A DNA stretch of 64,000 nt. It comes from Bacteroidota bacterium. Lineage in GTDB: Bacteria; Bacteroidota; Bacteroidia; Chitinophagales; Chitinophagaceae. Location of the stretch: assembly GCA_013289175.1 (NCBI GenBank), contig JABDAN010000001.1, positions 110,772 to 174,771 of the forward strand. The letters run 5' to 3'. Each line of letters opens with the position of its first letter. Positions within the stretch are counted from its first letter, which is position 1. The position numbers and the translations under genes are program-made. The notes under the pieces are model-generated. The model did no database searches and was not told the DNA's origin. It saw nothing but the letters and a program-made list of their open reading frames with translations. This document shows positions 1 through 64,000 of the stretch, piece by piece.

Positions 1-900
1 AATATTTCATCCGGTGATGAAATCATCATCAGCAATATGGAGCATCACTCCAATTTTGTTCCCTGGCAGCTCCTCTGTCAGGAGAAAAACGCCGTGCTCA
101 AAATAATACCGATCGATGACAACGGAGAACTCGTGATGGAGGAATATGAAAAAATGCTCACTACCCGAACAAAACTGGTTTCCATAGTGCATGTTTCCAA
201 TGCCCTGGGAACCGTTAACCCGGTTAGAAAAATAATCTCCCTGGCCCATGCTGTTGGAGCAGTTGTAGTGGTCGACGGGGCACAATCGGCCGTACATCTG
301 GATATTGATGTCCAGGAAATGGATTGCGACTTCTTTGCATTTTCAGCTCATAAAATATATGGTCCAACCGGCGTGGGTGTTTTATATGGCAAAAAGGCGC
401 TCCTGGAAGCCATGCCGCCCTTTCAGAGTGGGGGCGAAATGATCAAAGACGTGTCCATTGAGAAAACCAGTTTTAATGACTTACCCTATAAGTTTGAAGC
501 CGGTACACCCAATATTGCCGATGTGATTGCTTTTCGTTCAGCCATTCGATTTGTGCTGGAATGTGGCAAGGAAAAGATTCGCAGACATGAAGAAGAGCTT
601 CTTGATTATGCGCATCAAGAACTGGAAAAAATTCCAGGATTGAAAATTATCGGCAAAGCAAAGGAAAAAGTGAGTGTAGTATCTTTTATCATAGAAGGTG
701 CCCATCCACAGGATATCGGAATCTTATTGGATAACCGGGGTATTGCGGTGAGAACGGGTCATCATTGTGCACAGCCCCTCATGGATAGGTTTTGTATTCC
801 GGGTACAGCCAGGGTTTCGTTGGCCGTCTATAATACGAAATATGAAATTGATGAATTGGTAAAGGGGTTGCATAAAGTGGTGAAAATCTTATCAAAATAA
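1..900 (+). CDS. sufS: Cysteine desulfurase SufS (5'-truncated by window edge)
   Basis: Frame open from base 1 (NISSGDEIIISNMEHHSNFVPW); PLP-lysine motif FSAHKIYGPTGVGVLYG; catalytic-Cys region RTGHHCAQP; followed by SufE. Confidence 0.95.
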   Translation, partial: NISSGDEIIISNMEHHSNFVPWQLLCQEKNAVLKIIPIDDNGELVMEEYEKMLTTRTKLVSIVHVSNALGTVNPVRKIISLAHAVGAVVVVDGAQSAVHLDIDVQEMDCDFFAFSAHKIYGPTGVGVLYGKKALLEAMPPFQSGGEMIKDVSIEKTSFNDLPYKFEAGTPNIADVIAFRSAIRFVLECGKEKIRRHEEELLDYAHQELEKIPGLKIIGKAKEKVSVVSFIIEGAHPQDIGILLDNRGIAVRTGHHCAQPLMDRFCIPGTARVSLAVYNTKYEIDELVKGLHKVVKILSK

Positions 901-1349
901 TGAATGAAGCAGGGAGCATTTTGGAAACGGAAAAGGAAATTGTAGAAGAATTTGCATTATTTGACTCCTGGGATGACAAATACGAGTACATCATCGACAT
1001 GGGTAAAAAGTTGGATCCCCTGGATCCAGTCTTTAAAACGGATGAAAACAAGGTTAGGGGTTGCCAATCGTCGGTATGGCTGGCGGCAGACTTTCAAAAC
1101 GGCAAATTGTATTACAAGGCCGATAGCGATGCCCTCATCGTGAAAGGGTTGATCAGCATGTTGATTCGGGTATTGTCGGGAAGAACCCCGGTCGAGATCC
1201 TGGAAGCGAAACTGGATTTTATCCGGGAAATAGGGATGACCACCCATCTTGCCCAGACCCGTTCGAACGGACTATTGAGCATGGTAAAACAGATGAAGAA
1301 CTATGCACTGGCCTATAAGATTAAAGATCCACTTGCCTCAAAAAACTAG
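900..1349 (+). CDS. sufE: SufE family sulfur acceptor protein
   Basis: Overlaps sufS stop (TAATG); VRGCQSSVWL active-Cys motif. Confidence 0.93.
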   Translation: MNEAGSILETEKEIVEEFALFDSWDDKYEYIIDMGKKLDPLDPVFKTDENKVRGCQSSVWLAADFQNGKLYYKADSDALIVKGLISMLIRVLSGRTPVEILEAKLDFIREIGMTTHLAQTRSNGLLSMVKQMKNYALAYKIKDPLASKN

Positions 1350-1352
1350 GAA

Positions 1353-1658
1353 ATGGAGGAATTAAAAGATAAGGTAATAGAAAAACTACAAACGATTTTT
1401 GATCCGGAAATACCGGTGAGTATTTATGAACTGGGGCTTATTTATGAAATAAATATTCTACCGATTAACAATGTCCAGATCGTGATGACTTTAACGGCGC
1501 CGGGTTGTCCGGCTGCCCAATCGCTTCCGGTAGAAGTGGATCAGAAATTAAGAGAGATTGAAGGCGTTAACGACGTGCATGTCGCGGTTACCTGGACACC
1601 GGCCTGGGATAAAAGCCGGATGTCGGAAGTAGCACAATTGGAATTGGGTTGGTTATAA
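1353..1658 (+). CDS. SUF-associated DUF59/MIP18-family Fe-S assembly protein (SufT-like)
   Basis: FDPEIPVSIYELGLIYEI and TLTAPGCPAAQSLPVEV motifs; position directly after sufE. Confidence 0.9.
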   Translation: MEELKDKVIEKLQTIFDPEIPVSIYELGLIYEINILPINNVQIVMTLTAPGCPAAQSLPVEVDQKLREIEGVNDVHVAVTWTPAWDKSRMSEVAQLELGWL

Positions 1659-1733
1659 ATTAAAGGAGTAGGCCCATCCATTGGAAAAATTATTTGTACT
1701 GATTGAACGAGGCTTCCTTTTGAAATATTTATT

Positions 1734-2207
1734 ATGAAAATTACTGCACAAGAAGAATTCGGGTTAAGGGTTCTCATCCGGATCGCTGGATGCGAAACCG
1801 AAGATGGCATGAGTATTCCCCAGCTGAGCAAAGCCGAAGGATTGAGCAGTCATTATGTGGCTAAACTAACCAGGACCCTTCGCATGGCCGGATTCATTAA
1901 CAGTACGCCGGGTTATAAGGGTGGTTATGTTTTGGCCAAACCTTCCCGGGAAATTAAAATCAAATATGTGCTCCAGGCTCTTGGAGGTGTATTGTATGAT
2001 AAGGACTTCTGCGGTCAACACGCCGGATCCGTAAAACTTTGTACAAACTCGGTGGATTGTTCGGCCAGATCTCTTTGGCAGATGATTCAATTTACGGTTG
2101 ATCAGCTGCTGGATAAAATCACCCTTTATGATATGGCCAATTCTAAGAAAAACGACTCAGCTCTGTTTCTCCGCCAGATCCTGAACGAAGTGCCAAAACT
2201 GGTTTAA
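1734..2207 (+). CDS. Rrf2 family transcriptional regulator, probably Fe-S sensing
   Basis: N-terminal Rrf2 wHTH (YVAKLTRTLRMAGFINSTPGYKGGYVLAKP); three Cys in CGQHAGSVKLCTNSVDC. Confidence 0.88.
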   Translation: MKITAQEEFGLRVLIRIAGCETEDGMSIPQLSKAEGLSSHYVAKLTRTLRMAGFINSTPGYKGGYVLAKPSREIKIKYVLQALGGVLYDKDFCGQHAGSVKLCTNSVDCSARSLWQMIQFTVDQLLDKITLYDMANSKKNDSALFLRQILNEVPKLV

Positions 2208-2219
2208 AAGATTTTCTTC

Positions 2220-2849
2220 TCACAACAGATGTACGGGCACCGGAATTTTCTGACTGAAAGAATCGGCAACAGGCTGCTGGCGCAAGGTTTGAAGCGGTAT
2301 CAATCCTGACCAGATCGGTAGTTCCAGGTCCTCTTCCTCATCGATGGGCATCCCCTTTCGTAGTTTTGCCGACGCTTCGTGAATCGGAAAAGCGAGTGCC
2401 GTGGTCTTCTTGATTTCGTTTTCCTTGATGGTTCGAAGATAGCCCCAGCTGCCAGGTACAATTTTATTGGTCAGCCATTCAAATGCTTCTTTTTTGTCCT
2501 CCAGCTTTTCAACTTTCTCTGCCGTTGCAAACAGTATCACGGAACGGTAGTTGATGGAGTGATGAAAGGCAGAGCGGGCTACCACAATGGCATCCATCAG
2601 GGTCACGGATATACAAACAGGAATTCCTTTTTCAATTTCCCGGATAAAATGGCTACCCACCGATCCATGGATATAGATTTTGTCTTTATACCGTACAAAG
2701 GCGGTAGGAATCGAAAAAGGTTTCCCTTCTGACACATAACTAACGGTACAAAAGAGGGCTTCGTCCAGTATGGAATGAATGACTTCTTGGTCGAAATCGG
2801 CTCTTTTGGCCAGTCGGCTGGGTATTAAATGTTCGGGGATTGAAGACAT
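2220..2849 (-). CDS. Pyridoxamine 5'-phosphate oxidase / NimA-like FMN-binding split-barrel protein
   Basis: MSSIPEHLIPSRLAKRADFDQEVIHSILDEALFCTVSYVSEGKPFSIPTAFVRYKDKIYIHGS; the longer ORF start at 3281 overlaps the divergent gene, so an internal ATG is used. Confidence 0.8.
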   Translation of the reverse strand: MSSIPEHLIPSRLAKRADFDQEVIHSILDEALFCTVSYVSEGKPFSIPTAFVRYKDKIYIHGSVGSHFIREIEKGIPVCISVTLMDAIVVARSAFHHSINYRSVILFATAEKVEKLEDKKEAFEWLTNKIVPGSWGYLRTIKENEIKKTTALAFPIHEASAKLRKGMPIDEEEDLELPIWSGLIPLQTLRQQPVADSFSQKIPVPVHLL

Positions 2850-2900
2850 AAAATTATTTTTACAAACGCTATCTTTAACAACGAAAGTAAATATAAGCCA

Positions 2901-4256
2901 ATGAAAAATTCGAGACGCGCCTTTATCAAAAAAACATCTCTGGCTGCTTCGGGCATACTGATGGCCCGTGCAGGATTTACGGCTTCCAGTTATAACCGCA
3001 TCATCGGTTCGAACGACCGGGTGCGGGTAGCTGTCGTGGGATTTTCCGACCGGCACAAGTCCACCCATATGCCTTGCTTTATGGAACATTATAAAGAGCT
3101 GAATTTCGATATCGTAGCGGTTTCTGATATCTGGAACCGCAGAAGGGAGGAAGGGGTGGCGCAATGGAAAGCAAAAATGCAGCATGATATCGTTGGTTGC
3201 AGAAATAATGAGGAACTCTATGATAAAAAACTGGCTGACGCCGTTTTCATTTCCACCGCTGATTTTCAACATGCCCGTCATGCGATTCAGGCGGTAGAAG
3301 GGGGATGTGATGCCTATGTAGAAAAACCGTTTGCAGAAACCATGGAGGACAACCGGGCGGCCTTTAAGGCCATCAAAGCTTCCAATAAAATTGTCCAGAT
3401 TGGTTCTCAGAGAAGAAGTGGGGTCAACTATCAGGCTGCCAATGAATTTATCCGTTCAAAGAAATTTGGAGATATCGTGATGGTCGAATTGACCTGGAAC
3501 GTGAATCAACCCGGACGCTGGCGAAGGCCAGCCCTGGTTCCCTTGCTGAAGGAAGAAGACACCGACTGGAAACGATTTTTGATCAACCGCCCCTATGTGC
3601 CTTTTGATCCGCGTTATTATCTTGAATACAGGTTATTCTGGCCTTATTCATCCGGCCTGCCCGGACAATGGATGAGTCACCAGATTGACACCGTGCATTG
3701 GTTTACCGGCCTCCAGCATCCGCGTTCAGTGGTTGCCAATGGAGGTATTTATATGTGGAAGGACGGCCGTAAAAACTGGGATACGATTTCTGCCACATTT
3801 GACTATGGACCGGCCAATGATCCCACCAGTGGATTTCAGGTAAGTTTTCAATCGCGCATGGACAATGGCGATGAAAACCCCATGGAGATTTATTATTCCA
3901 ACGGTGGCGAACTCAATCTCAATACCAACAAAATCACACCGACCGGTGGACTAACGCAACGATTCGCGGATGCCATGGATATGAAAGCCAACCTGTTGCC
4001 AGTACTGGATTTATCCACGGCTGAGAAAGTCGTCGCTTCTGCCAACACCGGTGGCGACAGTCTGACTTCCGCCCATATAAGAAACTGGATGTTGTGTGTT
4101 CGAAGCCGCGAGCAGCCCCATGCTCCAGTGGAAGCGGGTTATAGTCATTCCATCGCCAATATCATGACCAATGCAGCCGTACATACTGGCGCTAAGGCGA
4201 CTTTTGACGAACAGACTCAAAATGTCATGGCAGACAACAAACCGTTCCAATATTAA
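2901..4256 (+). CDS. Gfo/Idh/MocA family oxidoreductase with Tat-type signal
   Basis: MKNSRRAFIKKTSLAASGILMARAG leader; VRVAVVGFSDRH nucleotide-binding start; AYVEKPFAETMEDNRAAF. Confidence 0.9.
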   Translation: MKNSRRAFIKKTSLAASGILMARAGFTASSYNRIIGSNDRVRVAVVGFSDRHKSTHMPCFMEHYKELNFDIVAVSDIWNRRREEGVAQWKAKMQHDIVGCRNNEELYDKKLADAVFISTADFQHARHAIQAVEGGCDAYVEKPFAETMEDNRAAFKAIKASNKIVQIGSQRRSGVNYQAANEFIRSKKFGDIVMVELTWNVNQPGRWRRPALVPLLKEEDTDWKRFLINRPYVPFDPRYYLEYRLFWPYSSGLPGQWMSHQIDTVHWFTGLQHPRSVVANGGIYMWKDGRKNWDTISATFDYGPANDPTSGFQVSFQSRMDNGDENPMEIYYSNGGELNLNTNKITPTGGLTQRFADAMDMKANLLPVLDLSTAEKVVASANTGGDSLTSAHIRNWMLCVRSREQPHAPVEAGYSHSIANIMTNAAVHTGAKATFDEQTQNVMADNKPFQY

Positions 4257-4261
4257 TCATC

Positions 4262-5305
4262 TTGAAACTTCATTTAATAACCGGAAAAATTTTATTGGCA
4301 TTTATCCTCTCCCCTTTTTTTTCTATAGCCCAGCAGCGTTTAAAAATAAAATTGATCAAGCGAGAAAATGAAAACCGGGTGGATGTTTTCGCAGGTGGGC
4401 AACTGTTCACCAGTTTTCTATATCCGGACAGTCTGGAAAAACCGGTATTGTATCCCATTTATGATGCGGGTCATACCCTCATCACCCGGGGATTTCCTGT
4501 CAGTCCAAGACCTGGTGAACCGACCGATCATCCCCATCATCTAGGTCTATGGATGACGTATGAAAATGTCAACGGTCTTGATTTTTGGAATAATTCCTAT
4601 GCGATTCCCCCGGAAAAAAAATCACAGTATGGTTGGATAAAGACGGATCAGTTGTTGGAAGTGACCAGCGGTTCTCCTGGCATCCTGCGGTATCATGCGC
4701 GTTGGGTAAACCAGCAAAACAAACCCCTGATGGAGGAAACAACCCGTTTTGAATTCAGTGGCAATGACAGCGAAAGAATGATTGATCGCTTCACAGAGTT
4801 AAGGGCAGACACCGTCGTTACTTTAGAAGACGCTAAGGACGGATTGCTGGGATTGCGGCTGACGCGTGAATTGCAGATACCCAATACCAGCAGCCAGCAG
4901 TTCGCCGACAATAAAGGGAATATCACCCAGGTGGTGGCCGATACGGTTGCCAATGGGAATTACCTTACCAGCGAAGGAAAACAAGGAGATGCGGCCTGGG
5001 GAACCCGGGGAACCTGGTGTAAGGTATTTGGAAAAATTGGGAAGGACTCCGTAAGCATCATCATATTAGATGATCCGGCCAATCCAAACTATCCCACTTT
5101 CTGGCATGCACGGGGTTATGGTCTTTTCGCAGCCAATCCGCTGGGAGAAAAAATATTTACGAATGGCAAATCTTCCTTACATCTTTCTATGGGCAAGGGA
5201 GAAAAAATTCGATTCCATTACCGGATAATTATTCAAAATGGAAAAACAACCCCTGACTCGTCTTCCATATATAAAATGGCTGAAAAAATGAGCACGCCCG
5301 AATAG
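4262..5305 (+). CDS. PmoA-family / DUF6807 secreted protein (TTG start)
   Basis: Signal peptide; YPIYDAGHTLITRGFPVSPRPGEPTDHPHHLGLWMTYENVNGLDFW motif; 5 bp after the Gfo/Idh gene. Confidence 0.78.
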   Translation: MKLHLITGKILLAFILSPFFSIAQQRLKIKLIKRENENRVDVFAGGQLFTSFLYPDSLEKPVLYPIYDAGHTLITRGFPVSPRPGEPTDHPHHLGLWMTYENVNGLDFWNNSYAIPPEKKSQYGWIKTDQLLEVTSGSPGILRYHARWVNQQNKPLMEETTRFEFSGNDSERMIDRFTELRADTVVTLEDAKDGLLGLRLTRELQIPNTSSQQFADNKGNITQVVADTVANGNYLTSEGKQGDAAWGTRGTWCKVFGKIGKDSVSIIILDDPANPNYPTFWHARGYGLFAANPLGEKIFTNGKSSLHLSMGKGEKIRFHYRIIIQNGKTTPDSSSIYKMAEKMSTPE

Positions 5306-5325
5306 AATCCTGGCGAGGGGAAGGG

Positions 5326-5952
5326 TTATTTAGCCGAGGCGGGAGACAGACCTGTTTGCGAGTCCTTTACCAAAAAAAGAGAATCATTGAGTATGTGTTC
5401 AATCTTTGTGCATTCATCCAGATAAGTAATCTGTGAATACATATTGATGTGATTCTGATCGGTGGTATTGATACCAAATGTCACAGATTTCATGTTTGAA
5501 TAAAACGTGTCCTTTTGTAAAGTATAATTTTCAGAAGGATTGTTGTTAATCTTGATATGGAGCGCCTGGTAGGATTTCATGGGATTATAAAAGTACACCT
5601 GAACAAATGCAGAATCCTGTCCCATATCGTTGATAATCCGGGCAACCATCGGACTGCCTTTGGTCTCAATCAGGATACCATTCTCATCATATTTCTCCAC
5701 ATATACCGGTTGTTTTGCCTGATAGAAAGTATAAGATTTTAAAAATTGATTCGGATAGAAAAGATAAACCCCTCCTTTTAAACTATCCCAACCCTGATCA
5801 TAGATGGCGACAATTTTATAGGATGAATCCTTTTGCACAGTTATATTGTTGGTCGCTCCTTTCAGGACATCAGAAGCATCGATGAGGCAAACCACCTTTT
5901 TTTCCCTGCAAGAAGAGATCGTCAATACCAGCAAGAGTGTTGCCCATTTCAT
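5326..5952 (-). CDS. Hypothetical lipoprotein
   Basis: Lipobox-like leader MKWATLLLVLTISSCREKK; complete ORF. Confidence 0.65.
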   Translation of the reverse strand: MKWATLLLVLTISSCREKKVVCLIDASDVLKGATNNITVQKDSSYKIVAIYDQGWDSLKGGVYLFYPNQFLKSYTFYQAKQPVYVEKYDENGILIETKGSPMVARIINDMGQDSAFVQVYFYNPMKSYQALHIKINNNPSENYTLQKDTFYSNMKSVTFGINTTDQNHINMYSQITYLDECTKIEHILNDSLFLVKDSQTGLSPASAK

Positions 5953-6175
5953 GTGGTGTATTTTATATAGCAGGCGCGCAACATAGTGTTGTATCGCCCG
6001 TTTAAATTAAGGATATTTATTGGAATTATTCTCCTGGTTGAGGAAAATGCAGCAGCTGATCGATTCCGAACAGTCTATAAAATGCGGTATGAAGGCCGGC
6101 CGATCCAAAAATATTAGTATATTTCCAAATCCAATTCCGAATAAACCCAGTGCTGAAAAGCAATTTTTCGAATAA

Positions 6176-7171
6176 ATGAAAACAAGTTTTACCCGACTGC
6201 TAGTATTTTTGATTTGCCTTCATTATTCCTGTCCTTTAAACGCACAGGTTAAATCCATTCCTATAAAGGATTCCTCAACACTGGTAAAGAAAACGCAAGA
6301 CTCCCTTTCGGTAAAAGATACGGCCGTCCACAAAACGGATACGGCAAAAAAAGCATCCAATGCAGACAGTACAGCCCCAGCCCGCTCACATTTCCAGGCA
6401 AATGTCACCTATCAATCCAACGATGTAACCAACGGACGCAAGGATTCCTCTGTCATTCCCTTGATAACACCCGAGATCAGTTATGTCTTCAAAAGCGGTT
6501 TTGAAATTGATTTAAGTGTCGGTTATAATGTCCATGAACCCTCTCCCCAGGTTAATCAGTACACTCTGGACGGCTCCTATACTTTTAACCCCGGTAACTA
6601 CAGCGGGACCGTTACGGTTTCGGGATTTTTATACAGCAAACTCAGCGCCAGCACGACATCCGAACAAAAGGGAAGCATTGAATATGCCAACAGTTACTCA
6701 TTGCCCTTTATCCAACCCAGCGTAAATTTTACCTGGACCTTTGGCAATCATCTTCCCGATTATCAGATTTCTCCAGCTCTCCAGCAACAGTTTAATATTG
6801 GAAATTTAAGCATCACCCCCACCGTGACCATGAATATGGCAACCCAGAATGCCTACAATTCTTACTACCAGAACAGACGGTTCACCGTACCAAGAAATGA
6901 CGGGAAACCTCCTTTGGATCCAAGTATCACGATTACGGGAGAAGTATTAAATGCCGAAAAATTTCAAATCCTGGATTATGAACCCAGTTGTCCGATCAGT
7001 TATGTAGCAGGTGGTTGGACATTTAGTTTTACACCCACCTATGCCCTGCCCATAAATCCAGCGGATATAAAAGCCACCATCACCACCAACAACATTTCAA
7101 AGAGTTACACCTATAAACAAACGCTTCCGAACACCTTTTACTGGTCCGTTGAAGTGCTCTATGCATTTTAA
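6176..7171 (+). CDS. Hypothetical secreted / outer-membrane beta-barrel protein
   Basis: Signal peptide MKTSFTRLLVFLICLHYSCPLNAQ; beta-rich; C-terminal aromatic FYWSVEVLYAF. Confidence 0.7.
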   Translation: MKTSFTRLLVFLICLHYSCPLNAQVKSIPIKDSSTLVKKTQDSLSVKDTAVHKTDTAKKASNADSTAPARSHFQANVTYQSNDVTNGRKDSSVIPLITPEISYVFKSGFEIDLSVGYNVHEPSPQVNQYTLDGSYTFNPGNYSGTVTVSGFLYSKLSASTTSEQKGSIEYANSYSLPFIQPSVNFTWTFGNHLPDYQISPALQQQFNIGNLSITPTVTMNMATQNAYNSYYQNRRFTVPRNDGKPPLDPSITITGEVLNAEKFQILDYEPSCPISYVAGGWTFSFTPTYALPINPADIKATITTNNISKSYTYKQTLPNTFYWSVEVLYAF

Positions 7172-7197
7172 CCCAAACTTTGGTTCACTGAAAATCA

Positions 7198-8304
7198 TTA
7201 GGGAAATGTGCATGGCAATGTGGCGGGTAGTTTTTGTACCAAATAATAATATGCCGGATGCAAATGATGTACAAAAATCGTATTGGGATTGTCCGGAAAT
7301 AACTTATAGTAATCTGTATCGGCCAATAAGACAATGGTATTACCCACCCGCACATAGTCCATGCTGTTATAATAAACCGGTGGTTGAAATCCCGGCAAAG
7401 CTTTTTTAATATAATTTTCCAGTCCCTTGCCAAGGCAGTCCTGAAACCGGTATTCTGCTTTTCTTACCGGCTGGTCCATTCGGTTATAGATATATTTCAA
7501 CACGATGTCTTTTGGAAAAGGCAGCTTTCCGAGCATTGCTTTGGCTTGTGCAAAGGGATTGGTGTTGTTAAAATCATCAACCGTCTGAATGGAAAACATG
7601 GTTTCCGGAACCCAGTCTGCTGAATTGACCACGTTATAGGCCCAGCCGTATTGCGTCATTGCTTCGTAGTCGTATGCATAGTAGAGGTTCCCTACCTTAG
7701 GTCCGGCAAAACAGTAAGTTTTAAACCGGATATCAGAAGCGATGCGGTTTTGCCTCTGCAGGCTATAGAGATAGGAAGTCATTAGAAAACTCAACGCTCC
7801 CCCCTGACTGTGACCGGTAATGAGAAAATTTTTGGTACCCGACCGGTACAGTGAATCTATCTTAGGGAGAATATCCCTAGAAAGAAAAGCAATTCCAATT
7901 AACCAACCTATATGGACGGTAGCCCGGGGATTGGAAGCCAGATCATAAGTGAAATGAAAGGAGTCGGATAAGGTCATCACCCCTTTGGCCGGTACCATCG
8001 CACCATAAAAGTTCTCCAACCAACTGACGGCTTTTTGAGTTGTTCCCCGAAGGCTTATGACTGCCACACCCTGATCGTTTACCCAAAGATCCCAACAGTT
8101 GTCCATACCGACCACTGCCGACCGGTATATCATGCTGAATCCCGCGGGACTGGGAAGGGCGGCCATATATGCGCTGTCGCCAAAACGGGAGCCCATTTCA
8201 AGTAACTGTATACATTCGGTTTTATCGAATCCCGGTTTCAATGGTTGTGCCGAAAGGGTGAAACGGGAAAGAAAAACCAGGGTGAATAAAATAAATCGAT
8301 TCAT
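7198..8304 (-). CDS. Secreted class 3 lipase family protein
   Basis: Signal peptide MNRFILFTLVFLSRFTLSAQ; nucleophile elbow ITGHSQGGALSFL; LRGTTQK. Confidence 0.85.
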   Translation of the reverse strand: MNRFILFTLVFLSRFTLSAQPLKPGFDKTECIQLLEMGSRFGDSAYMAALPSPAGFSMIYRSAVVGMDNCWDLWVNDQGVAVISLRGTTQKAVSWLENFYGAMVPAKGVMTLSDSFHFTYDLASNPRATVHIGWLIGIAFLSRDILPKIDSLYRSGTKNFLITGHSQGGALSFLMTSYLYSLQRQNRIASDIRFKTYCFAGPKVGNLYYAYDYEAMTQYGWAYNVVNSADWVPETMFSIQTVDDFNNTNPFAQAKAMLGKLPFPKDIVLKYIYNRMDQPVRKAEYRFQDCLGKGLENYIKKALPGFQPPVYYNSMDYVRVGNTIVLLADTDYYKLFPDNPNTIFVHHLHPAYYYLVQKLPATLPCTFP

Positions 8305-8434
8305 AAAACTTTTTTGAATCCCTCCTAAAAGAAGGCCTGGGATTTTAAAATTAAGTGTTCTGTATTGAGTTGAATAGTGGAAGATCTTCCTCAAGTGTTG
8401 AAAGGCAATCTGGAGAAAATGAAATGGGGAGAGA

Positions 8435-9787
8435 TCAAAAAGCTTCCCGTATATTAAAATAAACGCCGGAAAATTGATACCCCCGGCCATAGTCAACGCA
8501 GATATTGGTCCGGTCATTTTTATTCATGAGGATCCTCAACCCAAAACCATATCCGGGCGCAAAAGCGTTAAACACTTTTTGTCCGGTTAGGGGATTGCTG
8601 GCCGTCGTAACATTTACGAAAACTACGCCTCCGAATAAATCATTTTTTGAGAGTCGGAAACGATATTCGGTTTCACCGTATTCCATATTATTGCCCCGGA
8701 ATCTTCCCTGTATATATCCTCTTCCCGAACGATTATAAGTATCCCAAGTAATGGCCGGCAATTCCAGATAAGGCATGGCACCGCTCACCACATTGACTCC
8801 CCAGAACCAAAAAGCAAGAACATCTCTGGGCACAGATTTGTTCAACCCAAAATAGGTTCTGTATTCATAATAAATCATGGAACTAGGTTGTGTGCTGCCA
8901 AATGCAACGGCATTGTATCGATAGGATAGATTGATGTAATTTCCTGAATAGGGATCTATCGGATTGTCCCGGGTATCATGCATGAGGTGGACCGATAGAC
9001 CATTGGCTGAATAATGCGCCGTATCAAATCCATAGGATTTTGAATAAACATAATGACTGGTCAGATGAGTCGGAGAATCTAACTTGAGTGATTCATCATT
9101 GATACTGAAATTATCGTCAATCATGATGCCCAATCCTGCATACCAATGGGGGGCGAATTTTCTTAAAACAGTTTCATACAGCCGGACATAGTTAAACTTC
9201 ATCGGCTGGGCCGAGTCGGTTCGCTCCTCATTGTCGCCGTTTAATCCAAAAGTATATTCCTGGTTGTGTAGTCCATAAATACCCAATCCATAGGTATTTT
9301 GATTAAAAAACAGTAGGCGGTTGTCTCCCGATATATACCATTTGTTGTTTGGCAGGAAAAGGTCATATTTTAAATTCAAAAGTACCTGGTTCTTGGTCGT
9401 CAGTGAAACATTGATCAGGGCGGAAGACAAATTGGTCGTTTTGGGTGCGCCCAGGAATTCTGTAACACTGATGGCTCCGCCAATTACAAATCCATTGGCC
9501 GGCGTATAACCAATGATCGGCAGCAAAGAAAGATTTTTTTCGCCCACTTTAGGCTCTCCCGGGCTGGGTTTGGGTGGTTTTCCAGTCCATTTGCGGAGCA
9601 CTTCAAAAATATCCACTTCTTTGGAAAGTTTAAGGGAGTCTGCTATGATGACCGAATCCCCCACAGAAAAGGTTTGCTGGGCATATCCTTTGTTCCCCAC
9701 CGATAGCATTAAAATGAAGACTGATAAGCACAGACTTATTTTTTTGTTTCCTGTTAAAAAACGGATGGGGTGGGTAGTTAATCTCAA
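8435..9787 (-). CDS. BamA/TamA-type (surface antigen D15-like) outer membrane protein
   Basis: Signal peptide; barrel motif YIQGRFRGNNMEYGETEYRF; FGLRILMNKNDRTNICVDYGRG. Confidence 0.78.
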   Translation of the reverse strand: MRLTTHPIRFLTGNKKISLCLSVFILMLSVGNKGYAQQTFSVGDSVIIADSLKLSKEVDIFEVLRKWTGKPPKPSPGEPKVGEKNLSLLPIIGYTPANGFVIGGAISVTEFLGAPKTTNLSSALINVSLTTKNQVLLNLKYDLFLPNNKWYISGDNRLLFFNQNTYGLGIYGLHNQEYTFGLNGDNEERTDSAQPMKFNYVRLYETVLRKFAPHWYAGLGIMIDDNFSINDESLKLDSPTHLTSHYVYSKSYGFDTAHYSANGLSVHLMHDTRDNPIDPYSGNYINLSYRYNAVAFGSTQPSSMIYYEYRTYFGLNKSVPRDVLAFWFWGVNVVSGAMPYLELPAITWDTYNRSGRGYIQGRFRGNNMEYGETEYRFRLSKNDLFGGVVFVNVTTASNPLTGQKVFNAFAPGYGFGLRILMNKNDRTNICVDYGRGYQFSGVYFNIREAF

Positions 9788-9837
9788 GGTTGAATGTAAA
9801 TGATAAAATTAATTGTTATGGTCAGCTGAAAATTCAC

Positions 9838-10638
9838 TTATAAATTAAAACCGATTCTGATTTGCGGACCATATTCATCCATATCATATAAAAAACGGGA
9901 TGTTCCACTTCCCGTGCTATAGTTCATGGAAATTATCCGGTAGCCAATACCCAGTTCCAATAGTTTAGAAGCCCTGAAAAATATATCGGGTTGCAATTGC
10001 CAGGCCCAGGAAGAAGCGATTCCAAAACCACCTACATCGGCTCGCAACTGCAACAGCCATTTTTCGTGAATGACCGTCTTCATTCTTACGACGATCAACG
10101 GATCCACCCAGGTATTGGATTGGCTTTTATTCCAATTCTTTGATAAGTCAACCGGGTTGGTGACGGTCGCATTAATATTGATGCCGGCCGTAATATTATT
10201 AATCCGGGCACCGACGCCAGCTTCCAGCCATGGATTTAAGCGGTAAAGACCTTCCAATTCCCACCAGAATTGTTTTAATGTGGCGGTTCCGCTGACAACC
10301 TGATTTTTGGTAGATGCATCCTCAGTGAGATTCGCATAAAACAGGTCGGAAGTGAAGGATAGTTTATCATTGTGAACCTCCGCATACAACATACCTCCTA
10401 TTTTAAGGTAACTGAATACCTTGCTTGCCGGAACACAGATAAAGGTGTTGGGAGCATTTCCGATGCCTGTAGTTCCGCTCATACTCGTGAACATCAGATA
10501 GGGCTCCAGGTATACATGATATTTTTTGGAAGAGTCGTTGTAGATCTGGGCATTCGATTTTTGGGATGAAAACAGAAACAATGATGTTAAAAAAATGCCC
10601 ACACCGATCCTTTTTGCTTGGCGCAAAATTTTTTTCAT
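9838..10638 (-). CDS. Hypothetical outer membrane beta-barrel protein
   Basis: MKKILRQAKRIGVGIFLTSLFLFSSQKSNAQ leader; alternating beta-strand pattern. Confidence 0.68.
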   Translation of the reverse strand: MKKILRQAKRIGVGIFLTSLFLFSSQKSNAQIYNDSSKKYHVYLEPYLMFTSMSGTTGIGNAPNTFICVPASKVFSYLKIGGMLYAEVHNDKLSFTSDLFYANLTEDASTKNQVVSGTATLKQFWWELEGLYRLNPWLEAGVGARINNITAGININATVTNPVDLSKNWNKSQSNTWVDPLIVVRMKTVIHEKWLLQLRADVGGFGIASSWAWQLQPDIFFRASKLLELGIGYRIISMNYSTGSGTSRFLYDMDEYGPQIRIGFNL

Positions 10639-10660
10639 AGCAAAAAATTTAATAACAAAA

Positions 10661-10690
10661 TAGTCTGTCATCTTTAGGGATGACAGACTA
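10661..10690 (-). terminator. Intrinsic terminator for the 10716-11546 gene
   Basis: Perfect 12-bp stem TAGTCTGTCATC / GATGACAGACTA with 6-nt loop, followed on the minus strand by TTTTGTTATT. Confidence 0.8.
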
Positions 10691-10715
10691 ACAACAAGTA
10701 AATATAATGAAATAT

Positions 10716-11546
10716 TTATTTAGGGAATATAAGTGTCAGCTGCGCCCTCCATCCGAAATCTCCCCGGTTGGGTCCGGAAATTGGAATTTGAGGACCGACG
10801 GCTAGCTGTACAATTTGTTTTCCAAGCTTAGTAATTCCAGATACCGGTAGCGCTACAGAAGATGCAAATATTTTGCTTTCCCAGTTTTGCGTAATCGAAC
10901 CGACGGCTCCAATACCTGCACCACTTTTCCAGTTGTAGGTAAAGAATGGCTGCACAAATAACTGACTTACATTAGCCCGGTCCGCTTGCCCGGCGACGGA
11001 CCAAATCTGGTTGGCCAGCGCGCCGTAAGTAAATCCATTGGCCTGCTTTAATACAACAGCGGTTGGTCCCACTCCCCATTTTCCAAATCCCAGGTATTGA
11101 TTGGTGGCGGTAGGTACCAAGAAAGCCGCGCCGGCTCCCCAGGTAAGACCATTTTTTGTTTTTGAAGGAGAGAGAAAAGCACTGATGGTGGCATCACTCA
11201 GCCCGGATTGAGAAGTATTTTCTCCCGTAATATCGTATTGGGTCATAACCGGAATAATGTAGCGGGTTATTAAATTTAAATTTTCATTTAATTTAAAGGG
11301 AATTACCGGTTGAAAATTCATGGTATTGATGGTCCCTTTGTATGGACCTACGCCATAAAATGTATTGTTTTGAAAGGGGACGCTGATCAGGCTGGCGATG
11401 GGGTTGGCCAGCTTTTTAGCCAGTTCAGCTGCTTCATCGGCACTCGCTGGTTCACCAGGCTTTTCCGCTTGCTGAGCCAATAGAATATGCGGAAACAAAA
11501 GGCCGCTCAATACGACTACAAGAATGATTTTCTGAAAGGGTTTCAT
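10716..11546 (-). CDS. Outer-membrane transporter-like protein of unknown function
   Basis: Signal peptide; LANPIASLISVPFQNNTFYGVGPYKGTINTMNFQPVIPFKLNENLNLITRYIIPV family signature. Confidence 0.7.
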   Translation of the reverse strand: MKPFQKIILVVVLSGLLFPHILLAQQAEKPGEPASADEAAELAKKLANPIASLISVPFQNNTFYGVGPYKGTINTMNFQPVIPFKLNENLNLITRYIIPVMTQYDITGENTSQSGLSDATISAFLSPSKTKNGLTWGAGAAFLVPTATNQYLGFGKWGVGPTAVVLKQANGFTYGALANQIWSVAGQADRANVSQLFVQPFFTYNWKSGAGIGAVGSITQNWESKIFASSVALPVSGITKLGKQIVQLAVGPQIPISGPNRGDFGWRAQLTLIFPK

Positions 11547-11677
11547 AAAACAATTAGTTTAATTAAAACAAAATTACTTTACGCTAAACGTCTGAGCTAA
11601 TTTAGTTTATGAACGGAACATGGCTTTTTTTCGCGTGCTGAAAAATTAATCTGCAACTTGCATTAAAATAATAGAGG

Positions 11678-12748
11678 ATGCTTTTAAAGACCCCTTTCCT
11701 TTGGTTTTTTGTCGCTTGGTTTCTGCTGACTTCCCAACCGGCGATGACTCAGGAAACCTTTAAAATCTTTCTCGTTGGTGACGCTGGAGACCATACGGAA
11801 TCCGGACAAACACTAAAAAATCTCAAAACAGAATTGATCGGCAATCCAAACAGCGCCGTTATTTTCCTCGGGGACAACAGTTATAAGGATATTTTAGGGG
11901 GCCTGATCCCTTTTGGATACAAAGGTTTTGACAGCTCGATCAATACGATGGATAAAATCAGGTCACAACTTTCTATTTTGGATGACTACCACGGATCAGC
12001 TTTTTTTACGCCAGGAAATCATGACTGGTGGAACCGCACTACTTATAAAAAAGGGAGACCCAAACTGGCTATGGAAGAATTTTTTATCGAAAAGAACTTA
12101 CAATCAAACGTGCATATTGCCAACCCAACCAATGTGTTTTTACCCCATCACGGAAGTTACGGACCGGAATTTGTTGAACTCGATAAGGGTCGAATCAGGA
12201 TCATATTCATCGATACCTACCGGATTATTCAGACTGGAATAAAAAAAGGAGAAAAACCTCCGGAAGAACTGTCCTTCTATAACAGGCTGGACAGTCTGAT
12301 CCGGGCAGGTTATGCGTTGAATCAGCAAGTGTTGGTGGTCGCCCATCATCCGGTTCATTCACTAGGACCTTACAATGAGCCCTTAAAACATCCTTATTTT
12401 CTACGGCGTATTAAAGCTTCCAATGCAACCTTTCCTTCCTACCAGGCAATGTCAGATGGAATCAATGCCATATTGAAAAAGTATCCGGGAATATATTATG
12501 CCAGTGGCCATGTTCATGCACTTCAATATTTCTCTACCCCTGACAATCTACACTTTATAATAAGCGGTTCAGGAAGCAAAGAAAAAATGTTGACGGTTAA
12601 GGAAATAAGAAAATACGATGCGGAAAAGGGACCGCATGACTATCTGCTTTGGAATTCCGGCGGGTTTTTTGAAATTGATTTTGGCCAGCCAGTCATCAAA
12701 ACCTTTTTATATTATGACGAAGCATCCAAAAAATGCACTTTACCGTAA
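11678..12748 (+). CDS. Secreted metallophosphoesterase
   Basis: FKIFLVGDAGD, VIFLGDNSY, FFTPGNHDWW, VVAHHPVHS, YASGHVHALQ calcineurin-like motifs. Confidence 0.9.
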   Translation: MLLKTPFLWFFVAWFLLTSQPAMTQETFKIFLVGDAGDHTESGQTLKNLKTELIGNPNSAVIFLGDNSYKDILGGLIPFGYKGFDSSINTMDKIRSQLSILDDYHGSAFFTPGNHDWWNRTTYKKGRPKLAMEEFFIEKNLQSNVHIANPTNVFLPHHGSYGPEFVELDKGRIRIIFIDTYRIIQTGIKKGEKPPEELSFYNRLDSLIRAGYALNQQVLVVAHHPVHSLGPYNEPLKHPYFLRRIKASNATFPSYQAMSDGINAILKKYPGIYYASGHVHALQYFSTPDNLHFIISGSGSKEKMLTVKEIRKYDAEKGPHDYLLWNSGGFFEIDFGQPVIKTFLYYDEASKKCTLP

Positions 12749-13145
12749 ATCAATCGTTTAAGCCAACAAATATTTCTTCGAAAGGAAATAAAAGTCATTG
12801 GTTTCTGGCGCTCTTTTGGATAACAAGACTTCTCCTGAAGGATTGATCCACAAAATAAATCAGGTCTGGTCTATCAATGACCTGTGTAAGATTGTAGGCA
12901 GATCAAACTTTTAAAGAAAACTGCCTTAGGGGATGGAGAAATGAACCCTTCCATTTTACAGTAAAACTTGACCTGCATCACTTTTTTACAAAAGATTATT
13001 TTATCTTGTGGACGTAATCAAAACAATCCCTAATAAAACTGCTTATTATCAGTACTCCTTTTTGCCGGAAATAAGCTGCTCTAACCCGGATTTAAATAAT
13101 ATTAAACCAACCGCTGTTCTAAAAGAATAGTAAAAAAACTATTGA

Positions 13146-13892
13146 GTGCATACATCCAGTAGCCATAAGCATCGCAGGACCATCCTGATTTTCAGTTTGG
13201 TTTTTGCCAGTTTATCTGGTTTTAGCCAGCATAAAGAAACAGACACCTTTAATATTTTTAAAGCCAGTTTTTTATTGCCTCAACCACTTCCGGGTGGTCA
13301 CTACTCACAAACCATTTCCGTATTGTATGTGGTTACGCCTAAGGACTGGACGCTGGATAATATTACAGCGCCCATGTTTTATTATCAGGGAAAATATACG
13401 CTGCCTGATGGATTTAACCTGCAGGCCAGCCTGGCCACCTTGTTCATTTCGAACCGAATTTTGCTCGGTCCCTTTTGGAATTACAAACTACCCGGTACCA
13501 ACAATTTTCTAGGACTTGGATGGCAGGCAGCATGGAACTACGGAAGACTGCAACAGTTTGGATTTGCTACTACCCTCACCGGATGGGAACAACAGCCCTC
13601 CATCTCCTTTGGACATGCTTTTAACAAGACGGCCGTTACTATACAGGCAAATCTCCACTGGACAAATAGATTATATCTGTCTGAAGGCGGTCACATCCTG
13701 CCGGTAACCAATGGATTTATCAACGGGTACAGTTTTTCAGCCAATTTTGATCAGAAACTTTATAAAAACAGGGCTTTGACGCTGGGACTTAAAATGGATT
13801 ATGTACAGTATCACATCATTGCCTGGCCTGCATTTCCGGTAAACGGGAAAAGATATTGGATGCCTGAATTCCAGGTTGGGTTAATCCTTTAA
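13146..13892 (+). CDS. Hypothetical outer membrane protein (GTG start)
   Basis: Hydrophobic leader TILIFSLVFASLSGFSQ; beta-rich sequence. Confidence 0.6.
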   Translation: MHTSSSHKHRRTILIFSLVFASLSGFSQHKETDTFNIFKASFLLPQPLPGGHYSQTISVLYVVTPKDWTLDNITAPMFYYQGKYTLPDGFNLQASLATLFISNRILLGPFWNYKLPGTNNFLGLGWQAAWNYGRLQQFGFATTLTGWEQQPSISFGHAFNKTAVTIQANLHWTNRLYLSEGGHILPVTNGFINGYSFSANFDQKLYKNRALTLGLKMDYVQYHIIAWPAFPVNGKRYWMPEFQVGLIL

Positions 13893-13910
13893 CTGTCTAA
13901 AAAAACTATT

Positions 13911-15158
13911 ATGCTTTTGAAAAATTTATATCGGTACAGTTTTCTTTTTCTTCTTTTCATCTCCTGTTCTAAAAATGGATTTCTGTACCAACCGACCGTG
14001 ACCATTGGAGATGTGATTACTTTGCCCACCGCTTCGATGAAGAAAATGGAGGGAATCTATAGCCTTTCTACCGGCAGCACGGATTTTGGGACCAATTTTG
14101 TCTGTAAGGCATCTAAATACCGTGTTTCTTTTTTTAGCAATCAGGATGGGATTTTCATGATCCTCAAATATGGCTTGGATCCCACGGACAGTTCACTGAA
14201 ATTTTCGGGATTCTGGAGATATTCCCAGATTCCCAATCAGGGTCTGGTTAATTTTTCCGTTCCCAAAGCCGAAGCCCTTGCATTTTTGGCTACTGGTGAT
14301 ATCAGCACCCTTACCCTCAACGGCAATATCAGTAAGGGAGATAATGTGTACAACCCGATCAGTCTTTCATTCTCCAAACATTTTTCTCCGTATGCGGATA
14401 CCGCTCATTTTGAAATCTATTCCCATCACGGTGTTCAGACGGTTTCCAACCCACCCTTTGCTGAAAATTCTATTTTGGGGGTTTTGAATGATGAGGATTA
14501 CGGGGTCAATGGACTAGAGTTTGATGTACAGCTCACGCTGGATAAGGTGCCGATCATGATGCATGACGGGAACATCGATATCCGCTTGACTATGAAAAGT
14601 CCGATCTCAGGAAACTATGATCAGTATAAATTTGATTTTCTTGAAGATTATATTCAGCTGGTCGATGGTCAGAGAATTGCATCGCTGCAGGGTTGTCTGT
14701 CAGATTTTATCGATTCCACCACCATGACTTATTTCTGGATGGATATTAAAGGGGATGATAGCATTTTCCAAGCCCTACAGCCTATTGTGCTGGCCGCTCA
14801 ACAACATGCCAAAGATGTCCACCGCAATGTGATTATTTATGCAGATATGCCGTCTAAAACCGTCATTCAGGAATTTCAATCCTACCCGGCTTATCGCGCG
14901 GATACGAGTTTAAAAACAATGTGCGAACTCACCTATCAGGATGTGATCGACAACGGATGTACCAGGTGGGGGCCGCGATATTCCAGAGGTCTTTTGCTAA
15001 GCGATGTCGCTCAGGCACATGCTCAAGGGATTAAAGTGATCAGTTGGACCTTAGATGACAAGGGACTGATTGCGAATTATCTCCAAAATGGCCAGTTCGA
15101 CGGCTTCATATCTGACTATCCGGCCTACGTAGTATATGATTTTTATACCACGAAATAA
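13911..15158 (+). CDS. Glycerophosphodiester phosphodiesterase-like lipoprotein with extra N-terminal domain
   Basis: Lipobox LLFISCSKN; EIYSHHGVQTVSNPPFAENSI, GLEFDVQLTLDKVPIMMHDGNID, VISWTLDD, FDGFISDYP. Confidence 0.78.
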   Translation: MLLKNLYRYSFLFLLFISCSKNGFLYQPTVTIGDVITLPTASMKKMEGIYSLSTGSTDFGTNFVCKASKYRVSFFSNQDGIFMILKYGLDPTDSSLKFSGFWRYSQIPNQGLVNFSVPKAEALAFLATGDISTLTLNGNISKGDNVYNPISLSFSKHFSPYADTAHFEIYSHHGVQTVSNPPFAENSILGVLNDEDYGVNGLEFDVQLTLDKVPIMMHDGNIDIRLTMKSPISGNYDQYKFDFLEDYIQLVDGQRIASLQGCLSDFIDSTTMTYFWMDIKGDDSIFQALQPIVLAAQQHAKDVHRNVIIYADMPSKTVIQEFQSYPAYRADTSLKTMCELTYQDVIDNGCTRWGPRYSRGLLLSDVAQAHAQGIKVISWTLDDKGLIANYLQNGQFDGFISDYPAYVVYDFYTTK

Positions 15159-15192
15159 CTATAATTCACCTTTTCGCCCATAACAACATACC

Positions 15193-15795
15193 ATGCGAAT
15201 TCATAAATTACTGACAGCAATTTCGTTTTGTTTTTTATTTGGTCATGCCATGGCCCAGAATGAACAAACGGATACTTATCGAAAATTTGCTGTATACGCA
15301 GGTGTGGGTCCCAGCTATTTTTTCAATAACCTCCAACTTTTCAGCAAGAATGTTAAACCGTTTCAATATGCCGCCTCGGTGAGGTTTATGTGGGAACCCC
15401 GGCATTCACTGTTGAGCCTTGGCATTGAAACCGGCTACTACCGTTTGTACTCTGTTTCCGATACGGTTTCCAATTCCAGCGGACAGGTTACACAGGCAAA
15501 TGTTACCAATACATCTGTTCCCATTATGTTCGTCGTTTCTATGAAATTTTCAAAGAAATTCTATGCCGACTGGGGCATGGGGCAATCCATTACTTTTAAT
15601 AAAGTATCCGCCTCCGGTTTGAATACAAACCACAATGCGACCACCTGGTCTTATTCAGATTTCCAAGCCACCGTTGGATATCGTTTTGTGCAGAAAGAAA
15701 GGATCTCTTATGCCGCAGAATTTAAGGGCTACTATTCTTCAGGTTATGAAAATGCCACGATTGCCTTGCTTTTTATCGTAGGATTCAGGCTATAA
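15193..15795 (+). CDS. Hypothetical outer membrane beta-barrel protein
   Basis: Signal peptide MRIHKLLTAISFCFLFGHAMAQ; VGYRFVQKERISYAAEFKGYY barrel-type C terminus. Confidence 0.65.
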   Translation: MRIHKLLTAISFCFLFGHAMAQNEQTDTYRKFAVYAGVGPSYFFNNLQLFSKNVKPFQYAASVRFMWEPRHSLLSLGIETGYYRLYSVSDTVSNSSGQVTQANVTNTSVPIMFVVSMKFSKKFYADWGMGQSITFNKVSASGLNTNHNATTWSYSDFQATVGYRFVQKERISYAAEFKGYYSSGYENATIALLFIVGFRL

Positions 15796-15830
15796 AGAAG
15801 CTATAAGCAATTGTGAATGAAATAATAAAT

Positions 15831-15858
15831 AAAAAAGGGGAGCCTACTCCCCTTTTTT
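15831..15858. terminator. Bidirectional intrinsic terminator
   Basis: AAAAAAGGGGAG CCTA CTCCCCTTTTTT, between convergent genes 15193-15795 (+) and 15882-16445 (-). Confidence 0.9.
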
Positions 15859-15881
15859 TATTTGAATTCAAATGATCTAAA

Positions 15882-16445
15882 TTATTTTGTTTGCGTCATA
15901 CCGGGAGGGAAACTCGCCATAATTTTTTGAACAGCGGCCGGTACGGTTTTGTCCGGATCACTGGATGGAGAATTAATGTCCTGATTCCCGATTCCTTCCC
16001 AAAGTAATTTATTGGTGGATGCGTTGGCCACTTCAATGATCAACGATCCGGCTACATAATTCTGCACACTGGTAGTAGTGGACATGTTTCCACCTCCCCA
16101 GGCATAAGGCCTGTATCCACCCCCGTATCCATAGGAGTTCGAAACCAGCTCTTTTTCATTTTTTAAAACACTGGTAATATTTACCAGCAAATCGGGAGTT
16201 TCTGAAGGTGTAAAGCCCTTGGCGATCATCTGAGCTTGTACCGCATTAATCACCCGAGTTTGGTTAAACTGGCTGAGTGCCTGATATTGTTGTTCCAGTT
16301 TTACGATTTTAAAGGTATGAAACTGGCTGAAGTTGGCCGTATGATCATAGTCATTGGTTACGGTCAGTGTGGGACCGCAAGAAGTTAACAAAACCAAAGA
16401 AACTAAAACGGCCGCTGACAAGTGGATGACTTTTTTCATAATCAT
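15882..16445 (-). CDS. DUF4136 domain lipoprotein
   Basis: LLTSCGPTLTVTNDYDHTANFSQFHTFKI; LIIEVANASTNKLLWEGIG. Confidence 0.82.
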   Translation of the reverse strand: MIMKKVIHLSAAVLVSLVLLTSCGPTLTVTNDYDHTANFSQFHTFKIVKLEQQYQALSQFNQTRVINAVQAQMIAKGFTPSETPDLLVNITSVLKNEKELVSNSYGYGGGYRPYAWGGGNMSTTTSVQNYVAGSLIIEVANASTNKLLWEGIGNQDINSPSSDPDKTVPAAVQKIMASFPPGMTQTK

Positions 16446-16687
16446 AGTTGTTTTGATAAGTGTGAAGTGAATGGTATTGATTGGTATTCGCGTGCTAATG
16501 GATTAGATTTCCTTTCAAAATTAATGAAGCAGTACTAATGATATCGGATTTTGAACGGGATTAGTCGGTAAACAAATTTAAGGAAATTTAGAATATGCCA
16601 TTCACTCCCATCTATTTATCATGAATATTCAGGTAAATTTGATTTTAACCTATTACCAGCTACCGGAAGTGCTTCCGAAAAATATTC

Positions 16688-17440
16688 ATGGGAATGAAGA
16701 ACCACTTACTCAAAATTTTAGTCCTGGTCGCTGTACTGACGAACACCAAGACGGTATCGGCGCAGGATTCCACACAGAAACAGATTTGGCCGGAGGTAGA
16801 GGCTTATTACAGGATAAACGAGCGGTTCAGGCTTTACGGATTGATTTCTAGCACCCGGGCCAATTCCGAATATACCGACGGTACGGCAGGGGCCTTCATT
16901 GACTATTTTGCACTACCCTGGCTAAGAGGAAAATTGAATCCGGAATTAAATGATACTTCCAGCGGTTATTTTTGGTGGTTTAGGGTTGGGTATTCCTATT
17001 CCGATGCGCCTCCATATGAAAAAACTAAAGTAGTCAATACCATCACCACAGAATCCAATAACAACTTCTTTCTTCCGGCTACCATCATCCTTCAAACCAG
17101 AAACCGATTGGATTGGCGCTTTGTGAACAGCGTATTTCAGCCAACATACCGGCCACGGGTAAAATTCGTCAAGAATTTACAGACAGCCTACCTGACCTTT
17201 GATGTTTATACCTATGGGGAATACTTTTTTTATTTAAACGACCATACCCAAGATAGATTCCGACTTTGTTTTGGTTCTGTCGTCAAGATTTTGAAAACAA
17301 TGGACTTTGAATTATACTTTTTGCACCAGTTCCAAAACAAACAATATGTTGCCCCCCTGAATGCCATCGGTCTACAGCTGGATTTTTATTTCAAATCAAA
17401 AAAGTATCAGCAACAGCAAATGGCAAATAAAAAGCCCTGA
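16688..17440 (+). CDS. DUF2490-like hypothetical outer membrane protein
   Basis: Signal peptide; WPEVEAYYRINERFRLYGLISSTRAN; beta-barrel pattern. Confidence 0.6.
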   Translation: MGMKNHLLKILVLVAVLTNTKTVSAQDSTQKQIWPEVEAYYRINERFRLYGLISSTRANSEYTDGTAGAFIDYFALPWLRGKLNPELNDTSSGYFWWFRVGYSYSDAPPYEKTKVVNTITTESNNNFFLPATIILQTRNRLDWRFVNSVFQPTYRPRVKFVKNLQTAYLTFDVYTYGEYFFYLNDHTQDRFRLCFGSVVKILKTMDFELYFLHQFQNKQYVAPLNAIGLQLDFYFKSKKYQQQQMANKKP

Positions 17441-17453
17441 CTATACAGGGCTT
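17422..17453 (-). terminator. Intrinsic terminator for the 17472-18146 gene
   Basis: On minus strand AAGCCCTG TATAGT CAGGGCTT followed by TTTATTT. Confidence 0.7.
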
Positions 17454-17471
17454 CCAAAAGATGGATAAAAC

Positions 17472-18146
17472 TTATTGCAGTTTTTTAGCATAATTGGCAT
17501 TCGAAATTATGAGTTTCATATTCTTTGCCGGCAAGTCAAATTCCCCGTTGTTTATGGCTGTGAGGCCATTTTGAAAGGTCTTGTAGTTGATAGTACCAGA
17601 TATGGCGTCTCCATTGGTCACCGTGGATTTAAAATTCTGACTTACATAAGCCAAAGTACCTTTGGTAACCACCAAGGTCAGTTGATCATTCGGTTTTAAT
17701 ACACTGCTTCCCGAAACATTGATCACATTTCCCGACTGGGAAATTCCGGCCGCATCAAAGAAATTGACCATTTGACCCTTGTTCAGGAATAAATAACCCA
17801 TGCCAACCGAAATCGCATCGTCGATATAGGTTTTTAAATCAGCTATTTTTTTTCTGGCGATATCTCCCCGGATTCCACCTGGAAGTTTGGATGAAGGGGT
17901 GGACGTGGTAGCGGTAGTAACTACTTTACCATCTTGCCCTACGGCAATGGAACTCACAATGGTGGTTTTTAATTCACCACCAACAAAAACCTGAACGGTT
18001 CGGCTCCAGACATAATTGGCAAGTTGTGCCCGATTGGCGGCGGCGGCACTGGAAACCTGAAGACTTAAAGTCGTTTTGTTGGATTGGGCAGTTACAGTCA
18101 GGCATAGGGCGACTAGAAAACTGCAAAAAATGATTGTCTTTTTCAT
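17472..18146 (-). CDS. Hypothetical secreted protein
   Basis: Signal peptide MKKTIIFCSFLVALCLTVTAQ; complete ORF. Confidence 0.65.
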   Translation of the reverse strand: MKKTIIFCSFLVALCLTVTAQSNKTTLSLQVSSAAAANRAQLANYVWSRTVQVFVGGELKTTIVSSIAVGQDGKVVTTATTSTPSSKLPGGIRGDIARKKIADLKTYIDDAISVGMGYLFLNKGQMVNFFDAAGISQSGNVINVSGSSVLKPNDQLTLVVTKGTLAYVSQNFKSTVTNGDAISGTINYKTFQNGLTAINNGEFDLPAKNMKLIISNANYAKKLQ

Positions 18147-18388
18147 GTTGTGTGGTTATTGATTAGTATTGAAAACTTACAGAGACAAATCCAGTGCTGA
18201 TAAATTTATGTGCTATACCGCAGGTCAATCCCGGACAAACCAATTTTCAGATAAATGTATGATCAATTCTTGATTTCCGGTTGAATTGAACGTAAATTTA
18301 TCGTGATATTTGAACCATCTTTTTCCTGATAATGAGATGTTTATTTGAATAAAGATGACTCCTGTTTTATCACGATTATAAAGCTCCT

Positions 18389-20593
18389 ATGCGTAATTTA
18401 TTTTTAGTTGTTTTGCTTGTTATCCTTTCACATTCAAGTTTTTCGCAGGCTCCTCAACAGTGGCCCAAACAAATTTCCGGACCAAACGCAACCATTAAAA
18501 TTTATCAACCTCAGATAGAATACTATCAGGGCGATACGATCAAAACACGGGGAGCTTTTTCCGTATTGGTCAACGGGACTTCCGATCCCGTATTCGGGGC
18601 GCTGTGGATAACGGCAATGTTGCAAACGGACCGGAATAACCGAACTGCTACCTTAATAAGAATTAAAGTAAACGAAATAAAATTCGCCGGCGATTCCAAC
18701 CAATCGAATGTTGATAAATTAAAATCACTGATTGAAAAAGAAATTCCCAAATGGGATATGGTTCTATCACTCGACCAAATGGAGGCCTCCATCGAAGCCG
18801 ATGGCCGGAGTACCAATGATGAATCCCAGAGTCTATCCACCACTCCTCCTAAAATTATTTACTCAAGTAAACCGGCGACCCTTGTCCTGATCGAAGGAGA
18901 TCCAAAACTTAAAGAAAACCAGGAAATGGGCGTTGAATTGGTTTTGAACACGCCTTTTACGATAGCCAAGGTAAAGGATCTGTATTATTTGTACGGAAGT
19001 GGAAAATGGTATACCTCCCAGGCGATTGCTGGTCCGTGGAAATTTGTAAAGTCCATTCCGAAGGTGCTGGATAAATTAAACAATGCCATTAAAGAAAATG
19101 AAACCAAACAAAACGTCAAGGTCGCTTCAGACAGTGAAGCCAATATTATTCCGGAAATCATCGTCAGTACAGAACCGGCTGAACTGATTCAGTCCAACGG
19201 GGAACCCGATTTTGCTGCCATTAAAGGCACGACTTTACTTTACATGACCAATACGAACAATGATATTTTTATGAATACCGGCGACCAGCAATACTATGTA
19301 TTGCTATCCGGAAGATGGTATACCTCTGCCAGTCTGAAAGGTCCATGGTCTTATCGCGCTTCCGATAAACTTCCTGCGGATTTTGCTAAAATTCCGGAGA
19401 ATTCTCCCAAAGATGATGTCCTGGCCAGTGTAGCGGGAACCGATCAGGCACAGGATGCGGTAATGGATGCACAGATTCCCCAGACGGCAAAAGTGGATCG
19501 TGCCACTTCGACCACCAAAGTGGAATACAATGGAGATCCTCAGTTCAAAGCAATCGATGGGACCAATATACAATATGCCATCAACACCAGTTCAACGGTG
19601 CTTCTGTCAGGGGGTAAGTATTACTGTGTGGATAACGGAATCTGGTATGAAAGCACAAGTGCCAAAGGTCCCTGGACGGTTTCTACGACAAGACCTGCAG
19701 AAGTAAATAAAATTCCCGCTGCGGTTCCGGTTTACAATGTAAAATATGTTTATATCTATGAAACGACACCGCAATATGTATACGTAGGGTATACTCCTGG
19801 TTATATGGGGACCTATGTGTATGGCGGAACAGTAATATATGGTACAGGATATTATTACAATCCTTGGTATGGACCTTACTACTATCCCCGTCCTGTAACT
19901 TATGGGTTTAGTATGCGGTACAATCCCTATTATGGATGGAGCGTAGGATTTCACTACAGTGCCGGATGGTTTCATTTCAGTTATTATGGTGGAGGTTATC
20001 ATGGTGGCTATTGGGGACCACCGATGTACCGTCCTCCCTATTACCATCGTCCGGGTTATCCTCCTTATTATCGTCCGCCCTATTATCCCAGACCTGGTTA
20101 TAGACCACCCGTAGCTACTCCTTATTACCGGGGAGGAAATAATAATGTCACCATCAACAACAACATCTATCGAAACAACAAAGGTGTTAGCACCAGTGAC
20201 CGGGTGCGACCCATGCCGTCCACACAGCCTGCAACCAGACCCACAACAGGCGGTGGGTCGAACAACAAATTGCCGTCAACCCAACCGGTTACTCGGCCCT
20301 CGACCGGTAGTCCCAGCAATCGGCTGCCGTCCACGCAGCCGGTCAATCCGAGTGTGATAACGGATAGACAGGGCAATGTTTTCCAGAAATCTGGAAATGG
20401 CTGGCAGGAAAGATCGGGCAATAGCTGGCAAAATGTGCCTCAAAACAATCAGGCAGAAATCAACCGGTTGAATCAGCAACAGCAAATCAGGGACCGAGGC
20501 AATATGCGCGCAAACAATTTCCAGTCCAGTAAACCGGCAGCACCCGCTTCGCGACCAGCCTCCGGAGGAGCAGCCAGAGGGGGAAGGCGATAA
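18389..20593 (+). CDS. Large secreted protein with three tandem WYxSxxxxGPW modules and Tyr/Gly/Pro-rich C-terminal half
   Basis: Signal peptide; GKWYTSQAIAGPW, GRWYTSASLKGPW, GIWYESTSAKGPW; YYRPPYYPRPGYRPP and PSTQP repeats. Confidence 0.75.
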   Translation: MRNLFLVVLLVILSHSSFSQAPQQWPKQISGPNATIKIYQPQIEYYQGDTIKTRGAFSVLVNGTSDPVFGALWITAMLQTDRNNRTATLIRIKVNEIKFAGDSNQSNVDKLKSLIEKEIPKWDMVLSLDQMEASIEADGRSTNDESQSLSTTPPKIIYSSKPATLVLIEGDPKLKENQEMGVELVLNTPFTIAKVKDLYYLYGSGKWYTSQAIAGPWKFVKSIPKVLDKLNNAIKENETKQNVKVASDSEANIIPEIIVSTEPAELIQSNGEPDFAAIKGTTLLYMTNTNNDIFMNTGDQQYYVLLSGRWYTSASLKGPWSYRASDKLPADFAKIPENSPKDDVLASVAGTDQAQDAVMDAQIPQTAKVDRATSTTKVEYNGDPQFKAIDGTNIQYAINTSSTVLLSGGKYYCVDNGIWYESTSAKGPWTVSTTRPAEVNKIPAAVPVYNVKYVYIYETTPQYVYVGYTPGYMGTYVYGGTVIYGTGYYYNPWYGPYYYPRPVTYGFSMRYNPYYGWSVGFHYSAGWFHFSYYGGGYHGGYWGPPMYRPPYYHRPGYPPYYRPPYYPRPGYRPPVATPYYRGGNNNVTINNNIYRNNKGVSTSDRVRPMPSTQPATRPTTGGGSNNKLPSTQPVTRPSTGSPSNRLPSTQPVNPSVITDRQGNVFQKSGNGWQERSGNSWQNVPQNNQAEINRLNQQQQIRDRGNMRANNFQSSKPAAPASRPASGGAARGGRR

Positions 20594-20652
20594 CCGAAAT
20601 ATTTAATGATGAACGACCCCTCTGTTCAACACAAAGAGGTAGTTCCATTGTC

Positions 20653-21933
20653 TTATACTTCCAGGGCAACCGCTGGTTGCGCTTTTTTTCTGGCGTCTTC
20701 CTTCGTTTTACTCTTAATCAATTTGCTGACCCGCGACAAAAGAAATACGCTGATTGCTGAAATGCAGACAATGATATAACCCACCGTGTTGTAGTGTTCG
20801 AGAGGACCAAATTTGGTTTTTTGAACCACAATCATTCCAGCCACAGCTGCGGCAATGCCGCCGGCGATTTGCTGAAGCGATGAATTTATGCTCATGAATG
20901 CACCCCGGTCCTGTAATACGGGCACCGCAGTGATCAGTGCGCTGCTGGGTACCATCCTGCCCAGGATCCCAGCCATCATCAATACATTCAATGCGACGAC
21001 CACAACCAAAGGGGTAACCGGAAGATTGGTATATATAACCACCATAATGGCCGTCCATACCGATGCAATCACAAAAATTCTAAATTTATCGGTTTTGTCA
21101 CTGAGTTTTCCGATCAACGGCATGATTATCAGCGAACTGATGCCTGCCACCATAAAAAGAATCGGTAGTTGCTTCTGGGTCACATGTAAATTATTAATGG
21201 CAAACGCTGATGCGAACGGCATCATCATAAATCCGCCGATCGACAACAAACCAGTCGCAGTAAATCCTATCCGATAATCTTTTTTTCCCAGTGTATTGAG
21301 GAGATGTTTAATGGCTGAATGATCCTGTTGTATTCCCAAATGTTTAGTTAGGGGTTTGATTTTAAAAGAAATCAAAATGGCTACTGTGATCGCCATGGCA
21401 GCCACCCATAAAAAAGGCGCGTGCCAGCCCCATTTATTTGCTAAAAACAAGCCAATAGGAATCCCCAGCACTTGGCTTGCACCAAAACCCATTTGCATGA
21501 AACCCATAACCCGTCCACGATGTTGCAAATCAAAAAGATCCGCTACGATAGCCATCGAAATAGATCCGATGACTCCACCAAACAATCCAGTGATGATCCG
21601 AGCCCCTACCAGTAAAGGATAAGAATCTGCCAGACCACAGAGAATCGTTCCAATTATAAATCCAGAATAAAAAAACAGCAATAGTTTTTTTCGATCATAG
21701 CGATCTGCAAATCCCGCTGTCAGCAATCCAGAAATTCCTGCACTGAACGCATAAGCCGACACTGCCAATCCAAAATGAGCTGGTTTGATATTCAGGGATT
21801 TCATGAGTATATCCCCGAGCGGAGACATCACCATAAAATCAAGTACTACGGTGAACATCGTGATCGCTAAGATCAGTATCGCAAATTTTTGATAGTCAGT
21901 AAAAGGAACAGCAGCATTCTTTTCTTTTTCCAT
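20653..21933 (-). CDS. MFS transporter
   Basis: About 12 hydrophobic segments; GFADRYDRKKLLLF between TM2 and TM3. Confidence 0.85.
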   Translation of the reverse strand: MEKEKNAAVPFTDYQKFAILILAITMFTVVLDFMVMSPLGDILMKSLNIKPAHFGLAVSAYAFSAGISGLLTAGFADRYDRKKLLLFFYSGFIIGTILCGLADSYPLLVGARIITGLFGGVIGSISMAIVADLFDLQHRGRVMGFMQMGFGASQVLGIPIGLFLANKWGWHAPFLWVAAMAITVAILISFKIKPLTKHLGIQQDHSAIKHLLNTLGKKDYRIGFTATGLLSIGGFMMMPFASAFAINNLHVTQKQLPILFMVAGISSLIIMPLIGKLSDKTDKFRIFVIASVWTAIMVVIYTNLPVTPLVVVVALNVLMMAGILGRMVPSSALITAVPVLQDRGAFMSINSSLQQIAGGIAAAVAGMIVVQKTKFGPLEHYNTVGYIIVCISAISVFLLSRVSKLIKSKTKEDARKKAQPAVALEV

Positions 21934-22182
21934 AAGTCAGCAAAGTTCGTTTATTTATGAATTTTTTCGTCAGGATTTAACGATTATTCAACCAAAAAAG
22001 GGTTTTTATAAAACGAAACGCGGATAAAATAACTGCACATCTTATATAAGGGCGAAAATAATTTTCTCATACTTGTTGTATTTCGGGTAAAAATAGCTGC
22101 GTGGTTTCCGGTTTTCAAATGATGATAGGTCAATAAAGGGCCAAAGGCGGTAAACCTCAGTATTTTTCCGGTAAAAGAAATT

Positions 22183-23427
22183 TCAGGAGAACCTTTCTGG
22201 ATTAAAAGCATCAATCCCTACTGGCAGCGGATGGCCGTTGGCCAGATCGGACACGACCCGACCGGTTGCAGGGCCTAAACCCAAACCCATCATAGAATGA
22301 CCACCGGCAAAGATCAGATTCTTCAGTTTTCTGCTGAAACCAATGTAAGGCAGGCCGTCGGGAGAGCAAGGTCGAAATCCAAACCAAATGTCTTTGGTAT
22401 CCGGCATTTTAAGGGAAAGATTGGGGAAATATTTAGGAATAGATTCGATGATGCCTTCTACTCTTTTGCGATGGATCCGGTTGTTAACTGAAGCAATTTC
22501 CATGGTTCCCCCATAGCGCATGTATCCATTCATGGGAGTGATCGCAACCCGGGCCTCACAGAGAATGGCGGGAATATTCAATTTGAAGGCAGGGTTTTTC
22601 TCCGTAATCGAATATCCCTTTCCAGGCATCAGGGGGATTGAAATGCCAGCCATTTTTGCCAATGTTGACATCCAAGCTCCTGCCGAGAGTACAAACAGAT
22701 CGGCATGGAAATCTTCTTTGTCTGTCGACAGTTTTTTAATTTGACTGTTCTGGGTCTGGATATGGGTGATGGGACAGTGGGTTCGTATCCTGCCCCCCTT
22801 TTTAATAAACGTTTTCATCAGCTGTTGCATGAGCGCAGGGGGATAAAGGTGCGCATCACAGCGATAATGTACAGCACCCAGTATGTCCATTTGTAAACCA
22901 GGTTCCAGTACCTTGATCTGATCGGGGGAGATCAGCTCCGCATCCAAACCCAGGGAGCGGGCTTTGACTGCCAGATGCGATTCCTCATCCTCCGTGCGCG
23001 CAGTTTTAAAATACATCAGAATTCCTTTTTGTTCAAAGGCAAACTGGAATCCCGGTTGATTGGCCAACTCTTGGTATAAATGGTAACTGAGCAGGCTCAG
23101 GTCCCTTAAATAAGGTGCGCCTTGCTCCACATTTTTTTGATTCGCATGGCGAATAAACTGTAAACCCCATTTTGCCAAAGGGAGGCTCAACGCAGGTCTC
23201 ACATAAAATGGACTCTTACTGTCAAACATCCAGCGAATTCCCTGTGCGATGATACCTGGCGAAGCCAGCGGTGTAAAATGGCTCGGTACGATCATACCGG
23301 CATTTCCAAAGGAGCAATTATCAGAAAGATCATCTCTATCCAATACGGTCACCTCCCATCCGCTTTGCTGCAGGTAATAGGCAGAACACAATCCAATAAT
23401 TCCACCACCAACAACAACAGCCTTCAT
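22183..23427 (-). CDS. DadA-like FAD-dependent oxidoreductase (probable D-hydroxyproline dehydrogenase)
   Basis: MKAVVVGGGIIGLCSAYYLQQSGWEVTVLDRD Rossmann motif; GGHSMMGLGLGPATGRVVSDL C terminus; context with hydroxyproline epimerase. Confidence 0.87.
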   Translation of the reverse strand: MKAVVVGGGIIGLCSAYYLQQSGWEVTVLDRDDLSDNCSFGNAGMIVPSHFTPLASPGIIAQGIRWMFDSKSPFYVRPALSLPLAKWGLQFIRHANQKNVEQGAPYLRDLSLLSYHLYQELANQPGFQFAFEQKGILMYFKTARTEDEESHLAVKARSLGLDAELISPDQIKVLEPGLQMDILGAVHYRCDAHLYPPALMQQLMKTFIKKGGRIRTHCPITHIQTQNSQIKKLSTDKEDFHADLFVLSAGAWMSTLAKMAGISIPLMPGKGYSITEKNPAFKLNIPAILCEARVAITPMNGYMRYGGTMEIASVNNRIHRKRVEGIIESIPKYFPNLSLKMPDTKDIWFGFRPCSPDGLPYIGFSRKLKNLIFAGGHSMMGLGLGPATGRVVSDLANGHPLPVGIDAFNPERFS

Positions 23428-23462
23428 GATTATGCTATTAATTCTCCAGAAGATGGTCATAT

Positions 23463-24470
23463 TTACAAAACCTGGAAACCCAAGGCATAGGGGTCATCCA
23501 TTTCATCGATGGTGATGGTATTGTGACCATATACCCTCGCCCAGCCTTCAATACCGGGCCGGATGGCGGGCCTTCCGGCTACGGTTGTTTCCTCTTCGAT
23601 GGTACCGGTAAAAGTAGAACCAATGATGCTTTCATGGATAAACCGGTCCCCCTTTTTTAATATGCCTCGGGTATACCATTGGGCCATTCTTGCCGAAGTT
23701 CCCGTGCCACAAGGGCTGCGATCGATTGCCTTATCACCATAACATACCGCATTTCTGGCCGTTGAATTCTTGTTCATCACCGCTCCTGTCCATAAAATAT
23801 GGGAACAGCCATGGATGGTTGGATTCTCCGGATGGATGAATTCAAATTGCTCGTTTATCCGTTTGCGCAGTGCTCTTGACCAGGAGATGAGCTGATCGGC
23901 CGCATGGTGTTCCAATCCTTTGAAGTTTTTTTGAACATCAATGATGGCGTAAAAATTTCCACCATATGAAACGTCGAGCGTCAGTTCACCCAGGTCTGGA
24001 CATTCAACCGTTAAGTCTGTAGCTGCCAGATAGGAGGCGACGTTTGTCAGCTTAACAGATTTTACCTTATTTCCTTCCTGATGATATCGGACCGGTATGA
24101 TTCCCGCTGGCGTTTCCAAGACGACCATGCCCGGCGTTTTTGGATGAATCAATCCTTCTTCAATTCCAATTGTAATCGTGCCGATGGTACCATGCCCGCA
24201 CATTGGAAGGCAGCCACTGGTTTCGATAAATAAAACAGCCGTGTCGCAGGAAGGATCCATTGAAGGATATAAAATACTTCCACTCATCATGTCATGTCCA
24301 CGGGGTTCGAACATGAGCCCTTTGCGGATCCAGTCAAATTCTTTTAAGAAGTGCTGCCGTTTTTCACTCATCGTTCTGCCCGTTAAAATCGGACCACCTT
24401 CGGCGATCAACCTCACAGGATTTCCGCAGGTGTGGGCATCAATGCAAAAAAAATTATTAACAGGCGGCAT
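23463..24470 (-). CDS. 4-hydroxyproline 2-epimerase (proline racemase family)
   Basis: Both catalytic Cys present: CLPMCGHGTIG and DRSPCGTGTSARMAQ. Confidence 0.9.
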   Translation of the reverse strand: MPPVNNFFCIDAHTCGNPVRLIAEGGPILTGRTMSEKRQHFLKEFDWIRKGLMFEPRGHDMMSGSILYPSMDPSCDTAVLFIETSGCLPMCGHGTIGTITIGIEEGLIHPKTPGMVVLETPAGIIPVRYHQEGNKVKSVKLTNVASYLAATDLTVECPDLGELTLDVSYGGNFYAIIDVQKNFKGLEHHAADQLISWSRALRKRINEQFEFIHPENPTIHGCSHILWTGAVMNKNSTARNAVCYGDKAIDRSPCGTGTSARMAQWYTRGILKKGDRFIHESIIGSTFTGTIEEETTVAGRPAIRPGIEGWARVYGHNTITIDEMDDPYALGFQVL

Positions 24471-24505
24471 AGGCTAGAAATTTCCTGTTGATTTTTTCAG
24501 GCAGG

Positions 24506-26092
24506 TCATATGGGCAATTGGGTGAACTGTCCATTTACCCTGCGCATGATCTTCAAAGGATTTTCATTTTTTAATGCCTCAGGGATCAACAAAGGCGGGC
24601 AGTCCTGAAAACAAATTGGTCGCGTAAATCGTTTGATGGCATCTGCGCCCACCGAAGTGCTTCTGGCATCTGTGGTGGCGGGGAAGGGACCGCCGTGAAC
24701 CATGGCATAACAGACTTCCACACCGGTTGGAACACCGTTGAATACAATCCGTCCGACTTTACTGGCCAGAATATCTAAACAGTTTTTAAATTTTTTTATT
24801 TCATTCGATTCTCCGATCACAGTAGCCGTCAGCTGGCCATGCAGTGATTGCAACGCCTCGGTGAGTTCCTGTTCATTCCCACATTTCACCACCAGGGAAG
24901 CGGGGCCGAATATTTCGGATTGGAGTTCCGGGTTGACAATGAAATCACGAGCATCGACTTGCAGGAGTGTCGAAGAAGCTTTGTATTCGGCCTGAAGGTC
25001 CTCTCCTTTCCACAATTTTATGACTCCTTTCTGATGAGCAGTCGCTTGTCTGGTTCTATAGTAATTGCGGCAGACCGATTCATTGAGCATAACGGCTGGT
25101 GAAGATTCAGCCATTTTCTGCGTTAGGGATTTCAGGAAGCGGTCGGAAAATTTATCGGAGATTAGAAAAATCAAACCCGGATTAGTGCAAAATTGCCCGG
25201 CCCCGAGCGTAATGGATGCTACCAGTTGGGAAGACAGGGCTTCCGATTCTTTTTCCAGTTTGGAAGGAAGGATTAACACCGGGTTGATACTGCTCATTTC
25301 CGCGAATACGGGAATTGGAACTTTTCGATCGTTAACTGCCGCCCGGTAAATGGCCATTCCTGCCGTATAGGAACCGGTGAATCCAATGGCTTTAATGCTC
25401 GGGTGTTTGACCAGCTGCAAACCAGTAATCGGTCCCCTCCCCACCAAAAAAGAAAATACGCCGTCCGGCATGCCCGTTTTTTCTGCTGCTCGAATGATGG
25501 CAGAAGCCACCAATTCGTTGGTACCCAAATGAGATTCATGCGCTTTAACAATGACCGGATTACCTGCAGCGAGCGCTGAAGCCGTATCACCGCCTGCGGT
25601 TGAAAAAGCAAATGGAAAATTACTAGCTCCAAATATGGCTACCGGACCCAGAGGAACCAACATTTTTCGCAAATCGGCCTGAGGCAAAGGTTTGCGTTCC
25701 GGTTTACCCGTATCGATGACGGCTTCTACCCAGGAACCTTCCCGGAGAAGCTCGGCAAATAAATTTAACTGTCCAGTAGTTCGTCCGCGCTCAGACCGGA
25801 GTCTGGATTCAGGCAGCCCCGATTCGAGCATGGCCCGCTCAATCAATTCATCACCTAAGGCAAGAATCTCTTCTGCAATGGCGTCTAAGAAGCGTGCCTT
25901 TTCTGCAGAAGGCATGTCCTTATAAACAGCAAAAGCTTTTTCAGCTTTGCTGATGGCGCCTTCCATTTCTTCCCGGGTCGCAATAAAAAATTTTTCGGGT
26001 AAATTTTTCTGACCAATGGTACTAAAAACTTCCAAAGTGGAGCTGCCCTCCCCGCTTTCTGTATTTCCGATTCGGTTATACCCGCTCAGCAT
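24506..26092 (-). CDS. Aldehyde dehydrogenase, probable alpha-ketoglutaric semialdehyde dehydrogenase
   Basis: FGASNFPFAFSTAGGDTASALAAGNPVIVKAH; catalytic Cys LGAGQFCTNPGL; context. Confidence 0.88.
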   Translation of the reverse strand: MLSGYNRIGNTESGEGSSTLEVFSTIGQKNLPEKFFIATREEMEGAISKAEKAFAVYKDMPSAEKARFLDAIAEEILALGDELIERAMLESGLPESRLRSERGRTTGQLNLFAELLREGSWVEAVIDTGKPERKPLPQADLRKMLVPLGPVAIFGASNFPFAFSTAGGDTASALAAGNPVIVKAHESHLGTNELVASAIIRAAEKTGMPDGVFSFLVGRGPITGLQLVKHPSIKAIGFTGSYTAGMAIYRAAVNDRKVPIPVFAEMSSINPVLILPSKLEKESEALSSQLVASITLGAGQFCTNPGLIFLISDKFSDRFLKSLTQKMAESSPAVMLNESVCRNYYRTRQATAHQKGVIKLWKGEDLQAEYKASSTLLQVDARDFIVNPELQSEIFGPASLVVKCGNEQELTEALQSLHGQLTATVIGESNEIKKFKNCLDILASKVGRIVFNGVPTGVEVCYAMVHGGPFPATTDARSTSVGADAIKRFTRPICFQDCPPLLIPEALKNENPLKIMRRVNGQFTQLPI

Positions 26093-27020
26093 GTTGTTTT
26101 TTTGGTGTATTCAAATATTCTGTGAGGTCAGGTCTTGTTTCCATGGCCTGACGGATTACCGTGAGTATGCGTTTTCTCTCTTCTCCATCCAATGTGAGCC
26201 GGGGAGCCCTAACCTGCTCAGATCCGATACCCGTCTGAGAAGCTGCCAGCTTGATATATTGAACGAGTTTAGGCTGGATATCCAGTTCAAGAAGGGGAAG
26301 AAACCACCGATAAATCTGCAAAGCCTCCGCATATCTCCCTGATTTCATCAAACGAAAAACGGTGACCGTTTCCGCAGGAAAAGCATCCACCAAACCGGCG
26401 ACCCATCCATCAGCGCCCAGCGCAAGTTCCTCCAATGCAAGGGTATCTACCCCGCAAAGGATTTTAAACCGATCTGAAAAACGATTCTTCATGCGTGTTA
26501 CGTTCGAAACATCCCGGGTGGATTCCTTCACTGCTTGGATATTTTTGGTTTCGGCGAGTGCTTCAAACATTTTAATCGTAATCTCAATCTTATAATCCAC
26601 CGGGTTGTTATAGAGCATGATGGGCAGGCTCGTGCTGGATGCGATCCGCCTAAAGTATTCGACTGTCTCCCGCTCATCAGCCTTATATTTCAAAGGAGGA
26701 AGCAGCATCAAACCATCGGCGCCATTTTTCTCGGCTTCTCCAGCCAAAGAAATAGCCTCCCGGGTGGCTTGCTCAGCAATATTGACAATGACCGGTACGG
26801 CACGTTTCCTGTTTTTGACGGCAAATCGCAACAATTCCATCACTTCTGCCCGTAACAAGGTACTGGCTTCTCCCAGGGAACCTCCCAGGACTAAGCCGTC
26901 GATGCCGGCATCGAGCTGAACATCCAGATTCAACTGAAACATGTCGAAATCGATGGAGTCGTCCGGTTTGAATGGGGTCAACAAGGCAGGATAGATTCCC
27001 TTCCAAAGTGGTTGTACCAT
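26076..27020 (-). CDS. Dihydrodipicolinate synthase family protein, probable 1-pyrroline-4-hydroxy-2-carboxylate deaminase
   Basis: GLVLGGSLGEASTL, LPIMLYNNPVDYKIEI (Tyr), IQAVKESTRDVSNV (Schiff-base Lys); 17-bp overlap with ALDH gene. Confidence 0.87.
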   Translation of the reverse strand: MVQPLWKGIYPALLTPFKPDDSIDFDMFQLNLDVQLDAGIDGLVLGGSLGEASTLLRAEVMELLRFAVKNRKRAVPVIVNIAEQATREAISLAGEAEKNGADGLMLLPPLKYKADERETVEYFRRIASSTSLPIMLYNNPVDYKIEITIKMFEALAETKNIQAVKESTRDVSNVTRMKNRFSDRFKILCGVDTLALEELALGADGWVAGLVDAFPAETVTVFRLMKSGRYAEALQIYRWFLPLLELDIQPKLVQYIKLAASQTGIGSEQVRAPRLTLDGEERKRILTVIRQAMETRPDLTEYLNTPKKQHAERV

Positions 27021-27077
27021 ATAGAATAAATTAATGCATTATTACCTAAAGTTAACGGAGCAAAAGGAAATGAAAAA

Positions 27078-27099
27078 ACCAGGTTGGATCAACCTGGTT
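27078..27099 (-). terminator. Intrinsic terminator for the 27125-27574 gene
   Basis: AACCAGGTTG-GAT-CAACCTGGTT hairpin; minus-strand T-run TTTTTTCATTT. Confidence 0.8.
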
Positions 27100-27124
27100 G
27101 TGCTCATATGTTGTCAAAACAGTT

Positions 27125-27574
27125 TTAATCTTTCTTAATCTTTTTATAGAATGACCAGCCTGCGCTGTCATCGGATTTCAGTAGAACAATTTGATCAGCA
27201 TTTTGTAGTTCAGCAAAATAACTTGTTTTGTTGTCGGTTACTACTTTGAATAATCCGGTGATCCAAAAATCCTTATTTTCTGTCTTCAATTCTGTTTCCA
27301 AAGAACGGGGTAGTTCACTGGAAAGTATGTTGACAGCGACCCCAATAAAATCTGCGTCATCGGTATAATAAGCGAATAAGGTTTTGTCGAATGCGTTAAA
27401 GCTGGCTTTATAATAACCCTCCGTATTTTCCCAATTCACATTGTTGGCGAAGAAAAATTCATGAACAAACTTGGTTTTTACATTCTCAGGCACTTTGCCG
27501 TCACTAGCCCTGGCAAAAGTTGTGGCAAAAAGTAGGATTACAGAAGCAATCAGGATGGAGATTCTCTTTTTCAT
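27125..27574 (-). CDS. Small secreted hypothetical protein
   Basis: Signal peptide MKKRISILIASVILLFATTFARA; own terminator downstream. Confidence 0.65.
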   Translation of the reverse strand: MKKRISILIASVILLFATTFARASDGKVPENVKTKFVHEFFFANNVNWENTEGYYKASFNAFDKTLFAYYTDDADFIGVAVNILSSELPRSLETELKTENKDFWITGLFKVVTDNKTSYFAELQNADQIVLLKSDDSAGWSFYKKIKKD

Positions 27575-27989
27575 GGTATAAATTTTTATAAATGGATAAT
27601 TTGTATTTTTCATTGACACCACAAAAATATACCGGTAAAACAAAGATTTTTTGCAAATGAGACGTACGCGTTATAAACTGCGTCCAAATAGCAAAATGCA
27701 CCGACAGCCCCTGTTTTTAAGCTGATAAAAGCATGGAAAAATCACCGAAATGGCATTTATGCTGGTTTCGGGCAAATGAAAAACATAAGTTTTTACAGGG
27801 TCAATTTGGGGATAGTCCCCCTGAAATCCAACGGATAGGTGGTATAACCGAATGTTCCTAATTCAACATAATCGTGTTTACTTTTGAAAAGTTAACAAGT
27901 AGCAATTATCGGACTGTATAGCCGGGTAAATAGGCATTAGATTAGGCGCTGATAGCACTACCAATAACGGGTATATCAAATCTTGGGCT

Positions 27990-28253
27990 CTATTTAGATT
28001 TAGCAATCACATAATTATACAAATCCTGAATACTATGAATATCTACCAGGTCTGCAGAATCCATTTTAATATGCAGGTTTTTTTCCATCACCACGACCAA
28101 ATCAATATAATCAAGACTATCAAGATCTAGGGTGGACTTCAGGTCGGCCGAAGGCAGGAGCTTCGTTCTGTCCACTTCGAATTCTTCATGAAGGAAATCA
28201 TTGACAATTTGTGTTATCTTTTCTTCATTCATATTGTCTTGCACATACGTCAT
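27990..28253 (-). CDS. Acyl carrier protein
   Basis: Phosphopantetheine motif DLDSLDYIDLVVVME. Confidence 0.88.
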   Translation of the reverse strand: MTYVQDNMNEEKITQIVNDFLHEEFEVDRTKLLPSADLKSTLDLDSLDYIDLVVVMEKNLHIKMDSADLVDIHSIQDLYNYVIAKSK

Positions 28254-28325
28254 ATAGTAAAATAACCCTTTCCAAGAACAATAGTTTTTTTATTTAATAA
28301 CACAAGATTTAAGTAAATTACTGGA

Positions 28326-30041
28326 ATGCTTCGATCTCATTTCAAAGATTCTTATGACGTTGTCGTGATAGGTGCCGGTGTCGGTGGTTTAACTGCCGCC
28401 GCGCTGCTGAGTAAGGCAGGATTGGCGGTTTGTGTGTTGGAGAAAGAACCCCATGTGGGTGGCTATCTAGCCGGGTTTTGCAGAAAACGCTTTGTTTTTG
28501 ATACTGCCATACACTGGCTAAATCAATACGGTGCCGGCGGCATACTGGAAAAGCTGTTTATGGCTATTGGCAGCGACCATCCCCAGGCAGTGGAGCAACA
28601 TAGGATCCGTCGATATAAGGGAGAAGATTTTGATTACCTGCTGACCAGTAATCCGAATGAAATGCGCGACCAGTTGATCCTTGATTTCCCTAAGGAAAGA
28701 AGGGGTATCGAGAAATTATTCTTGAAAGCCAGACAAATCGGAAGATCTTTTAAAAATTATAACCGGGTTTTTCGTTCCGAAGAAACGATGTCACTTTTCC
28801 AAAAATTGAAAAATAAAATGCGAATGCTTGAATTCGCCATTCCTTTCATACCCTATCTGTCCTATTCTGGGGAAAAGGGTCTCAAAAAAGGGTTGAATCG
28901 GTTTTTTAAAGACGACCAACTCCAACAGATATTTTCAGGCGAACAGGAACTTTTAGGCTGTTTGATCCCCATCGGGTGGTCCTATTTCCATGACTTCCAA
29001 AGTCCACCTAAAGGGGGAAGTCAAGTAATTACGCAGTGGCTTCAGTATGTGATCGAGTTCTATAAAAATCCCATTGGATTGCAATGTCAGGTGAAGCAGA
29101 TTTATGTCGAGAACGGACAAGCTGCAGGGCTATCGTTCGAACACAGTGGTAATCTGCACCACATCAATAGTAAATACATTATTGCTGCCTGCGATATAGA
29201 AACACTTTACGAGAAAATGTTACCTGCTAATGCTATCCCGGCTACGCTGAAAAAGAAACTCAAAGATGCTGATCTGTACAGTTCCTCTATCACAGTTTCC
29301 CTCGCGCTGGATTGTACGGCTGAGTCTTTGGGTTTCAATGAGGAGCTCATCCACTTAGTGGATGAACATCAGTCTTTCATAGATCAAAGCGGAGGAGATC
29401 CGATGCGATCAGAAATCAGCATTTTAGCGCCTTCCATGCGGGACAAATCACTGGCGCCCGAAAATCAGGGTACGCTCACTTTATATATGCCTAGCAGTAT
29501 GGCCTATAAAAATGAATGGGAAACGCATTTGGATATTTCGGGCATAAGAGTTCGAGGAGAAGCTTACAAGAAATTGAAAAAAGAAGTGGCCGATATATTG
29601 ATCCAACGTGTAGAAGAAAAACTAGCACCGACATTGCGGTCCCATATTTTGTTCTACGAAGTGGCTACTCCAGTTACGCATTGGCGTTATACAGGTAATA
29701 AAAATGGCACGATGATGGGTGCGCGTCCCGGTAGAAAAAACATGAAGAACAAAATTTCTCATTATAAAACACCAGTAAAAAACCTGATACTGGGCGGACA
29801 CTGGGCTGAACTTGGCGGCGGAGTTCCTATAGCAGCAAAAGCAGGAGCCAATGCCTGTCTCCTGGTATTGCAAAAGGAAAACCCGGCTGCGTTCAAAAGT
29901 CTGGCAGGTTATATGAACAATACAGTTACGATACAAGAAATGAATAATAACAAATGTTTTCGTCCTTATGATCATTCCTGGGTGCGACCTCAAACACCTG
30001 CAGAACGCACATCACAAATTCCGAAAAACTCCATGGTATAA
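28326..30041 (+). CDS. CrtI/phytoene desaturase-like NAD(P)/FAD-dependent oxidoreductase
   Basis: YDVVVIGAGVGGLTAAALLSKAGLAVCVLEKEPHVGGYLAGF; C-terminal GGHWAELGGGVPIAAKAGANA. Confidence 0.87.
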   Translation: MLRSHFKDSYDVVVIGAGVGGLTAAALLSKAGLAVCVLEKEPHVGGYLAGFCRKRFVFDTAIHWLNQYGAGGILEKLFMAIGSDHPQAVEQHRIRRYKGEDFDYLLTSNPNEMRDQLILDFPKERRGIEKLFLKARQIGRSFKNYNRVFRSEETMSLFQKLKNKMRMLEFAIPFIPYLSYSGEKGLKKGLNRFFKDDQLQQIFSGEQELLGCLIPIGWSYFHDFQSPPKGGSQVITQWLQYVIEFYKNPIGLQCQVKQIYVENGQAAGLSFEHSGNLHHINSKYIIAACDIETLYEKMLPANAIPATLKKKLKDADLYSSSITVSLALDCTAESLGFNEELIHLVDEHQSFIDQSGGDPMRSEISILAPSMRDKSLAPENQGTLTLYMPSSMAYKNEWETHLDISGIRVRGEAYKKLKKEVADILIQRVEEKLAPTLRSHILFYEVATPVTHWRYTGNKNGTMMGARPGRKNMKNKISHYKTPVKNLILGGHWAELGGGVPIAAKAGANACLLVLQKENPAAFKSLAGYMNNTVTIQEMNNNKCFRPYDHSWVRPQTPAERTSQIPKNSMV

Positions 30042-30208
30042 TCGGTCCAAAAAAACATAGAACATAAAAACCAGCTGGGAGATAATCAGGAATCGGAATT
30101 AAGCTGTCTTAACTTTCATTGGAAACGGGAAACTTGTCGAAGCCATGGCTGATGCACCAAAAATTAAAAACGGGTTCCAGTTTTTCGCTGAAACCCGCTA
30201 TAGGCTTG

Positions 30209-30282
30209 TGACCCCGTCAGGATTCAAACCTGAAACCTTTTGATCCGTAGTCAAATGCTCTATTCAATTGAGCTACGGGGCC
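30209..30282 (-). tRNA. tRNA-Arg(ACG)
   Basis: Reverse complement GGCCCCGTAGCTCAATTGAATAGAGCATTTGACTACGGATCAAAAGGTTTCAGGTTTGAATCCTGACGGGGTCA folds as cloverleaf; anticodon loop CTACGGA. Confidence 0.95.
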
Positions 30283-30412
30283 TTTCCTTTATCCGTTGGC
30301 ATTTCGACCGCCAAGGGGCGGCAAATATAAGCAAAAAAAATGAGCAAAAAACCTGTCTTATCCCTGTGCCGCCCCTGATTTTTGTTGTATTGTTGCTCAC
30401 ATTTTGTCGTGG

Positions 30413-31729
30413 ATGAAATCTGGTAGCACCCAAGTCCCCCAAATCGCAGGTAAAATCAGTGTGCTGCCCCTGGCTGCTGTTATTTTTTTTACGGTTTCAG
30501 GGGGTCCCTACGGCATCGAACCGTTGATCGGATTTGCAGGCATTTATGCCATTCCTCTGCTGATGATTACACCCCTTCTTTGGGATGTTCCGCTGATTCT
30601 CGTGGTGCTGGAATTGAACAGTATCATGCCGGTCGAAGGAGGTTACTATGAATGGGTCAAACGCGGACTCGGGATCAAATGGGCTTTTATGGAGGGTTGC
30701 TGGACCTGGCTCTACTCCTTTGTGGATCTTGCCATCTATCCCGTCTTATTTGTCGAATATGCAGCCTTTTTTTTTCCACAGGTTGCCTTATATAAAGTAC
30801 CCGTATGTATTGCCATGATTTGGCTGGTGGCAGCACTCAATATCCGGGGCATCGTCCTGGTCGGTAAAACCGCATTGTTTTTAACAGTGGCGGTCATGAT
30901 TCCCTTTGTGATTTTATATTTCATGGGGTTTTTGCACCCTGTTTTTGGTGCCCATCACCCAAATACAGGAATGAATTCGCTTGGACTGGCTCTTTTCACG
31001 ATCATGTGGAATTGTATCGGATGGGACAATGCGACAACTTATGCTGGCGAGGTGCAGCGCCCGGTACGCTCCTACCTGATGGCCATGTTGCTCGCTTTTT
31101 CGGCAGTCTATTTATTCTATCTTTCCTTTACCTATCTGGTACTGCATACAGGTATCTCAGGACAGGAATTTGGCGAAAAGGGCATTCCTTATCTGGGTTT
31201 GCTGATCGGAGGTCATTCCTTGGGCGGAATGCTTTCCTTAGGGGGAATGGCCAGCATGCTGGGCATTTTCTGCGCGGTCATGCTGTCTGTTTCTAGGGTT
31301 CCTGCCGTGATGGGAAAAGACCGACTGCTGCCGAGATTGTTTACCAAGGTCCATAAGAAGTTTCAAACGCCTTATGTTTCTATTATCGGATGCGCCTGTA
31401 TCGTCAGCGTCTTGGTACTGCGTCCGCTGGCTGACCTTTTTATCATGGATATTTGTTTGTACACGGCCGGCATCTCCCTAGAGTTTATTGCACTTTTCCG
31501 CCTGCGCAAAACCATTGCGGATCAAGACCGGCCTTTTAAAATTCCGTTTCAAAAAAAAGGACTTGTTCTGTTATTTATCTCGCCCCTTTTGGTTTTTGTC
31601 ATTGCCCTTTGCAATACCCTGATAGGGTCTGCTGAAAACCGGTTTGCAGTTTTTTATGCTATTCTTGCCATACTCAGTGCGCCCATCATCTGGTTTTTTA
31701 TCGGACGACGACACCACAAAGAGTTTTGA
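30413..31729 (+). CDS. APC family amino acid permease
   Basis: SGGPYGIEPLIGFAGIYAI and multiple TM segments; ATG at 30413 preferred over upstream TTG. Confidence 0.87.
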   Translation: MKSGSTQVPQIAGKISVLPLAAVIFFTVSGGPYGIEPLIGFAGIYAIPLLMITPLLWDVPLILVVLELNSIMPVEGGYYEWVKRGLGIKWAFMEGCWTWLYSFVDLAIYPVLFVEYAAFFFPQVALYKVPVCIAMIWLVAALNIRGIVLVGKTALFLTVAVMIPFVILYFMGFLHPVFGAHHPNTGMNSLGLALFTIMWNCIGWDNATTYAGEVQRPVRSYLMAMLLAFSAVYLFYLSFTYLVLHTGISGQEFGEKGIPYLGLLIGGHSLGGMLSLGGMASMLGIFCAVMLSVSRVPAVMGKDRLLPRLFTKVHKKFQTPYVSIIGCACIVSVLVLRPLADLFIMDICLYTAGISLEFIALFRLRKTIADQDRPFKIPFQKKGLVLLFISPLLVFVIALCNTLIGSAENRFAVFYAILAILSAPIIWFFIGRRHHKEF

Positions 31730-31758
31730 AAGCGGGTTTCGCAAATGGGGTCAGCCTT

Positions 31759-32802
31759 CTATGGCGCAGAAACCAACATAAAGGAATGTTGCAAACCCCG
31801 GTAATTATTATAAATAAGAATCTGTCTAGAGGCATTGGATGATCCTCTTTTTTTTATAAGAACGGCAGGTAATGTTCCGGATTGGATAATTTGAATGGAA
31901 AGCCAGAGGGCAAAAGAAGACGCGGTACAATATTCCCCGCTAAGGTGTTTGAAGCGTGCCACCGTTACCCTGGCATCCATGGTAGATTCGACGGCATCAA
32001 AATATGGTTGTTGTCTTTCATCTCCATTTTCGCCTGTAATCAATATATCCGGCATCTGTCCTGATGAAATATTTTCTGACAGAAATCTCTTCAGTGTCTC
32101 CTGTAGGGATGAAACATCTTCGCCATGCAAGGTTTTTATGGCTACGAGTCTAGCAGAAGCACCCTGGGCTTCCCCGTTCACCCATACCATAAAAGTGCCT
32201 TCTCCTGCAATCGTCCCCTTTGCTTTTGAATGGTACAAATTCCGGTTCGCGATGTATTCATTGGCATACCATCCGGCAAGGCGGTCGATGTTGTAGTTAT
32301 AGGGTGAAATTTCGTCGGTGCTTCCCAAAAGGTATCCGGCGTCTTTATTCTCCTCGATCAACATCACTACATCCATCAAAGCATTTTCGAAAGCCAAACC
32401 CCGGTGTACATGGGTCGTATTGTATTGGTGATTCTTTGTAACCATGGCAATCTGCCCGGCTGCGGCATTGGAAGTGCTTTGCACAAAATTTGCAGGAGTC
32501 AGCAACCCCTCCTTATATTCCAGGATTTGGTTTAAGAATTTGATACAGTCTTCCATCCCACCATTGGCGGTCGCGATAATGATTCCATCCGGAAGTGGAT
32601 ATTTTTCCAGCAGGGGTAACGCTGCGCCTACAGCCATTCTCACCGATTTCCCCATCCTTCTTTTCGCACCGGCGGGGATGCCCGGATAGTTCGGTTCGAT
32701 GACATCGAGCAGGTTGTTTTCCGATTCCCTGACTTCAGAGAGATCCATGTCAGGAAAACTTTTTTGTGGTGAAATACAAACAGATTCATGAAAATAAACC
32801 AT
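31759..32802 (-). CDS. Ketosynthase-fold protein lacking active-site Cys (chain-length-factor-like)
   Basis: VQSTSNAAAGQIAM where KS enzymes have ACSSS; HGTGT and GH motifs absent; overlaps the KS gene. Confidence 0.75.
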   Translation of the reverse strand: MVYFHESVCISPQKSFPDMDLSEVRESENNLLDVIEPNYPGIPAGAKRRMGKSVRMAVGAALPLLEKYPLPDGIIIATANGGMEDCIKFLNQILEYKEGLLTPANFVQSTSNAAAGQIAMVTKNHQYNTTHVHRGLAFENALMDVVMLIEENKDAGYLLGSTDEISPYNYNIDRLAGWYANEYIANRNLYHSKAKGTIAGEGTFMVWVNGEAQGASARLVAIKTLHGEDVSSLQETLKRFLSENISSGQMPDILITGENGDERQQPYFDAVESTMDARVTVARFKHLSGEYCTASSFALWLSIQIIQSGTLPAVLIKKRGSSNASRQILIYNNYRGLQHSFMLVSAP

Positions 32803-33997
32803 GCACTATATTTTTGAAAAAAATCAGTGTACTGCAATTGCCACCGAATCCAAACGAGTTGGACATCACATGGCGTATTTCCTGTTTGGCAAAATGCAAC
32901 ACCGGAATCAGTCCTGTCTCCGGGATAGGGTGTCGAAATGAAAGGGAGGGATAGACTTCCTGGTGAAAAATATTCATTATGGAGTAGACAGCTTCAATGG
33001 CGCCGGCTGCTCCCAGCGTATGACCGGTAAACGACTTGGTGGAAGAAAATGCAGGTGTTTGGTCAAACAAACGCAGCATGGCTCGGCTTTCGGTTTCATC
33101 ATTGTTTTCGGTACCGGTTCCATGTGCATTGATATAACTGATCTCTTCAGCGGCTAGCCCACTATTCTCTAAGGCTGCTTTCATGGACAGGTAGGGTCCT
33201 TCGCCGTCGGGAGAATTAGAGGAGGGATGATAAGCATCGTTGCGGTTTCCAAAACCAGACAGGTAGGCATACTTTCGTTTATCCCTGCAATCCTCTTCTC
33301 TTTCGAGCACCAGGAAAGCAGCTCCCTCTCCCAGATTAAGTCCTTTGCGATCTCTGTCAAAGGGTGCGCAGGGTTGAGAAGAAAGTATATTCAACGCATT
33401 GAAGCCATTGATGGTAAATTTTGCCAGACTTTCTGCCCCACCTACAATCGCGCGTTTGGCAAACCCATGACGAATAAGCCGGGCCCCGTATAAAATGGCG
33501 TTGGCCGAAGATGAGCAGGCCGTATTGATGGTGCTGATTTCTCCACCGATCCCATATCGCTCCTGGATAGCTAGGCTTATGGATGCATAGTCATAGGACA
33601 TCAAATAGGACGTTCCATTTTCTTTGGCAAGCGCGTCGTGATATAACTCATCGGTCAGGCACATGCCCCCTACTGTCGTAGCCCCCACCAGCGCGGTTTC
33701 TGCGGAAATCAGTTCTTGTTTTGATAAGTGACTATCCTGGATAGCTTCTTCCACTGCATACAAAGCCAGCAAAGAAGTGCGCGTGATGGAAGCCAGGGGC
33801 GTTCCGAAAATTTTTTTATTGAGGCGCTCGGTAGATATTTTCACTTCCGCGGAAGGAAGTCTGCCCGCGTAGGCTGTCTGGTAATATTGAATATCCCCTA
33901 TGCCACTGCGCTCCTGTTGAAGAGCCAATCTATTTTGTTCCATGGAATCCCCAATGGCACTGATCAACCCCATGCCTGTTATGACAATCCTGCTCAA
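32786..33997 (-). CDS. Beta-ketoacyl-ACP synthase (KAS II/FabF-type)
   Basis: Cys-His-His triad: NTACSSSANAI, NAHGTGTENNDETE, KSFTGHTLGAAGAIEAV. Confidence 0.93.
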   Translation of the reverse strand: MSRIVITGMGLISAIGDSMEQNRLALQQERSGIGDIQYYQTAYAGRLPSAEVKISTERLNKKIFGTPLASITRTSLLALYAVEEAIQDSHLSKQELISAETALVGATTVGGMCLTDELYHDALAKENGTSYLMSYDYASISLAIQERYGIGGEISTINTACSSSANAILYGARLIRHGFAKRAIVGGAESLAKFTINGFNALNILSSQPCAPFDRDRKGLNLGEGAAFLVLEREEDCRDKRKYAYLSGFGNRNDAYHPSSNSPDGEGPYLSMKAALENSGLAAEEISYINAHGTGTENNDETESRAMLRLFDQTPAFSSTKSFTGHTLGAAGAIEAVYSIMNIFHQEVYPSLSFRHPIPETGLIPVLHFAKQEIRHVMSNSFGFGGNCSTLIFFKNIVHGLFS

Positions 33998-34007
33998 TGA
34001 AAGGGAT

Positions 34008-34271
34008 TTACTTGGTTCTATTTTTTTCTATATAGGCCACCATGGTATTGATGTCCGTTAGGATTTTCCTGCCTTCTTTCGGATCCTGGATATTGATGCC
34101 ATATTCGCGGGATAATAAAACGATCAGCTCAATCGAATCAATGGAATCCAATCCTAAACCTTCTCCGAACAAGGGTTCATCATCTTTGATGTCTTCCGGT
34201 TTAACGGTGGTCAGATTCAGAAATTTGATGATTTGCTGCTTCACTTGCAACTTTAACTCTGCTGTTTCCAT
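34008..34271 (-). CDS. Acyl carrier protein
   Basis: GEGLGLDSIDSIELIVLL. Confidence 0.9.
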   Translation of the reverse strand: METAELKLQVKQQIIKFLNLTTVKPEDIKDDEPLFGEGLGLDSIDSIELIVLLSREYGINIQDPKEGRKILTDINTMVAYIEKNRTK

Positions 34272-34275
34272 CTTT

Positions 34276-35556
34276 CTATATTAAATTTTTCTTCTTCAAT
34301 TGATACAAGGTAATGAGCTGGAATAGAACGGCTATACCCACTAAAGATAGAATATTCATCCAAATGTCTCTTAGTTTTCCCCCTTCTAGAAACAAGCTAT
34401 AATACGCCTCCAATGCCCAATGTAAAGGGGAGATTTGGATTATATTCTGCAGGTGGGCAGGCATGGCAAAGGATGGAACCAGTAAGCCGCCCAGTGCGGC
34501 CATGATTAAAATAGAAATAACTCCGAATCCATTGGATTGTTCCCCGGTTTTGGCAAAAACCCCCACCGCAATGGCGTAACTGACGGCGCAATATCCGCAA
34601 GCGAAGGTGACACAAAATAACCCAATCCATTCTTCGGGAATATTCAAGGCCGGCAACCCCAGGAACGGGAAAATTTTATTCCCGATCGCAAAAATCACAA
34701 TGGCCTGTGACATGGTTACCATCAAATAAACAATCTGCTTGGAAAACAGCGCATACAGATAACTGGCAGGAAGGGTTTTTAGACGAATAAAACTTCCGCT
34801 GTTTTTCTCCCTTACAATGCTTCCGCCCAGTGAGGTGACAATAAAAAACATTGCAAAAATGGTCCATGCCGGAACATTGTGCTGGGATGCATTGGGTACA
34901 AACCGGGTACCACTGCGGGATACGGGGATTTCTGAAATCGGCTGCCGAGATAAGAGAATTTGTTTTTCCAAATCGGCCGGCACTTCTCGCTGGTTTACGG
35001 TCTGGTACAGTTTCTTGACGATGGTTTCGCCCTGAATCACCTGAACAGCGCTTTCCAGAGCGCCCTGGATGGATTGCCTGAAAGCAGGCTGCATGACAGG
35101 ATGATAATACATTTTCAGGGAGTCTGGCAAAGGGGCGGGCGTAACCTGTGCCGGCTGTATGGAATCGGGGTCGCTGAGCGCCCGGGTAGCAATATCGTCG
35201 GCTTTGTGTTGAATATAGGAACTGAATCCGGAGGGAATGAGCAGGACAACCAACGCATTGCGGTTGTGCATCTCAGTTGAGATATTGTCTTCTGTTTGAA
35301 TCGAATCGGCTTCCTGGATATTGAACATTCCGATTTTGCCAATGCCTGCCGTCAGCGTTTTACCCAGAGGTCCCCGGTCCCGGTTTGAGATAACTAGAGA
35401 GATCTTGTTGTTGTTGACCAGTTCGAATGTACTGTTCTGTACACTGGTGATGACCATCACCAGGAGGATGGGCATGAAAAACATCATCGTGAGACCTACT
35501 CGGTCGCGGCGGAGAATTTTCAGATCCTTGACTATGGTTGCTTTAAGTATATGCAT
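34276..35556 (-). CDS. ABC-2 type transporter permease
   Basis: MHILKATIVKDLKILRRDRVGLTMMFFMPILLVMVIT; C-terminal TM bundle; next to ATPase gene. Confidence 0.87.
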   Translation of the reverse strand: MHILKATIVKDLKILRRDRVGLTMMFFMPILLVMVITSVQNSTFELVNNNKISLVISNRDRGPLGKTLTAGIGKIGMFNIQEADSIQTEDNISTEMHNRNALVVLLIPSGFSSYIQHKADDIATRALSDPDSIQPAQVTPAPLPDSLKMYYHPVMQPAFRQSIQGALESAVQVIQGETIVKKLYQTVNQREVPADLEKQILLSRQPISEIPVSRSGTRFVPNASQHNVPAWTIFAMFFIVTSLGGSIVREKNSGSFIRLKTLPASYLYALFSKQIVYLMVTMSQAIVIFAIGNKIFPFLGLPALNIPEEWIGLFCVTFACGYCAVSYAIAVGVFAKTGEQSNGFGVISILIMAALGGLLVPSFAMPAHLQNIIQISPLHWALEAYYSLFLEGGKLRDIWMNILSLVGIAVLFQLITLYQLKKKNLI

Positions 35557-35557
35557 A

Positions 35558-36313
35558 TCAGTCCCGAAAACTTTTGCCCGTGAGATCCAGAAACAAGGCT
35601 TCCATGCCTTCGTGACCATGTTTGACCAGCAATTCGTCCAGGCGGTCTTGCGCGATGATCTTACCATCATCCATCAGGGCGACGGTAGTACACAGCCCCG
35701 CTGCTTCCTCCAACTGATGAGAGGTATAAATCAGGGTTGCCCCTTTGTTGTTTAGTTCCTTGAGGTAGTGAATGATTGCATGGCGTGACTGCACGTCGAC
35801 CCCTACCGTTGGCTCGTCTAAAAACAAAACCTCCGGCTCATGGATGACACCAATGGCCAGATTGAAGCGTCGCTTCATGCCGCCGGAAAAACTGCGGAGT
35901 TCCTTGTCTGCTACAGTCGTGAGTCCCAGGATTTCCAGCAGTTCCGCTGACCTTTTTTGGATATGCTTTTTGGTGAGCCCGTACCAGGCTCCATAAAATG
36001 CCAGGTTATCGCGCGGGCTGAGTTCTGGGTAAAAAGAAAAATCCTGTGGAACAAATCCGAATTTCCGATTGGTTGATTTTGGATGATTTCTGATTTCCTG
36101 ACCAAGCAGTTGGATACTTCCTTCTTCATAGGATAGCAAGCCCGCCATCAGGTTCATGAGGGTGGTTTTACCCGCACCATTGGGACCGAACAAGCCGAAT
36201 CTTTCTCCCGCTCCGATTTGTAAGTTAAAATTTCTGAAATAAAGTCCCTCCTGCTGGGGGTATTGAAAAGACAGCCCCTGGATTTTTATGGCAGGATGGT
36301 TCATGCCGGCCAC
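35558..36313 (-). CDS. ABC transporter ATP-binding protein
   Basis: Walker A GPNGAGKTTLM; signature LRSFSGGMKRR; Walker B VLFLDEPTVGVD. Confidence 0.94.
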   Translation of the reverse strand: MAGMNHPAIKIQGLSFQYPQQEGLYFRNFNLQIGAGERFGLFGPNGAGKTTLMNLMAGLLSYEEGSIQLLGQEIRNHPKSTNRKFGFVPQDFSFYPELSPRDNLAFYGAWYGLTKKHIQKRSAELLEILGLTTVADKELRSFSGGMKRRFNLAIGVIHEPEVLFLDEPTVGVDVQSRHAIIHYLKELNNKGATLIYTSHQLEEAAGLCTTVALMDDGKIIAQDRLDELLVKHGHEGMEALFLDLTGKSFRD

Positions 36314-37317
36314 TTTATTTTTGAAAGGGCCTGAAATGCATTTTTTTCCACTTCGGCGGCAGCAAAAAGATAGTCCCGCATTTGATCAAAATCTGCTTGG
36401 CTGCCAATCCTTCCTTTGTAAATACCGGCTGCCTGCACAGCGGCTGACCGCCAGATATCACCGGCTTGGGTAAACTGTTTTGAAATATCAACGAGCTCCT
36501 CCAGGGGATGATAAGCATAGGCTTCTTGTAGAAAGGCAGCGTAAATGAACCGGAAGCCACCTCCACCCGTGCCGATTTCTTCCTGCATACGGACCAGTTG
36601 CGCTAGGTAACTGCCCGCTTTTTTCGGTCCAAGTTTATCGCGCCACTTGCTGATGCGTTTGGCGGTAAAACGGATACCGTTGATTCCGGCAATCGGCCCA
36701 GGAATATGAAGCATGTCCCGGATATTTCTCTTGATTCCACTGCGGATGGCTTTTTTCATTTGTTCTGTGGTAACCTCCCGCTTTTCTTTGGGGTAATACA
36801 ATTGCCCCCTTGGAGCAAAAGCACCTTTGGCAAAACGCACCCGCTGCAATTCATAACTGCTCAGGGAAGTGGCCATTTCCATCACCGGATCACTGATCAG
36901 GTACTGGTCTTCTTCCTTACCAAATACAATAATATTGTGGGCATTAAAATGAAAACGGTATTCTTTCGGAAAATAAGTGAGATAGTATACTCCCACCTGG
37001 CAACCGACGGGACGCCCTTCGGCCAGACACTGAAGCAGTATTTTTTCCGCCTGCTCGGGTGAACTGAATTTTTTTCTCTCCACCGGGATCCCCAGCGCCT
37101 TACAGGTCCTGTTAAAAATCAACCCGGGCTGCGTGCGGAATGCGATGGCCGGACCATTGTTGATTTTCATGAAAGGAATGTAAATAAAGAAAAGACCCGA
37201 TCCAATGCCGAATGCCAGGGGTTCTGTAATCTGATTTACACCGTGGTGGCGGAGCAGACTGGTCGTGACGCCATTTTCACAGTGCGCTGCCTGGGTATGC
37301 TGAAAATCAACCTTCAT
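36301..37317 (-). CDS. BtrH N-terminal domain / DUF4872-like protein
   Basis: HCENGVTTSLLRHHGV...EPLAFGIGSGLFFIY...FNAHNIIVFGKEEDQYLISDP pattern. Confidence 0.78.
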   Translation of the reverse strand: MKVDFQHTQAAHCENGVTTSLLRHHGVNQITEPLAFGIGSGLFFIYIPFMKINNGPAIAFRTQPGLIFNRTCKALGIPVERKKFSSPEQAEKILLQCLAEGRPVGCQVGVYYLTYFPKEYRFHFNAHNIIVFGKEEDQYLISDPVMEMATSLSSYELQRVRFAKGAFAPRGQLYYPKEKREVTTEQMKKAIRSGIKRNIRDMLHIPGPIAGINGIRFTAKRISKWRDKLGPKKAGSYLAQLVRMQEEIGTGGGGFRFIYAAFLQEAYAYHPLEELVDISKQFTQAGDIWRSAAVQAAGIYKGRIGSQADFDQMRDYLFAAAEVEKNAFQALSKIKWPA

Positions 37318-37714
37318 GTACCTTCATTGTTTTTAATTCTTCCAGCGATACTTCAAACAGTGCTGCATATCGGGTGAGTTTGGCATCCGAAAGCTTTTCA
37401 AAGACCGGATATTTCAGGTGCTTTTTTACCTGCCATTTCCAAAATCCGGTATAAGCCGCCACGATACCGATATCCATTACACGCAATTCCATGAAAAACA
37501 GGATCGGACTCGCTTCCCTGTTTTTTACTTTCTCCGCGGCAGCTGCAATACGTTGTTCGACATCTTTCCAGGCTACATCCAGGGCCGAGGACTTGACCTC
37601 CCAGCCGTTGCTGAGCACGGTGGTATATTTTCCCGATTCATCCACCACATAACAAACCTCTCCGGTGATTTTCCCCAGTGCTCCCAGATCCTGCGGGATT
37701 TCTTCTTTTTTCAT
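37307..37714 (-). CDS. Hypothetical cluster protein
   Basis: 135-aa ORF overlapping its neighbour by 11 bp inside the operon. Confidence 0.7.
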   Translation of the reverse strand: MKKEEIPQDLGALGKITGEVCYVVDESGKYTTVLSNGWEVKSSALDVAWKDVEQRIAAAAEKVKNREASPILFFMELRVMDIGIVAAYTGFWKWQVKKHLKYPVFEKLSDAKLTRYAALFEVSLEELKTMKVHEG

Positions 37715-37739
37715 GAGAGAGGCTTTAGGCTTGAGTCAA

Positions 37740-38894
37740 CTAACAAACCGTTAACAAAGCATACATGTAGGAAAAGCGAGAACTTTCAGGTACCAACAAC
37801 AAAATCTTCTGGCCTTTTTTTAAGTCTTTGCTTTTGAAGACTTCATCCACCATAAAATACACGGATCCAGCGCCCACATTTCCCAGAGAATATAGATTGA
37901 TCACCCATTTATCATAGGGAATCGGTGTGCCATTCTTCTGTAACTGCTCATAGATCTTGGAACGGAAAAATTCGCTGGACATATGCGGCAGAAAATAGTC
38001 CACGTCAGCCGGATCGAGCCCCTTTTCCTTAAACAGTTTGGAAAGCTTGATCCCACCCAGAGGTACGATATTTTCGCTTAACAATTTTACGTCCTGCTTG
38101 ATACTCATGATCGATTGGGCCAACACCTCTTCCGGTGTATAATCCAGGTAGCTTTTTAATTTGCCGGTCTCCAGTTTATTTCCGCCCATGTACATACAGG
38201 CTTCCATTTCATGGGCATAGGAAACCCCTTCGATCCACTCAATTTTTAAGCTAAACCCTGTCTCATTTTTCCTGTTGGACAGCAGAAAGGAAGAAGCCCC
38301 ATCGGATAACATCCAACGGAGGAATTCTTTTTCAAAACCTATATATGGATTATCTTCTAATTCTTTGAGTTTCTTCGCTTCATCCTCAAATAACTCTGAT
38401 TTAAGTGAAGCTGAAAACCGCTCTGATCCGGTCGCAACGGCTTGGTGTGCATCTCCGATTTTTACAGACATATATGCATACTTCAGGGCGTGCATACCGG
38501 CGCAGCAAACACCGGAAGGAGAAACCACTTCAATGGCCCCCGCTTCTGGCAGTTCCCCATGCACCATCACGGCATGGGATGGCATGATCTGATCGGGTGA
38601 AGAGGTTCCGCAAACCAGCAGGTCAATCTGTTTTATCCGCACCGGATCGTTGTCCAGCATTTTGCGGATCGCTTCGGCCGTCATTTCCGCATTGGTGTGG
38701 GTAGATTTTCCTTCTTTTGTCAGGGCATAATAACGGGTTTTGATTCCGTTGTTGCGCAGCACAATACGCCTGGATTTGGAAGGGCTTTTATTGATATATC
38801 CGAGAAACTCCTCCATCTCCTCATTGGAAACCGGTTCGTTGGGGAAATATGTCGCTGTCCTGGTGATGTAAACCTCGTTAAACTCCATCTGCAT
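37740..38894 (-). CDS. darB: KAS III-family DarB-like dialkylresorcinol synthase component
   Basis: VVSPSGVCCAGMHALKYAYMSVKIG active Cys; ITRTATYFPNEPVSNEEMEEFLG; adjacent to DarA. Confidence 0.85.
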   Translation of the reverse strand: MQMEFNEVYITRTATYFPNEPVSNEEMEEFLGYINKSPSKSRRIVLRNNGIKTRYYALTKEGKSTHTNAEMTAEAIRKMLDNDPVRIKQIDLLVCGTSSPDQIMPSHAVMVHGELPEAGAIEVVSPSGVCCAGMHALKYAYMSVKIGDAHQAVATGSERFSASLKSELFEDEAKKLKELEDNPYIGFEKEFLRWMLSDGASSFLLSNRKNETGFSLKIEWIEGVSYAHEMEACMYMGGNKLETGKLKSYLDYTPEEVLAQSIMSIKQDVKLLSENIVPLGGIKLSKLFKEKGLDPADVDYFLPHMSSEFFRSKIYEQLQKNGTPIPYDKWVINLYSLGNVGAGSVYFMVDEVFKSKDLKKGQKILLLVPESSRFSYMYALLTVC

Positions 38895-38901
38895 TTCCTG
38901 A

Positions 38902-39801
38902 TTAGTTCACGCCTGAATAATATTGTTTTTGCCTTTTGATACGCCCGGACAGGAAGGGTTTGAAAAAAATCGCATCAACTGTCAGGATGATGGGGGCCGC
39001 AATAAATAGCGCAATTAAAAGATAATATTTGAATGCAACAAGCCAGGCATCTTTTTTTTTGCGCTTGGAAATGATGCCTGCCCACACCTTAAAAATCTTT
39101 CGGGCCTTGCTCTCAATAAACATCAACGCATACTTTACCGGAACCGCTCCCTGTTTAACCATTTCTTCCTGAAATCCTTGCCAGTTCCCTCTTTCAAGAT
39201 AGGGAATCGCTATTTCTCCGTAGCTTTTAGTTTTCATGATGTCGTCTTCGGAGACGCCCGGTACCGGGAACATATTCCATAAGCGCTCTTTTTTTGCCTT
39301 GAACATCCAATAAAAAATTGTTACAAAACTTACCAGGTTGTGGTGCCGGTCCACCAGTGCAATATTGCCTACCAGCGGAGCATCCATGGATTTTAAAACG
39401 GGTTTTATTTTCTCCATGGCGCTCAGCCACATATTTCTGGCGCCGGTGATCGTAATGATGGGTGTATTTTTTGCCAACTCCTTAAACCGGGGATCGGCCA
39501 GTAAGCTATTGGAAGGAATACTGGGAGAAAGAAACCAAGCCTGGTAACCAAGAATGATTAAATCGTATCGGGATTCCTTAAAATGAAAGGGCTGTAGCGG
39601 ACGGGGTACCTGCAGAACACAGTCGGGCATGACGCCAAAAAATGACTTGCCGGACCAGGGAAACGGATAAGCTTGTTCTGGATAAATGCGAAGCTTTTCG
39701 ACGGTGAATCCCGACCCCTGAAAAGGCGATGTAAATTGATCTATAATTTCTTCTAATTGGCCGGATTGCGAATAAAATATCGCCAGAACTTTTTTGCCCA
39801 T
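38902..39801 (-). CDS. darA: DarA-like dialkylresorcinol condensing enzyme
   Basis: MGKKVLAIFYSQSGQLEEIIDQFTSPF...YPFPWSGKSFFGVMPDCVLQVPRPLQPFHF family signature. Confidence 0.85.
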   Translation of the reverse strand: MGKKVLAIFYSQSGQLEEIIDQFTSPFQGSGFTVEKLRIYPEQAYPFPWSGKSFFGVMPDCVLQVPRPLQPFHFKESRYDLIILGYQAWFLSPSIPSNSLLADPRFKELAKNTPIITITGARNMWLSAMEKIKPVLKSMDAPLVGNIALVDRHHNLVSFVTIFYWMFKAKKERLWNMFPVPGVSEDDIMKTKSYGEIAIPYLERGNWQGFQEEMVKQGAVPVKYALMFIESKARKIFKVWAGIISKRKKKDAWLVAFKYYLLIALFIAAPIILTVDAIFFKPFLSGRIKRQKQYYSGVN

Positions 39802-39814
39802 GTTATGCTCGAAG

Positions 39815-40342
39815 TTAAGAAAGATCAAGCTTTAATACTTTCGATTTTTTATTGTAACGCAGGATAGCCTGCTGAACCTCACTGGGTAGTGATTTATAAG
39901 TTTTTCTGATATAGGCACTATCTTTTTCCAGATCATTTTTGTAGCCCAGAAATCCGGGTGCATTTTCCTGGATCATCAGACGAAGGAAACGGTATTCGGT
40001 ATTGTCCGGTTCCTGCTCAATTGCCGCTTCGAGCATTTGATGACCTTGTTTGAACAAATGAAGTTTGGTCGAAGCCGATCCGCCCAGGCCGGCTTTTTTC
40101 ATGATCAGTGCACCAGTAAAAGCCCCGAGATTTCCCGTGGCGTCTTTGCGCGAGTACACGAGCTCGGAATCCACCAGCATCCGGTTGTTTCCTTCCATGG
40201 CCTGGTAAAAAACCTGGCGGTTTATTCCATTGGCCGCGGTATCGGTTGGAGCCTGCCGGATATCCAGATCGGCACCCATACAACAGACCGGCAGGTATCC
40301 CAGTAAAAAAAACAAAAATGGGAGATTTAACCTTTTGCTCAT
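39815..40342 (-). CDS. Hypothetical secreted cluster protein
   Basis: Signal-like leader FLFFLLGYLPVCCMGA; position in operon. Confidence 0.68.
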   Translation of the reverse strand: MSKRLNLPFLFFLLGYLPVCCMGADLDIRQAPTDTAANGINRQVFYQAMEGNNRMLVDSELVYSRKDATGNLGAFTGALIMKKAGLGGSASTKLHLFKQGHQMLEAAIEQEPDNTEYRFLRLMIQENAPGFLGYKNDLEKDSAYIRKTYKSLPSEVQQAILRYNKKSKVLKLDLS

Positions 40343-40381
40343 TATCCTGATTTAAGAAATTTCTAAATAAATCCTTCGTCG

Positions 40382-41689
40382 CTAACCCAGTACTGAATTC
40401 CTTTTATCAATGAATTTTATTGCTTTTCTTCCGGAATCCGGAAACTGCAGTCTTTGCAATTCCGTTGCATCTACATAATGAATTTGTGGGGTCACCCGAA
40501 GTTTTGCCTGTAAATAAGCCCGGATACGGTGATCTGATTCCTCCGAATACCTGGTCGGAAAAAGGTGCAGCAGAACTTCATCCGTCCCTATTTCATTGGA
40601 ATAGACCTCGGCTACGAAATCAGAGATATCTTCCATACCAGAGAGTAAATCAAACAACGCCGGTGCGAACAGCGTAGTCCCCTTGAATTTGATCATCTGT
40701 TTTTTTCTTCCGATCACGGGGGACAACCTCAGTGTTTCCCGTCCACAGGAACAGGTTTCTTCCATAGCAATGCAAAGATCGCCGGTTTTGTATCGCAACA
40801 GGGGCATCCCCTCTACCCCCAAAGTGGTAATGGTCACTTCTCCGGGCTCCCCTTTTGCTACTGGCCGGTTGTCTTCGCTGAGCAACTCTACGATCAGCAA
40901 TTCCGGTTGGAGATGTCCTCCATTCCGGGCTTCACATTCAGTAAAAGCTGTCTGCATTTCAGTCGAAGCATAAGTAGAAAATAGTTCCAGGTTCCAGCTC
41001 TCTGTGATTTTTTTGCCCAGCCGATTCAAAGAAAAATCGGTCTGTCGAATGTTCTCTCCGATGCAGATGGCCTTGCGGACACTGGAAGCTCCCGGATCGA
41101 TGCCATGATCTTGGGCATATTGAATCAGTTTTACAATAAAAGATGGAACACCGACCAGTACCGTGGGTTTAAGACGAAAAATCGTTTCCCACTGAAGGGA
41201 AGGAACACCGGGTCCGACCCGGATCAAGGAGGCGCCCAGCATGCGTATACCGGCATAATAGGCCATGCCGGCCATAAACTGGCGGTCCAGGGTCAGCATC
41301 AGTTGAAAAGTATCGGCGGGTGTACATCCTGCACAAGTGAAGGAACCCCATTCATTCAACGCCAATCTTTTCAGGTCATTTTCTGTCAGGGCGATCGTTA
41401 CCGGCGTACCCAGCGTTCCGGAAGTAGAAGTGTATTCAATGATCCGGGAGCGGGGAACACAAAGAAAAGCATCGTTGTGGGCTTGCAGGTCTTCCTTATC
41501 GGTGGTCGGCAGTTTCAGCAGATCTTCTTTTCTTCGAATTTCTTGGGCCCTCACTCGATGTTCCTTAAAGACTTTTTGATAATAGGGGGAATGCGCCTGG
41601 AGGTAGGCCATGAGTTCACACAGTTTTTTCTCCTGTATGACCCGGATTTGCTCAGGGCTTGAAAAAATCTTATCGGCAGAAGGGTTCAT
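40382..41689 (-). CDS. Phenylacetate-CoA ligase / F390-synthetase-type adenylate-forming ligase
   Basis: EYTSTSGTLGTPVTIALT, FSTYASTEMQTAFTEC, LLRYKTGDLC motifs. Confidence 0.87.
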   Translation of the reverse strand: MNPSADKIFSSPEQIRVIQEKKLCELMAYLQAHSPYYQKVFKEHRVRAQEIRRKEDLLKLPTTDKEDLQAHNDAFLCVPRSRIIEYTSTSGTLGTPVTIALTENDLKRLALNEWGSFTCAGCTPADTFQLMLTLDRQFMAGMAYYAGIRMLGASLIRVGPGVPSLQWETIFRLKPTVLVGVPSFIVKLIQYAQDHGIDPGASSVRKAICIGENIRQTDFSLNRLGKKITESWNLELFSTYASTEMQTAFTECEARNGGHLQPELLIVELLSEDNRPVAKGEPGEVTITTLGVEGMPLLRYKTGDLCIAMEETCSCGRETLRLSPVIGRKKQMIKFKGTTLFAPALFDLLSGMEDISDFVAEVYSNEIGTDEVLLHLFPTRYSEESDHRIRAYLQAKLRVTPQIHYVDATELQRLQFPDSGRKAIKFIDKRNSVLG

Positions 41690-42060
41690 GATTCAAGAAT
41701 GACCACCGCGGTGGCAAAAGATTTTAAATGTGAAAGGCTGACATGTATGGACCGTATACCCAAAGGAGCCAGTGTTAGAAGTGTTTGGCCCGATATGCGC
41801 ATCTCCGGCTTGCCATTGTCCTGATTGACCACCTCGATTTCATGCAGCATTAAACCACGATCCCATCCCCTGCCCACGGCTTTGAGAAAAGCTTCCTTGG
41901 CAGCAAAACGCGCCGCATAATGCTCGTAGCGGGCGGCCTTCGGTTCGCAATATCCTATTTCATGGAGGGAAAAAACCATTTCCCGAAAACCTGAATCCCT
42001 GCCCACCCGCTCAGCGATCCGGTCTACCTCGATGATGTCTATACCCGTACCCAATATCAT
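41686..42060 (-). CDS. acpS: Holo-ACP synthase (AcpS-type phosphopantetheinyl transferase)
   Basis: GTGIDIIEVDRIAE; FAAKEAFLKAVGRG; 4-bp overlap with the ligase gene. Confidence 0.92.
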   Translation of the reverse strand: MILGTGIDIIEVDRIAERVGRDSGFREMVFSLHEIGYCEPKAARYEHYAARFAAKEAFLKAVGRGWDRGLMLHEIEVVNQDNGKPEMRISGQTLLTLAPLGIRSIHVSLSHLKSFATAVVILES

Positions 42061-42066
42061 AGCCGT

Positions 42067-43737
42067 CTATTGATGAAGTTTATCCCGACACTGGGTTATC
42101 TGTAAGTGAATCTGATTTTCCTCATTCTTAGTAGCCACTTCCTTGGACAGCGCCTGCTCGTAGTAGAGCAAGGCTTGGCCATAGTTTTTTTTCTTAAACA
42201 TTTCATTTCCGGCCAGCTGGTAAGTCTGATAATAAGAAGGATTGCTCGCAATCAGGCTGTCGGGATTTACGTCGATTCCTTCCATCATCTCTTTTTTAAG
42301 TTGCCGAAATTTTAAAAACAAAGCATAACGGTCGGTCAGTAAAAAAGAGTCTGCCGGCAGATTTAAACTGCTGTCGGATATCTCCTGGTTGGTTTTCATA
42401 CCGGCCAACGAAAATACCTTATCCAGGTCATAACAAACGAACTGACCAAGCTGCCAGGGTTCTGTGGATACCCACACCCGCCTTTTTTGCGGTTCAAAAA
42501 TAATGGAATGGTGGGCAATGAACTGATTGATAGATTTCTCGTTGCCCAGCCCGATATCTGCATTGTCCAGGCCTTTGTGATCCCTTAAGATTTTCACCGT
42601 CTGGGAAACGGTATTTATTTTGGTAGCCGACAGTAATTCTTGGACCCGCTGATAACGATAGTCGGAAGCACTCTGACGCATTTGAATCCGGTTGGATCGG
42701 GAATTGACCAGCTCGGGACTTTGAAAATGATTGGCACAAATGATTTCATTTTTTCCCGGATCATACAAGCCGATTGAATCGGGTGTTTTTTCAATAATAA
42801 CGGCTTTCCCGTCGGCTGCTGAAGCGATCAAAAAAGATTCTGACACGAACATTTTTCTTTTTTTCGCAATCTCCATAGCCTGTTGGATATTTTCAGCATA
42901 CTGAAGAATTTCCCGCGCAACCAGGGATACGGGTGTTGCCGACCCGGATGGAATATCCGACTTGGCGGCATTGATGGTAACGGTTAGTCCCTTTTCATTC
43001 ATACCAGATACCACGCCAATAAATCCACCCCAAGTGACCGACATAAACTTAAATCCCTCGGCTGGATTTTCAAACGACACAATTTTATTCTCTGCAAAAT
43101 GATCGCCTACATAGAAATCAAAATTCCTTCCAATTATCATCTCCCCATTTTCAGATCTGGATCCCCAGGTACCAAAAGAGGTACAGCCCACCAGCGCAAG
43201 GTTCTGCAAGGCATGACCGATGTCGTGGGCCGCATGATAGTTGAGTATCCGCTGATAATTGCTACCGATATAATTGTACTTGTTTGAGGCAGAAAGAGAA
43301 ATGCCGTAAATTTCTTCTTTGTCTTCTTCGGTAACATGTTTATCCAGGTCCCGGTTAAACCATCCTACGACATATTTCAAAAAATGAAGGTAGAATTTGG
43401 AAGGCACCAGGCGGTTAATTTGATCACTGAAATAATCTTCCTGCAGCTGGATCAGCTCCTGGGTTAATTTTCCGTTGACCACGCCCCGATCAAAGGGCTC
43501 GCCTTCCACGTAGAGTTCGAACAATCCGGATTTGCTTTTTCTAAACCAGTTATTTTTTAGGGTATATAATCCGGGACTGGACTGAACCCGTTGCCAACCG
43601 AGCGCTGTTTTATCGGCAATTTTAGGTGGAGTGGTTTTGGAAACGATGGATATATAGATAAACCCGGCTAAAAGAAGCACGCCGATCACCGCACCTATGC
43701 GGGCCAGTCTGCGCCAAAATCTGTTTTTTCTAGGCAT
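42067..43737 (-). CDS. C45 family autoproteolytic acyltransferase/hydrolase
   Basis: N-terminal TM; putative nucleophile VGCTSFGTWGSRSENGEMIIGRNFDFYVGDHF; GFIGVVSGMNEKGLTVTINAA. Confidence 0.83.
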   Translation of the reverse strand: MPRKNRFWRRLARIGAVIGVLLLAGFIYISIVSKTTPPKIADKTALGWQRVQSSPGLYTLKNNWFRKSKSGLFELYVEGEPFDRGVVNGKLTQELIQLQEDYFSDQINRLVPSKFYLHFLKYVVGWFNRDLDKHVTEEDKEEIYGISLSASNKYNYIGSNYQRILNYHAAHDIGHALQNLALVGCTSFGTWGSRSENGEMIIGRNFDFYVGDHFAENKIVSFENPAEGFKFMSVTWGGFIGVVSGMNEKGLTVTINAAKSDIPSGSATPVSLVAREILQYAENIQQAMEIAKKRKMFVSESFLIASAADGKAVIIEKTPDSIGLYDPGKNEIICANHFQSPELVNSRSNRIQMRQSASDYRYQRVQELLSATKINTVSQTVKILRDHKGLDNADIGLGNEKSINQFIAHHSIIFEPQKRRVWVSTEPWQLGQFVCYDLDKVFSLAGMKTNQEISDSSLNLPADSFLLTDRYALFLKFRQLKKEMMEGIDVNPDSLIASNPSYYQTYQLAGNEMFKKKNYGQALLYYEQALSKEVATKNEENQIHLQITQCRDKLHQ

Positions 43738-45235
43738 TTCTCATTTTTTCAACAAAGTCATCTTTTCCAGTTACGGCCATGGCGGTTATCATTCCGCTGA
43801 TGGCTGTACCCAGGATGCCATGAAGGTTCAGGTATTGTCCGGTAAGAAATAAATTCGGTATCCGGGTTTTAGGAGAAATCAGGGTACCGAGTGGATTGTT
43901 GAAATCCTTCACTGTACCATAGAGATTTCCATCCTCGTTTCCGATATAGTCGCGGAAGGTCAGGGGGGTGGAAGAATAGGTATGCAAAATCGCATTTCGT
44001 ATTGCTGGAAATTTTTCTTCCACCCGGTTGAGCAGTTGTTCTTCTTTTCTTTTTTTGAAAAGATCGTACGCGGTGCCGCGGTGTTGTTTGGAGGAAACCG
44101 TATTGAAACTTTCTGCCCAGCCTTGCACCTCTTCATAGCGCATATATGCAAAAATAGTCATCCCGGAAGCAAAATCATTTTTTGCTGACGGCGAAAGATA
44201 CATCGCATAACCGAGTGGCCAATTCTTTTCATCATACAAATCCATTTCCCAGACCGATCCTGTTTTATGATAGTAATAGTTGTGTTTAAAATAAGGGAAA
44301 TGATTTTTCTTAAAAACAATATTCAACGTAAAGGAGGACACGGTTGTCGCCATTTCTTCCATTCTTTTTCTGGTAACCGGCCGGATCAGAGGGGAGTCGG
44401 TCATCCGGTAGGTATTGGCCGGTGATGTATTGGATATAAATTGTTCGGCCTGCACCAAAGAACCGTCTTGCAACCGGACGGCATGGACTCGGTCTCCTTC
44501 CATCAGCAGGTTCTTCACCTCCCGGTTTCTGATCAGGACGCCACCGGCTGAGGATATATTCTTTGCCATAATTTTTGCAATCTGGGAGCCGCCATCCATC
44601 ACCCGCCAGGCACTCTCTATATAACTGTTCACCGTCAGGGCGTGGATATAAAACGGTGTGGTATCTCCGGCACCAGCATAGAGCATATTGTTGCCCGCCA
44701 GGACAGCGCGCAGGGTGAGATCTTCCGTAAGGGATTCTATAAATTTTTTTGCGGAAAACTGCATGGCCTTTTCCTTTTCATCCGCCCTTCCTTCTAATTT
44801 GAGCCGGTACAAAGGAAAACGGTCACAGATCTGGCGGATGGTCTCAATATATTTCTGAATGGCTTTTTTTTCCCGGGGGAAATTGCGGATCATTTCCTGT
44901 TCGAATGCACCATAACCCTGCATGATGGCGTATTCTTTTTCATCTCCCTCCAAAAGTATCCGGTCAAAAGAGGAATCCATTTTTTCCAAACGGAGTTTGT
45001 CGGTTAGTCCCAGCCATTTGAAGATCTGATACAGGTTTTGCCCCTTGTCCAGCGCGCCCAAATAATGGACGCCGGAATCAAAAATGACTTTATTGCGGAC
45101 ATAGATCTGAAGGCAACCGCCGATCTGTTTATTTTTTTCAATCATACAAACAGAATACCCTTCCCGGCTCAGGATATTTCCGCAGACAAGGCCCCCCATT
45201 CCGGTTCCTATGATCAGTACATCAAACTTTTTCAT
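43730..45235 (-). CDS. CrtI-like NAD(P)/FAD-dependent oxidoreductase
   Basis: FDVLIIGTGMGGLVCGNILSREGYSVCMIEKNKQIGGCLQ; LFLTGQYLNLHGILGTAISGMITA. Confidence 0.87.
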   Translation of the reverse strand: MKKFDVLIIGTGMGGLVCGNILSREGYSVCMIEKNKQIGGCLQIYVRNKVIFDSGVHYLGALDKGQNLYQIFKWLGLTDKLRLEKMDSSFDRILLEGDEKEYAIMQGYGAFEQEMIRNFPREKKAIQKYIETIRQICDRFPLYRLKLEGRADEKEKAMQFSAKKFIESLTEDLTLRAVLAGNNMLYAGAGDTTPFYIHALTVNSYIESAWRVMDGGSQIAKIMAKNISSAGGVLIRNREVKNLLMEGDRVHAVRLQDGSLVQAEQFISNTSPANTYRMTDSPLIRPVTRKRMEEMATTVSSFTLNIVFKKNHFPYFKHNYYYHKTGSVWEMDLYDEKNWPLGYAMYLSPSAKNDFASGMTIFAYMRYEEVQGWAESFNTVSSKQHRGTAYDLFKKRKEEQLLNRVEEKFPAIRNAILHTYSSTPLTFRDYIGNEDGNLYGTVKDFNNPLGTLISPKTRIPNLFLTGQYLNLHGILGTAISGMITAMAVTGKDDFVEKMRNA

Positions 45236-48200
45236 GACTTTTTACCGGATGTGTGATGACAAAAAGAAGGTTGGAGGTCCACTCAGACGGATCCACCGTC
45301 TGGCAGTCCAGGTGGTGACTCCTGGCCAGTTCCCTGATATTTTTCCCGGACAAAAAATGCATTTTTTTTCCGCTCGTTTTATTGAACGCAAAAAACCGGG
45401 TAGACAAGAATTCGCTGAACCGGGTCGCCTGGTGTTTCTTATCCATATCCCGGTCTCCATCCCGGATGAGCAAAACACCTCCGGGGCGCAGCGCATCCAT
45501 GCATCCATGCATCAGGTGATCCTGCTGGTCGGGTGTAAGATAATGCAGTACGTCTGAGAGAATGATGGCATCGGCTGGCCTGGGTTGAAGGTTTCGGATG
45601 TCCGCCTGCAGAAAATGAATATTTCCGTTTTTACTGAAACAATGACTGGCCGTTTCAATTTTTTCTTCATCGTGGTCATATCCGATGATATCCCGACCGG
45701 GAGCCAGCATTTGCAGCATATAACTCATGAAACCATAGCCGCATCCGATATCCAGTATCCTGCCCTTGAGTGGAATATGTTCATGAAAAACCCGGTAATC
45801 CTTTTCCAGCCGAATTTTCACCCGTAGGTACCATTCCAGTATGGGGCCTTTGTAAATATAATTGTAGATGAGCTGCTCGCGGAAATAACGCGGCCCCTCC
45901 TCCTGTTTTTTAAGCCGGGCATATTCCCTTCTGAAATACTGTCCCATATATTTTGCCCTTTCTGAATAATCCACCCCGAAAAAAAAGTCTCCCGTTTTCA
46001 CCCGCGGAAGATATTCTATGGCGATGTAACCGTCCTTGAGTAGAAAATCACCCTTGGACATGGTATATCCAGTGCCGTGAATCAGGACGGGCAGGATGTC
46101 AAGCCTCAATTTTTCCGCAATAAAAAAAGCGCCTTTGTGAAATCTCCGGATCTGTTCATCGGCGGAGCGGGTTCCTTCCGGGAAAACAGCAATGGAATAT
46201 CCGGCTTTTACCTGTTCCTCCAGGTAACCCGTACTGTTTTCAATTCCCCGGGAAACCGGATAATAACCTGCCATTTGTACCAGTTTGCCGAACAGGGGTG
46301 AATTCCAAACCCAATTGTTGGTGAGCAGAACCACTTTGGGATAAAGCATGGTCATGATGAGAATATCCAAAAACGATTGGTGATTGGCAATGAGCACAAC
46401 CGGTCTTGAAAAATCTTCCTTGCGTGGATTGATGATTTTCTTTTTCACATTTCCCATAATATATAAGACCGACCAGGTATAGGAAGAAACCAGGCGGTGA
46501 TAAAAGTTTTTGGTCCGGGTTTTGGCAAAAGGATTCCACTTCACCAGGAATAAACCGATGATTGTGACCACCACACTGCCGAAGGCAAAATAGCTCAACG
46601 AAAAAATAGATTTGCAGAGTCCGAATGCTGTCCAGGGGAAACGCCCCTTGCTCACCCGTCCGGTGATCAAAAAACGAAAGAAAAAAGGGATAAGGACTTG
46701 TGCGACCAATACCACACTGAGTATTCCGGTGATGGAGATCAGGGCAATCGATCGAAGGGCGGGATGTTTGGCAAAAATCAGGACGCCGAGGCCGGCCAGG
46801 GTGGTGATGGCCGAAAGGACAATAGAAGATTTATAACTGGATAGGTTTTTTTTCCCTGTTTTATATTCCTGCAACAAACCGTCCATAATAAATAAACTGT
46901 AGTCATCTCCCAATCCGAATATGAGCGCCGATAAAATAATATTTACAATGTTGAATTGCAATCCGGCCAGCCCCATGATTCCCAGAATCCAGACAAAGGC
47001 GATGATCATGGGAATAAAGGAGACCAGGGCCAGTTCGATCCGCCCGTAGGTCAATAACAATACGCCGAATACCAGGATCGACACCATCCATCCGATCTGA
47101 TTGAAATCGGCCGTCACTACATCCAGCAGTTTGGAAGTCAGGTATTGTTTATCGGTGATGGTCACAGCAGGAAATTGGCCAAAGGAATCAAAAACAATTT
47201 TTTTATCCGCCGGTGCTACCTGCAGCAAGCTGATCAGTGAAACTTGTTTGGGATTTTCCAGGATATAGTCATTGGCAAAAGCAGTTCTAAGAAAATGGGT
47301 TTCTCCACTGTCCAGCGGCTCGTAATTTTTTGTAACCATCGCACGGGCTGAATCCTCCAGGGATGTTCGGAAACCCAGGGAATCGGCGATGATTCTGGTT
47401 TTGCTGAGCAGATTGTTCTGTTTTTCCAAATTCCAGTAGGCATGCCAGTACCGAATCCTTTCCCTTTGAAGGGAGTCGGAAATGAGCAATTGAAATACAC
47501 CCGTATATTTCTTAATTAATTTATTCTGGTAGAGGCTCGTAATTTTTTCGTCGACAAGTTCCTGTTTTCTCAATACATCCTCCAGGCTTTTTCCTTCCGT
47601 CACCAAGTACAGGGAACGCAGACCGTAAGCATTGATCCTGTTGAGCGTCGATTCTGCTTTTTTCAGAGGCTCCGGCATGTAGTTTAAATGCATCATGTCC
47701 TGATCGAATCCTACCCGGTTGACAAAAAACGCAAATACGACAGTGAGTAAAAATATCACCCCCACCAGCCATTTGTTTTTTTCCGGATGAGAAACGGCCA
47801 GCCGCAGGATCCAGGAATCGCGTTCGGTCGATTCGCTGGCTTTTCTAACCGTTTGCGGGCGGGAGATTAAATGGGGTAGAAAAATCAGGGAACTCAGAGA
47901 GGCACCAATCAGACTGAAGGCAGCGAAGAGTCCAAGGTCTTTTAATATTTCGGAGCGCACAAACTGGAGGCAGAAAAAACCGCCGATGGTTGTGAAGCTG
48001 CCAATGGTGAGTGGAAATGTCAGGTCATTTAATACTTCCCGCATGTCCCTGCGGTGACGAAAATGATTGTATACATGCAACGAATAATTGATGGCGATTC
48101 CAAGGACAATGGAACCGGCAGCCAGCGCGATCACCGAAATGGTTCCTTTGATCCAATAGAGGATACTCAAAGAGAACAAGGCGCCCAGCAAAACGGGCAG

Positions 48201-49100
48201 GAGGATAAAAAAAGGCGCTCTTTTCTTTTTAAAATACCAGCTGATAAAAACAATGAGAAAAAGAGAAGTGATGCTCAGGGTAAGAATCGAATCTCGCCTG
48301 AGCTGGGAAGCATTTCCCGCTGCCACCGCTGCGGCGCCAAAATAAGCGGCATCAACACGAGGAAATTTTTTCTCTTGCAGTTCCGCAATAACCTGGTCGA
48401 TGCCCGCCAGCAGACGGTTATTTTTACCCGTGTTGTTGGCCGGATAGGCTGGCCGAACAAACAAGGCCATATAGCGCTGGTCTTTGGTAATGATGTGTCC
48501 GTCAAATAAGTCAAAATTTTCATCATATTGAAGATTCCGGACTTTTTTAATTGCGGGGTTGGCCAATCCCAGTGGATCTTTGGCAATAAAAAATTTCAAG
48601 GCAAAACCCGCGGGGGAAGAAAGGTTTTGCTTGTCTCTGTCCAAAACCGCCTTCAGTTTTTCGGGTTGTTGAAGACTGTCCAGGTACCGGTAGTCTGAAG
48701 GATCCAGAAATACGGGTAGGTGTTCGGTTACCACCGAGACGAGGTCCGGAAAAAGGCTGTCGTTGATGCGGTCATCGACCCCATGAATCAATTGGGGATA
48801 CTGATCACGCAGTCGAAGGGAAAAGGAATCGGCGAAAGCCGACAGGGAATCGGGTGCCGTGTGGCTGCTGTCCTTTAAGGAAATCATCAGGACCAGTTTA
48901 TCGGCGAAGCGGGCATTGCGCAGTATTTCGTTGAGTTTGTCCGTCTGCCTGTCCCGGGGCAGGATCTTAGAGATATCCTCTTCTGGTTTTATTTTGACGG
49001 CAAAATATCCTGTAACCAGAAACAAACCGATGAACACCGTGAAAAATACCTTCCGGTTGGCTTCAAAATAACGATAGATATACAGAATTAGGTTTGCCAT
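45222..49100 (-). CDS. Trimodular protein: MMPL/RND exporter - LPLAT acyltransferase - class I methyltransferase
   Basis: RND/MMPL TM repeats (LGIAINYSLHVYNHF; FGLGDDYSLFIMDGL); NHQSFLD and FPEGTRS acyltransferase motifs; ILDIGCGYGF SAM motif. Confidence 0.9.
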   Translation of the reverse strand: MANLILYIYRYFEANRKVFFTVFIGLFLVTGYFAVKIKPEEDISKILPRDRQTDKLNEILRNARFADKLVLMISLKDSSHTAPDSLSAFADSFSLRLRDQYPQLIHGVDDRINDSLFPDLVSVVTEHLPVFLDPSDYRYLDSLQQPEKLKAVLDRDKQNLSSPAGFALKFFIAKDPLGLANPAIKKVRNLQYDENFDLFDGHIITKDQRYMALFVRPAYPANNTGKNNRLLAGIDQVIAELQEKKFPRVDAAYFGAAAVAAGNASQLRRDSILTLSITSLFLIVFISWYFKKKRAPFFILLPVLLGALFSLSILYWIKGTISVIALAAGSIVLGIAINYSLHVYNHFRHRRDMREVLNDLTFPLTIGSFTTIGGFFCLQFVRSEILKDLGLFAAFSLIGASLSSLIFLPHLISRPQTVRKASESTERDSWILRLAVSHPEKNKWLVGVIFLLTVVFAFFVNRVGFDQDMMHLNYMPEPLKKAESTLNRINAYGLRSLYLVTEGKSLEDVLRKQELVDEKITSLYQNKLIKKYTGVFQLLISDSLQRERIRYWHAYWNLEKQNNLLSKTRIIADSLGFRTSLEDSARAMVTKNYEPLDSGETHFLRTAFANDYILENPKQVSLISLLQVAPADKKIVFDSFGQFPAVTITDKQYLTSKLLDVVTADFNQIGWMVSILVFGVLLLTYGRIELALVSFIPMIIAFVWILGIMGLAGLQFNIVNIILSALIFGLGDDYSLFIMDGLLQEYKTGKKNLSSYKSSIVLSAITTLAGLGVLIFAKHPALRSIALISITGILSVVLVAQVLIPFFFRFLITGRVSKGRFPWTAFGLCKSIFSLSYFAFGSVVVTIIGLFLVKWNPFAKTRTKNFYHRLVSSYTWSVLYIMGNVKKKIINPRKEDFSRPVVLIANHQSFLDILIMTMLYPKVVLLTNNWVWNSPLFGKLVQMAGYYPVSRGIENSTGYLEEQVKAGYSIAVFPEGTRSADEQIRRFHKGAFFIAEKLRLDILPVLIHGTGYTMSKGDFLLKDGYIAIEYLPRVKTGDFFFGVDYSERAKYMGQYFRREYARLKKQEEGPRYFREQLIYNYIYKGPILEWYLRVKIRLEKDYRVFHEHIPLKGRILDIGCGYGFMSYMLQMLAPGRDIIGYDHDEEKIETASHCFSKNGNIHFLQADIRNLQPRPADAIILSDVLHYLTPDQQDHLMHGCMDALRPGGVLLIRDGDRDMDKKHQATRFSEFLSTRFFAFNKTSGKKMHFLSGKNIRELARSHHLDCQTVDPSEWTSNLLFVITHPVKSHEKV

Positions 49101-49102
49101 GG

Positions 49103-50311
49103 CTACACAATGACCCGGGGCCTTTTGCTGAAAATTTTTAGCAAAATAAAACAGATCAGTCCCGATAAAGCGCCTGCAACAATCGCCAAACTGATACTGC
49201 CGGCCAGGTATTGTTTGAAGTTATATCGGATCATCGATAAACTCAGGGATTTGGCCAGGGAAATCGACGGAGGCGATCCCGGCATCCAAAAACTCCCGAA
49301 GCGGTAACTGACATAAATAATCAGGGGGATCATGGGGGGAATACTGATATTGGCAAACAGGATGACCAGTCCTTTATTCAGCCGCATCAAGACCGCCCCA
49401 AAAATTGCCAGAATCAACTGAAAACCCCAAACCGGCGCGATGCCCATAAAAATTCCGAAGGCCACCGAAGCCGACTTTCTGGCCATCGTTTGACCCGGAT
49501 CGAAGAGCTCATCTATGAACACTTCCTTCCATTTTTGTTTTATAAACAATTTTCGAAGGAGGTCCCTGGGTTTGATGTACAACAGGCTAATGAACACCAG
49601 AAAAGTATTGAGGATGCTGATGCGTGCAAAATCCAGGATGGGTCGGAAGTGCGATATTCTTTCCTTTGGGGGCGGATAATAAACCGACACCGGCACCGAC
49701 CGTATGGGTATGCCTTTCCAGGCAGCCCGGACGATCACTTCAATTTCAAATTCAAACCGCTTGGTGTAAAACCGGATAGATTCAAGGCGACGGACGGGAT
49801 AAAGTCGGTAACCGGACTGGGTATCTGGAAGACGGATACCGGTCTCTACCTGAAACCAGAAATTTGAAAACCGATGTCCAAAGCTGCTTTTTCCCGGTAC
49901 CGAGGACTGATTCATATTCCTCGCCCCGACAATGAGCGAGCCGGGGTTGGCTACCAGGCATTCCAAAAAAGCCGGCAGGTCGTGGGCATAATGCTGGCCA
50001 TCGGAATCAATGGAAATTGCATAGTCATAACCTTTTTGAACTGCGGATCGAAAACCTTGCTGCAGGGCGGCCCCTTTTCCCTGGTTGGAGGAAAAGGATA
50101 AAAACCATATATCCGGAAAGCGCTTCAGAATAAAGACCGTTTCATCGGTTGATCCGTCATCAATGACAATAACCGGGATCCGGTATCGGAGCAGATCGTC
50201 CAGAAGCCGGCCCAGGAACTTTGCATTGTTAAAGGTGGGGACAAGGATACAGACTTTGAACCCATCGAGCGATGTATATCGGGTAAGGGATTTCGTATCG
50301 TGGGTGGCCAA
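49103..50311 (-). CDS. GT2 glycosyltransferase fused to DUF2062 membrane domain
   Basis: CILVPTFNNAKFLGRLLDDLL, VIDDGSTDET, SIDSDGQH; C-terminal ASVAFGIFMGIAPVWGFQL. Confidence 0.88.
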   Translation of the reverse strand: MATHDTKSLTRYTSLDGFKVCILVPTFNNAKFLGRLLDDLLRYRIPVIVIDDGSTDETVFILKRFPDIWFLSFSSNQGKGAALQQGFRSAVQKGYDYAISIDSDGQHYAHDLPAFLECLVANPGSLIVGARNMNQSSVPGKSSFGHRFSNFWFQVETGIRLPDTQSGYRLYPVRRLESIRFYTKRFEFEIEVIVRAAWKGIPIRSVPVSVYYPPPKERISHFRPILDFARISILNTFLVFISLLYIKPRDLLRKLFIKQKWKEVFIDELFDPGQTMARKSASVAFGIFMGIAPVWGFQLILAIFGAVLMRLNKGLVILFANISIPPMIPLIIYVSYRFGSFWMPGSPPSISLAKSLSLSMIRYNFKQYLAGSISLAIVAGALSGLICFILLKIFSKRPRVIV

Positions 50312-50381
50312 TGGTATAGGGTGAATTCAATTTAAAATATGACCTATAAAGGTATGAAATGTCTTATTTGTTGCTATTTTT

Positions 50382-50804
50382 ATGCTTGCTCTGACCAAAT
50401 CAATGACCGATATGCCTGGACGCGTAATGATTTTTGATGATGATACCGACCTGTTGGAAGTTTGTGGTATTGTGTTGAAATCTAAAAATTATGAAGTCAA
50501 CGGTATAAACAGATGCAATGATATTCTGGAGGAAGTAAGATCCTTTTTACCCGACGTGATTTTGATGGACAACTGGATTCCCGATTCAGGTGGCGTGGTC
50601 GCTACCCGCCAAATAAAAAGTGATGTGGGTTTGCGATCCATCCCTGTTATTTTCTTTAGTGCCAATGATCATGTTCAGGAGCTGGCCGAAGAAGCCGGCG
50701 CTGAATTTTTTCTCCAAAAACCTTTTGACATCGAAGAGCTGGAAAATGCGGTGTCCAAAGCGGTGGCTATTCATCGCCAGTCCCTTGTCAGCGAAAGCCG
50801 GTAA
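50382..50804 (+). CDS. Single-domain response regulator
   Basis: RVMIFDDDTDLLEVC; DVILMDNWIPDSGG; FLQKPFD; no output domain. Confidence 0.9.
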   Translation: MLALTKSMTDMPGRVMIFDDDTDLLEVCGIVLKSKNYEVNGINRCNDILEEVRSFLPDVILMDNWIPDSGGVVATRQIKSDVGLRSIPVIFFSANDHVQELAEEAGAEFFLQKPFDIEELENAVSKAVAIHRQSLVSESR

Positions 50805-51091
50805 GAGCAGCTGAGGACACCTGTTTTACTGAATCCCGCTTTTCATAAATTTTATTGCAGGGTGAGATGAGGCTGAAAAGGAAAGCTTCATGATTTCTTT
50901 ATTCGCTTTGCTGGGAAAGGACCAACCGCACCGACATACCGTATGGGTTCCAAATTTTCTTACCTATTTATACCTATAGCCTAAGCCCAGGTAAAATCCT
51001 GATCCCTCCACTTGGGGTTTTTCAGTCCCCTAGACCTAGATTGGGGAATAAATTTCACAAAGTCATCATGGCTGCTCAACCCGGGAGGCCT

Positions 51092-51358
51092 TTAAGGGAC
51101 CGTATAGATGACTTTATAGACTTCAGAGATATCCACATCTTCCAAATATGGGAATAGTTCGGCTACATCCTCGAAGCTGCGGATGCAGATATAAAAAAAT
51201 CGGGTTTTATGGTAGTAGATCTCCACATAAAAGTCGTTGATCTGGTATAAACTGATCCGGTAACAGCCATCATTGCGTTCGGCCAGGTATATTCCCTCAG
51301 TGGTCAGGACCTCTGTTTTGGCCTTACCATCCATAAAATTGAAATCCCTTATATCCAT
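51092..51358 (-). CDS. Hypothetical protein
   Basis: 88-aa ORF with plausible composition. Confidence 0.55.
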   Translation of the reverse strand: MDIRDFNFMDGKAKTEVLTTEGIYLAERNDGCYRISLYQINDFYVEIYYHKTRFFYICIRSFEDVAELFPYLEDVDISEVYKVIYTVP

Positions 51359-51468
51359 ATCCGGGTTTTAAACGTTCTAGACCAGATTTCAAATAATTTA
51401 ATTCAAATCACATACCGATATTTCAAATATGGGTAGGCACAAGATTCTCTTTATTAAAATATAAGAAA

Positions 51469-52551
51469 ATGGAGGAGATGGTCCTTACCCTAAGTCATGC
51501 TGAACTGCTGAAGGCCGACAAAGACTATGAAAAGGCGGCAAACGCGGTCAATCTGACCTATGTCCGGGACAATCATCCTGGTATTCACCGTTTTAAGAAA
51601 GGGAAAGGATTTACATATATCCTGGACAATCAAACGCTTAAAGATCCATTTCACCTCAAAAGGATTAAAAAACTGGCTATCCCCCCTGCTTGGACAGATG
51701 TTTGGATCTGCCTCGTCGAAAATGGTCATATCCAGGCAACAGGTCTGGACATCCGAAAAAGAAAGCAATATCGTTATCACAGCCTCTGGGCGCATGTCCG
51801 GAGTGAAACCAAATTTCACCGCCTCTATGAGTTTGGGAAATTATTGCCACGATTGAGAGCTCAGCTAAAGTCCGATCTCCAGATGCGGGAACTCAACCAG
51901 GAAAAGGTTTTGGCTACCGTGATCAGTCTGATGGAAAGAACCTATATCCGCATTGGAAATAGCAATTACGAAAAGCTATACGGATCTTATGGACTGACCA
52001 CGATGAAGGACAAACATGTTTCCATAACGGGTGACCGCATACGATTTTCCTTCCGGGGAAAAAAGGGAATTGAACACGATATTACCCTGAAAAATAAAAA
52101 ACTGGCCAGAACCGTAGAGCAATGCCGGGACATTCCGGGCAAAGAGCTTTTTCAATACTACGATGAAAACGGCAACCGCAGGATCATCGAATCGGGTATG
52201 GTCAATGAATATATTAAAAAGTCAACCGGCAAGGATTTCAGCGCCAAGGATTTTAGAACCTGGGCCGGTTCCGTTCATGCCCTGGAAACCCTTTGTGCTT
52301 TCGAGGAAGAACCACTGGAATCAGAGAGGAAAAAAAATATTGTAACTGTGCTGGATTCGGTCAGTAAAAAGCTGGGCAATTCCAGAGCCATTTGTAAAAA
52401 ATATTATGTCCATCCGGGACTCCTTCGTTTGTATGAGGAGAATAATTTCTCCCGCTACTGTCGGGCGCTTACGCAAGTGGAGAATACCGAAGAAAGCGCT
52501 GAGCTTTCCCCGTCCGAGAAAGTTTTGCTGAAAATACTGAAGGAAAGTTAA
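51469..52551 (+). CDS. DNA topoisomerase IB (poxvirus/eukaryotic type)
   Basis: DFRTWAGSVHALETL; NSRAICKKYYVHPGLL active-Tyr motif; RKRKQYRYHSLWAHVR. Confidence 0.92.
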   Translation: MEEMVLTLSHAELLKADKDYEKAANAVNLTYVRDNHPGIHRFKKGKGFTYILDNQTLKDPFHLKRIKKLAIPPAWTDVWICLVENGHIQATGLDIRKRKQYRYHSLWAHVRSETKFHRLYEFGKLLPRLRAQLKSDLQMRELNQEKVLATVISLMERTYIRIGNSNYEKLYGSYGLTTMKDKHVSITGDRIRFSFRGKKGIEHDITLKNKKLARTVEQCRDIPGKELFQYYDENGNRRIIESGMVNEYIKKSTGKDFSAKDFRTWAGSVHALETLCAFEEEPLESERKKNIVTVLDSVSKKLGNSRAICKKYYVHPGLLRLYEENNFSRYCRALTQVENTEESAELSPSEKVLLKILKES

Positions 52552-52586
52552 ACCGATAAGCTTCCCCTACCCTTCTCTAAGCCCAA

Positions 52587-54071
52587 TCATGCACGCTCAA
52601 ATTTGAGTATAAAATTCGACCCCTGGTCCAGTCCGGTCTGAACATCGATGGACGCTTTGTGGGACTGGATGATGTTAAGGGTGGTAGCCAGACCCATTCC
52701 CAGACCATTGCGTTTGAACGTAAAATAGGGTTCAAATAAATGTGGAAGGGTTTCTTTGCTGATGCCCGTACCGTTGTCTTTGATGGATACCAGGTGGTGT
52801 CCATTCTGGCTGGTAACAGAAATATCCAGCTCACCGTTGTTCTCGTGCATGGCTTCTATCGCGTTGATGATGATATTGGTAAAGGCAATCTTCAATTTTA
52901 GCGGATCGGCCATGATATAGGCAGGCTCGTTGGGATATATCACTTTCCAGTTTACTTTTTTAAGCGTGATGCGGTCAATAATGGTGGCAATGGATTCATC
53001 CAGGATATTTTGAAGAGATTTTTTTTCCCGAATGTTCTCCGGAGGCATCGACGAGGACAACAAAAGTTCGGTGATCAGGTCGTTTATCCTCTTGCTGTTT
53101 CTGCTGATAATATCCATATACACGGAGCCGGTTTCTGATCCGTTTTCCTGCGCGAGTTGTTCAACAGAGAGGTTTATATTGTTTAAGGGATTTCTGACTT
53201 CATGGGCCAGGGCACGCACCAGGCGGTTGGCTGCCCCCAGCTTCTCTGCCTGCAGGGTAGCTTTTTCTGCTTTTTTCAGATTGGAGATATCATGGATGAT
53301 TCCCTGGACATAGAGGTTGTCATCGGCATCCATTTCCATGGACAGGGACAGTACGGCCTGCAGTCCTTCCTTATTGCGGCTGATCATTTCTACTTCAATA
53401 TCCTCCACATTTCCCTCGGTGCGAAGCAGGTTGTTGACGAGTTCGGCCTGTTCGGGCTGAGCAAAAAATTGATTCAGGTTCAGGCTCATCAGTTCCTCCC
53501 TCGAATAACCCAGCATTTCAGAAGTGATGAAGTTCACGTCTTTAAATACAAGGTGCTGATCGGTTAAAAAAACAGCATCCTTGGACCTTTCGAAAATACT
53601 CCTGAATTTTCGTTCATTGGAACGCAGCGTTTTTAATACCGCCGCCCTTTCCAGGGAGTAACGGATACAACGCTCCAGCTTTTCGGTATTGAGTTCCAGT
53701 TTGACCAGATAGTCGTAGGCGCCAGCCTGCATGGCTTCCACGTCAATTTTCTGGTTGCCCATACCCGTGAGCAGTATCAGGGGTTGTTCACAGTTTTGTT
53801 CCAGGGCATCCTTCATCAACTCAAGACCGGTCTTGGCTCCCAGATAGTAGTCTATAAAATAGATATCAAACCGGGATTCAACGATCGCCTCTAGTGCTTC
53901 GCCATAGCGGTAACACCATTCTATAATGAATTCCTTTCCCCTGATTTTTTTTATATACTGACTGGTCAGATAAAAATCCTCCTCATCGTCGTCGATGATT
54001 AAAACTTTTACAGGCGTGTTGTCAGCGATCATGAAAGGGCTTGAGTTTAGTACAAACGAAGGATCGGTCAT
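52587..54071 (-). CDS. Receiver-PAS-histidine kinase
   Basis: VLIIDDDEEDFYLTSQYI REC; PAS; LVRALAHEVRNPLNNINLSVEQLA H-box; FEPYFTFKRNGLGMGLATTLNII ATPase. Confidence 0.92.
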   Translation of the reverse strand: MTDPSFVLNSSPFMIADNTPVKVLIIDDDEEDFYLTSQYIKKIRGKEFIIEWCYRYGEALEAIVESRFDIYFIDYYLGAKTGLELMKDALEQNCEQPLILLTGMGNQKIDVEAMQAGAYDYLVKLELNTEKLERCIRYSLERAAVLKTLRSNERKFRSIFERSKDAVFLTDQHLVFKDVNFITSEMLGYSREELMSLNLNQFFAQPEQAELVNNLLRTEGNVEDIEVEMISRNKEGLQAVLSLSMEMDADDNLYVQGIIHDISNLKKAEKATLQAEKLGAANRLVRALAHEVRNPLNNINLSVEQLAQENGSETGSVYMDIISRNSKRINDLITELLLSSSMPPENIREKKSLQNILDESIATIIDRITLKKVNWKVIYPNEPAYIMADPLKLKIAFTNIIINAIEAMHENNGELDISVTSQNGHHLVSIKDNGTGISKETLPHLFEPYFTFKRNGLGMGLATTLNIIQSHKASIDVQTGLDQGSNFILKFERA

Positions 54072-54073
54072 TG

Positions 54074-55552
54074 CTAGTGGTTTTTCATTTCCTCGTACAA
54101 AGTCATCTTATTGTAAAGCGTTTTTCTATCGATTTTCAACAACTGCGCCGCTTTACTTTTATTATAATTGGATTCTTTGAGTGCCTGCAGGATCATTTCA
54201 TATTCTGCGTCAATACTGGCTTCCTTGAGCGAACTCTCACTTAAATTAATTTTGCTGTTGCCACTGGTCTTGGTTTCTGCCACCGCCGGCGAACTGCCAT
54301 TCAGGCCCACGGGTACTGGCTGGTCACCAAACTGAAGTTTGCTGTAGTTGGAAATTTCAAATGGCAGGGTCTTGGCTTCGATAAAGTCGCCTTCCGTCAG
54401 GAGCGTGGCGCGTTTAATGACATTCTTTAACTCGCGCAGGTTACCATACCAGACATATTTTCTGAAAATTTCTTCTACATCCGGTTCAAATCCCTTCACC
54501 TGTTTACCGAGTTCTTCGTTGGTGGTCTGCAGAAAGTGCGCGGCAAAAAGCATGATGTCGTCCCTTCTTTCCCGCAGTGGCTGAATTTCTATGGAGAATT
54601 CATTGAACCGGTGATAGAGGTCTTCGCGGAACTTACCGGAACGGGTCGCATTCCAGAGCAGTTCGTTGCTGGCAATCAGGATTCTGACGTCCAGCTCAAT
54701 ATCCCGGGTTCCTCCCACCCTCCTCATTTTTCTTTCCTGTACGACACGCAGTAAAGAAACCTGCACGTCATAGGGCAGGTTGGCTACCTCGTCCAGAAAA
54801 ATGGTTCCCCCATTGGCCAGTTCAAAACACCCCACTTTTTGATTCATGGCTCCTGTAAATGAACCCTTTTCATGTCCAAACAATTCACTGGCGGCCAGCT
54901 CCTTTGACAAAGCGCCGCAATCGATGGCTATAAAAGGTTTGCTGCTTCTTTTGCTTCTTTTGTGAATTTCGGCCGCAATGGATTCCTTGCCACTGCCCGT
55001 TTCTCCGTATATAATGACACTGTAACTGGTGGGTGCGACCAGGGCTACCTGTTTTAATATTTTTTTGAAGGATTCAGAGTCTCCGAAAATATACTTACCC
55101 GAATAGGTAAGACCGACGGTTTCAGGTTCGGCTTTTTCGGAGGTCGCTGTCTTTGTCTTCGCAGAGGGTTTGGTATGGTTGTTTTCACTGTGTTCGATGG
55201 CTTGTTGAATGGTGTGGATGATTTCATCTGGCAAGAGCGGTTTGGTAATATAATCGTAAGCTCCCATTTTCATCACTTTTACAGCGGTACGCATATCGCT
55301 GTATCCGGTAATTATAATCACCGGTACTTCGGGATATTTATTTTTTATGCTGGTGAGCATCTCCATGGCATCCATGTCACCCAGCCTGTAGTCACACATC
55401 ACCAGATTGGGTTGATTGTTGTCCATCCAGGCGATGGCTTTTTTCCCAGTATACATTTCGATCACCTCGTAACCCCGGCGGGAAAGAAAGCGATTCAATA
55501 ACAAACAAATGTCTCTGTCATCATCTATAACTAGAACTTTTTTCATAAACAT
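54074..55552 (-). CDS. NtrC-family sigma-54-dependent response regulator
   Basis: KVLVIDDDRDICLLLNRFL; GETGSGKESIA Walker A; GSFTGA loop; C-terminal Fis-type HTH SKAAQLLKIDRKTLYNKM. Confidence 0.95.
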   Translation of the reverse strand: MFMKKVLVIDDDRDICLLLNRFLSRRGYEVIEMYTGKKAIAWMDNNQPNLVMCDYRLGDMDAMEMLTSIKNKYPEVPVIIITGYSDMRTAVKVMKMGAYDYITKPLLPDEIIHTIQQAIEHSENNHTKPSAKTKTATSEKAEPETVGLTYSGKYIFGDSESFKKILKQVALVAPTSYSVIIYGETGSGKESIAAEIHKRSKRSSKPFIAIDCGALSKELAASELFGHEKGSFTGAMNQKVGCFELANGGTIFLDEVANLPYDVQVSLLRVVQERKMRRVGGTRDIELDVRILIASNELLWNATRSGKFREDLYHRFNEFSIEIQPLRERRDDIMLFAAHFLQTTNEELGKQVKGFEPDVEEIFRKYVWYGNLRELKNVIKRATLLTEGDFIEAKTLPFEISNYSKLQFGDQPVPVGLNGSSPAVAETKTSGNSKINLSESSLKEASIDAEYEMILQALKESNYNKSKAAQLLKIDRKTLYNKMTLYEEMKNH

Positions 55553-55585
55553 CTAATTTGTGTTCAAAATGGTTTTGGTGTTGTG

Positions 55586-57010
55586 TTAAAAGAACAAAGA
55601 TCTCATCTGCGCAACTGGAATGTTGAGCTGATCGCGATATTTGGCTATGGTTCTGCGCGCCACGATATAACCTTTGCCAGATAGAATATCGGTGAGTTCC
55701 TGATCGGTATAGGGTTTTTTCTTGTCTTCTTTCTGTACGACCTCTTCTACTATTCGCTGAATAACTTTATTGCTGATGACCGTTCCTTCTTTGTTGGAAA
55801 GTCCTTCTGTAAATAAATTTTTCAGCAGGATCATCCCAAACGGGGTATCCGCATATTTGTTACAGGTAATGCGGGAAACGGTAGAAATATCCAATCCGAC
55901 GATCTCGGCGATATTTTTAAGGACCATGGGTTTAAGTTGCATGGTGTCCCCGTATTTAAAATATTCGGTTTGGAAATGGATAATGGCCTTGATCACTTTG
56001 AGCATATTGGTTTCCCGTTCGCGAATGGCTTTAATAAACCACTGAGCGGAAGCCAGCTTACTGCGCATATACTGCCGGGTACCCCGGTCTGTGGATTTAT
56101 CATTATCCATCTGCTGGACGGTCTCTGCCCAGGTCTGATTCACGTGAAGAGAAGCCGACCGTTGTCTGGCCAGAGTAACCATGATTTCATCCGCCTCCAC
56201 GGTAATAATAAAATCCGGGAATACCGTATTATTCACCTGAATGGAATTGGTGGAGCCAGTAAAAGGCCTGGTTTTCAAAGAGGCCAGTACCTGCAATACT
56301 TCTTTCATTTGTCCGTCCCTCATTTTCATATCCCGACGTATTTTTTCAATGTTACAAGCGTGCAGATCGTCAAAATGGTCCCGGACCAGTTCGAGTGCTG
56401 CCTGATGATGAGGAGCCTTACCGGATCGTTTGCAGAGTTGTATTAAAAAAAACTCTCCTAAATTTCTCGATCCGCAACCCAGTGGGTCAAGCTCCTGTAT
56501 ATCCTTTAAAATGGGCTCCAGGGCATCCCCCTGTATCCAGATATTTTGTTTAAAGGAAATCTCTTCTGCAACCGTGTCCAGATTATGCGTCAGAAATCCA
56601 CTTTCGTCCAGCGAATCGATGATAAAATCTGCCAGCGGATATCCGGAAGGATCCCGTTCTATAAAACGATATTGTTTTTTTAATTCCTCCCTGAAATCCA
56701 GGGTCTCTGCAATCTGTCGGTCCGGCATTTTATCGGAGGGCAGATAATTTTCATATTCCGTTTTGTAGTCTGGAATATCATCGTATCCATATTCCTCCCA
56801 ATTCTGAAAATCCTGGACTGTTTCTTTTGAAAACTTATCCAACCCGTCATCTTCTGAACTGGCATTTTCTTCCAAAGCCGGATTTTCATTGATTTCGTCT
56901 TCAATCCTTTGTTCCAAGGAAAGTGAATCCAAGTGCAGGAGGTTGAGCAAAGCAATGTGATGCGGAAGGATCTTATGCTGTAGCTTTTGAGACTGAAGCT
57001 GATGAAGCAT
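55586..57010 (-). CDS. rpoN: RNA polymerase sigma-54 factor
   Basis: N-terminal Q-rich region, ELDPLGCGSRNLGEFF, RpoN box VARRTIAKYRDQLNIP. Confidence 0.95.
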   Translation of the reverse strand: MLHQLQSQKLQHKILPHHIALLNLLHLDSLSLEQRIEDEINENPALEENASSEDDGLDKFSKETVQDFQNWEEYGYDDIPDYKTEYENYLPSDKMPDRQIAETLDFREELKKQYRFIERDPSGYPLADFIIDSLDESGFLTHNLDTVAEEISFKQNIWIQGDALEPILKDIQELDPLGCGSRNLGEFFLIQLCKRSGKAPHHQAALELVRDHFDDLHACNIEKIRRDMKMRDGQMKEVLQVLASLKTRPFTGSTNSIQVNNTVFPDFIITVEADEIMVTLARQRSASLHVNQTWAETVQQMDNDKSTDRGTRQYMRSKLASAQWFIKAIRERETNMLKVIKAIIHFQTEYFKYGDTMQLKPMVLKNIAEIVGLDISTVSRITCNKYADTPFGMILLKNLFTEGLSNKEGTVISNKVIQRIVEEVVQKEDKKKPYTDQELTDILSGKGYIVARRTIAKYRDQLNIPVAQMRSLFF

Positions 57011-57159
57011 GCGATTTTCTTTGTTTCCTGAATAAAGACAAAAAAAACACCAGAAATTTCAACCCTTAAATTACCTTATTTAGCCCTAAACGCCCAGTGT
57101 TTGGGGAAATAAATACCCAAATTGGGGAAAAGGGAGATTGATTCCCAAGCGATTCCCCG

Positions 57160-57924
57160 TTACCCTTTGGATTTATCGGTGCTTTCCTTGTCGGGAACAT
57201 GGCTGTCTTCCGGCTGTTTTTTCTTTTCCTCGGCTTCTTTATTTTTTTTATCCTCTTCTTTTTTCTTCTTTTTGAAATAACCCCGCAGCAGGAAATTGTG
57301 TTTGGCAGCTTCCATATTTTCATCCAGCCCGGCCGTGCCTTTTTTCAAATTGACCATGGTCGCGTTTAAGTTATTACCCAGACTTGAATCTCCTAGCAAT
57401 CGGGCAATGATACCATGTCCATGATTTACTTTGTAGGCGACTTCTGCCAATTGTTGGGTAATCAGGGCGGCGTTGTCGGCAGAAGTTTTTAGTCCTTCCA
57501 TAATCTGTTCGGTTTCTACCGGCGTGTGGGAAGCGAGCACTTCGTTGTCCCGGACGGTTTCTTTGTTGGTTGTCCCGGGAGAAATGATCACGACGCGGTC
57601 ACCAACCAAGCCGTCGGAACCAATGCTGGCCGATGCATCCTGCTTTATAAATTTCCTGACTTCGGATTTGATACTCATATTCACCAAAACGGAAGTGTCG
57701 GTCAGCAATTGAATGCTTTCCACGGTGCCGATGGCAATACCCCCAAACCGGACATTGTTTCCAGCTTTGAGTCCGCTCACATTGTTAAAAATGGCTTTCA
57801 ACTGGAATACAGAAACAAAAAGATTTTTCTGTTTGCCAATAAAAAACAATCCCAAGACGAGCAAAACCATTCCGCTGACGATGAACATGCCCAATTTCCA
57901 TGTATTCGAACCTTTTGACTTCAT
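57160..57924 (-). CDS. MlaD family (MCE) protein with Lys/Glu-rich tail
   Basis: NVSGLKAGNNVRFGGIAIGTVESIQL MCE motif; DGLVGDRVVIISPG. Confidence 0.9.
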   Translation of the reverse strand: MKSKGSNTWKLGMFIVSGMVLLVLGLFFIGKQKNLFVSVFQLKAIFNNVSGLKAGNNVRFGGIAIGTVESIQLLTDTSVLVNMSIKSEVRKFIKQDASASIGSDGLVGDRVVIISPGTTNKETVRDNEVLASHTPVETEQIMEGLKTSADNAALITQQLAEVAYKVNHGHGIIARLLGDSSLGNNLNATMVNLKKGTAGLDENMEAAKHNFLLRGYFKKKKKEEDKKNKEAEEKKKQPEDSHVPDKESTDKSKG

Positions 57925-57944
57925 GATCCTATTCTTTAATTATT

Positions 57945-58679
57945 TTATTCAAAAAAAGATTTAATCCACTCATCCTCGTTGTGCTCCAGTTCCTCAAAAC
58001 TGCCTTCGGCAACAATGCTGCCTTCCTTAATCATCACCACCCGATCAGCGGTCATTTTTGCACACCGGATGTCATGGGTAATGATGACCGAGGAAATCTT
58101 ATATTTCCTTTGCATATCTAAGATGAGGCTGTTGATTTCTATGGCGGTCGCGGTATCCAGTCCTGTAGTCGGCTCGTCGTAGAGCATGATTTCAGGTTTC
58201 AGGATCAGGGTTCTTGCCAGTCCGATCCGTTTACTCATGCCTCCCGAGAGTTCGGAAGGCATCATATCTCCAGCCTCCGGTAACCCAACATTTTCCAAAA
58301 CTTCCCGGATCATCTCCTCCACTTTCTCTCTGGGGAGATCCTTATGGTGGTGACGCAAAGGAAAAGCGAGGTTTTCCGATACCGTCATGGAATCATACAG
58401 GGCCCCACTCTGAAAGAGAAAACCCATCCGGATGCGCAGCTGGTTGAGTTCTTCATAGTCGATATCAGCCATGTCCTTTCCTAAAATGCAGATTTCTCCT
58501 TCATCCGGTTCAGTCAAGCCAACCATGCATTTTATCAAGGTGGATTTGCCGGAGCCCGATTTACCCAAGACCACCACATTTTCTGCCCTGTGCAGGATGA
58601 GGTCGATTCCTTGAAGAACTTTTTTCTCCCGGAAAGTTTTATTTAATCCTTTGATGCTGACTACTACTTCTGAATCCAT
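57945..58679 (-). CDS. MlaF-type ABC transporter ATP-binding protein
   Basis: GKSGSGKSTLIKCMVGL; LSGGMSKRIGLART; MLYDEPTTGLD. Confidence 0.94.
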   Translation of the reverse strand: MDSEVVVSIKGLNKTFREKKVLQGIDLILHRAENVVVLGKSGSGKSTLIKCMVGLTEPDEGEICILGKDMADIDYEELNQLRIRMGFLFQSGALYDSMTVSENLAFPLRHHHKDLPREKVEEMIREVLENVGLPEAGDMMPSELSGGMSKRIGLARTLILKPEIMLYDEPTTGLDTATAIEINSLILDMQRKYKISSVIITHDIRCAKMTADRVVMIKEGSIVAEGSFEELEHNEDEWIKSFFE

Positions 58680-58689
58680 GCAGTTATGT

Positions 58690-59472
58690 TTAAAGCAAAT
58701 CGGTAAGTTGAACGGTAATCATGTCAATAAAAAAAATGGCGAGCGAGGCGGTGACCACCGAAGAGTTGGCAGCTGTTCCGACACTGGCTGTTCCGCCTTC
58801 CACATTGAAACCCTTATAACAACCAATGATCCCAATGGCCATTCCAAAAAAAACGGATTTAATACAGGAGGGGACGACATCTATCCAGTCAAGCTTGGAC
58901 AGGGCGGCAGTGAAATAACTGGTGAGCGACATGTCTCCGTGGATATTGTAAGCCAGCCAGGAAGAAAGAATGGAAATGGTGTCAGCAAAAATAACCAGAA
59001 AGGGAAGTATAAAGGTTGCAGCCAGTACACGGGTAACAACCAGATATCGAAAGGGATTGATCGCCGATACTTCCATGGCGTCAATTTGTTCGGTGACCTT
59101 CATCGATCCCAGTTCCGCTCCGATTCTGCTTCCGATTTTTCCGGCGCAGATCACCGCCGTAATGACCGGTCCGATTTCTTTGATGACGCTGACGGAAACC
59201 ATACCCGGTAAAAGCGCTTCGGCGCCGAAATTAACCAGCGAAGGACGCGTTTGAAGTGTCAGCACCAGTCCCATGATGAATGCGGTAATCAGTACCAGAG
59301 GCAGCGATTTATTGCCCATCTTATAACACTGAAACCAAAACTCCTTCCATTCAAAAGGACGTTTGAAAGCTTCTTTAAAAAACCGAATATTGAACAGTAG
59401 AAAATCTCCTGCTCCTTGAAAAGTAGATTTAAAAGGCAACCAGGTGGGTAGACGGGTATCAAGGGTTGACAT
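58690..59472 (-). CDS. MlaE-type ABC transporter permease
   Basis: LVLTLQTRPSLVNFGAEALLPGMVSVSVIKEIGPVITAVICAGKIGSRIGAELGSMKVTEQIDAMEV. Confidence 0.94.
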   Translation of the reverse strand: MSTLDTRLPTWLPFKSTFQGAGDFLLFNIRFFKEAFKRPFEWKEFWFQCYKMGNKSLPLVLITAFIMGLVLTLQTRPSLVNFGAEALLPGMVSVSVIKEIGPVITAVICAGKIGSRIGAELGSMKVTEQIDAMEVSAINPFRYLVVTRVLAATFILPFLVIFADTISILSSWLAYNIHGDMSLTSYFTAALSKLDWIDVVPSCIKSVFFGMAIGIIGCYKGFNVEGGTASVGTAANSSVVTASLAIFFIDMITVQLTDLL

Positions 59473-59699
59473 GCTGGTGATCGTTTTGGATATCTATAGG
59501 AAGATCATGCCCTCCTGTTTTTGGCACTTCGCCATGTTTATAGGGCCTGCTTTGCCGGGAACCGTGGAGTTTCATACCCACTCACTCATAGAGGTGAAGC
59601 CTGAAATTTATTCCATTCAACGGTTGTAAACCCTGGAATTTTGGGATTAAAATTTCGCTGGCTTGATTTTTTGAGGTTGTATTCTAAATAATTATCAAA

Positions 59700-59903
59700 A
59701 TGACCCAAAAAAAGATTGTGGCCGGTTTACTAACCGGTCTGGCAGCCGGTGTCGTCCTAACCCTTGTCCTGTCTTCGAAGAAAGGACGAGAAACCAGTAA
59801 GAACCTTTTAAAGGGAAGCCGGGATCTAAAGGAAGATCTAAAAGGGAAATTCAATGATTTTGTCGATCAGATACAGGATAAAGTACAGGGTATTTTAAAG
59901 TAG
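59700..59903 (+). CDS. YtxH domain-containing protein
   Basis: KKIVAGLLTGLAAGVVLTLVLSSKKGRETSKNL. Confidence 0.85.
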   Translation: MTQKKIVAGLLTGLAAGVVLTLVLSSKKGRETSKNLLKGSRDLKEDLKGKFNDFVDQIQDKVQGILK

Positions 59904-59926
59904 TTAACTTTGAGTAATTTTTTTAT

Positions 59927-60265
59927 ATGACTACTAACGACTCCATTAAGACGCTGATAGATAAATCAAAGGATTATCTGGAAACTAAAATTGAGCTGAC
60001 CAAACTAAAAACGATCGACAAATCGGCCGATGTACTCTCCTCTGTGATTGTCATGGTGTCGATGATTTTCATCGCTTCCCTGGTTATTGTATTTATCAGC
60101 ATCGCTGTGGCATTACTGCTGGGTAAACTGGTAGGTTCCAGTCACAATGGATTCTTTATTGTGGGGGGATTTTATGCCCTCGTTTTGCTGCTCATGTATG
60201 TTCAGCGCAACAAGTGGATCAAGACGCCCATTGCCAACGGCTTTATCAACAAAATGCTGAAATAG
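59927..60265 (+). CDS. Holin-X/phage-holin-superfamily-like membrane protein
   Basis: Amphipathic N terminus plus two TM segments; usual neighbour of YtxH genes. Confidence 0.7.
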   Translation: MTTNDSIKTLIDKSKDYLETKIELTKLKTIDKSADVLSSVIVMVSMIFIASLVIVFISIAVALLLGKLVGSSHNGFFIVGGFYALVLLLMYVQRNKWIKTPIANGFINKMLK

Positions 60266-60272
60266 TCCCAAT

Positions 60273-60704
60273 ATGAAAAAAGCTACAAAAGCAGCAGATC
60301 TCCAGGAGGCCATTCGTATTCTGGAGTTAAAGGCAGCCGCTCAGGAAAAAGATATTCAGCAGACTTTTATGACTGTTTCAGAAAATCTCAAACCACTCAA
60401 CCTGGTTAAAAGTGGAGTGCGCTCTGTTTTTTCAGGGGAAAATAAAGAAGATCTTATCAATGTAATTCTGGGGATCGGCTCGGGATTTCTTGGGAGAAAA
60501 TTATTGATTGGCAAAATGAACGGCGTTGTCAGCAAGACCCTGGGACGAGCCATACAGTGGGGAATGGCAGGCATCGTATCTAAAAATGCCGACAGCATAA
60601 AGGAAAAGGCAGGCCTTCTGATAGACCGGATCTTTAAAAAACATAAGTCCCCATCCAATCATCAGCCTACCCTTCCGGCAGATTATCCCAAGTCATCCTC
60701 CTAG
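60273..60704 (+). CDS. Hypothetical protein
   Basis: Tight spacing in YtxH/holin operon; complete ORF. Confidence 0.7.
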   Translation: MKKATKAADLQEAIRILELKAAAQEKDIQQTFMTVSENLKPLNLVKSGVRSVFSGENKEDLINVILGIGSGFLGRKLLIGKMNGVVSKTLGRAIQWGMAGIVSKNADSIKEKAGLLIDRIFKKHKSPSNHQPTLPADYPKSSS

Positions 60705-61249
60705 TTGCTGCTGGATGTGTTAAAAGATTTTTCCATTCGATGCATAAAGCTGGAGACCGGACCTTCCATTTTCCCCGTTCTGTCATCCAGGTTGTTGTTC
60801 TCAAACAGTTTACCCAGCTCCAGGGAGGGTGGCAAATAAAGCAACACTTCCGGTTTGTTTTTAGATACAAAATTTCTGATTGAATTTTCACTGGCGTCTG
60901 TACCTATTTCTTCTTTAATCACCCGAACCGACTCTTTGGCGATATGTTCTAACTCCTGTTCCCGGTGTACGTCTTTGTTTTTGGCGTACTCAGAAATCCG
61001 TGCTAAAACGAGGTCCTTGGATTTCCCAAAAATACTAACCAGTAAATTGTCCGATGGCGACAGCACGTCTCCGGTCGGATCTGTTTCGAGCCGGTTGTAA
61101 ATACCCAACAATACGGCCGGTATGCCTGCCTGTGCCAGTGCATTATTTCCCAGGGGATTGTCCGGGCCGACCGTTTCCTGTGTATTGGGATCAATTTTTT
61201 CCAGCGCATTAAATCCCAGATTTTTCTGAATTTTTTCGATGATATGCAT
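60701..61249 (-). CDS. Hypothetical protein
   Basis: 182-aa ORF with coding-like composition. Confidence 0.65.
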   Translation of the reverse strand: MHIIEKIQKNLGFNALEKIDPNTQETVGPDNPLGNNALAQAGIPAVLLGIYNRLETDPTGDVLSPSDNLLVSIFGKSKDLVLARISEYAKNKDVHREQELEHIAKESVRVIKEEIGTDASENSIRNFVSKNKPEVLLYLPPSLELGKLFENNNLDDRTGKMEGPVSSFMHRMEKSFNTSSSN

Positions 61250-61290
61250 AAAAAATCATTTTAATAAGTGAAAAAATCTCCAAAAAGAAA

Positions 61291-61313
61291 AATGCTCATC
61301 AGGGATGAGCATT
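61291..61313 (-). terminator. Intrinsic terminator for the 61334-61480 small gene
   Basis: AATGCTCATC AGG GATGAGCATT; minus-strand continuation TTTCTTTTT. Confidence 0.75.
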
Positions 61314-61333
61314 TCCATTCGAAAATGAAAACG

Positions 61334-61480
61334 TCAGGCACTTCTGATCACGCCCAGTAGCAGCGCGATAATGGCGATAACCAATAAAATATGAATCAAC
61401 CCACCCGCACTATATACGAAAAACCCCAAGATCCATCCAATAATCAAGATAACTGCGATGAGATACAATAGACTCCTCAT
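61334..61480 (-). CDS. lmo0937-like small membrane protein (48 aa), absent from supplied ORF track
   Basis: Reverse-strand translation MRSLLYLIAVILIIGWILGFFVYSAGGLIHILLVIAIIALLLGVIRSA*; terminator directly downstream. Confidence 0.85.
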   Translation of the reverse strand: MRSLLYLIAVILIIGWILGFFVYSAGGLIHILLVIAIIALLLGVIRSA

Positions 61481-61711
61481 AAAAAAATTTGAAGGTTAAA
61501 AAAGTTTAAAAGCTATACTGAATCTAATAGGAAGATCGTGCCAGACCCACATTTGATAGGCATTTCCAATGATTTCAATTTAAATTTAACCTGATGTAGA
61601 TGATTTTCTACAGGTCATCCCTTGTTGTGTAATAATTTTTTACAACCAATTGTCTTACAGTTGTTATATTTGAATACTTCAAAAAAATTATTGCTGGCTG
61701 TGACTTTTCCA

Positions 61712-62071
61712 ATGGATAAGCTCTCTGATACAGGTAAGCGAGTGCTCATTATAGATGATGAAACAGATTTTTGTTTGTTAATGAAAAACTATTTTATCAA
61801 AAAGAATTTTGAAGTGCATATTTTTCACACCCTGGAAGAGGGAATGAAAAACATGGAATCCATCCGGCCCGATATTCTTTTTCTGGACAATAACCTGCCC
61901 GATGGCCTGGGTTGGGAAAAAACGGAATATATTATTGAGCATTTCCCGCAGACCCGCATCAACCTCATCAGTGCTTTTCAATACGATCACAATTTCTCCA
62001 AAAATCTTTCCTCTGTGCGGATCTGGGAAAAACCCATTAGTCTGGGAGAGCTGAATAAATACCTCAATTAG
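61712..62071 (+). CDS. Single-domain response regulator
   Basis: KRVLIIDDETDFCLLMKNYF; PDILFLDNNLPDGLG; IWEKPISLGEL; ATG at 61712 preferred to the track start at 61622. Confidence 0.85.
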   Translation: MDKLSDTGKRVLIIDDETDFCLLMKNYFIKKNFEVHIFHTLEEGMKNMESIRPDILFLDNNLPDGLGWEKTEYIIEHFPQTRINLISAFQYDHNFSKNLSSVRIWEKPISLGELNKYLN

Positions 62072-62154
62072 ACCCCTGAAGTCCATCGACCTTTCCTGAC
62101 GATAATTATTTTAAATCCCTGAGGAAAAAACTTGTTACCACACCAGGGCCTATT

Positions 62155-64000
62155 TTAATAAGGAACCAGGACCATCACTTCATGATCCAGCCGGTCATTG
62201 ACCAAAAGCAAATCACCCGATTCCTGCTCTGCCCCGTCGAGTTGAATCAAGACTTTGGTGACCGATTTATTTTTTTCAAATACCAGGTGATAGCGCGTAT
62301 CCACGAATTGATAATGAATTTCCCAGTGCTGCCAGTGGTTGGGAATACAAGGATCTAAGGTAAGCCGGTTGGCGGTTCGTTTCAGACCAAAGAAAGATTC
62401 TGCGAGCAATTGGTACATCCATCCCGCCGATCCGGTATACCATGTCCATCCACCCATGCCTTCGTGATTTTCGACTGCATAGACATCGGCGGCGATGACA
62501 TAGGGTTCTGTTTTATATTTCTCAATACCCGCAGGGGTTGATCCGTGGTTGAGCGGATTGATCAGGTTGATCAGGTCATAGGTTTGTTCATTGTTCTTTA
62601 GAGCGGCGGTGGCCATGATCATCCAGACGGCTGCATGGGTATACTGACCTCCGTTTTCCCGAACACCTGGAAGGTATCCCCGGATATAACCCGGATTGGG
62701 AATGGCCCGGTTGAAAGGCGGGTCAAAAAGTTTGATCAGGGATGGATCTTTTTTTACCAAGTACTGGTAAGCCGATGCCATGGCCGTTCCATTGTGTTCC
62801 GGTGAACCTCCGCCTGAGAGAACAGCCCAGCTTTGGGGAATGGAATCGATCTTGCATTCTTCATTGTGTGCAGAACCCAGGGGTGTTCCGTCATCAAAAA
62901 AAGCCCGGAGATACCAGTTGCCATCCCAGGCGTTCAGTTCAATGCTTTTCTTAATATGAATTGATTCTTTTATACAGAGGGCGGAAAAATCCTTATCCTT
63001 TTTCAGCACCGTGAGTTTTTGAAAACGCGTGAGGACATCGAAAAGAAAGAAAGCCAGCCATACCGATTCGCCTTTGCCTTCATGACCTACTTTGTCCATA
63101 CCATCGTTCCAGTCACCCGAGCCGATCAGGGGCAAACTATGGGCTCCGTAATGCATCCCATGGCGGACAGCCAATTTACAGTGCTCGTACAAGGATACCG
63201 CCTGATCAGATACCGTCGGCAATTCATAGTTGGAATCCTCCCCCGGATTCAAAAGTCTTCCTTCAATAAATTTCACGCTTTCATTCAGAATGTTTTCATC
63301 GCCGGTATGCTGTACATATCGGGATACGACGTACGGCAGCCAGAGATAGTCGTCCGAACAGGTGGTTCTGACGCCCCTTCCCATGGGAGGATGCCACCAG
63401 TGCTGTACATCTCCTTCCCTAAATTGCCTGGACGCACTCAACAGTATCTGCTGTTTGACAAGGTCCGGACGGTTGTGCAACAGGGATAAAACATCCTGCA
63501 ACTGATCGCGGAATCCAAAAGCGCCTCCAGACTGATAAAATCCACTTCTTCCCCAAATGCGGGAAGCCAGGGTTTGATAGTTAAGCCAGCCATTGAACAA
63601 TATATTAATCGAGGCATCTGGGGTCTCAACCCGGATGGTTGAAAGGGTTTTCTTCCAGAAATTCTTGACAGCCTGTAGGGCGTTTTCGGCTGCGGCAATA
63701 CCCTTTGTTTTTTTTGCGGTTTGCAAAGCATTGTACTGGTCACGCCCCGCACCCAGGCGGAAGACCAGTGTTTTTTCTTCCGAATCCGTCAGGTCCATGG
63801 CAGACTGCAGTACTCCGCAGGCATCCTGAGAAGCTCCTACCCTGCCGGAAAGTTTCGACTTGCCCATGGCCTCGGGATTTTTATAAGTCCCATTGCGTCC
63901 GAGAAATTCGTTTCGGTCTCCCGTGAAGGTTTTGAGTGAATCATCTACGTCAAAGAAGCTGATATAGTTTCCAAAATCACTGTTGTAGGCATTGCCTGCC
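62155..64000 (-). CDS. GH94-type glycoside phosphorylase / cyclic glucan synthetase-like C-terminal part (5' end outside window)
   Basis: GDWNDGMDKVGHEGKGESVWLAFFL; RGYLPGVRENGGQYTHAAVWM; FRDQLQDVLSLL; frame remains open to the window end. Confidence 0.88.
   Translation of the reverse strand, partial: AGNAYNSDFGNYISFFDVDDSLKTFTGDRNEFLGRNGTYKNPEAMGKSKLSGRVGASQDACGVLQSAMDLTDSEEKTLVFRLGAGRDQYNALQTAKKTKGIAAAENALQAVKNFWKKTLSTIRVETPDASINILFNGWLNYQTLASRIWGRSGFYQSGGAFGFRDQLQDVLSLLHNRPDLVKQQILLSASRQFREGDVQHWWHPPMGRGVRTTCSDDYLWLPYVVSRYVQHTGDENILNESVKFIEGRLLNPGEDSNYELPTVSDQAVSLYEHCKLAVRHGMHYGAHSLPLIGSGDWNDGMDKVGHEGKGESVWLAFFLFDVLTRFQKLTVLKKDKDFSALCIKESIHIKKSIELNAWDGNWYLRAFFDDGTPLGSAHNEECKIDSIPQSWAVLSGGGSPEHNGTAMASAYQYLVKKDPSLIKLFDPPFNRAIPNPGYIRGYLPGVRENGGQYTHAAVWMIMATAALKNNEQTYDLINLINPLNHGSTPAGIEKYKTEPYVIAADVYAVENHEGMGGWTWYTGSAGWMYQLLAESFFGLKRTANRLTLDPCIPNHWQHWEIHYQFVDTRYHLVFEKNKSVTKVLIQLDGAEQESGDLLLVNDRLDHEVMVLVPY

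Follow-up and report, generated by a model that had tools for sequence, protein, structure and literature searches.

Flexirubins are yellow-orange pigments that are common in Bacteroidota. In Chitinophaga pinensis, Schoner et al. 2014 described a cluster running from flxA to flxY, with dar at a locus apart from it; tyrosine ammonia-lyase activity was shown for FlxA and 4-coumarate-CoA ligase activity for FlxY, expression of darA and darB is cited there as yielding a dialkylresorcinol, and the rest of the route is proposed (PMC3992019). Flavobacterium johnsoniae UW101, likened to our system by its published description, shares the pathway and the position of dar beside flx genes, but carries darA and darB within one cluster of 37 kb, where the present genome has two loci (PMC3992019). 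The dar cluster of the arcuflavin system (arc/dar) of Azoarcus sp. BH72 also lists an acyl carrier protein (darC), a ketosynthase (darJ), an ABC transporter (darF, darI) and darG/H, although these last two are annotated differently from the DarG and DarH described below and may be other families (PMC3949708). The Azoarcus pigment loci are likewise physically unlinked, whereas the polyene starter is supplied by a chorismate-utilising enzyme (3-/4-hydroxybenzoate) instead of a tyrosine ammonia-lyase (PMC3949708). Across the phylum, a survey counted 268 flexirubin clusters in 252 strains (PMC9248904).

The window analysed here is a stretch of 64,000 nucleotides (G000:C1:110772-174771) from a 3.23-Mb, 80%-complete assembly in 130 contigs. 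Its segment 31759-50311 comprises the export/activation half (flxT-flxY by gene order) and the complete dar block of the standard flexirubin pathway. On gene content, this uncultured bacterium of Chitinophagaceae type almost certainly has a complete and ordinary flexirubin pathway encoded at two loci, of which the operon is one. It resembles C. pinensis DSM 2588 (Cpin_1853-1877, flxA-flxY; Cpin_6850-6851, dar; PMC3992019), which has the same described functions in two loci; the gene order of that system was mapped here in its congener Chitinophaga polysaccharea. In C. pinensis the break separates flx (A to Y) from dar, whereas in the window genome it separates flxA-S from flxT-Y, with flxT-Y joined to dar. 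The window therefore adds another flexirubin locus, which differs in where the break falls. All flx and dar genes are physically linked in F. johnsoniae and divided between two loci here, but such linkage is not a defining feature of the pathway, since that of C. pinensis is also split (PMC3992019).

The sixteen minus-strand ORFs that the preliminary description had placed between 50311 and 31759 are all present in the ORF list of the window with the same ends. Neighbouring ORFs overlap, as many do, or lie no more than 39 bp apart (a gap of 2 bp at 49103/49100; overlaps of 14 bp at 45235/45222, 8 bp at 43737/43730, 4 bp at 41689/41686, 14 bp at 39828/39815, 13 bp at 36313/36301 and 17 bp at 32802/32786), so that a single operon is plausible. 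The DarA, DarB, ketosynthase, chain-length-factor (CLF)-like, acyl carrier protein (ACP), AcpS, ligase, exporter and acyltransferase roles first read from the sequence stand, most of them backed by family searches, and four of the products (FlxY, DarB, DarG and DarH) pass the cut-offs of flexirubin/dialkylresorcinol NCBIfam models. The absences noted earlier also hold: no ammonia-lyase, FabG-like ketoreductase, FabZ/ApeI-like dehydratase, thioesterase or LolA occurs among the Pfam/NCBIfam family matches of 31759-50311, and neither an aromatic ammonia-lyase nor a FabA-type dehydratase was found in the whole window. Flanking the operon on its 5' side (50382-57010) are genes for a lone response-regulator domain, topoisomerase IB, a histidine kinase, a sigma-54 activator and sigma-54; on its 3' side (28326-30041) lies a plus-strand gene for a carotenoid-isomerase/CrtI-like oxidoreductase.

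The first six genes of the operon, all on the minus strand, correspond in number to the letters T to Y. A GT2 glycosyltransferase with a C-terminal DUF2062 (49103-50311, flxT by order; Pfam Glycos_transf_2 9.6e-22, DUF2062 1e-15) opens the block, as it opens the conserved block in relatives. It is followed by a 1292-aa fusion (45222-49100, flxU by order), in which Pfam/NCBIfam domains identify an MMPL/RND-type exporter, a PlsC acyltransferase with its HX4D motif and a SAM methyltransferase. This fusion was considered as a possible novelty and rejected, its counterpart in C. polysaccharea being a single 1294-aa ORF in the same place. Next come a CrtI-like FAD oxidoreductase identified by family searches (43730-45235, flxV by order), a C45 family acyltransferase/hydrolase (42067-43737, flxW by order; NF040521 230 bits, cut-off 85; Pfam AAT) and an AcpS-type phosphopantetheinyl transferase (41686-42060, flxX by order; TIGR00516 96 bits, cut-off 59.8). 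The C45 protein is a candidate for joining the polyene acid to the resorcinol; a PDB sequence search with it gave nothing significant. The last of the six is FlxY, the 4-coumarate-CoA ligase (40382-41689; NF053551 655 bits, cut-off 520), the sole FlxY match in the genome; 4-coumarate is the acid activated by its orthologue in C. pinensis (PMC3992019).

The dar block continues on the same strand with a gene for a 175-aa protein that has an N-terminal hydrophobic stretch and no Pfam/NCBIfam match (39815-40342); it is conserved by synteny directly upstream of darA in the mapped Chitinophagaceae relatives, and the dar block of C. polysaccharea showed no counterpart. DarA, the dialkylresorcinol-condensing enzyme (38902-39828), is assigned by homology and synteny, for unlike DarB, DarG and DarH it matches no Pfam or NCBIfam model: in the mapped dar blocks, including that of C. 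polysaccharea (34% identity), darB is immediately preceded by a darA homologue, and a darA match was found in 21 of 21 relatives searched. Its N-terminus has a flavodoxin-like appearance (KVLAIFYSQSGQ), and a PDB sequence search with DarA gave nothing significant, the weak best match being 2mwm (E 0.078). The DarB ketosynthase (37740-38894; NF053539 624 bits, cut-off 550), which completes the DarA/DarB pair, is close to StlD, a protein of known structure (5gk0, E 4e-100). Downstream are DarG (37307-37714; NF053545 flexirubin_DarG 183 bits, cut-off 170), the BtrH-related acyltransferase DarH (36301-37317; NF053550 470 bits, cut-off 300) and an ABC exporter pair (34276-36313), composed of a DrrA-like ATPase (35558-36313; PF00005 6.9e-33) and an ABC-2 permease (34276-35670; PF12698 3.5e-30). 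The true start of the permease is probably further downstream than the ORF start, given the 113-bp overlap of this ORF with that of the ATPase. The block closes with an ACP (34008-34271; PF00550; NF006617 74.5 bits, cut-off 70) bearing a DS(I/L) serine motif, a ketosynthase with its active-site Cys in TACSS (32786-33997; PF00109 9e-32) and a CLF-like ketosynthase homologue (31759-32802; PF13723 2.8e-13, and sequence), in which the active-site Cys motif was not found. Gene order in the dar block is shared with C. polysaccharea, Terrimonas ferruginea and Agriterribacter humi, so that neither this order nor the exporter fusion is peculiar to the window. In some relatives the homologous genes are interrupted, with an in-frame stop inside the darA match (G003, G021, G030, G032) or a darB match split over two frames (Niabella ginsengisoli, G071:C4:555245-556386); these are possibly decaying dar genes, or sequencing errors.

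As one of two explanations for the absent polyene-forming genes, the preliminary description had proposed that their functions lie elsewhere in the genome, and the whole-genome search that it suggested for tyrosine ammonia-lyase, ketoreductase, dehydratase and LolA found homologues on contigs C12 and C36. The aromatic ammonia-lyase search of the assembly returned two matches, one on C1 and one on C12. The latter is FlxA, a tyrosine ammonia-lyase (C12:6354-7889, minus strand; NCBIfam NF053541 853 bits, cut-off 700) with the MIO motif ASG; FlxA and FlxY both score above their model cut-offs. The C1 match (C1:59301) was rejected as the starter enzyme: it is HutH, adjoining hutU (urocanase) and hutI (imidazolonepropionase) homologues, and second, HutH-like ammonia-lyases in relatives have just 31-35% identity to FlxA. 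The polyene genes of C12 (1-8777, minus strand) form a run cut off by the contig start. Downstream of FlxA they encode the FlxB ketoreductase (NF053542 402 bits, cut-off 340) and then, in order on the minus strand, a ketosynthase, an ACP, an LpxL-like acyltransferase, a probable hotdog dehydratase, a 212-aa protein, a 4HBT thioesterase, a second ketosynthase and the N-terminus of a methyltransferase. The dehydratase was recognised from its sequence by eye, and a 239-aa protein encoded ahead of FlxA resembles a LolA-type carrier on reading of its sequence; both are without a model match. A further minus-strand run, which leaves contig C36 at its end (C36:25825-30661), encodes an ACP, a ketosynthase, a CLF, a polysaccharide deacetylase, LolA (a PF03548 match), LolB2_flexi (105 bits, cut-off 60) and a FabA/FabZ/ApeI-like dehydratase, beyond which plus-strand genes begin. 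The ketoreductase, dehydratases, ketosynthases/CLF and ACPs of polyene formation are thus spread over C12 and C36, together with the thioesterase, and the LolA and LolB2_flexi proteins of C36 complement the MMPL/PlsC fusion and GT2 glycosyltransferase of the window. Another ketosynthase domain in the assembly (G000:C26:9546-10295), within a 2237-aa open frame, probably belongs to a separate modular polyketide synthase of the same genome.

The other explanation offered earlier, that a reduced cluster makes a different resorcinol lipid primed by the acid that the ligase at 40382-41689 activates, drew on the absence of polyene-forming genes from the operon and of an ammonia-lyase and a FabA-type dehydratase from the window; it is now highly improbable, as that ligase is a FlxY equivalog, an enzyme supplying 4-coumarate and the polyene gene set are present in the same assembly, and a flxA-flxB run lies on another contig in each of four related genomes that share the operon layout. 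The reduced-cluster reading fails because, apart from a short assembly gap, the pathway functions are in the genome; with the missing genes located there, nothing is reduced, the finding is an ordinary one, and a novel resorcinol lipid becomes unnecessary.

The gap lies between C36 and C12. No exact overlap of 20-399 bp was found between the end of C36 and the start of C12, so that their adjacency, inferred in an 80%-complete draft, relies on relatives. In the close relative G061, the C12 and C36 genes make up a single plus-strand block with unchanged order and no break (on its contig C26), a gene order repeated in a second close relative, G062 (contig C113), and in both genomes this block is on a contig separate from that of flxY and dar. 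The region of G061 that corresponds to the gap encodes an FlxJ-family methyltransferase (536 bits, slightly under the cut-off of 560), a halogenase/geranylgeranyl-reductase-like FAD protein and a 207-aa protein; C12 and C36 between them lack the FlxJ C-terminus, the FAD protein, the small protein that follows it and the N-terminus of one ACP. Counted from flxA, and excluding the LolA-like gene in front, the joined block has 19 genes, matching the C. pinensis letters A to S. Apart from A, B, J and Y, we infer the flx letters from order and function.

The assignment of C12 and C36 to the window organism relies on binning and on close relatives, and would be wrong if both were contaminant contigs of another Bacteroidota and the window organism had no polyene genes. 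Such an origin might be entertained for a fragmented draft in which both runs stop at contig edges, but it is very unlikely: estimated contamination is 0.36%, an orthologous block, its FlxA 78-90% identical, occurs in close relatives that share the flxY-dar layout, and the genome has a single flxY, so that a contaminating flexirubin producer would need to contribute exactly the complementary half.

In the proposed two-locus pathway, FlxA would deaminate tyrosine to 4-coumarate, which FlxY of the window would convert to 4-coumaroyl-CoA. The second locus (C12 and C36) would provide the type II ketosynthases, the ketoreductase, the dehydratases and the ACPs that extend this to an aryl polyene acid. 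DarA and DarB, supplied by the adjacent ACP, ketosynthase and CLF, would join two fatty-acid intermediates head to head into the dialkylresorcinol. An acyltransferase, perhaps the C45 protein, may form the ester bond between the two moieties, and the exporters, LolA/LolB-like proteins and glycosyltransferase may move the pigment or place it in the outer membrane. This scheme is drawn at the level of gene content and homology, the reactions shown in C. pinensis being those of FlxA, FlxY and DarA/B only (PMC3992019).

To place the break among relatives, the window, C12 and C36 genes were mapped onto the surroundings of flxY relatives at 80 loci, each taken with at most 10 kb per side. The usual gene directly downstream of flxY is flxA (52 loci), and the dar block takes this place in four; leaving aside the locus L074/L156 described below, the others show neither flxA nor dar (15), a different flx gene (4) or a contig edge (4). 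In the FlxY tree, the window, the four dar-linked loci and one contig-edge locus form one clade (99/99), and in the four dar-linked genomes flxA lies on another contig, adjoined by flxB and the genes that come after it. The simplest reading is one rearrangement within this flxY-dar clade. The clade-specific relocation of the break is the sole new point here and is of minor evolutionary interest, a small datum on the rearrangement of flx and dar modules. An apparently incomplete biosynthetic cluster can be a complete known pathway divided between loci, and cluster-based genome mining would score the flexirubin cluster of this clade as incomplete despite the presence of all pathway functions. 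Dialkylresorcinols act as signal molecules in Photorhabdus. That the joining of flxT-Y to dar and the move of flxA-S, confined to this clade, altered how dialkylresorcinol and polyene supply are co-regulated, and that these bacteria can make free dialkylresorcinol independently of the pigment, is a speculation to which we give little credence. At one locus of the 80 (L074/L156), flxY is followed by flxA, then the dar block, then flxB, which puts the dar block inside the flx run. This locus belongs to MAG ES-bin-184 (L074, JACMJX010000166.1 8256-18135; L156, 2369-13316), where the whole dar block, from the 175-aa gene to the CLF, is positioned between flxA and flxB in a one-locus arrangement unlike all other loci mapped.
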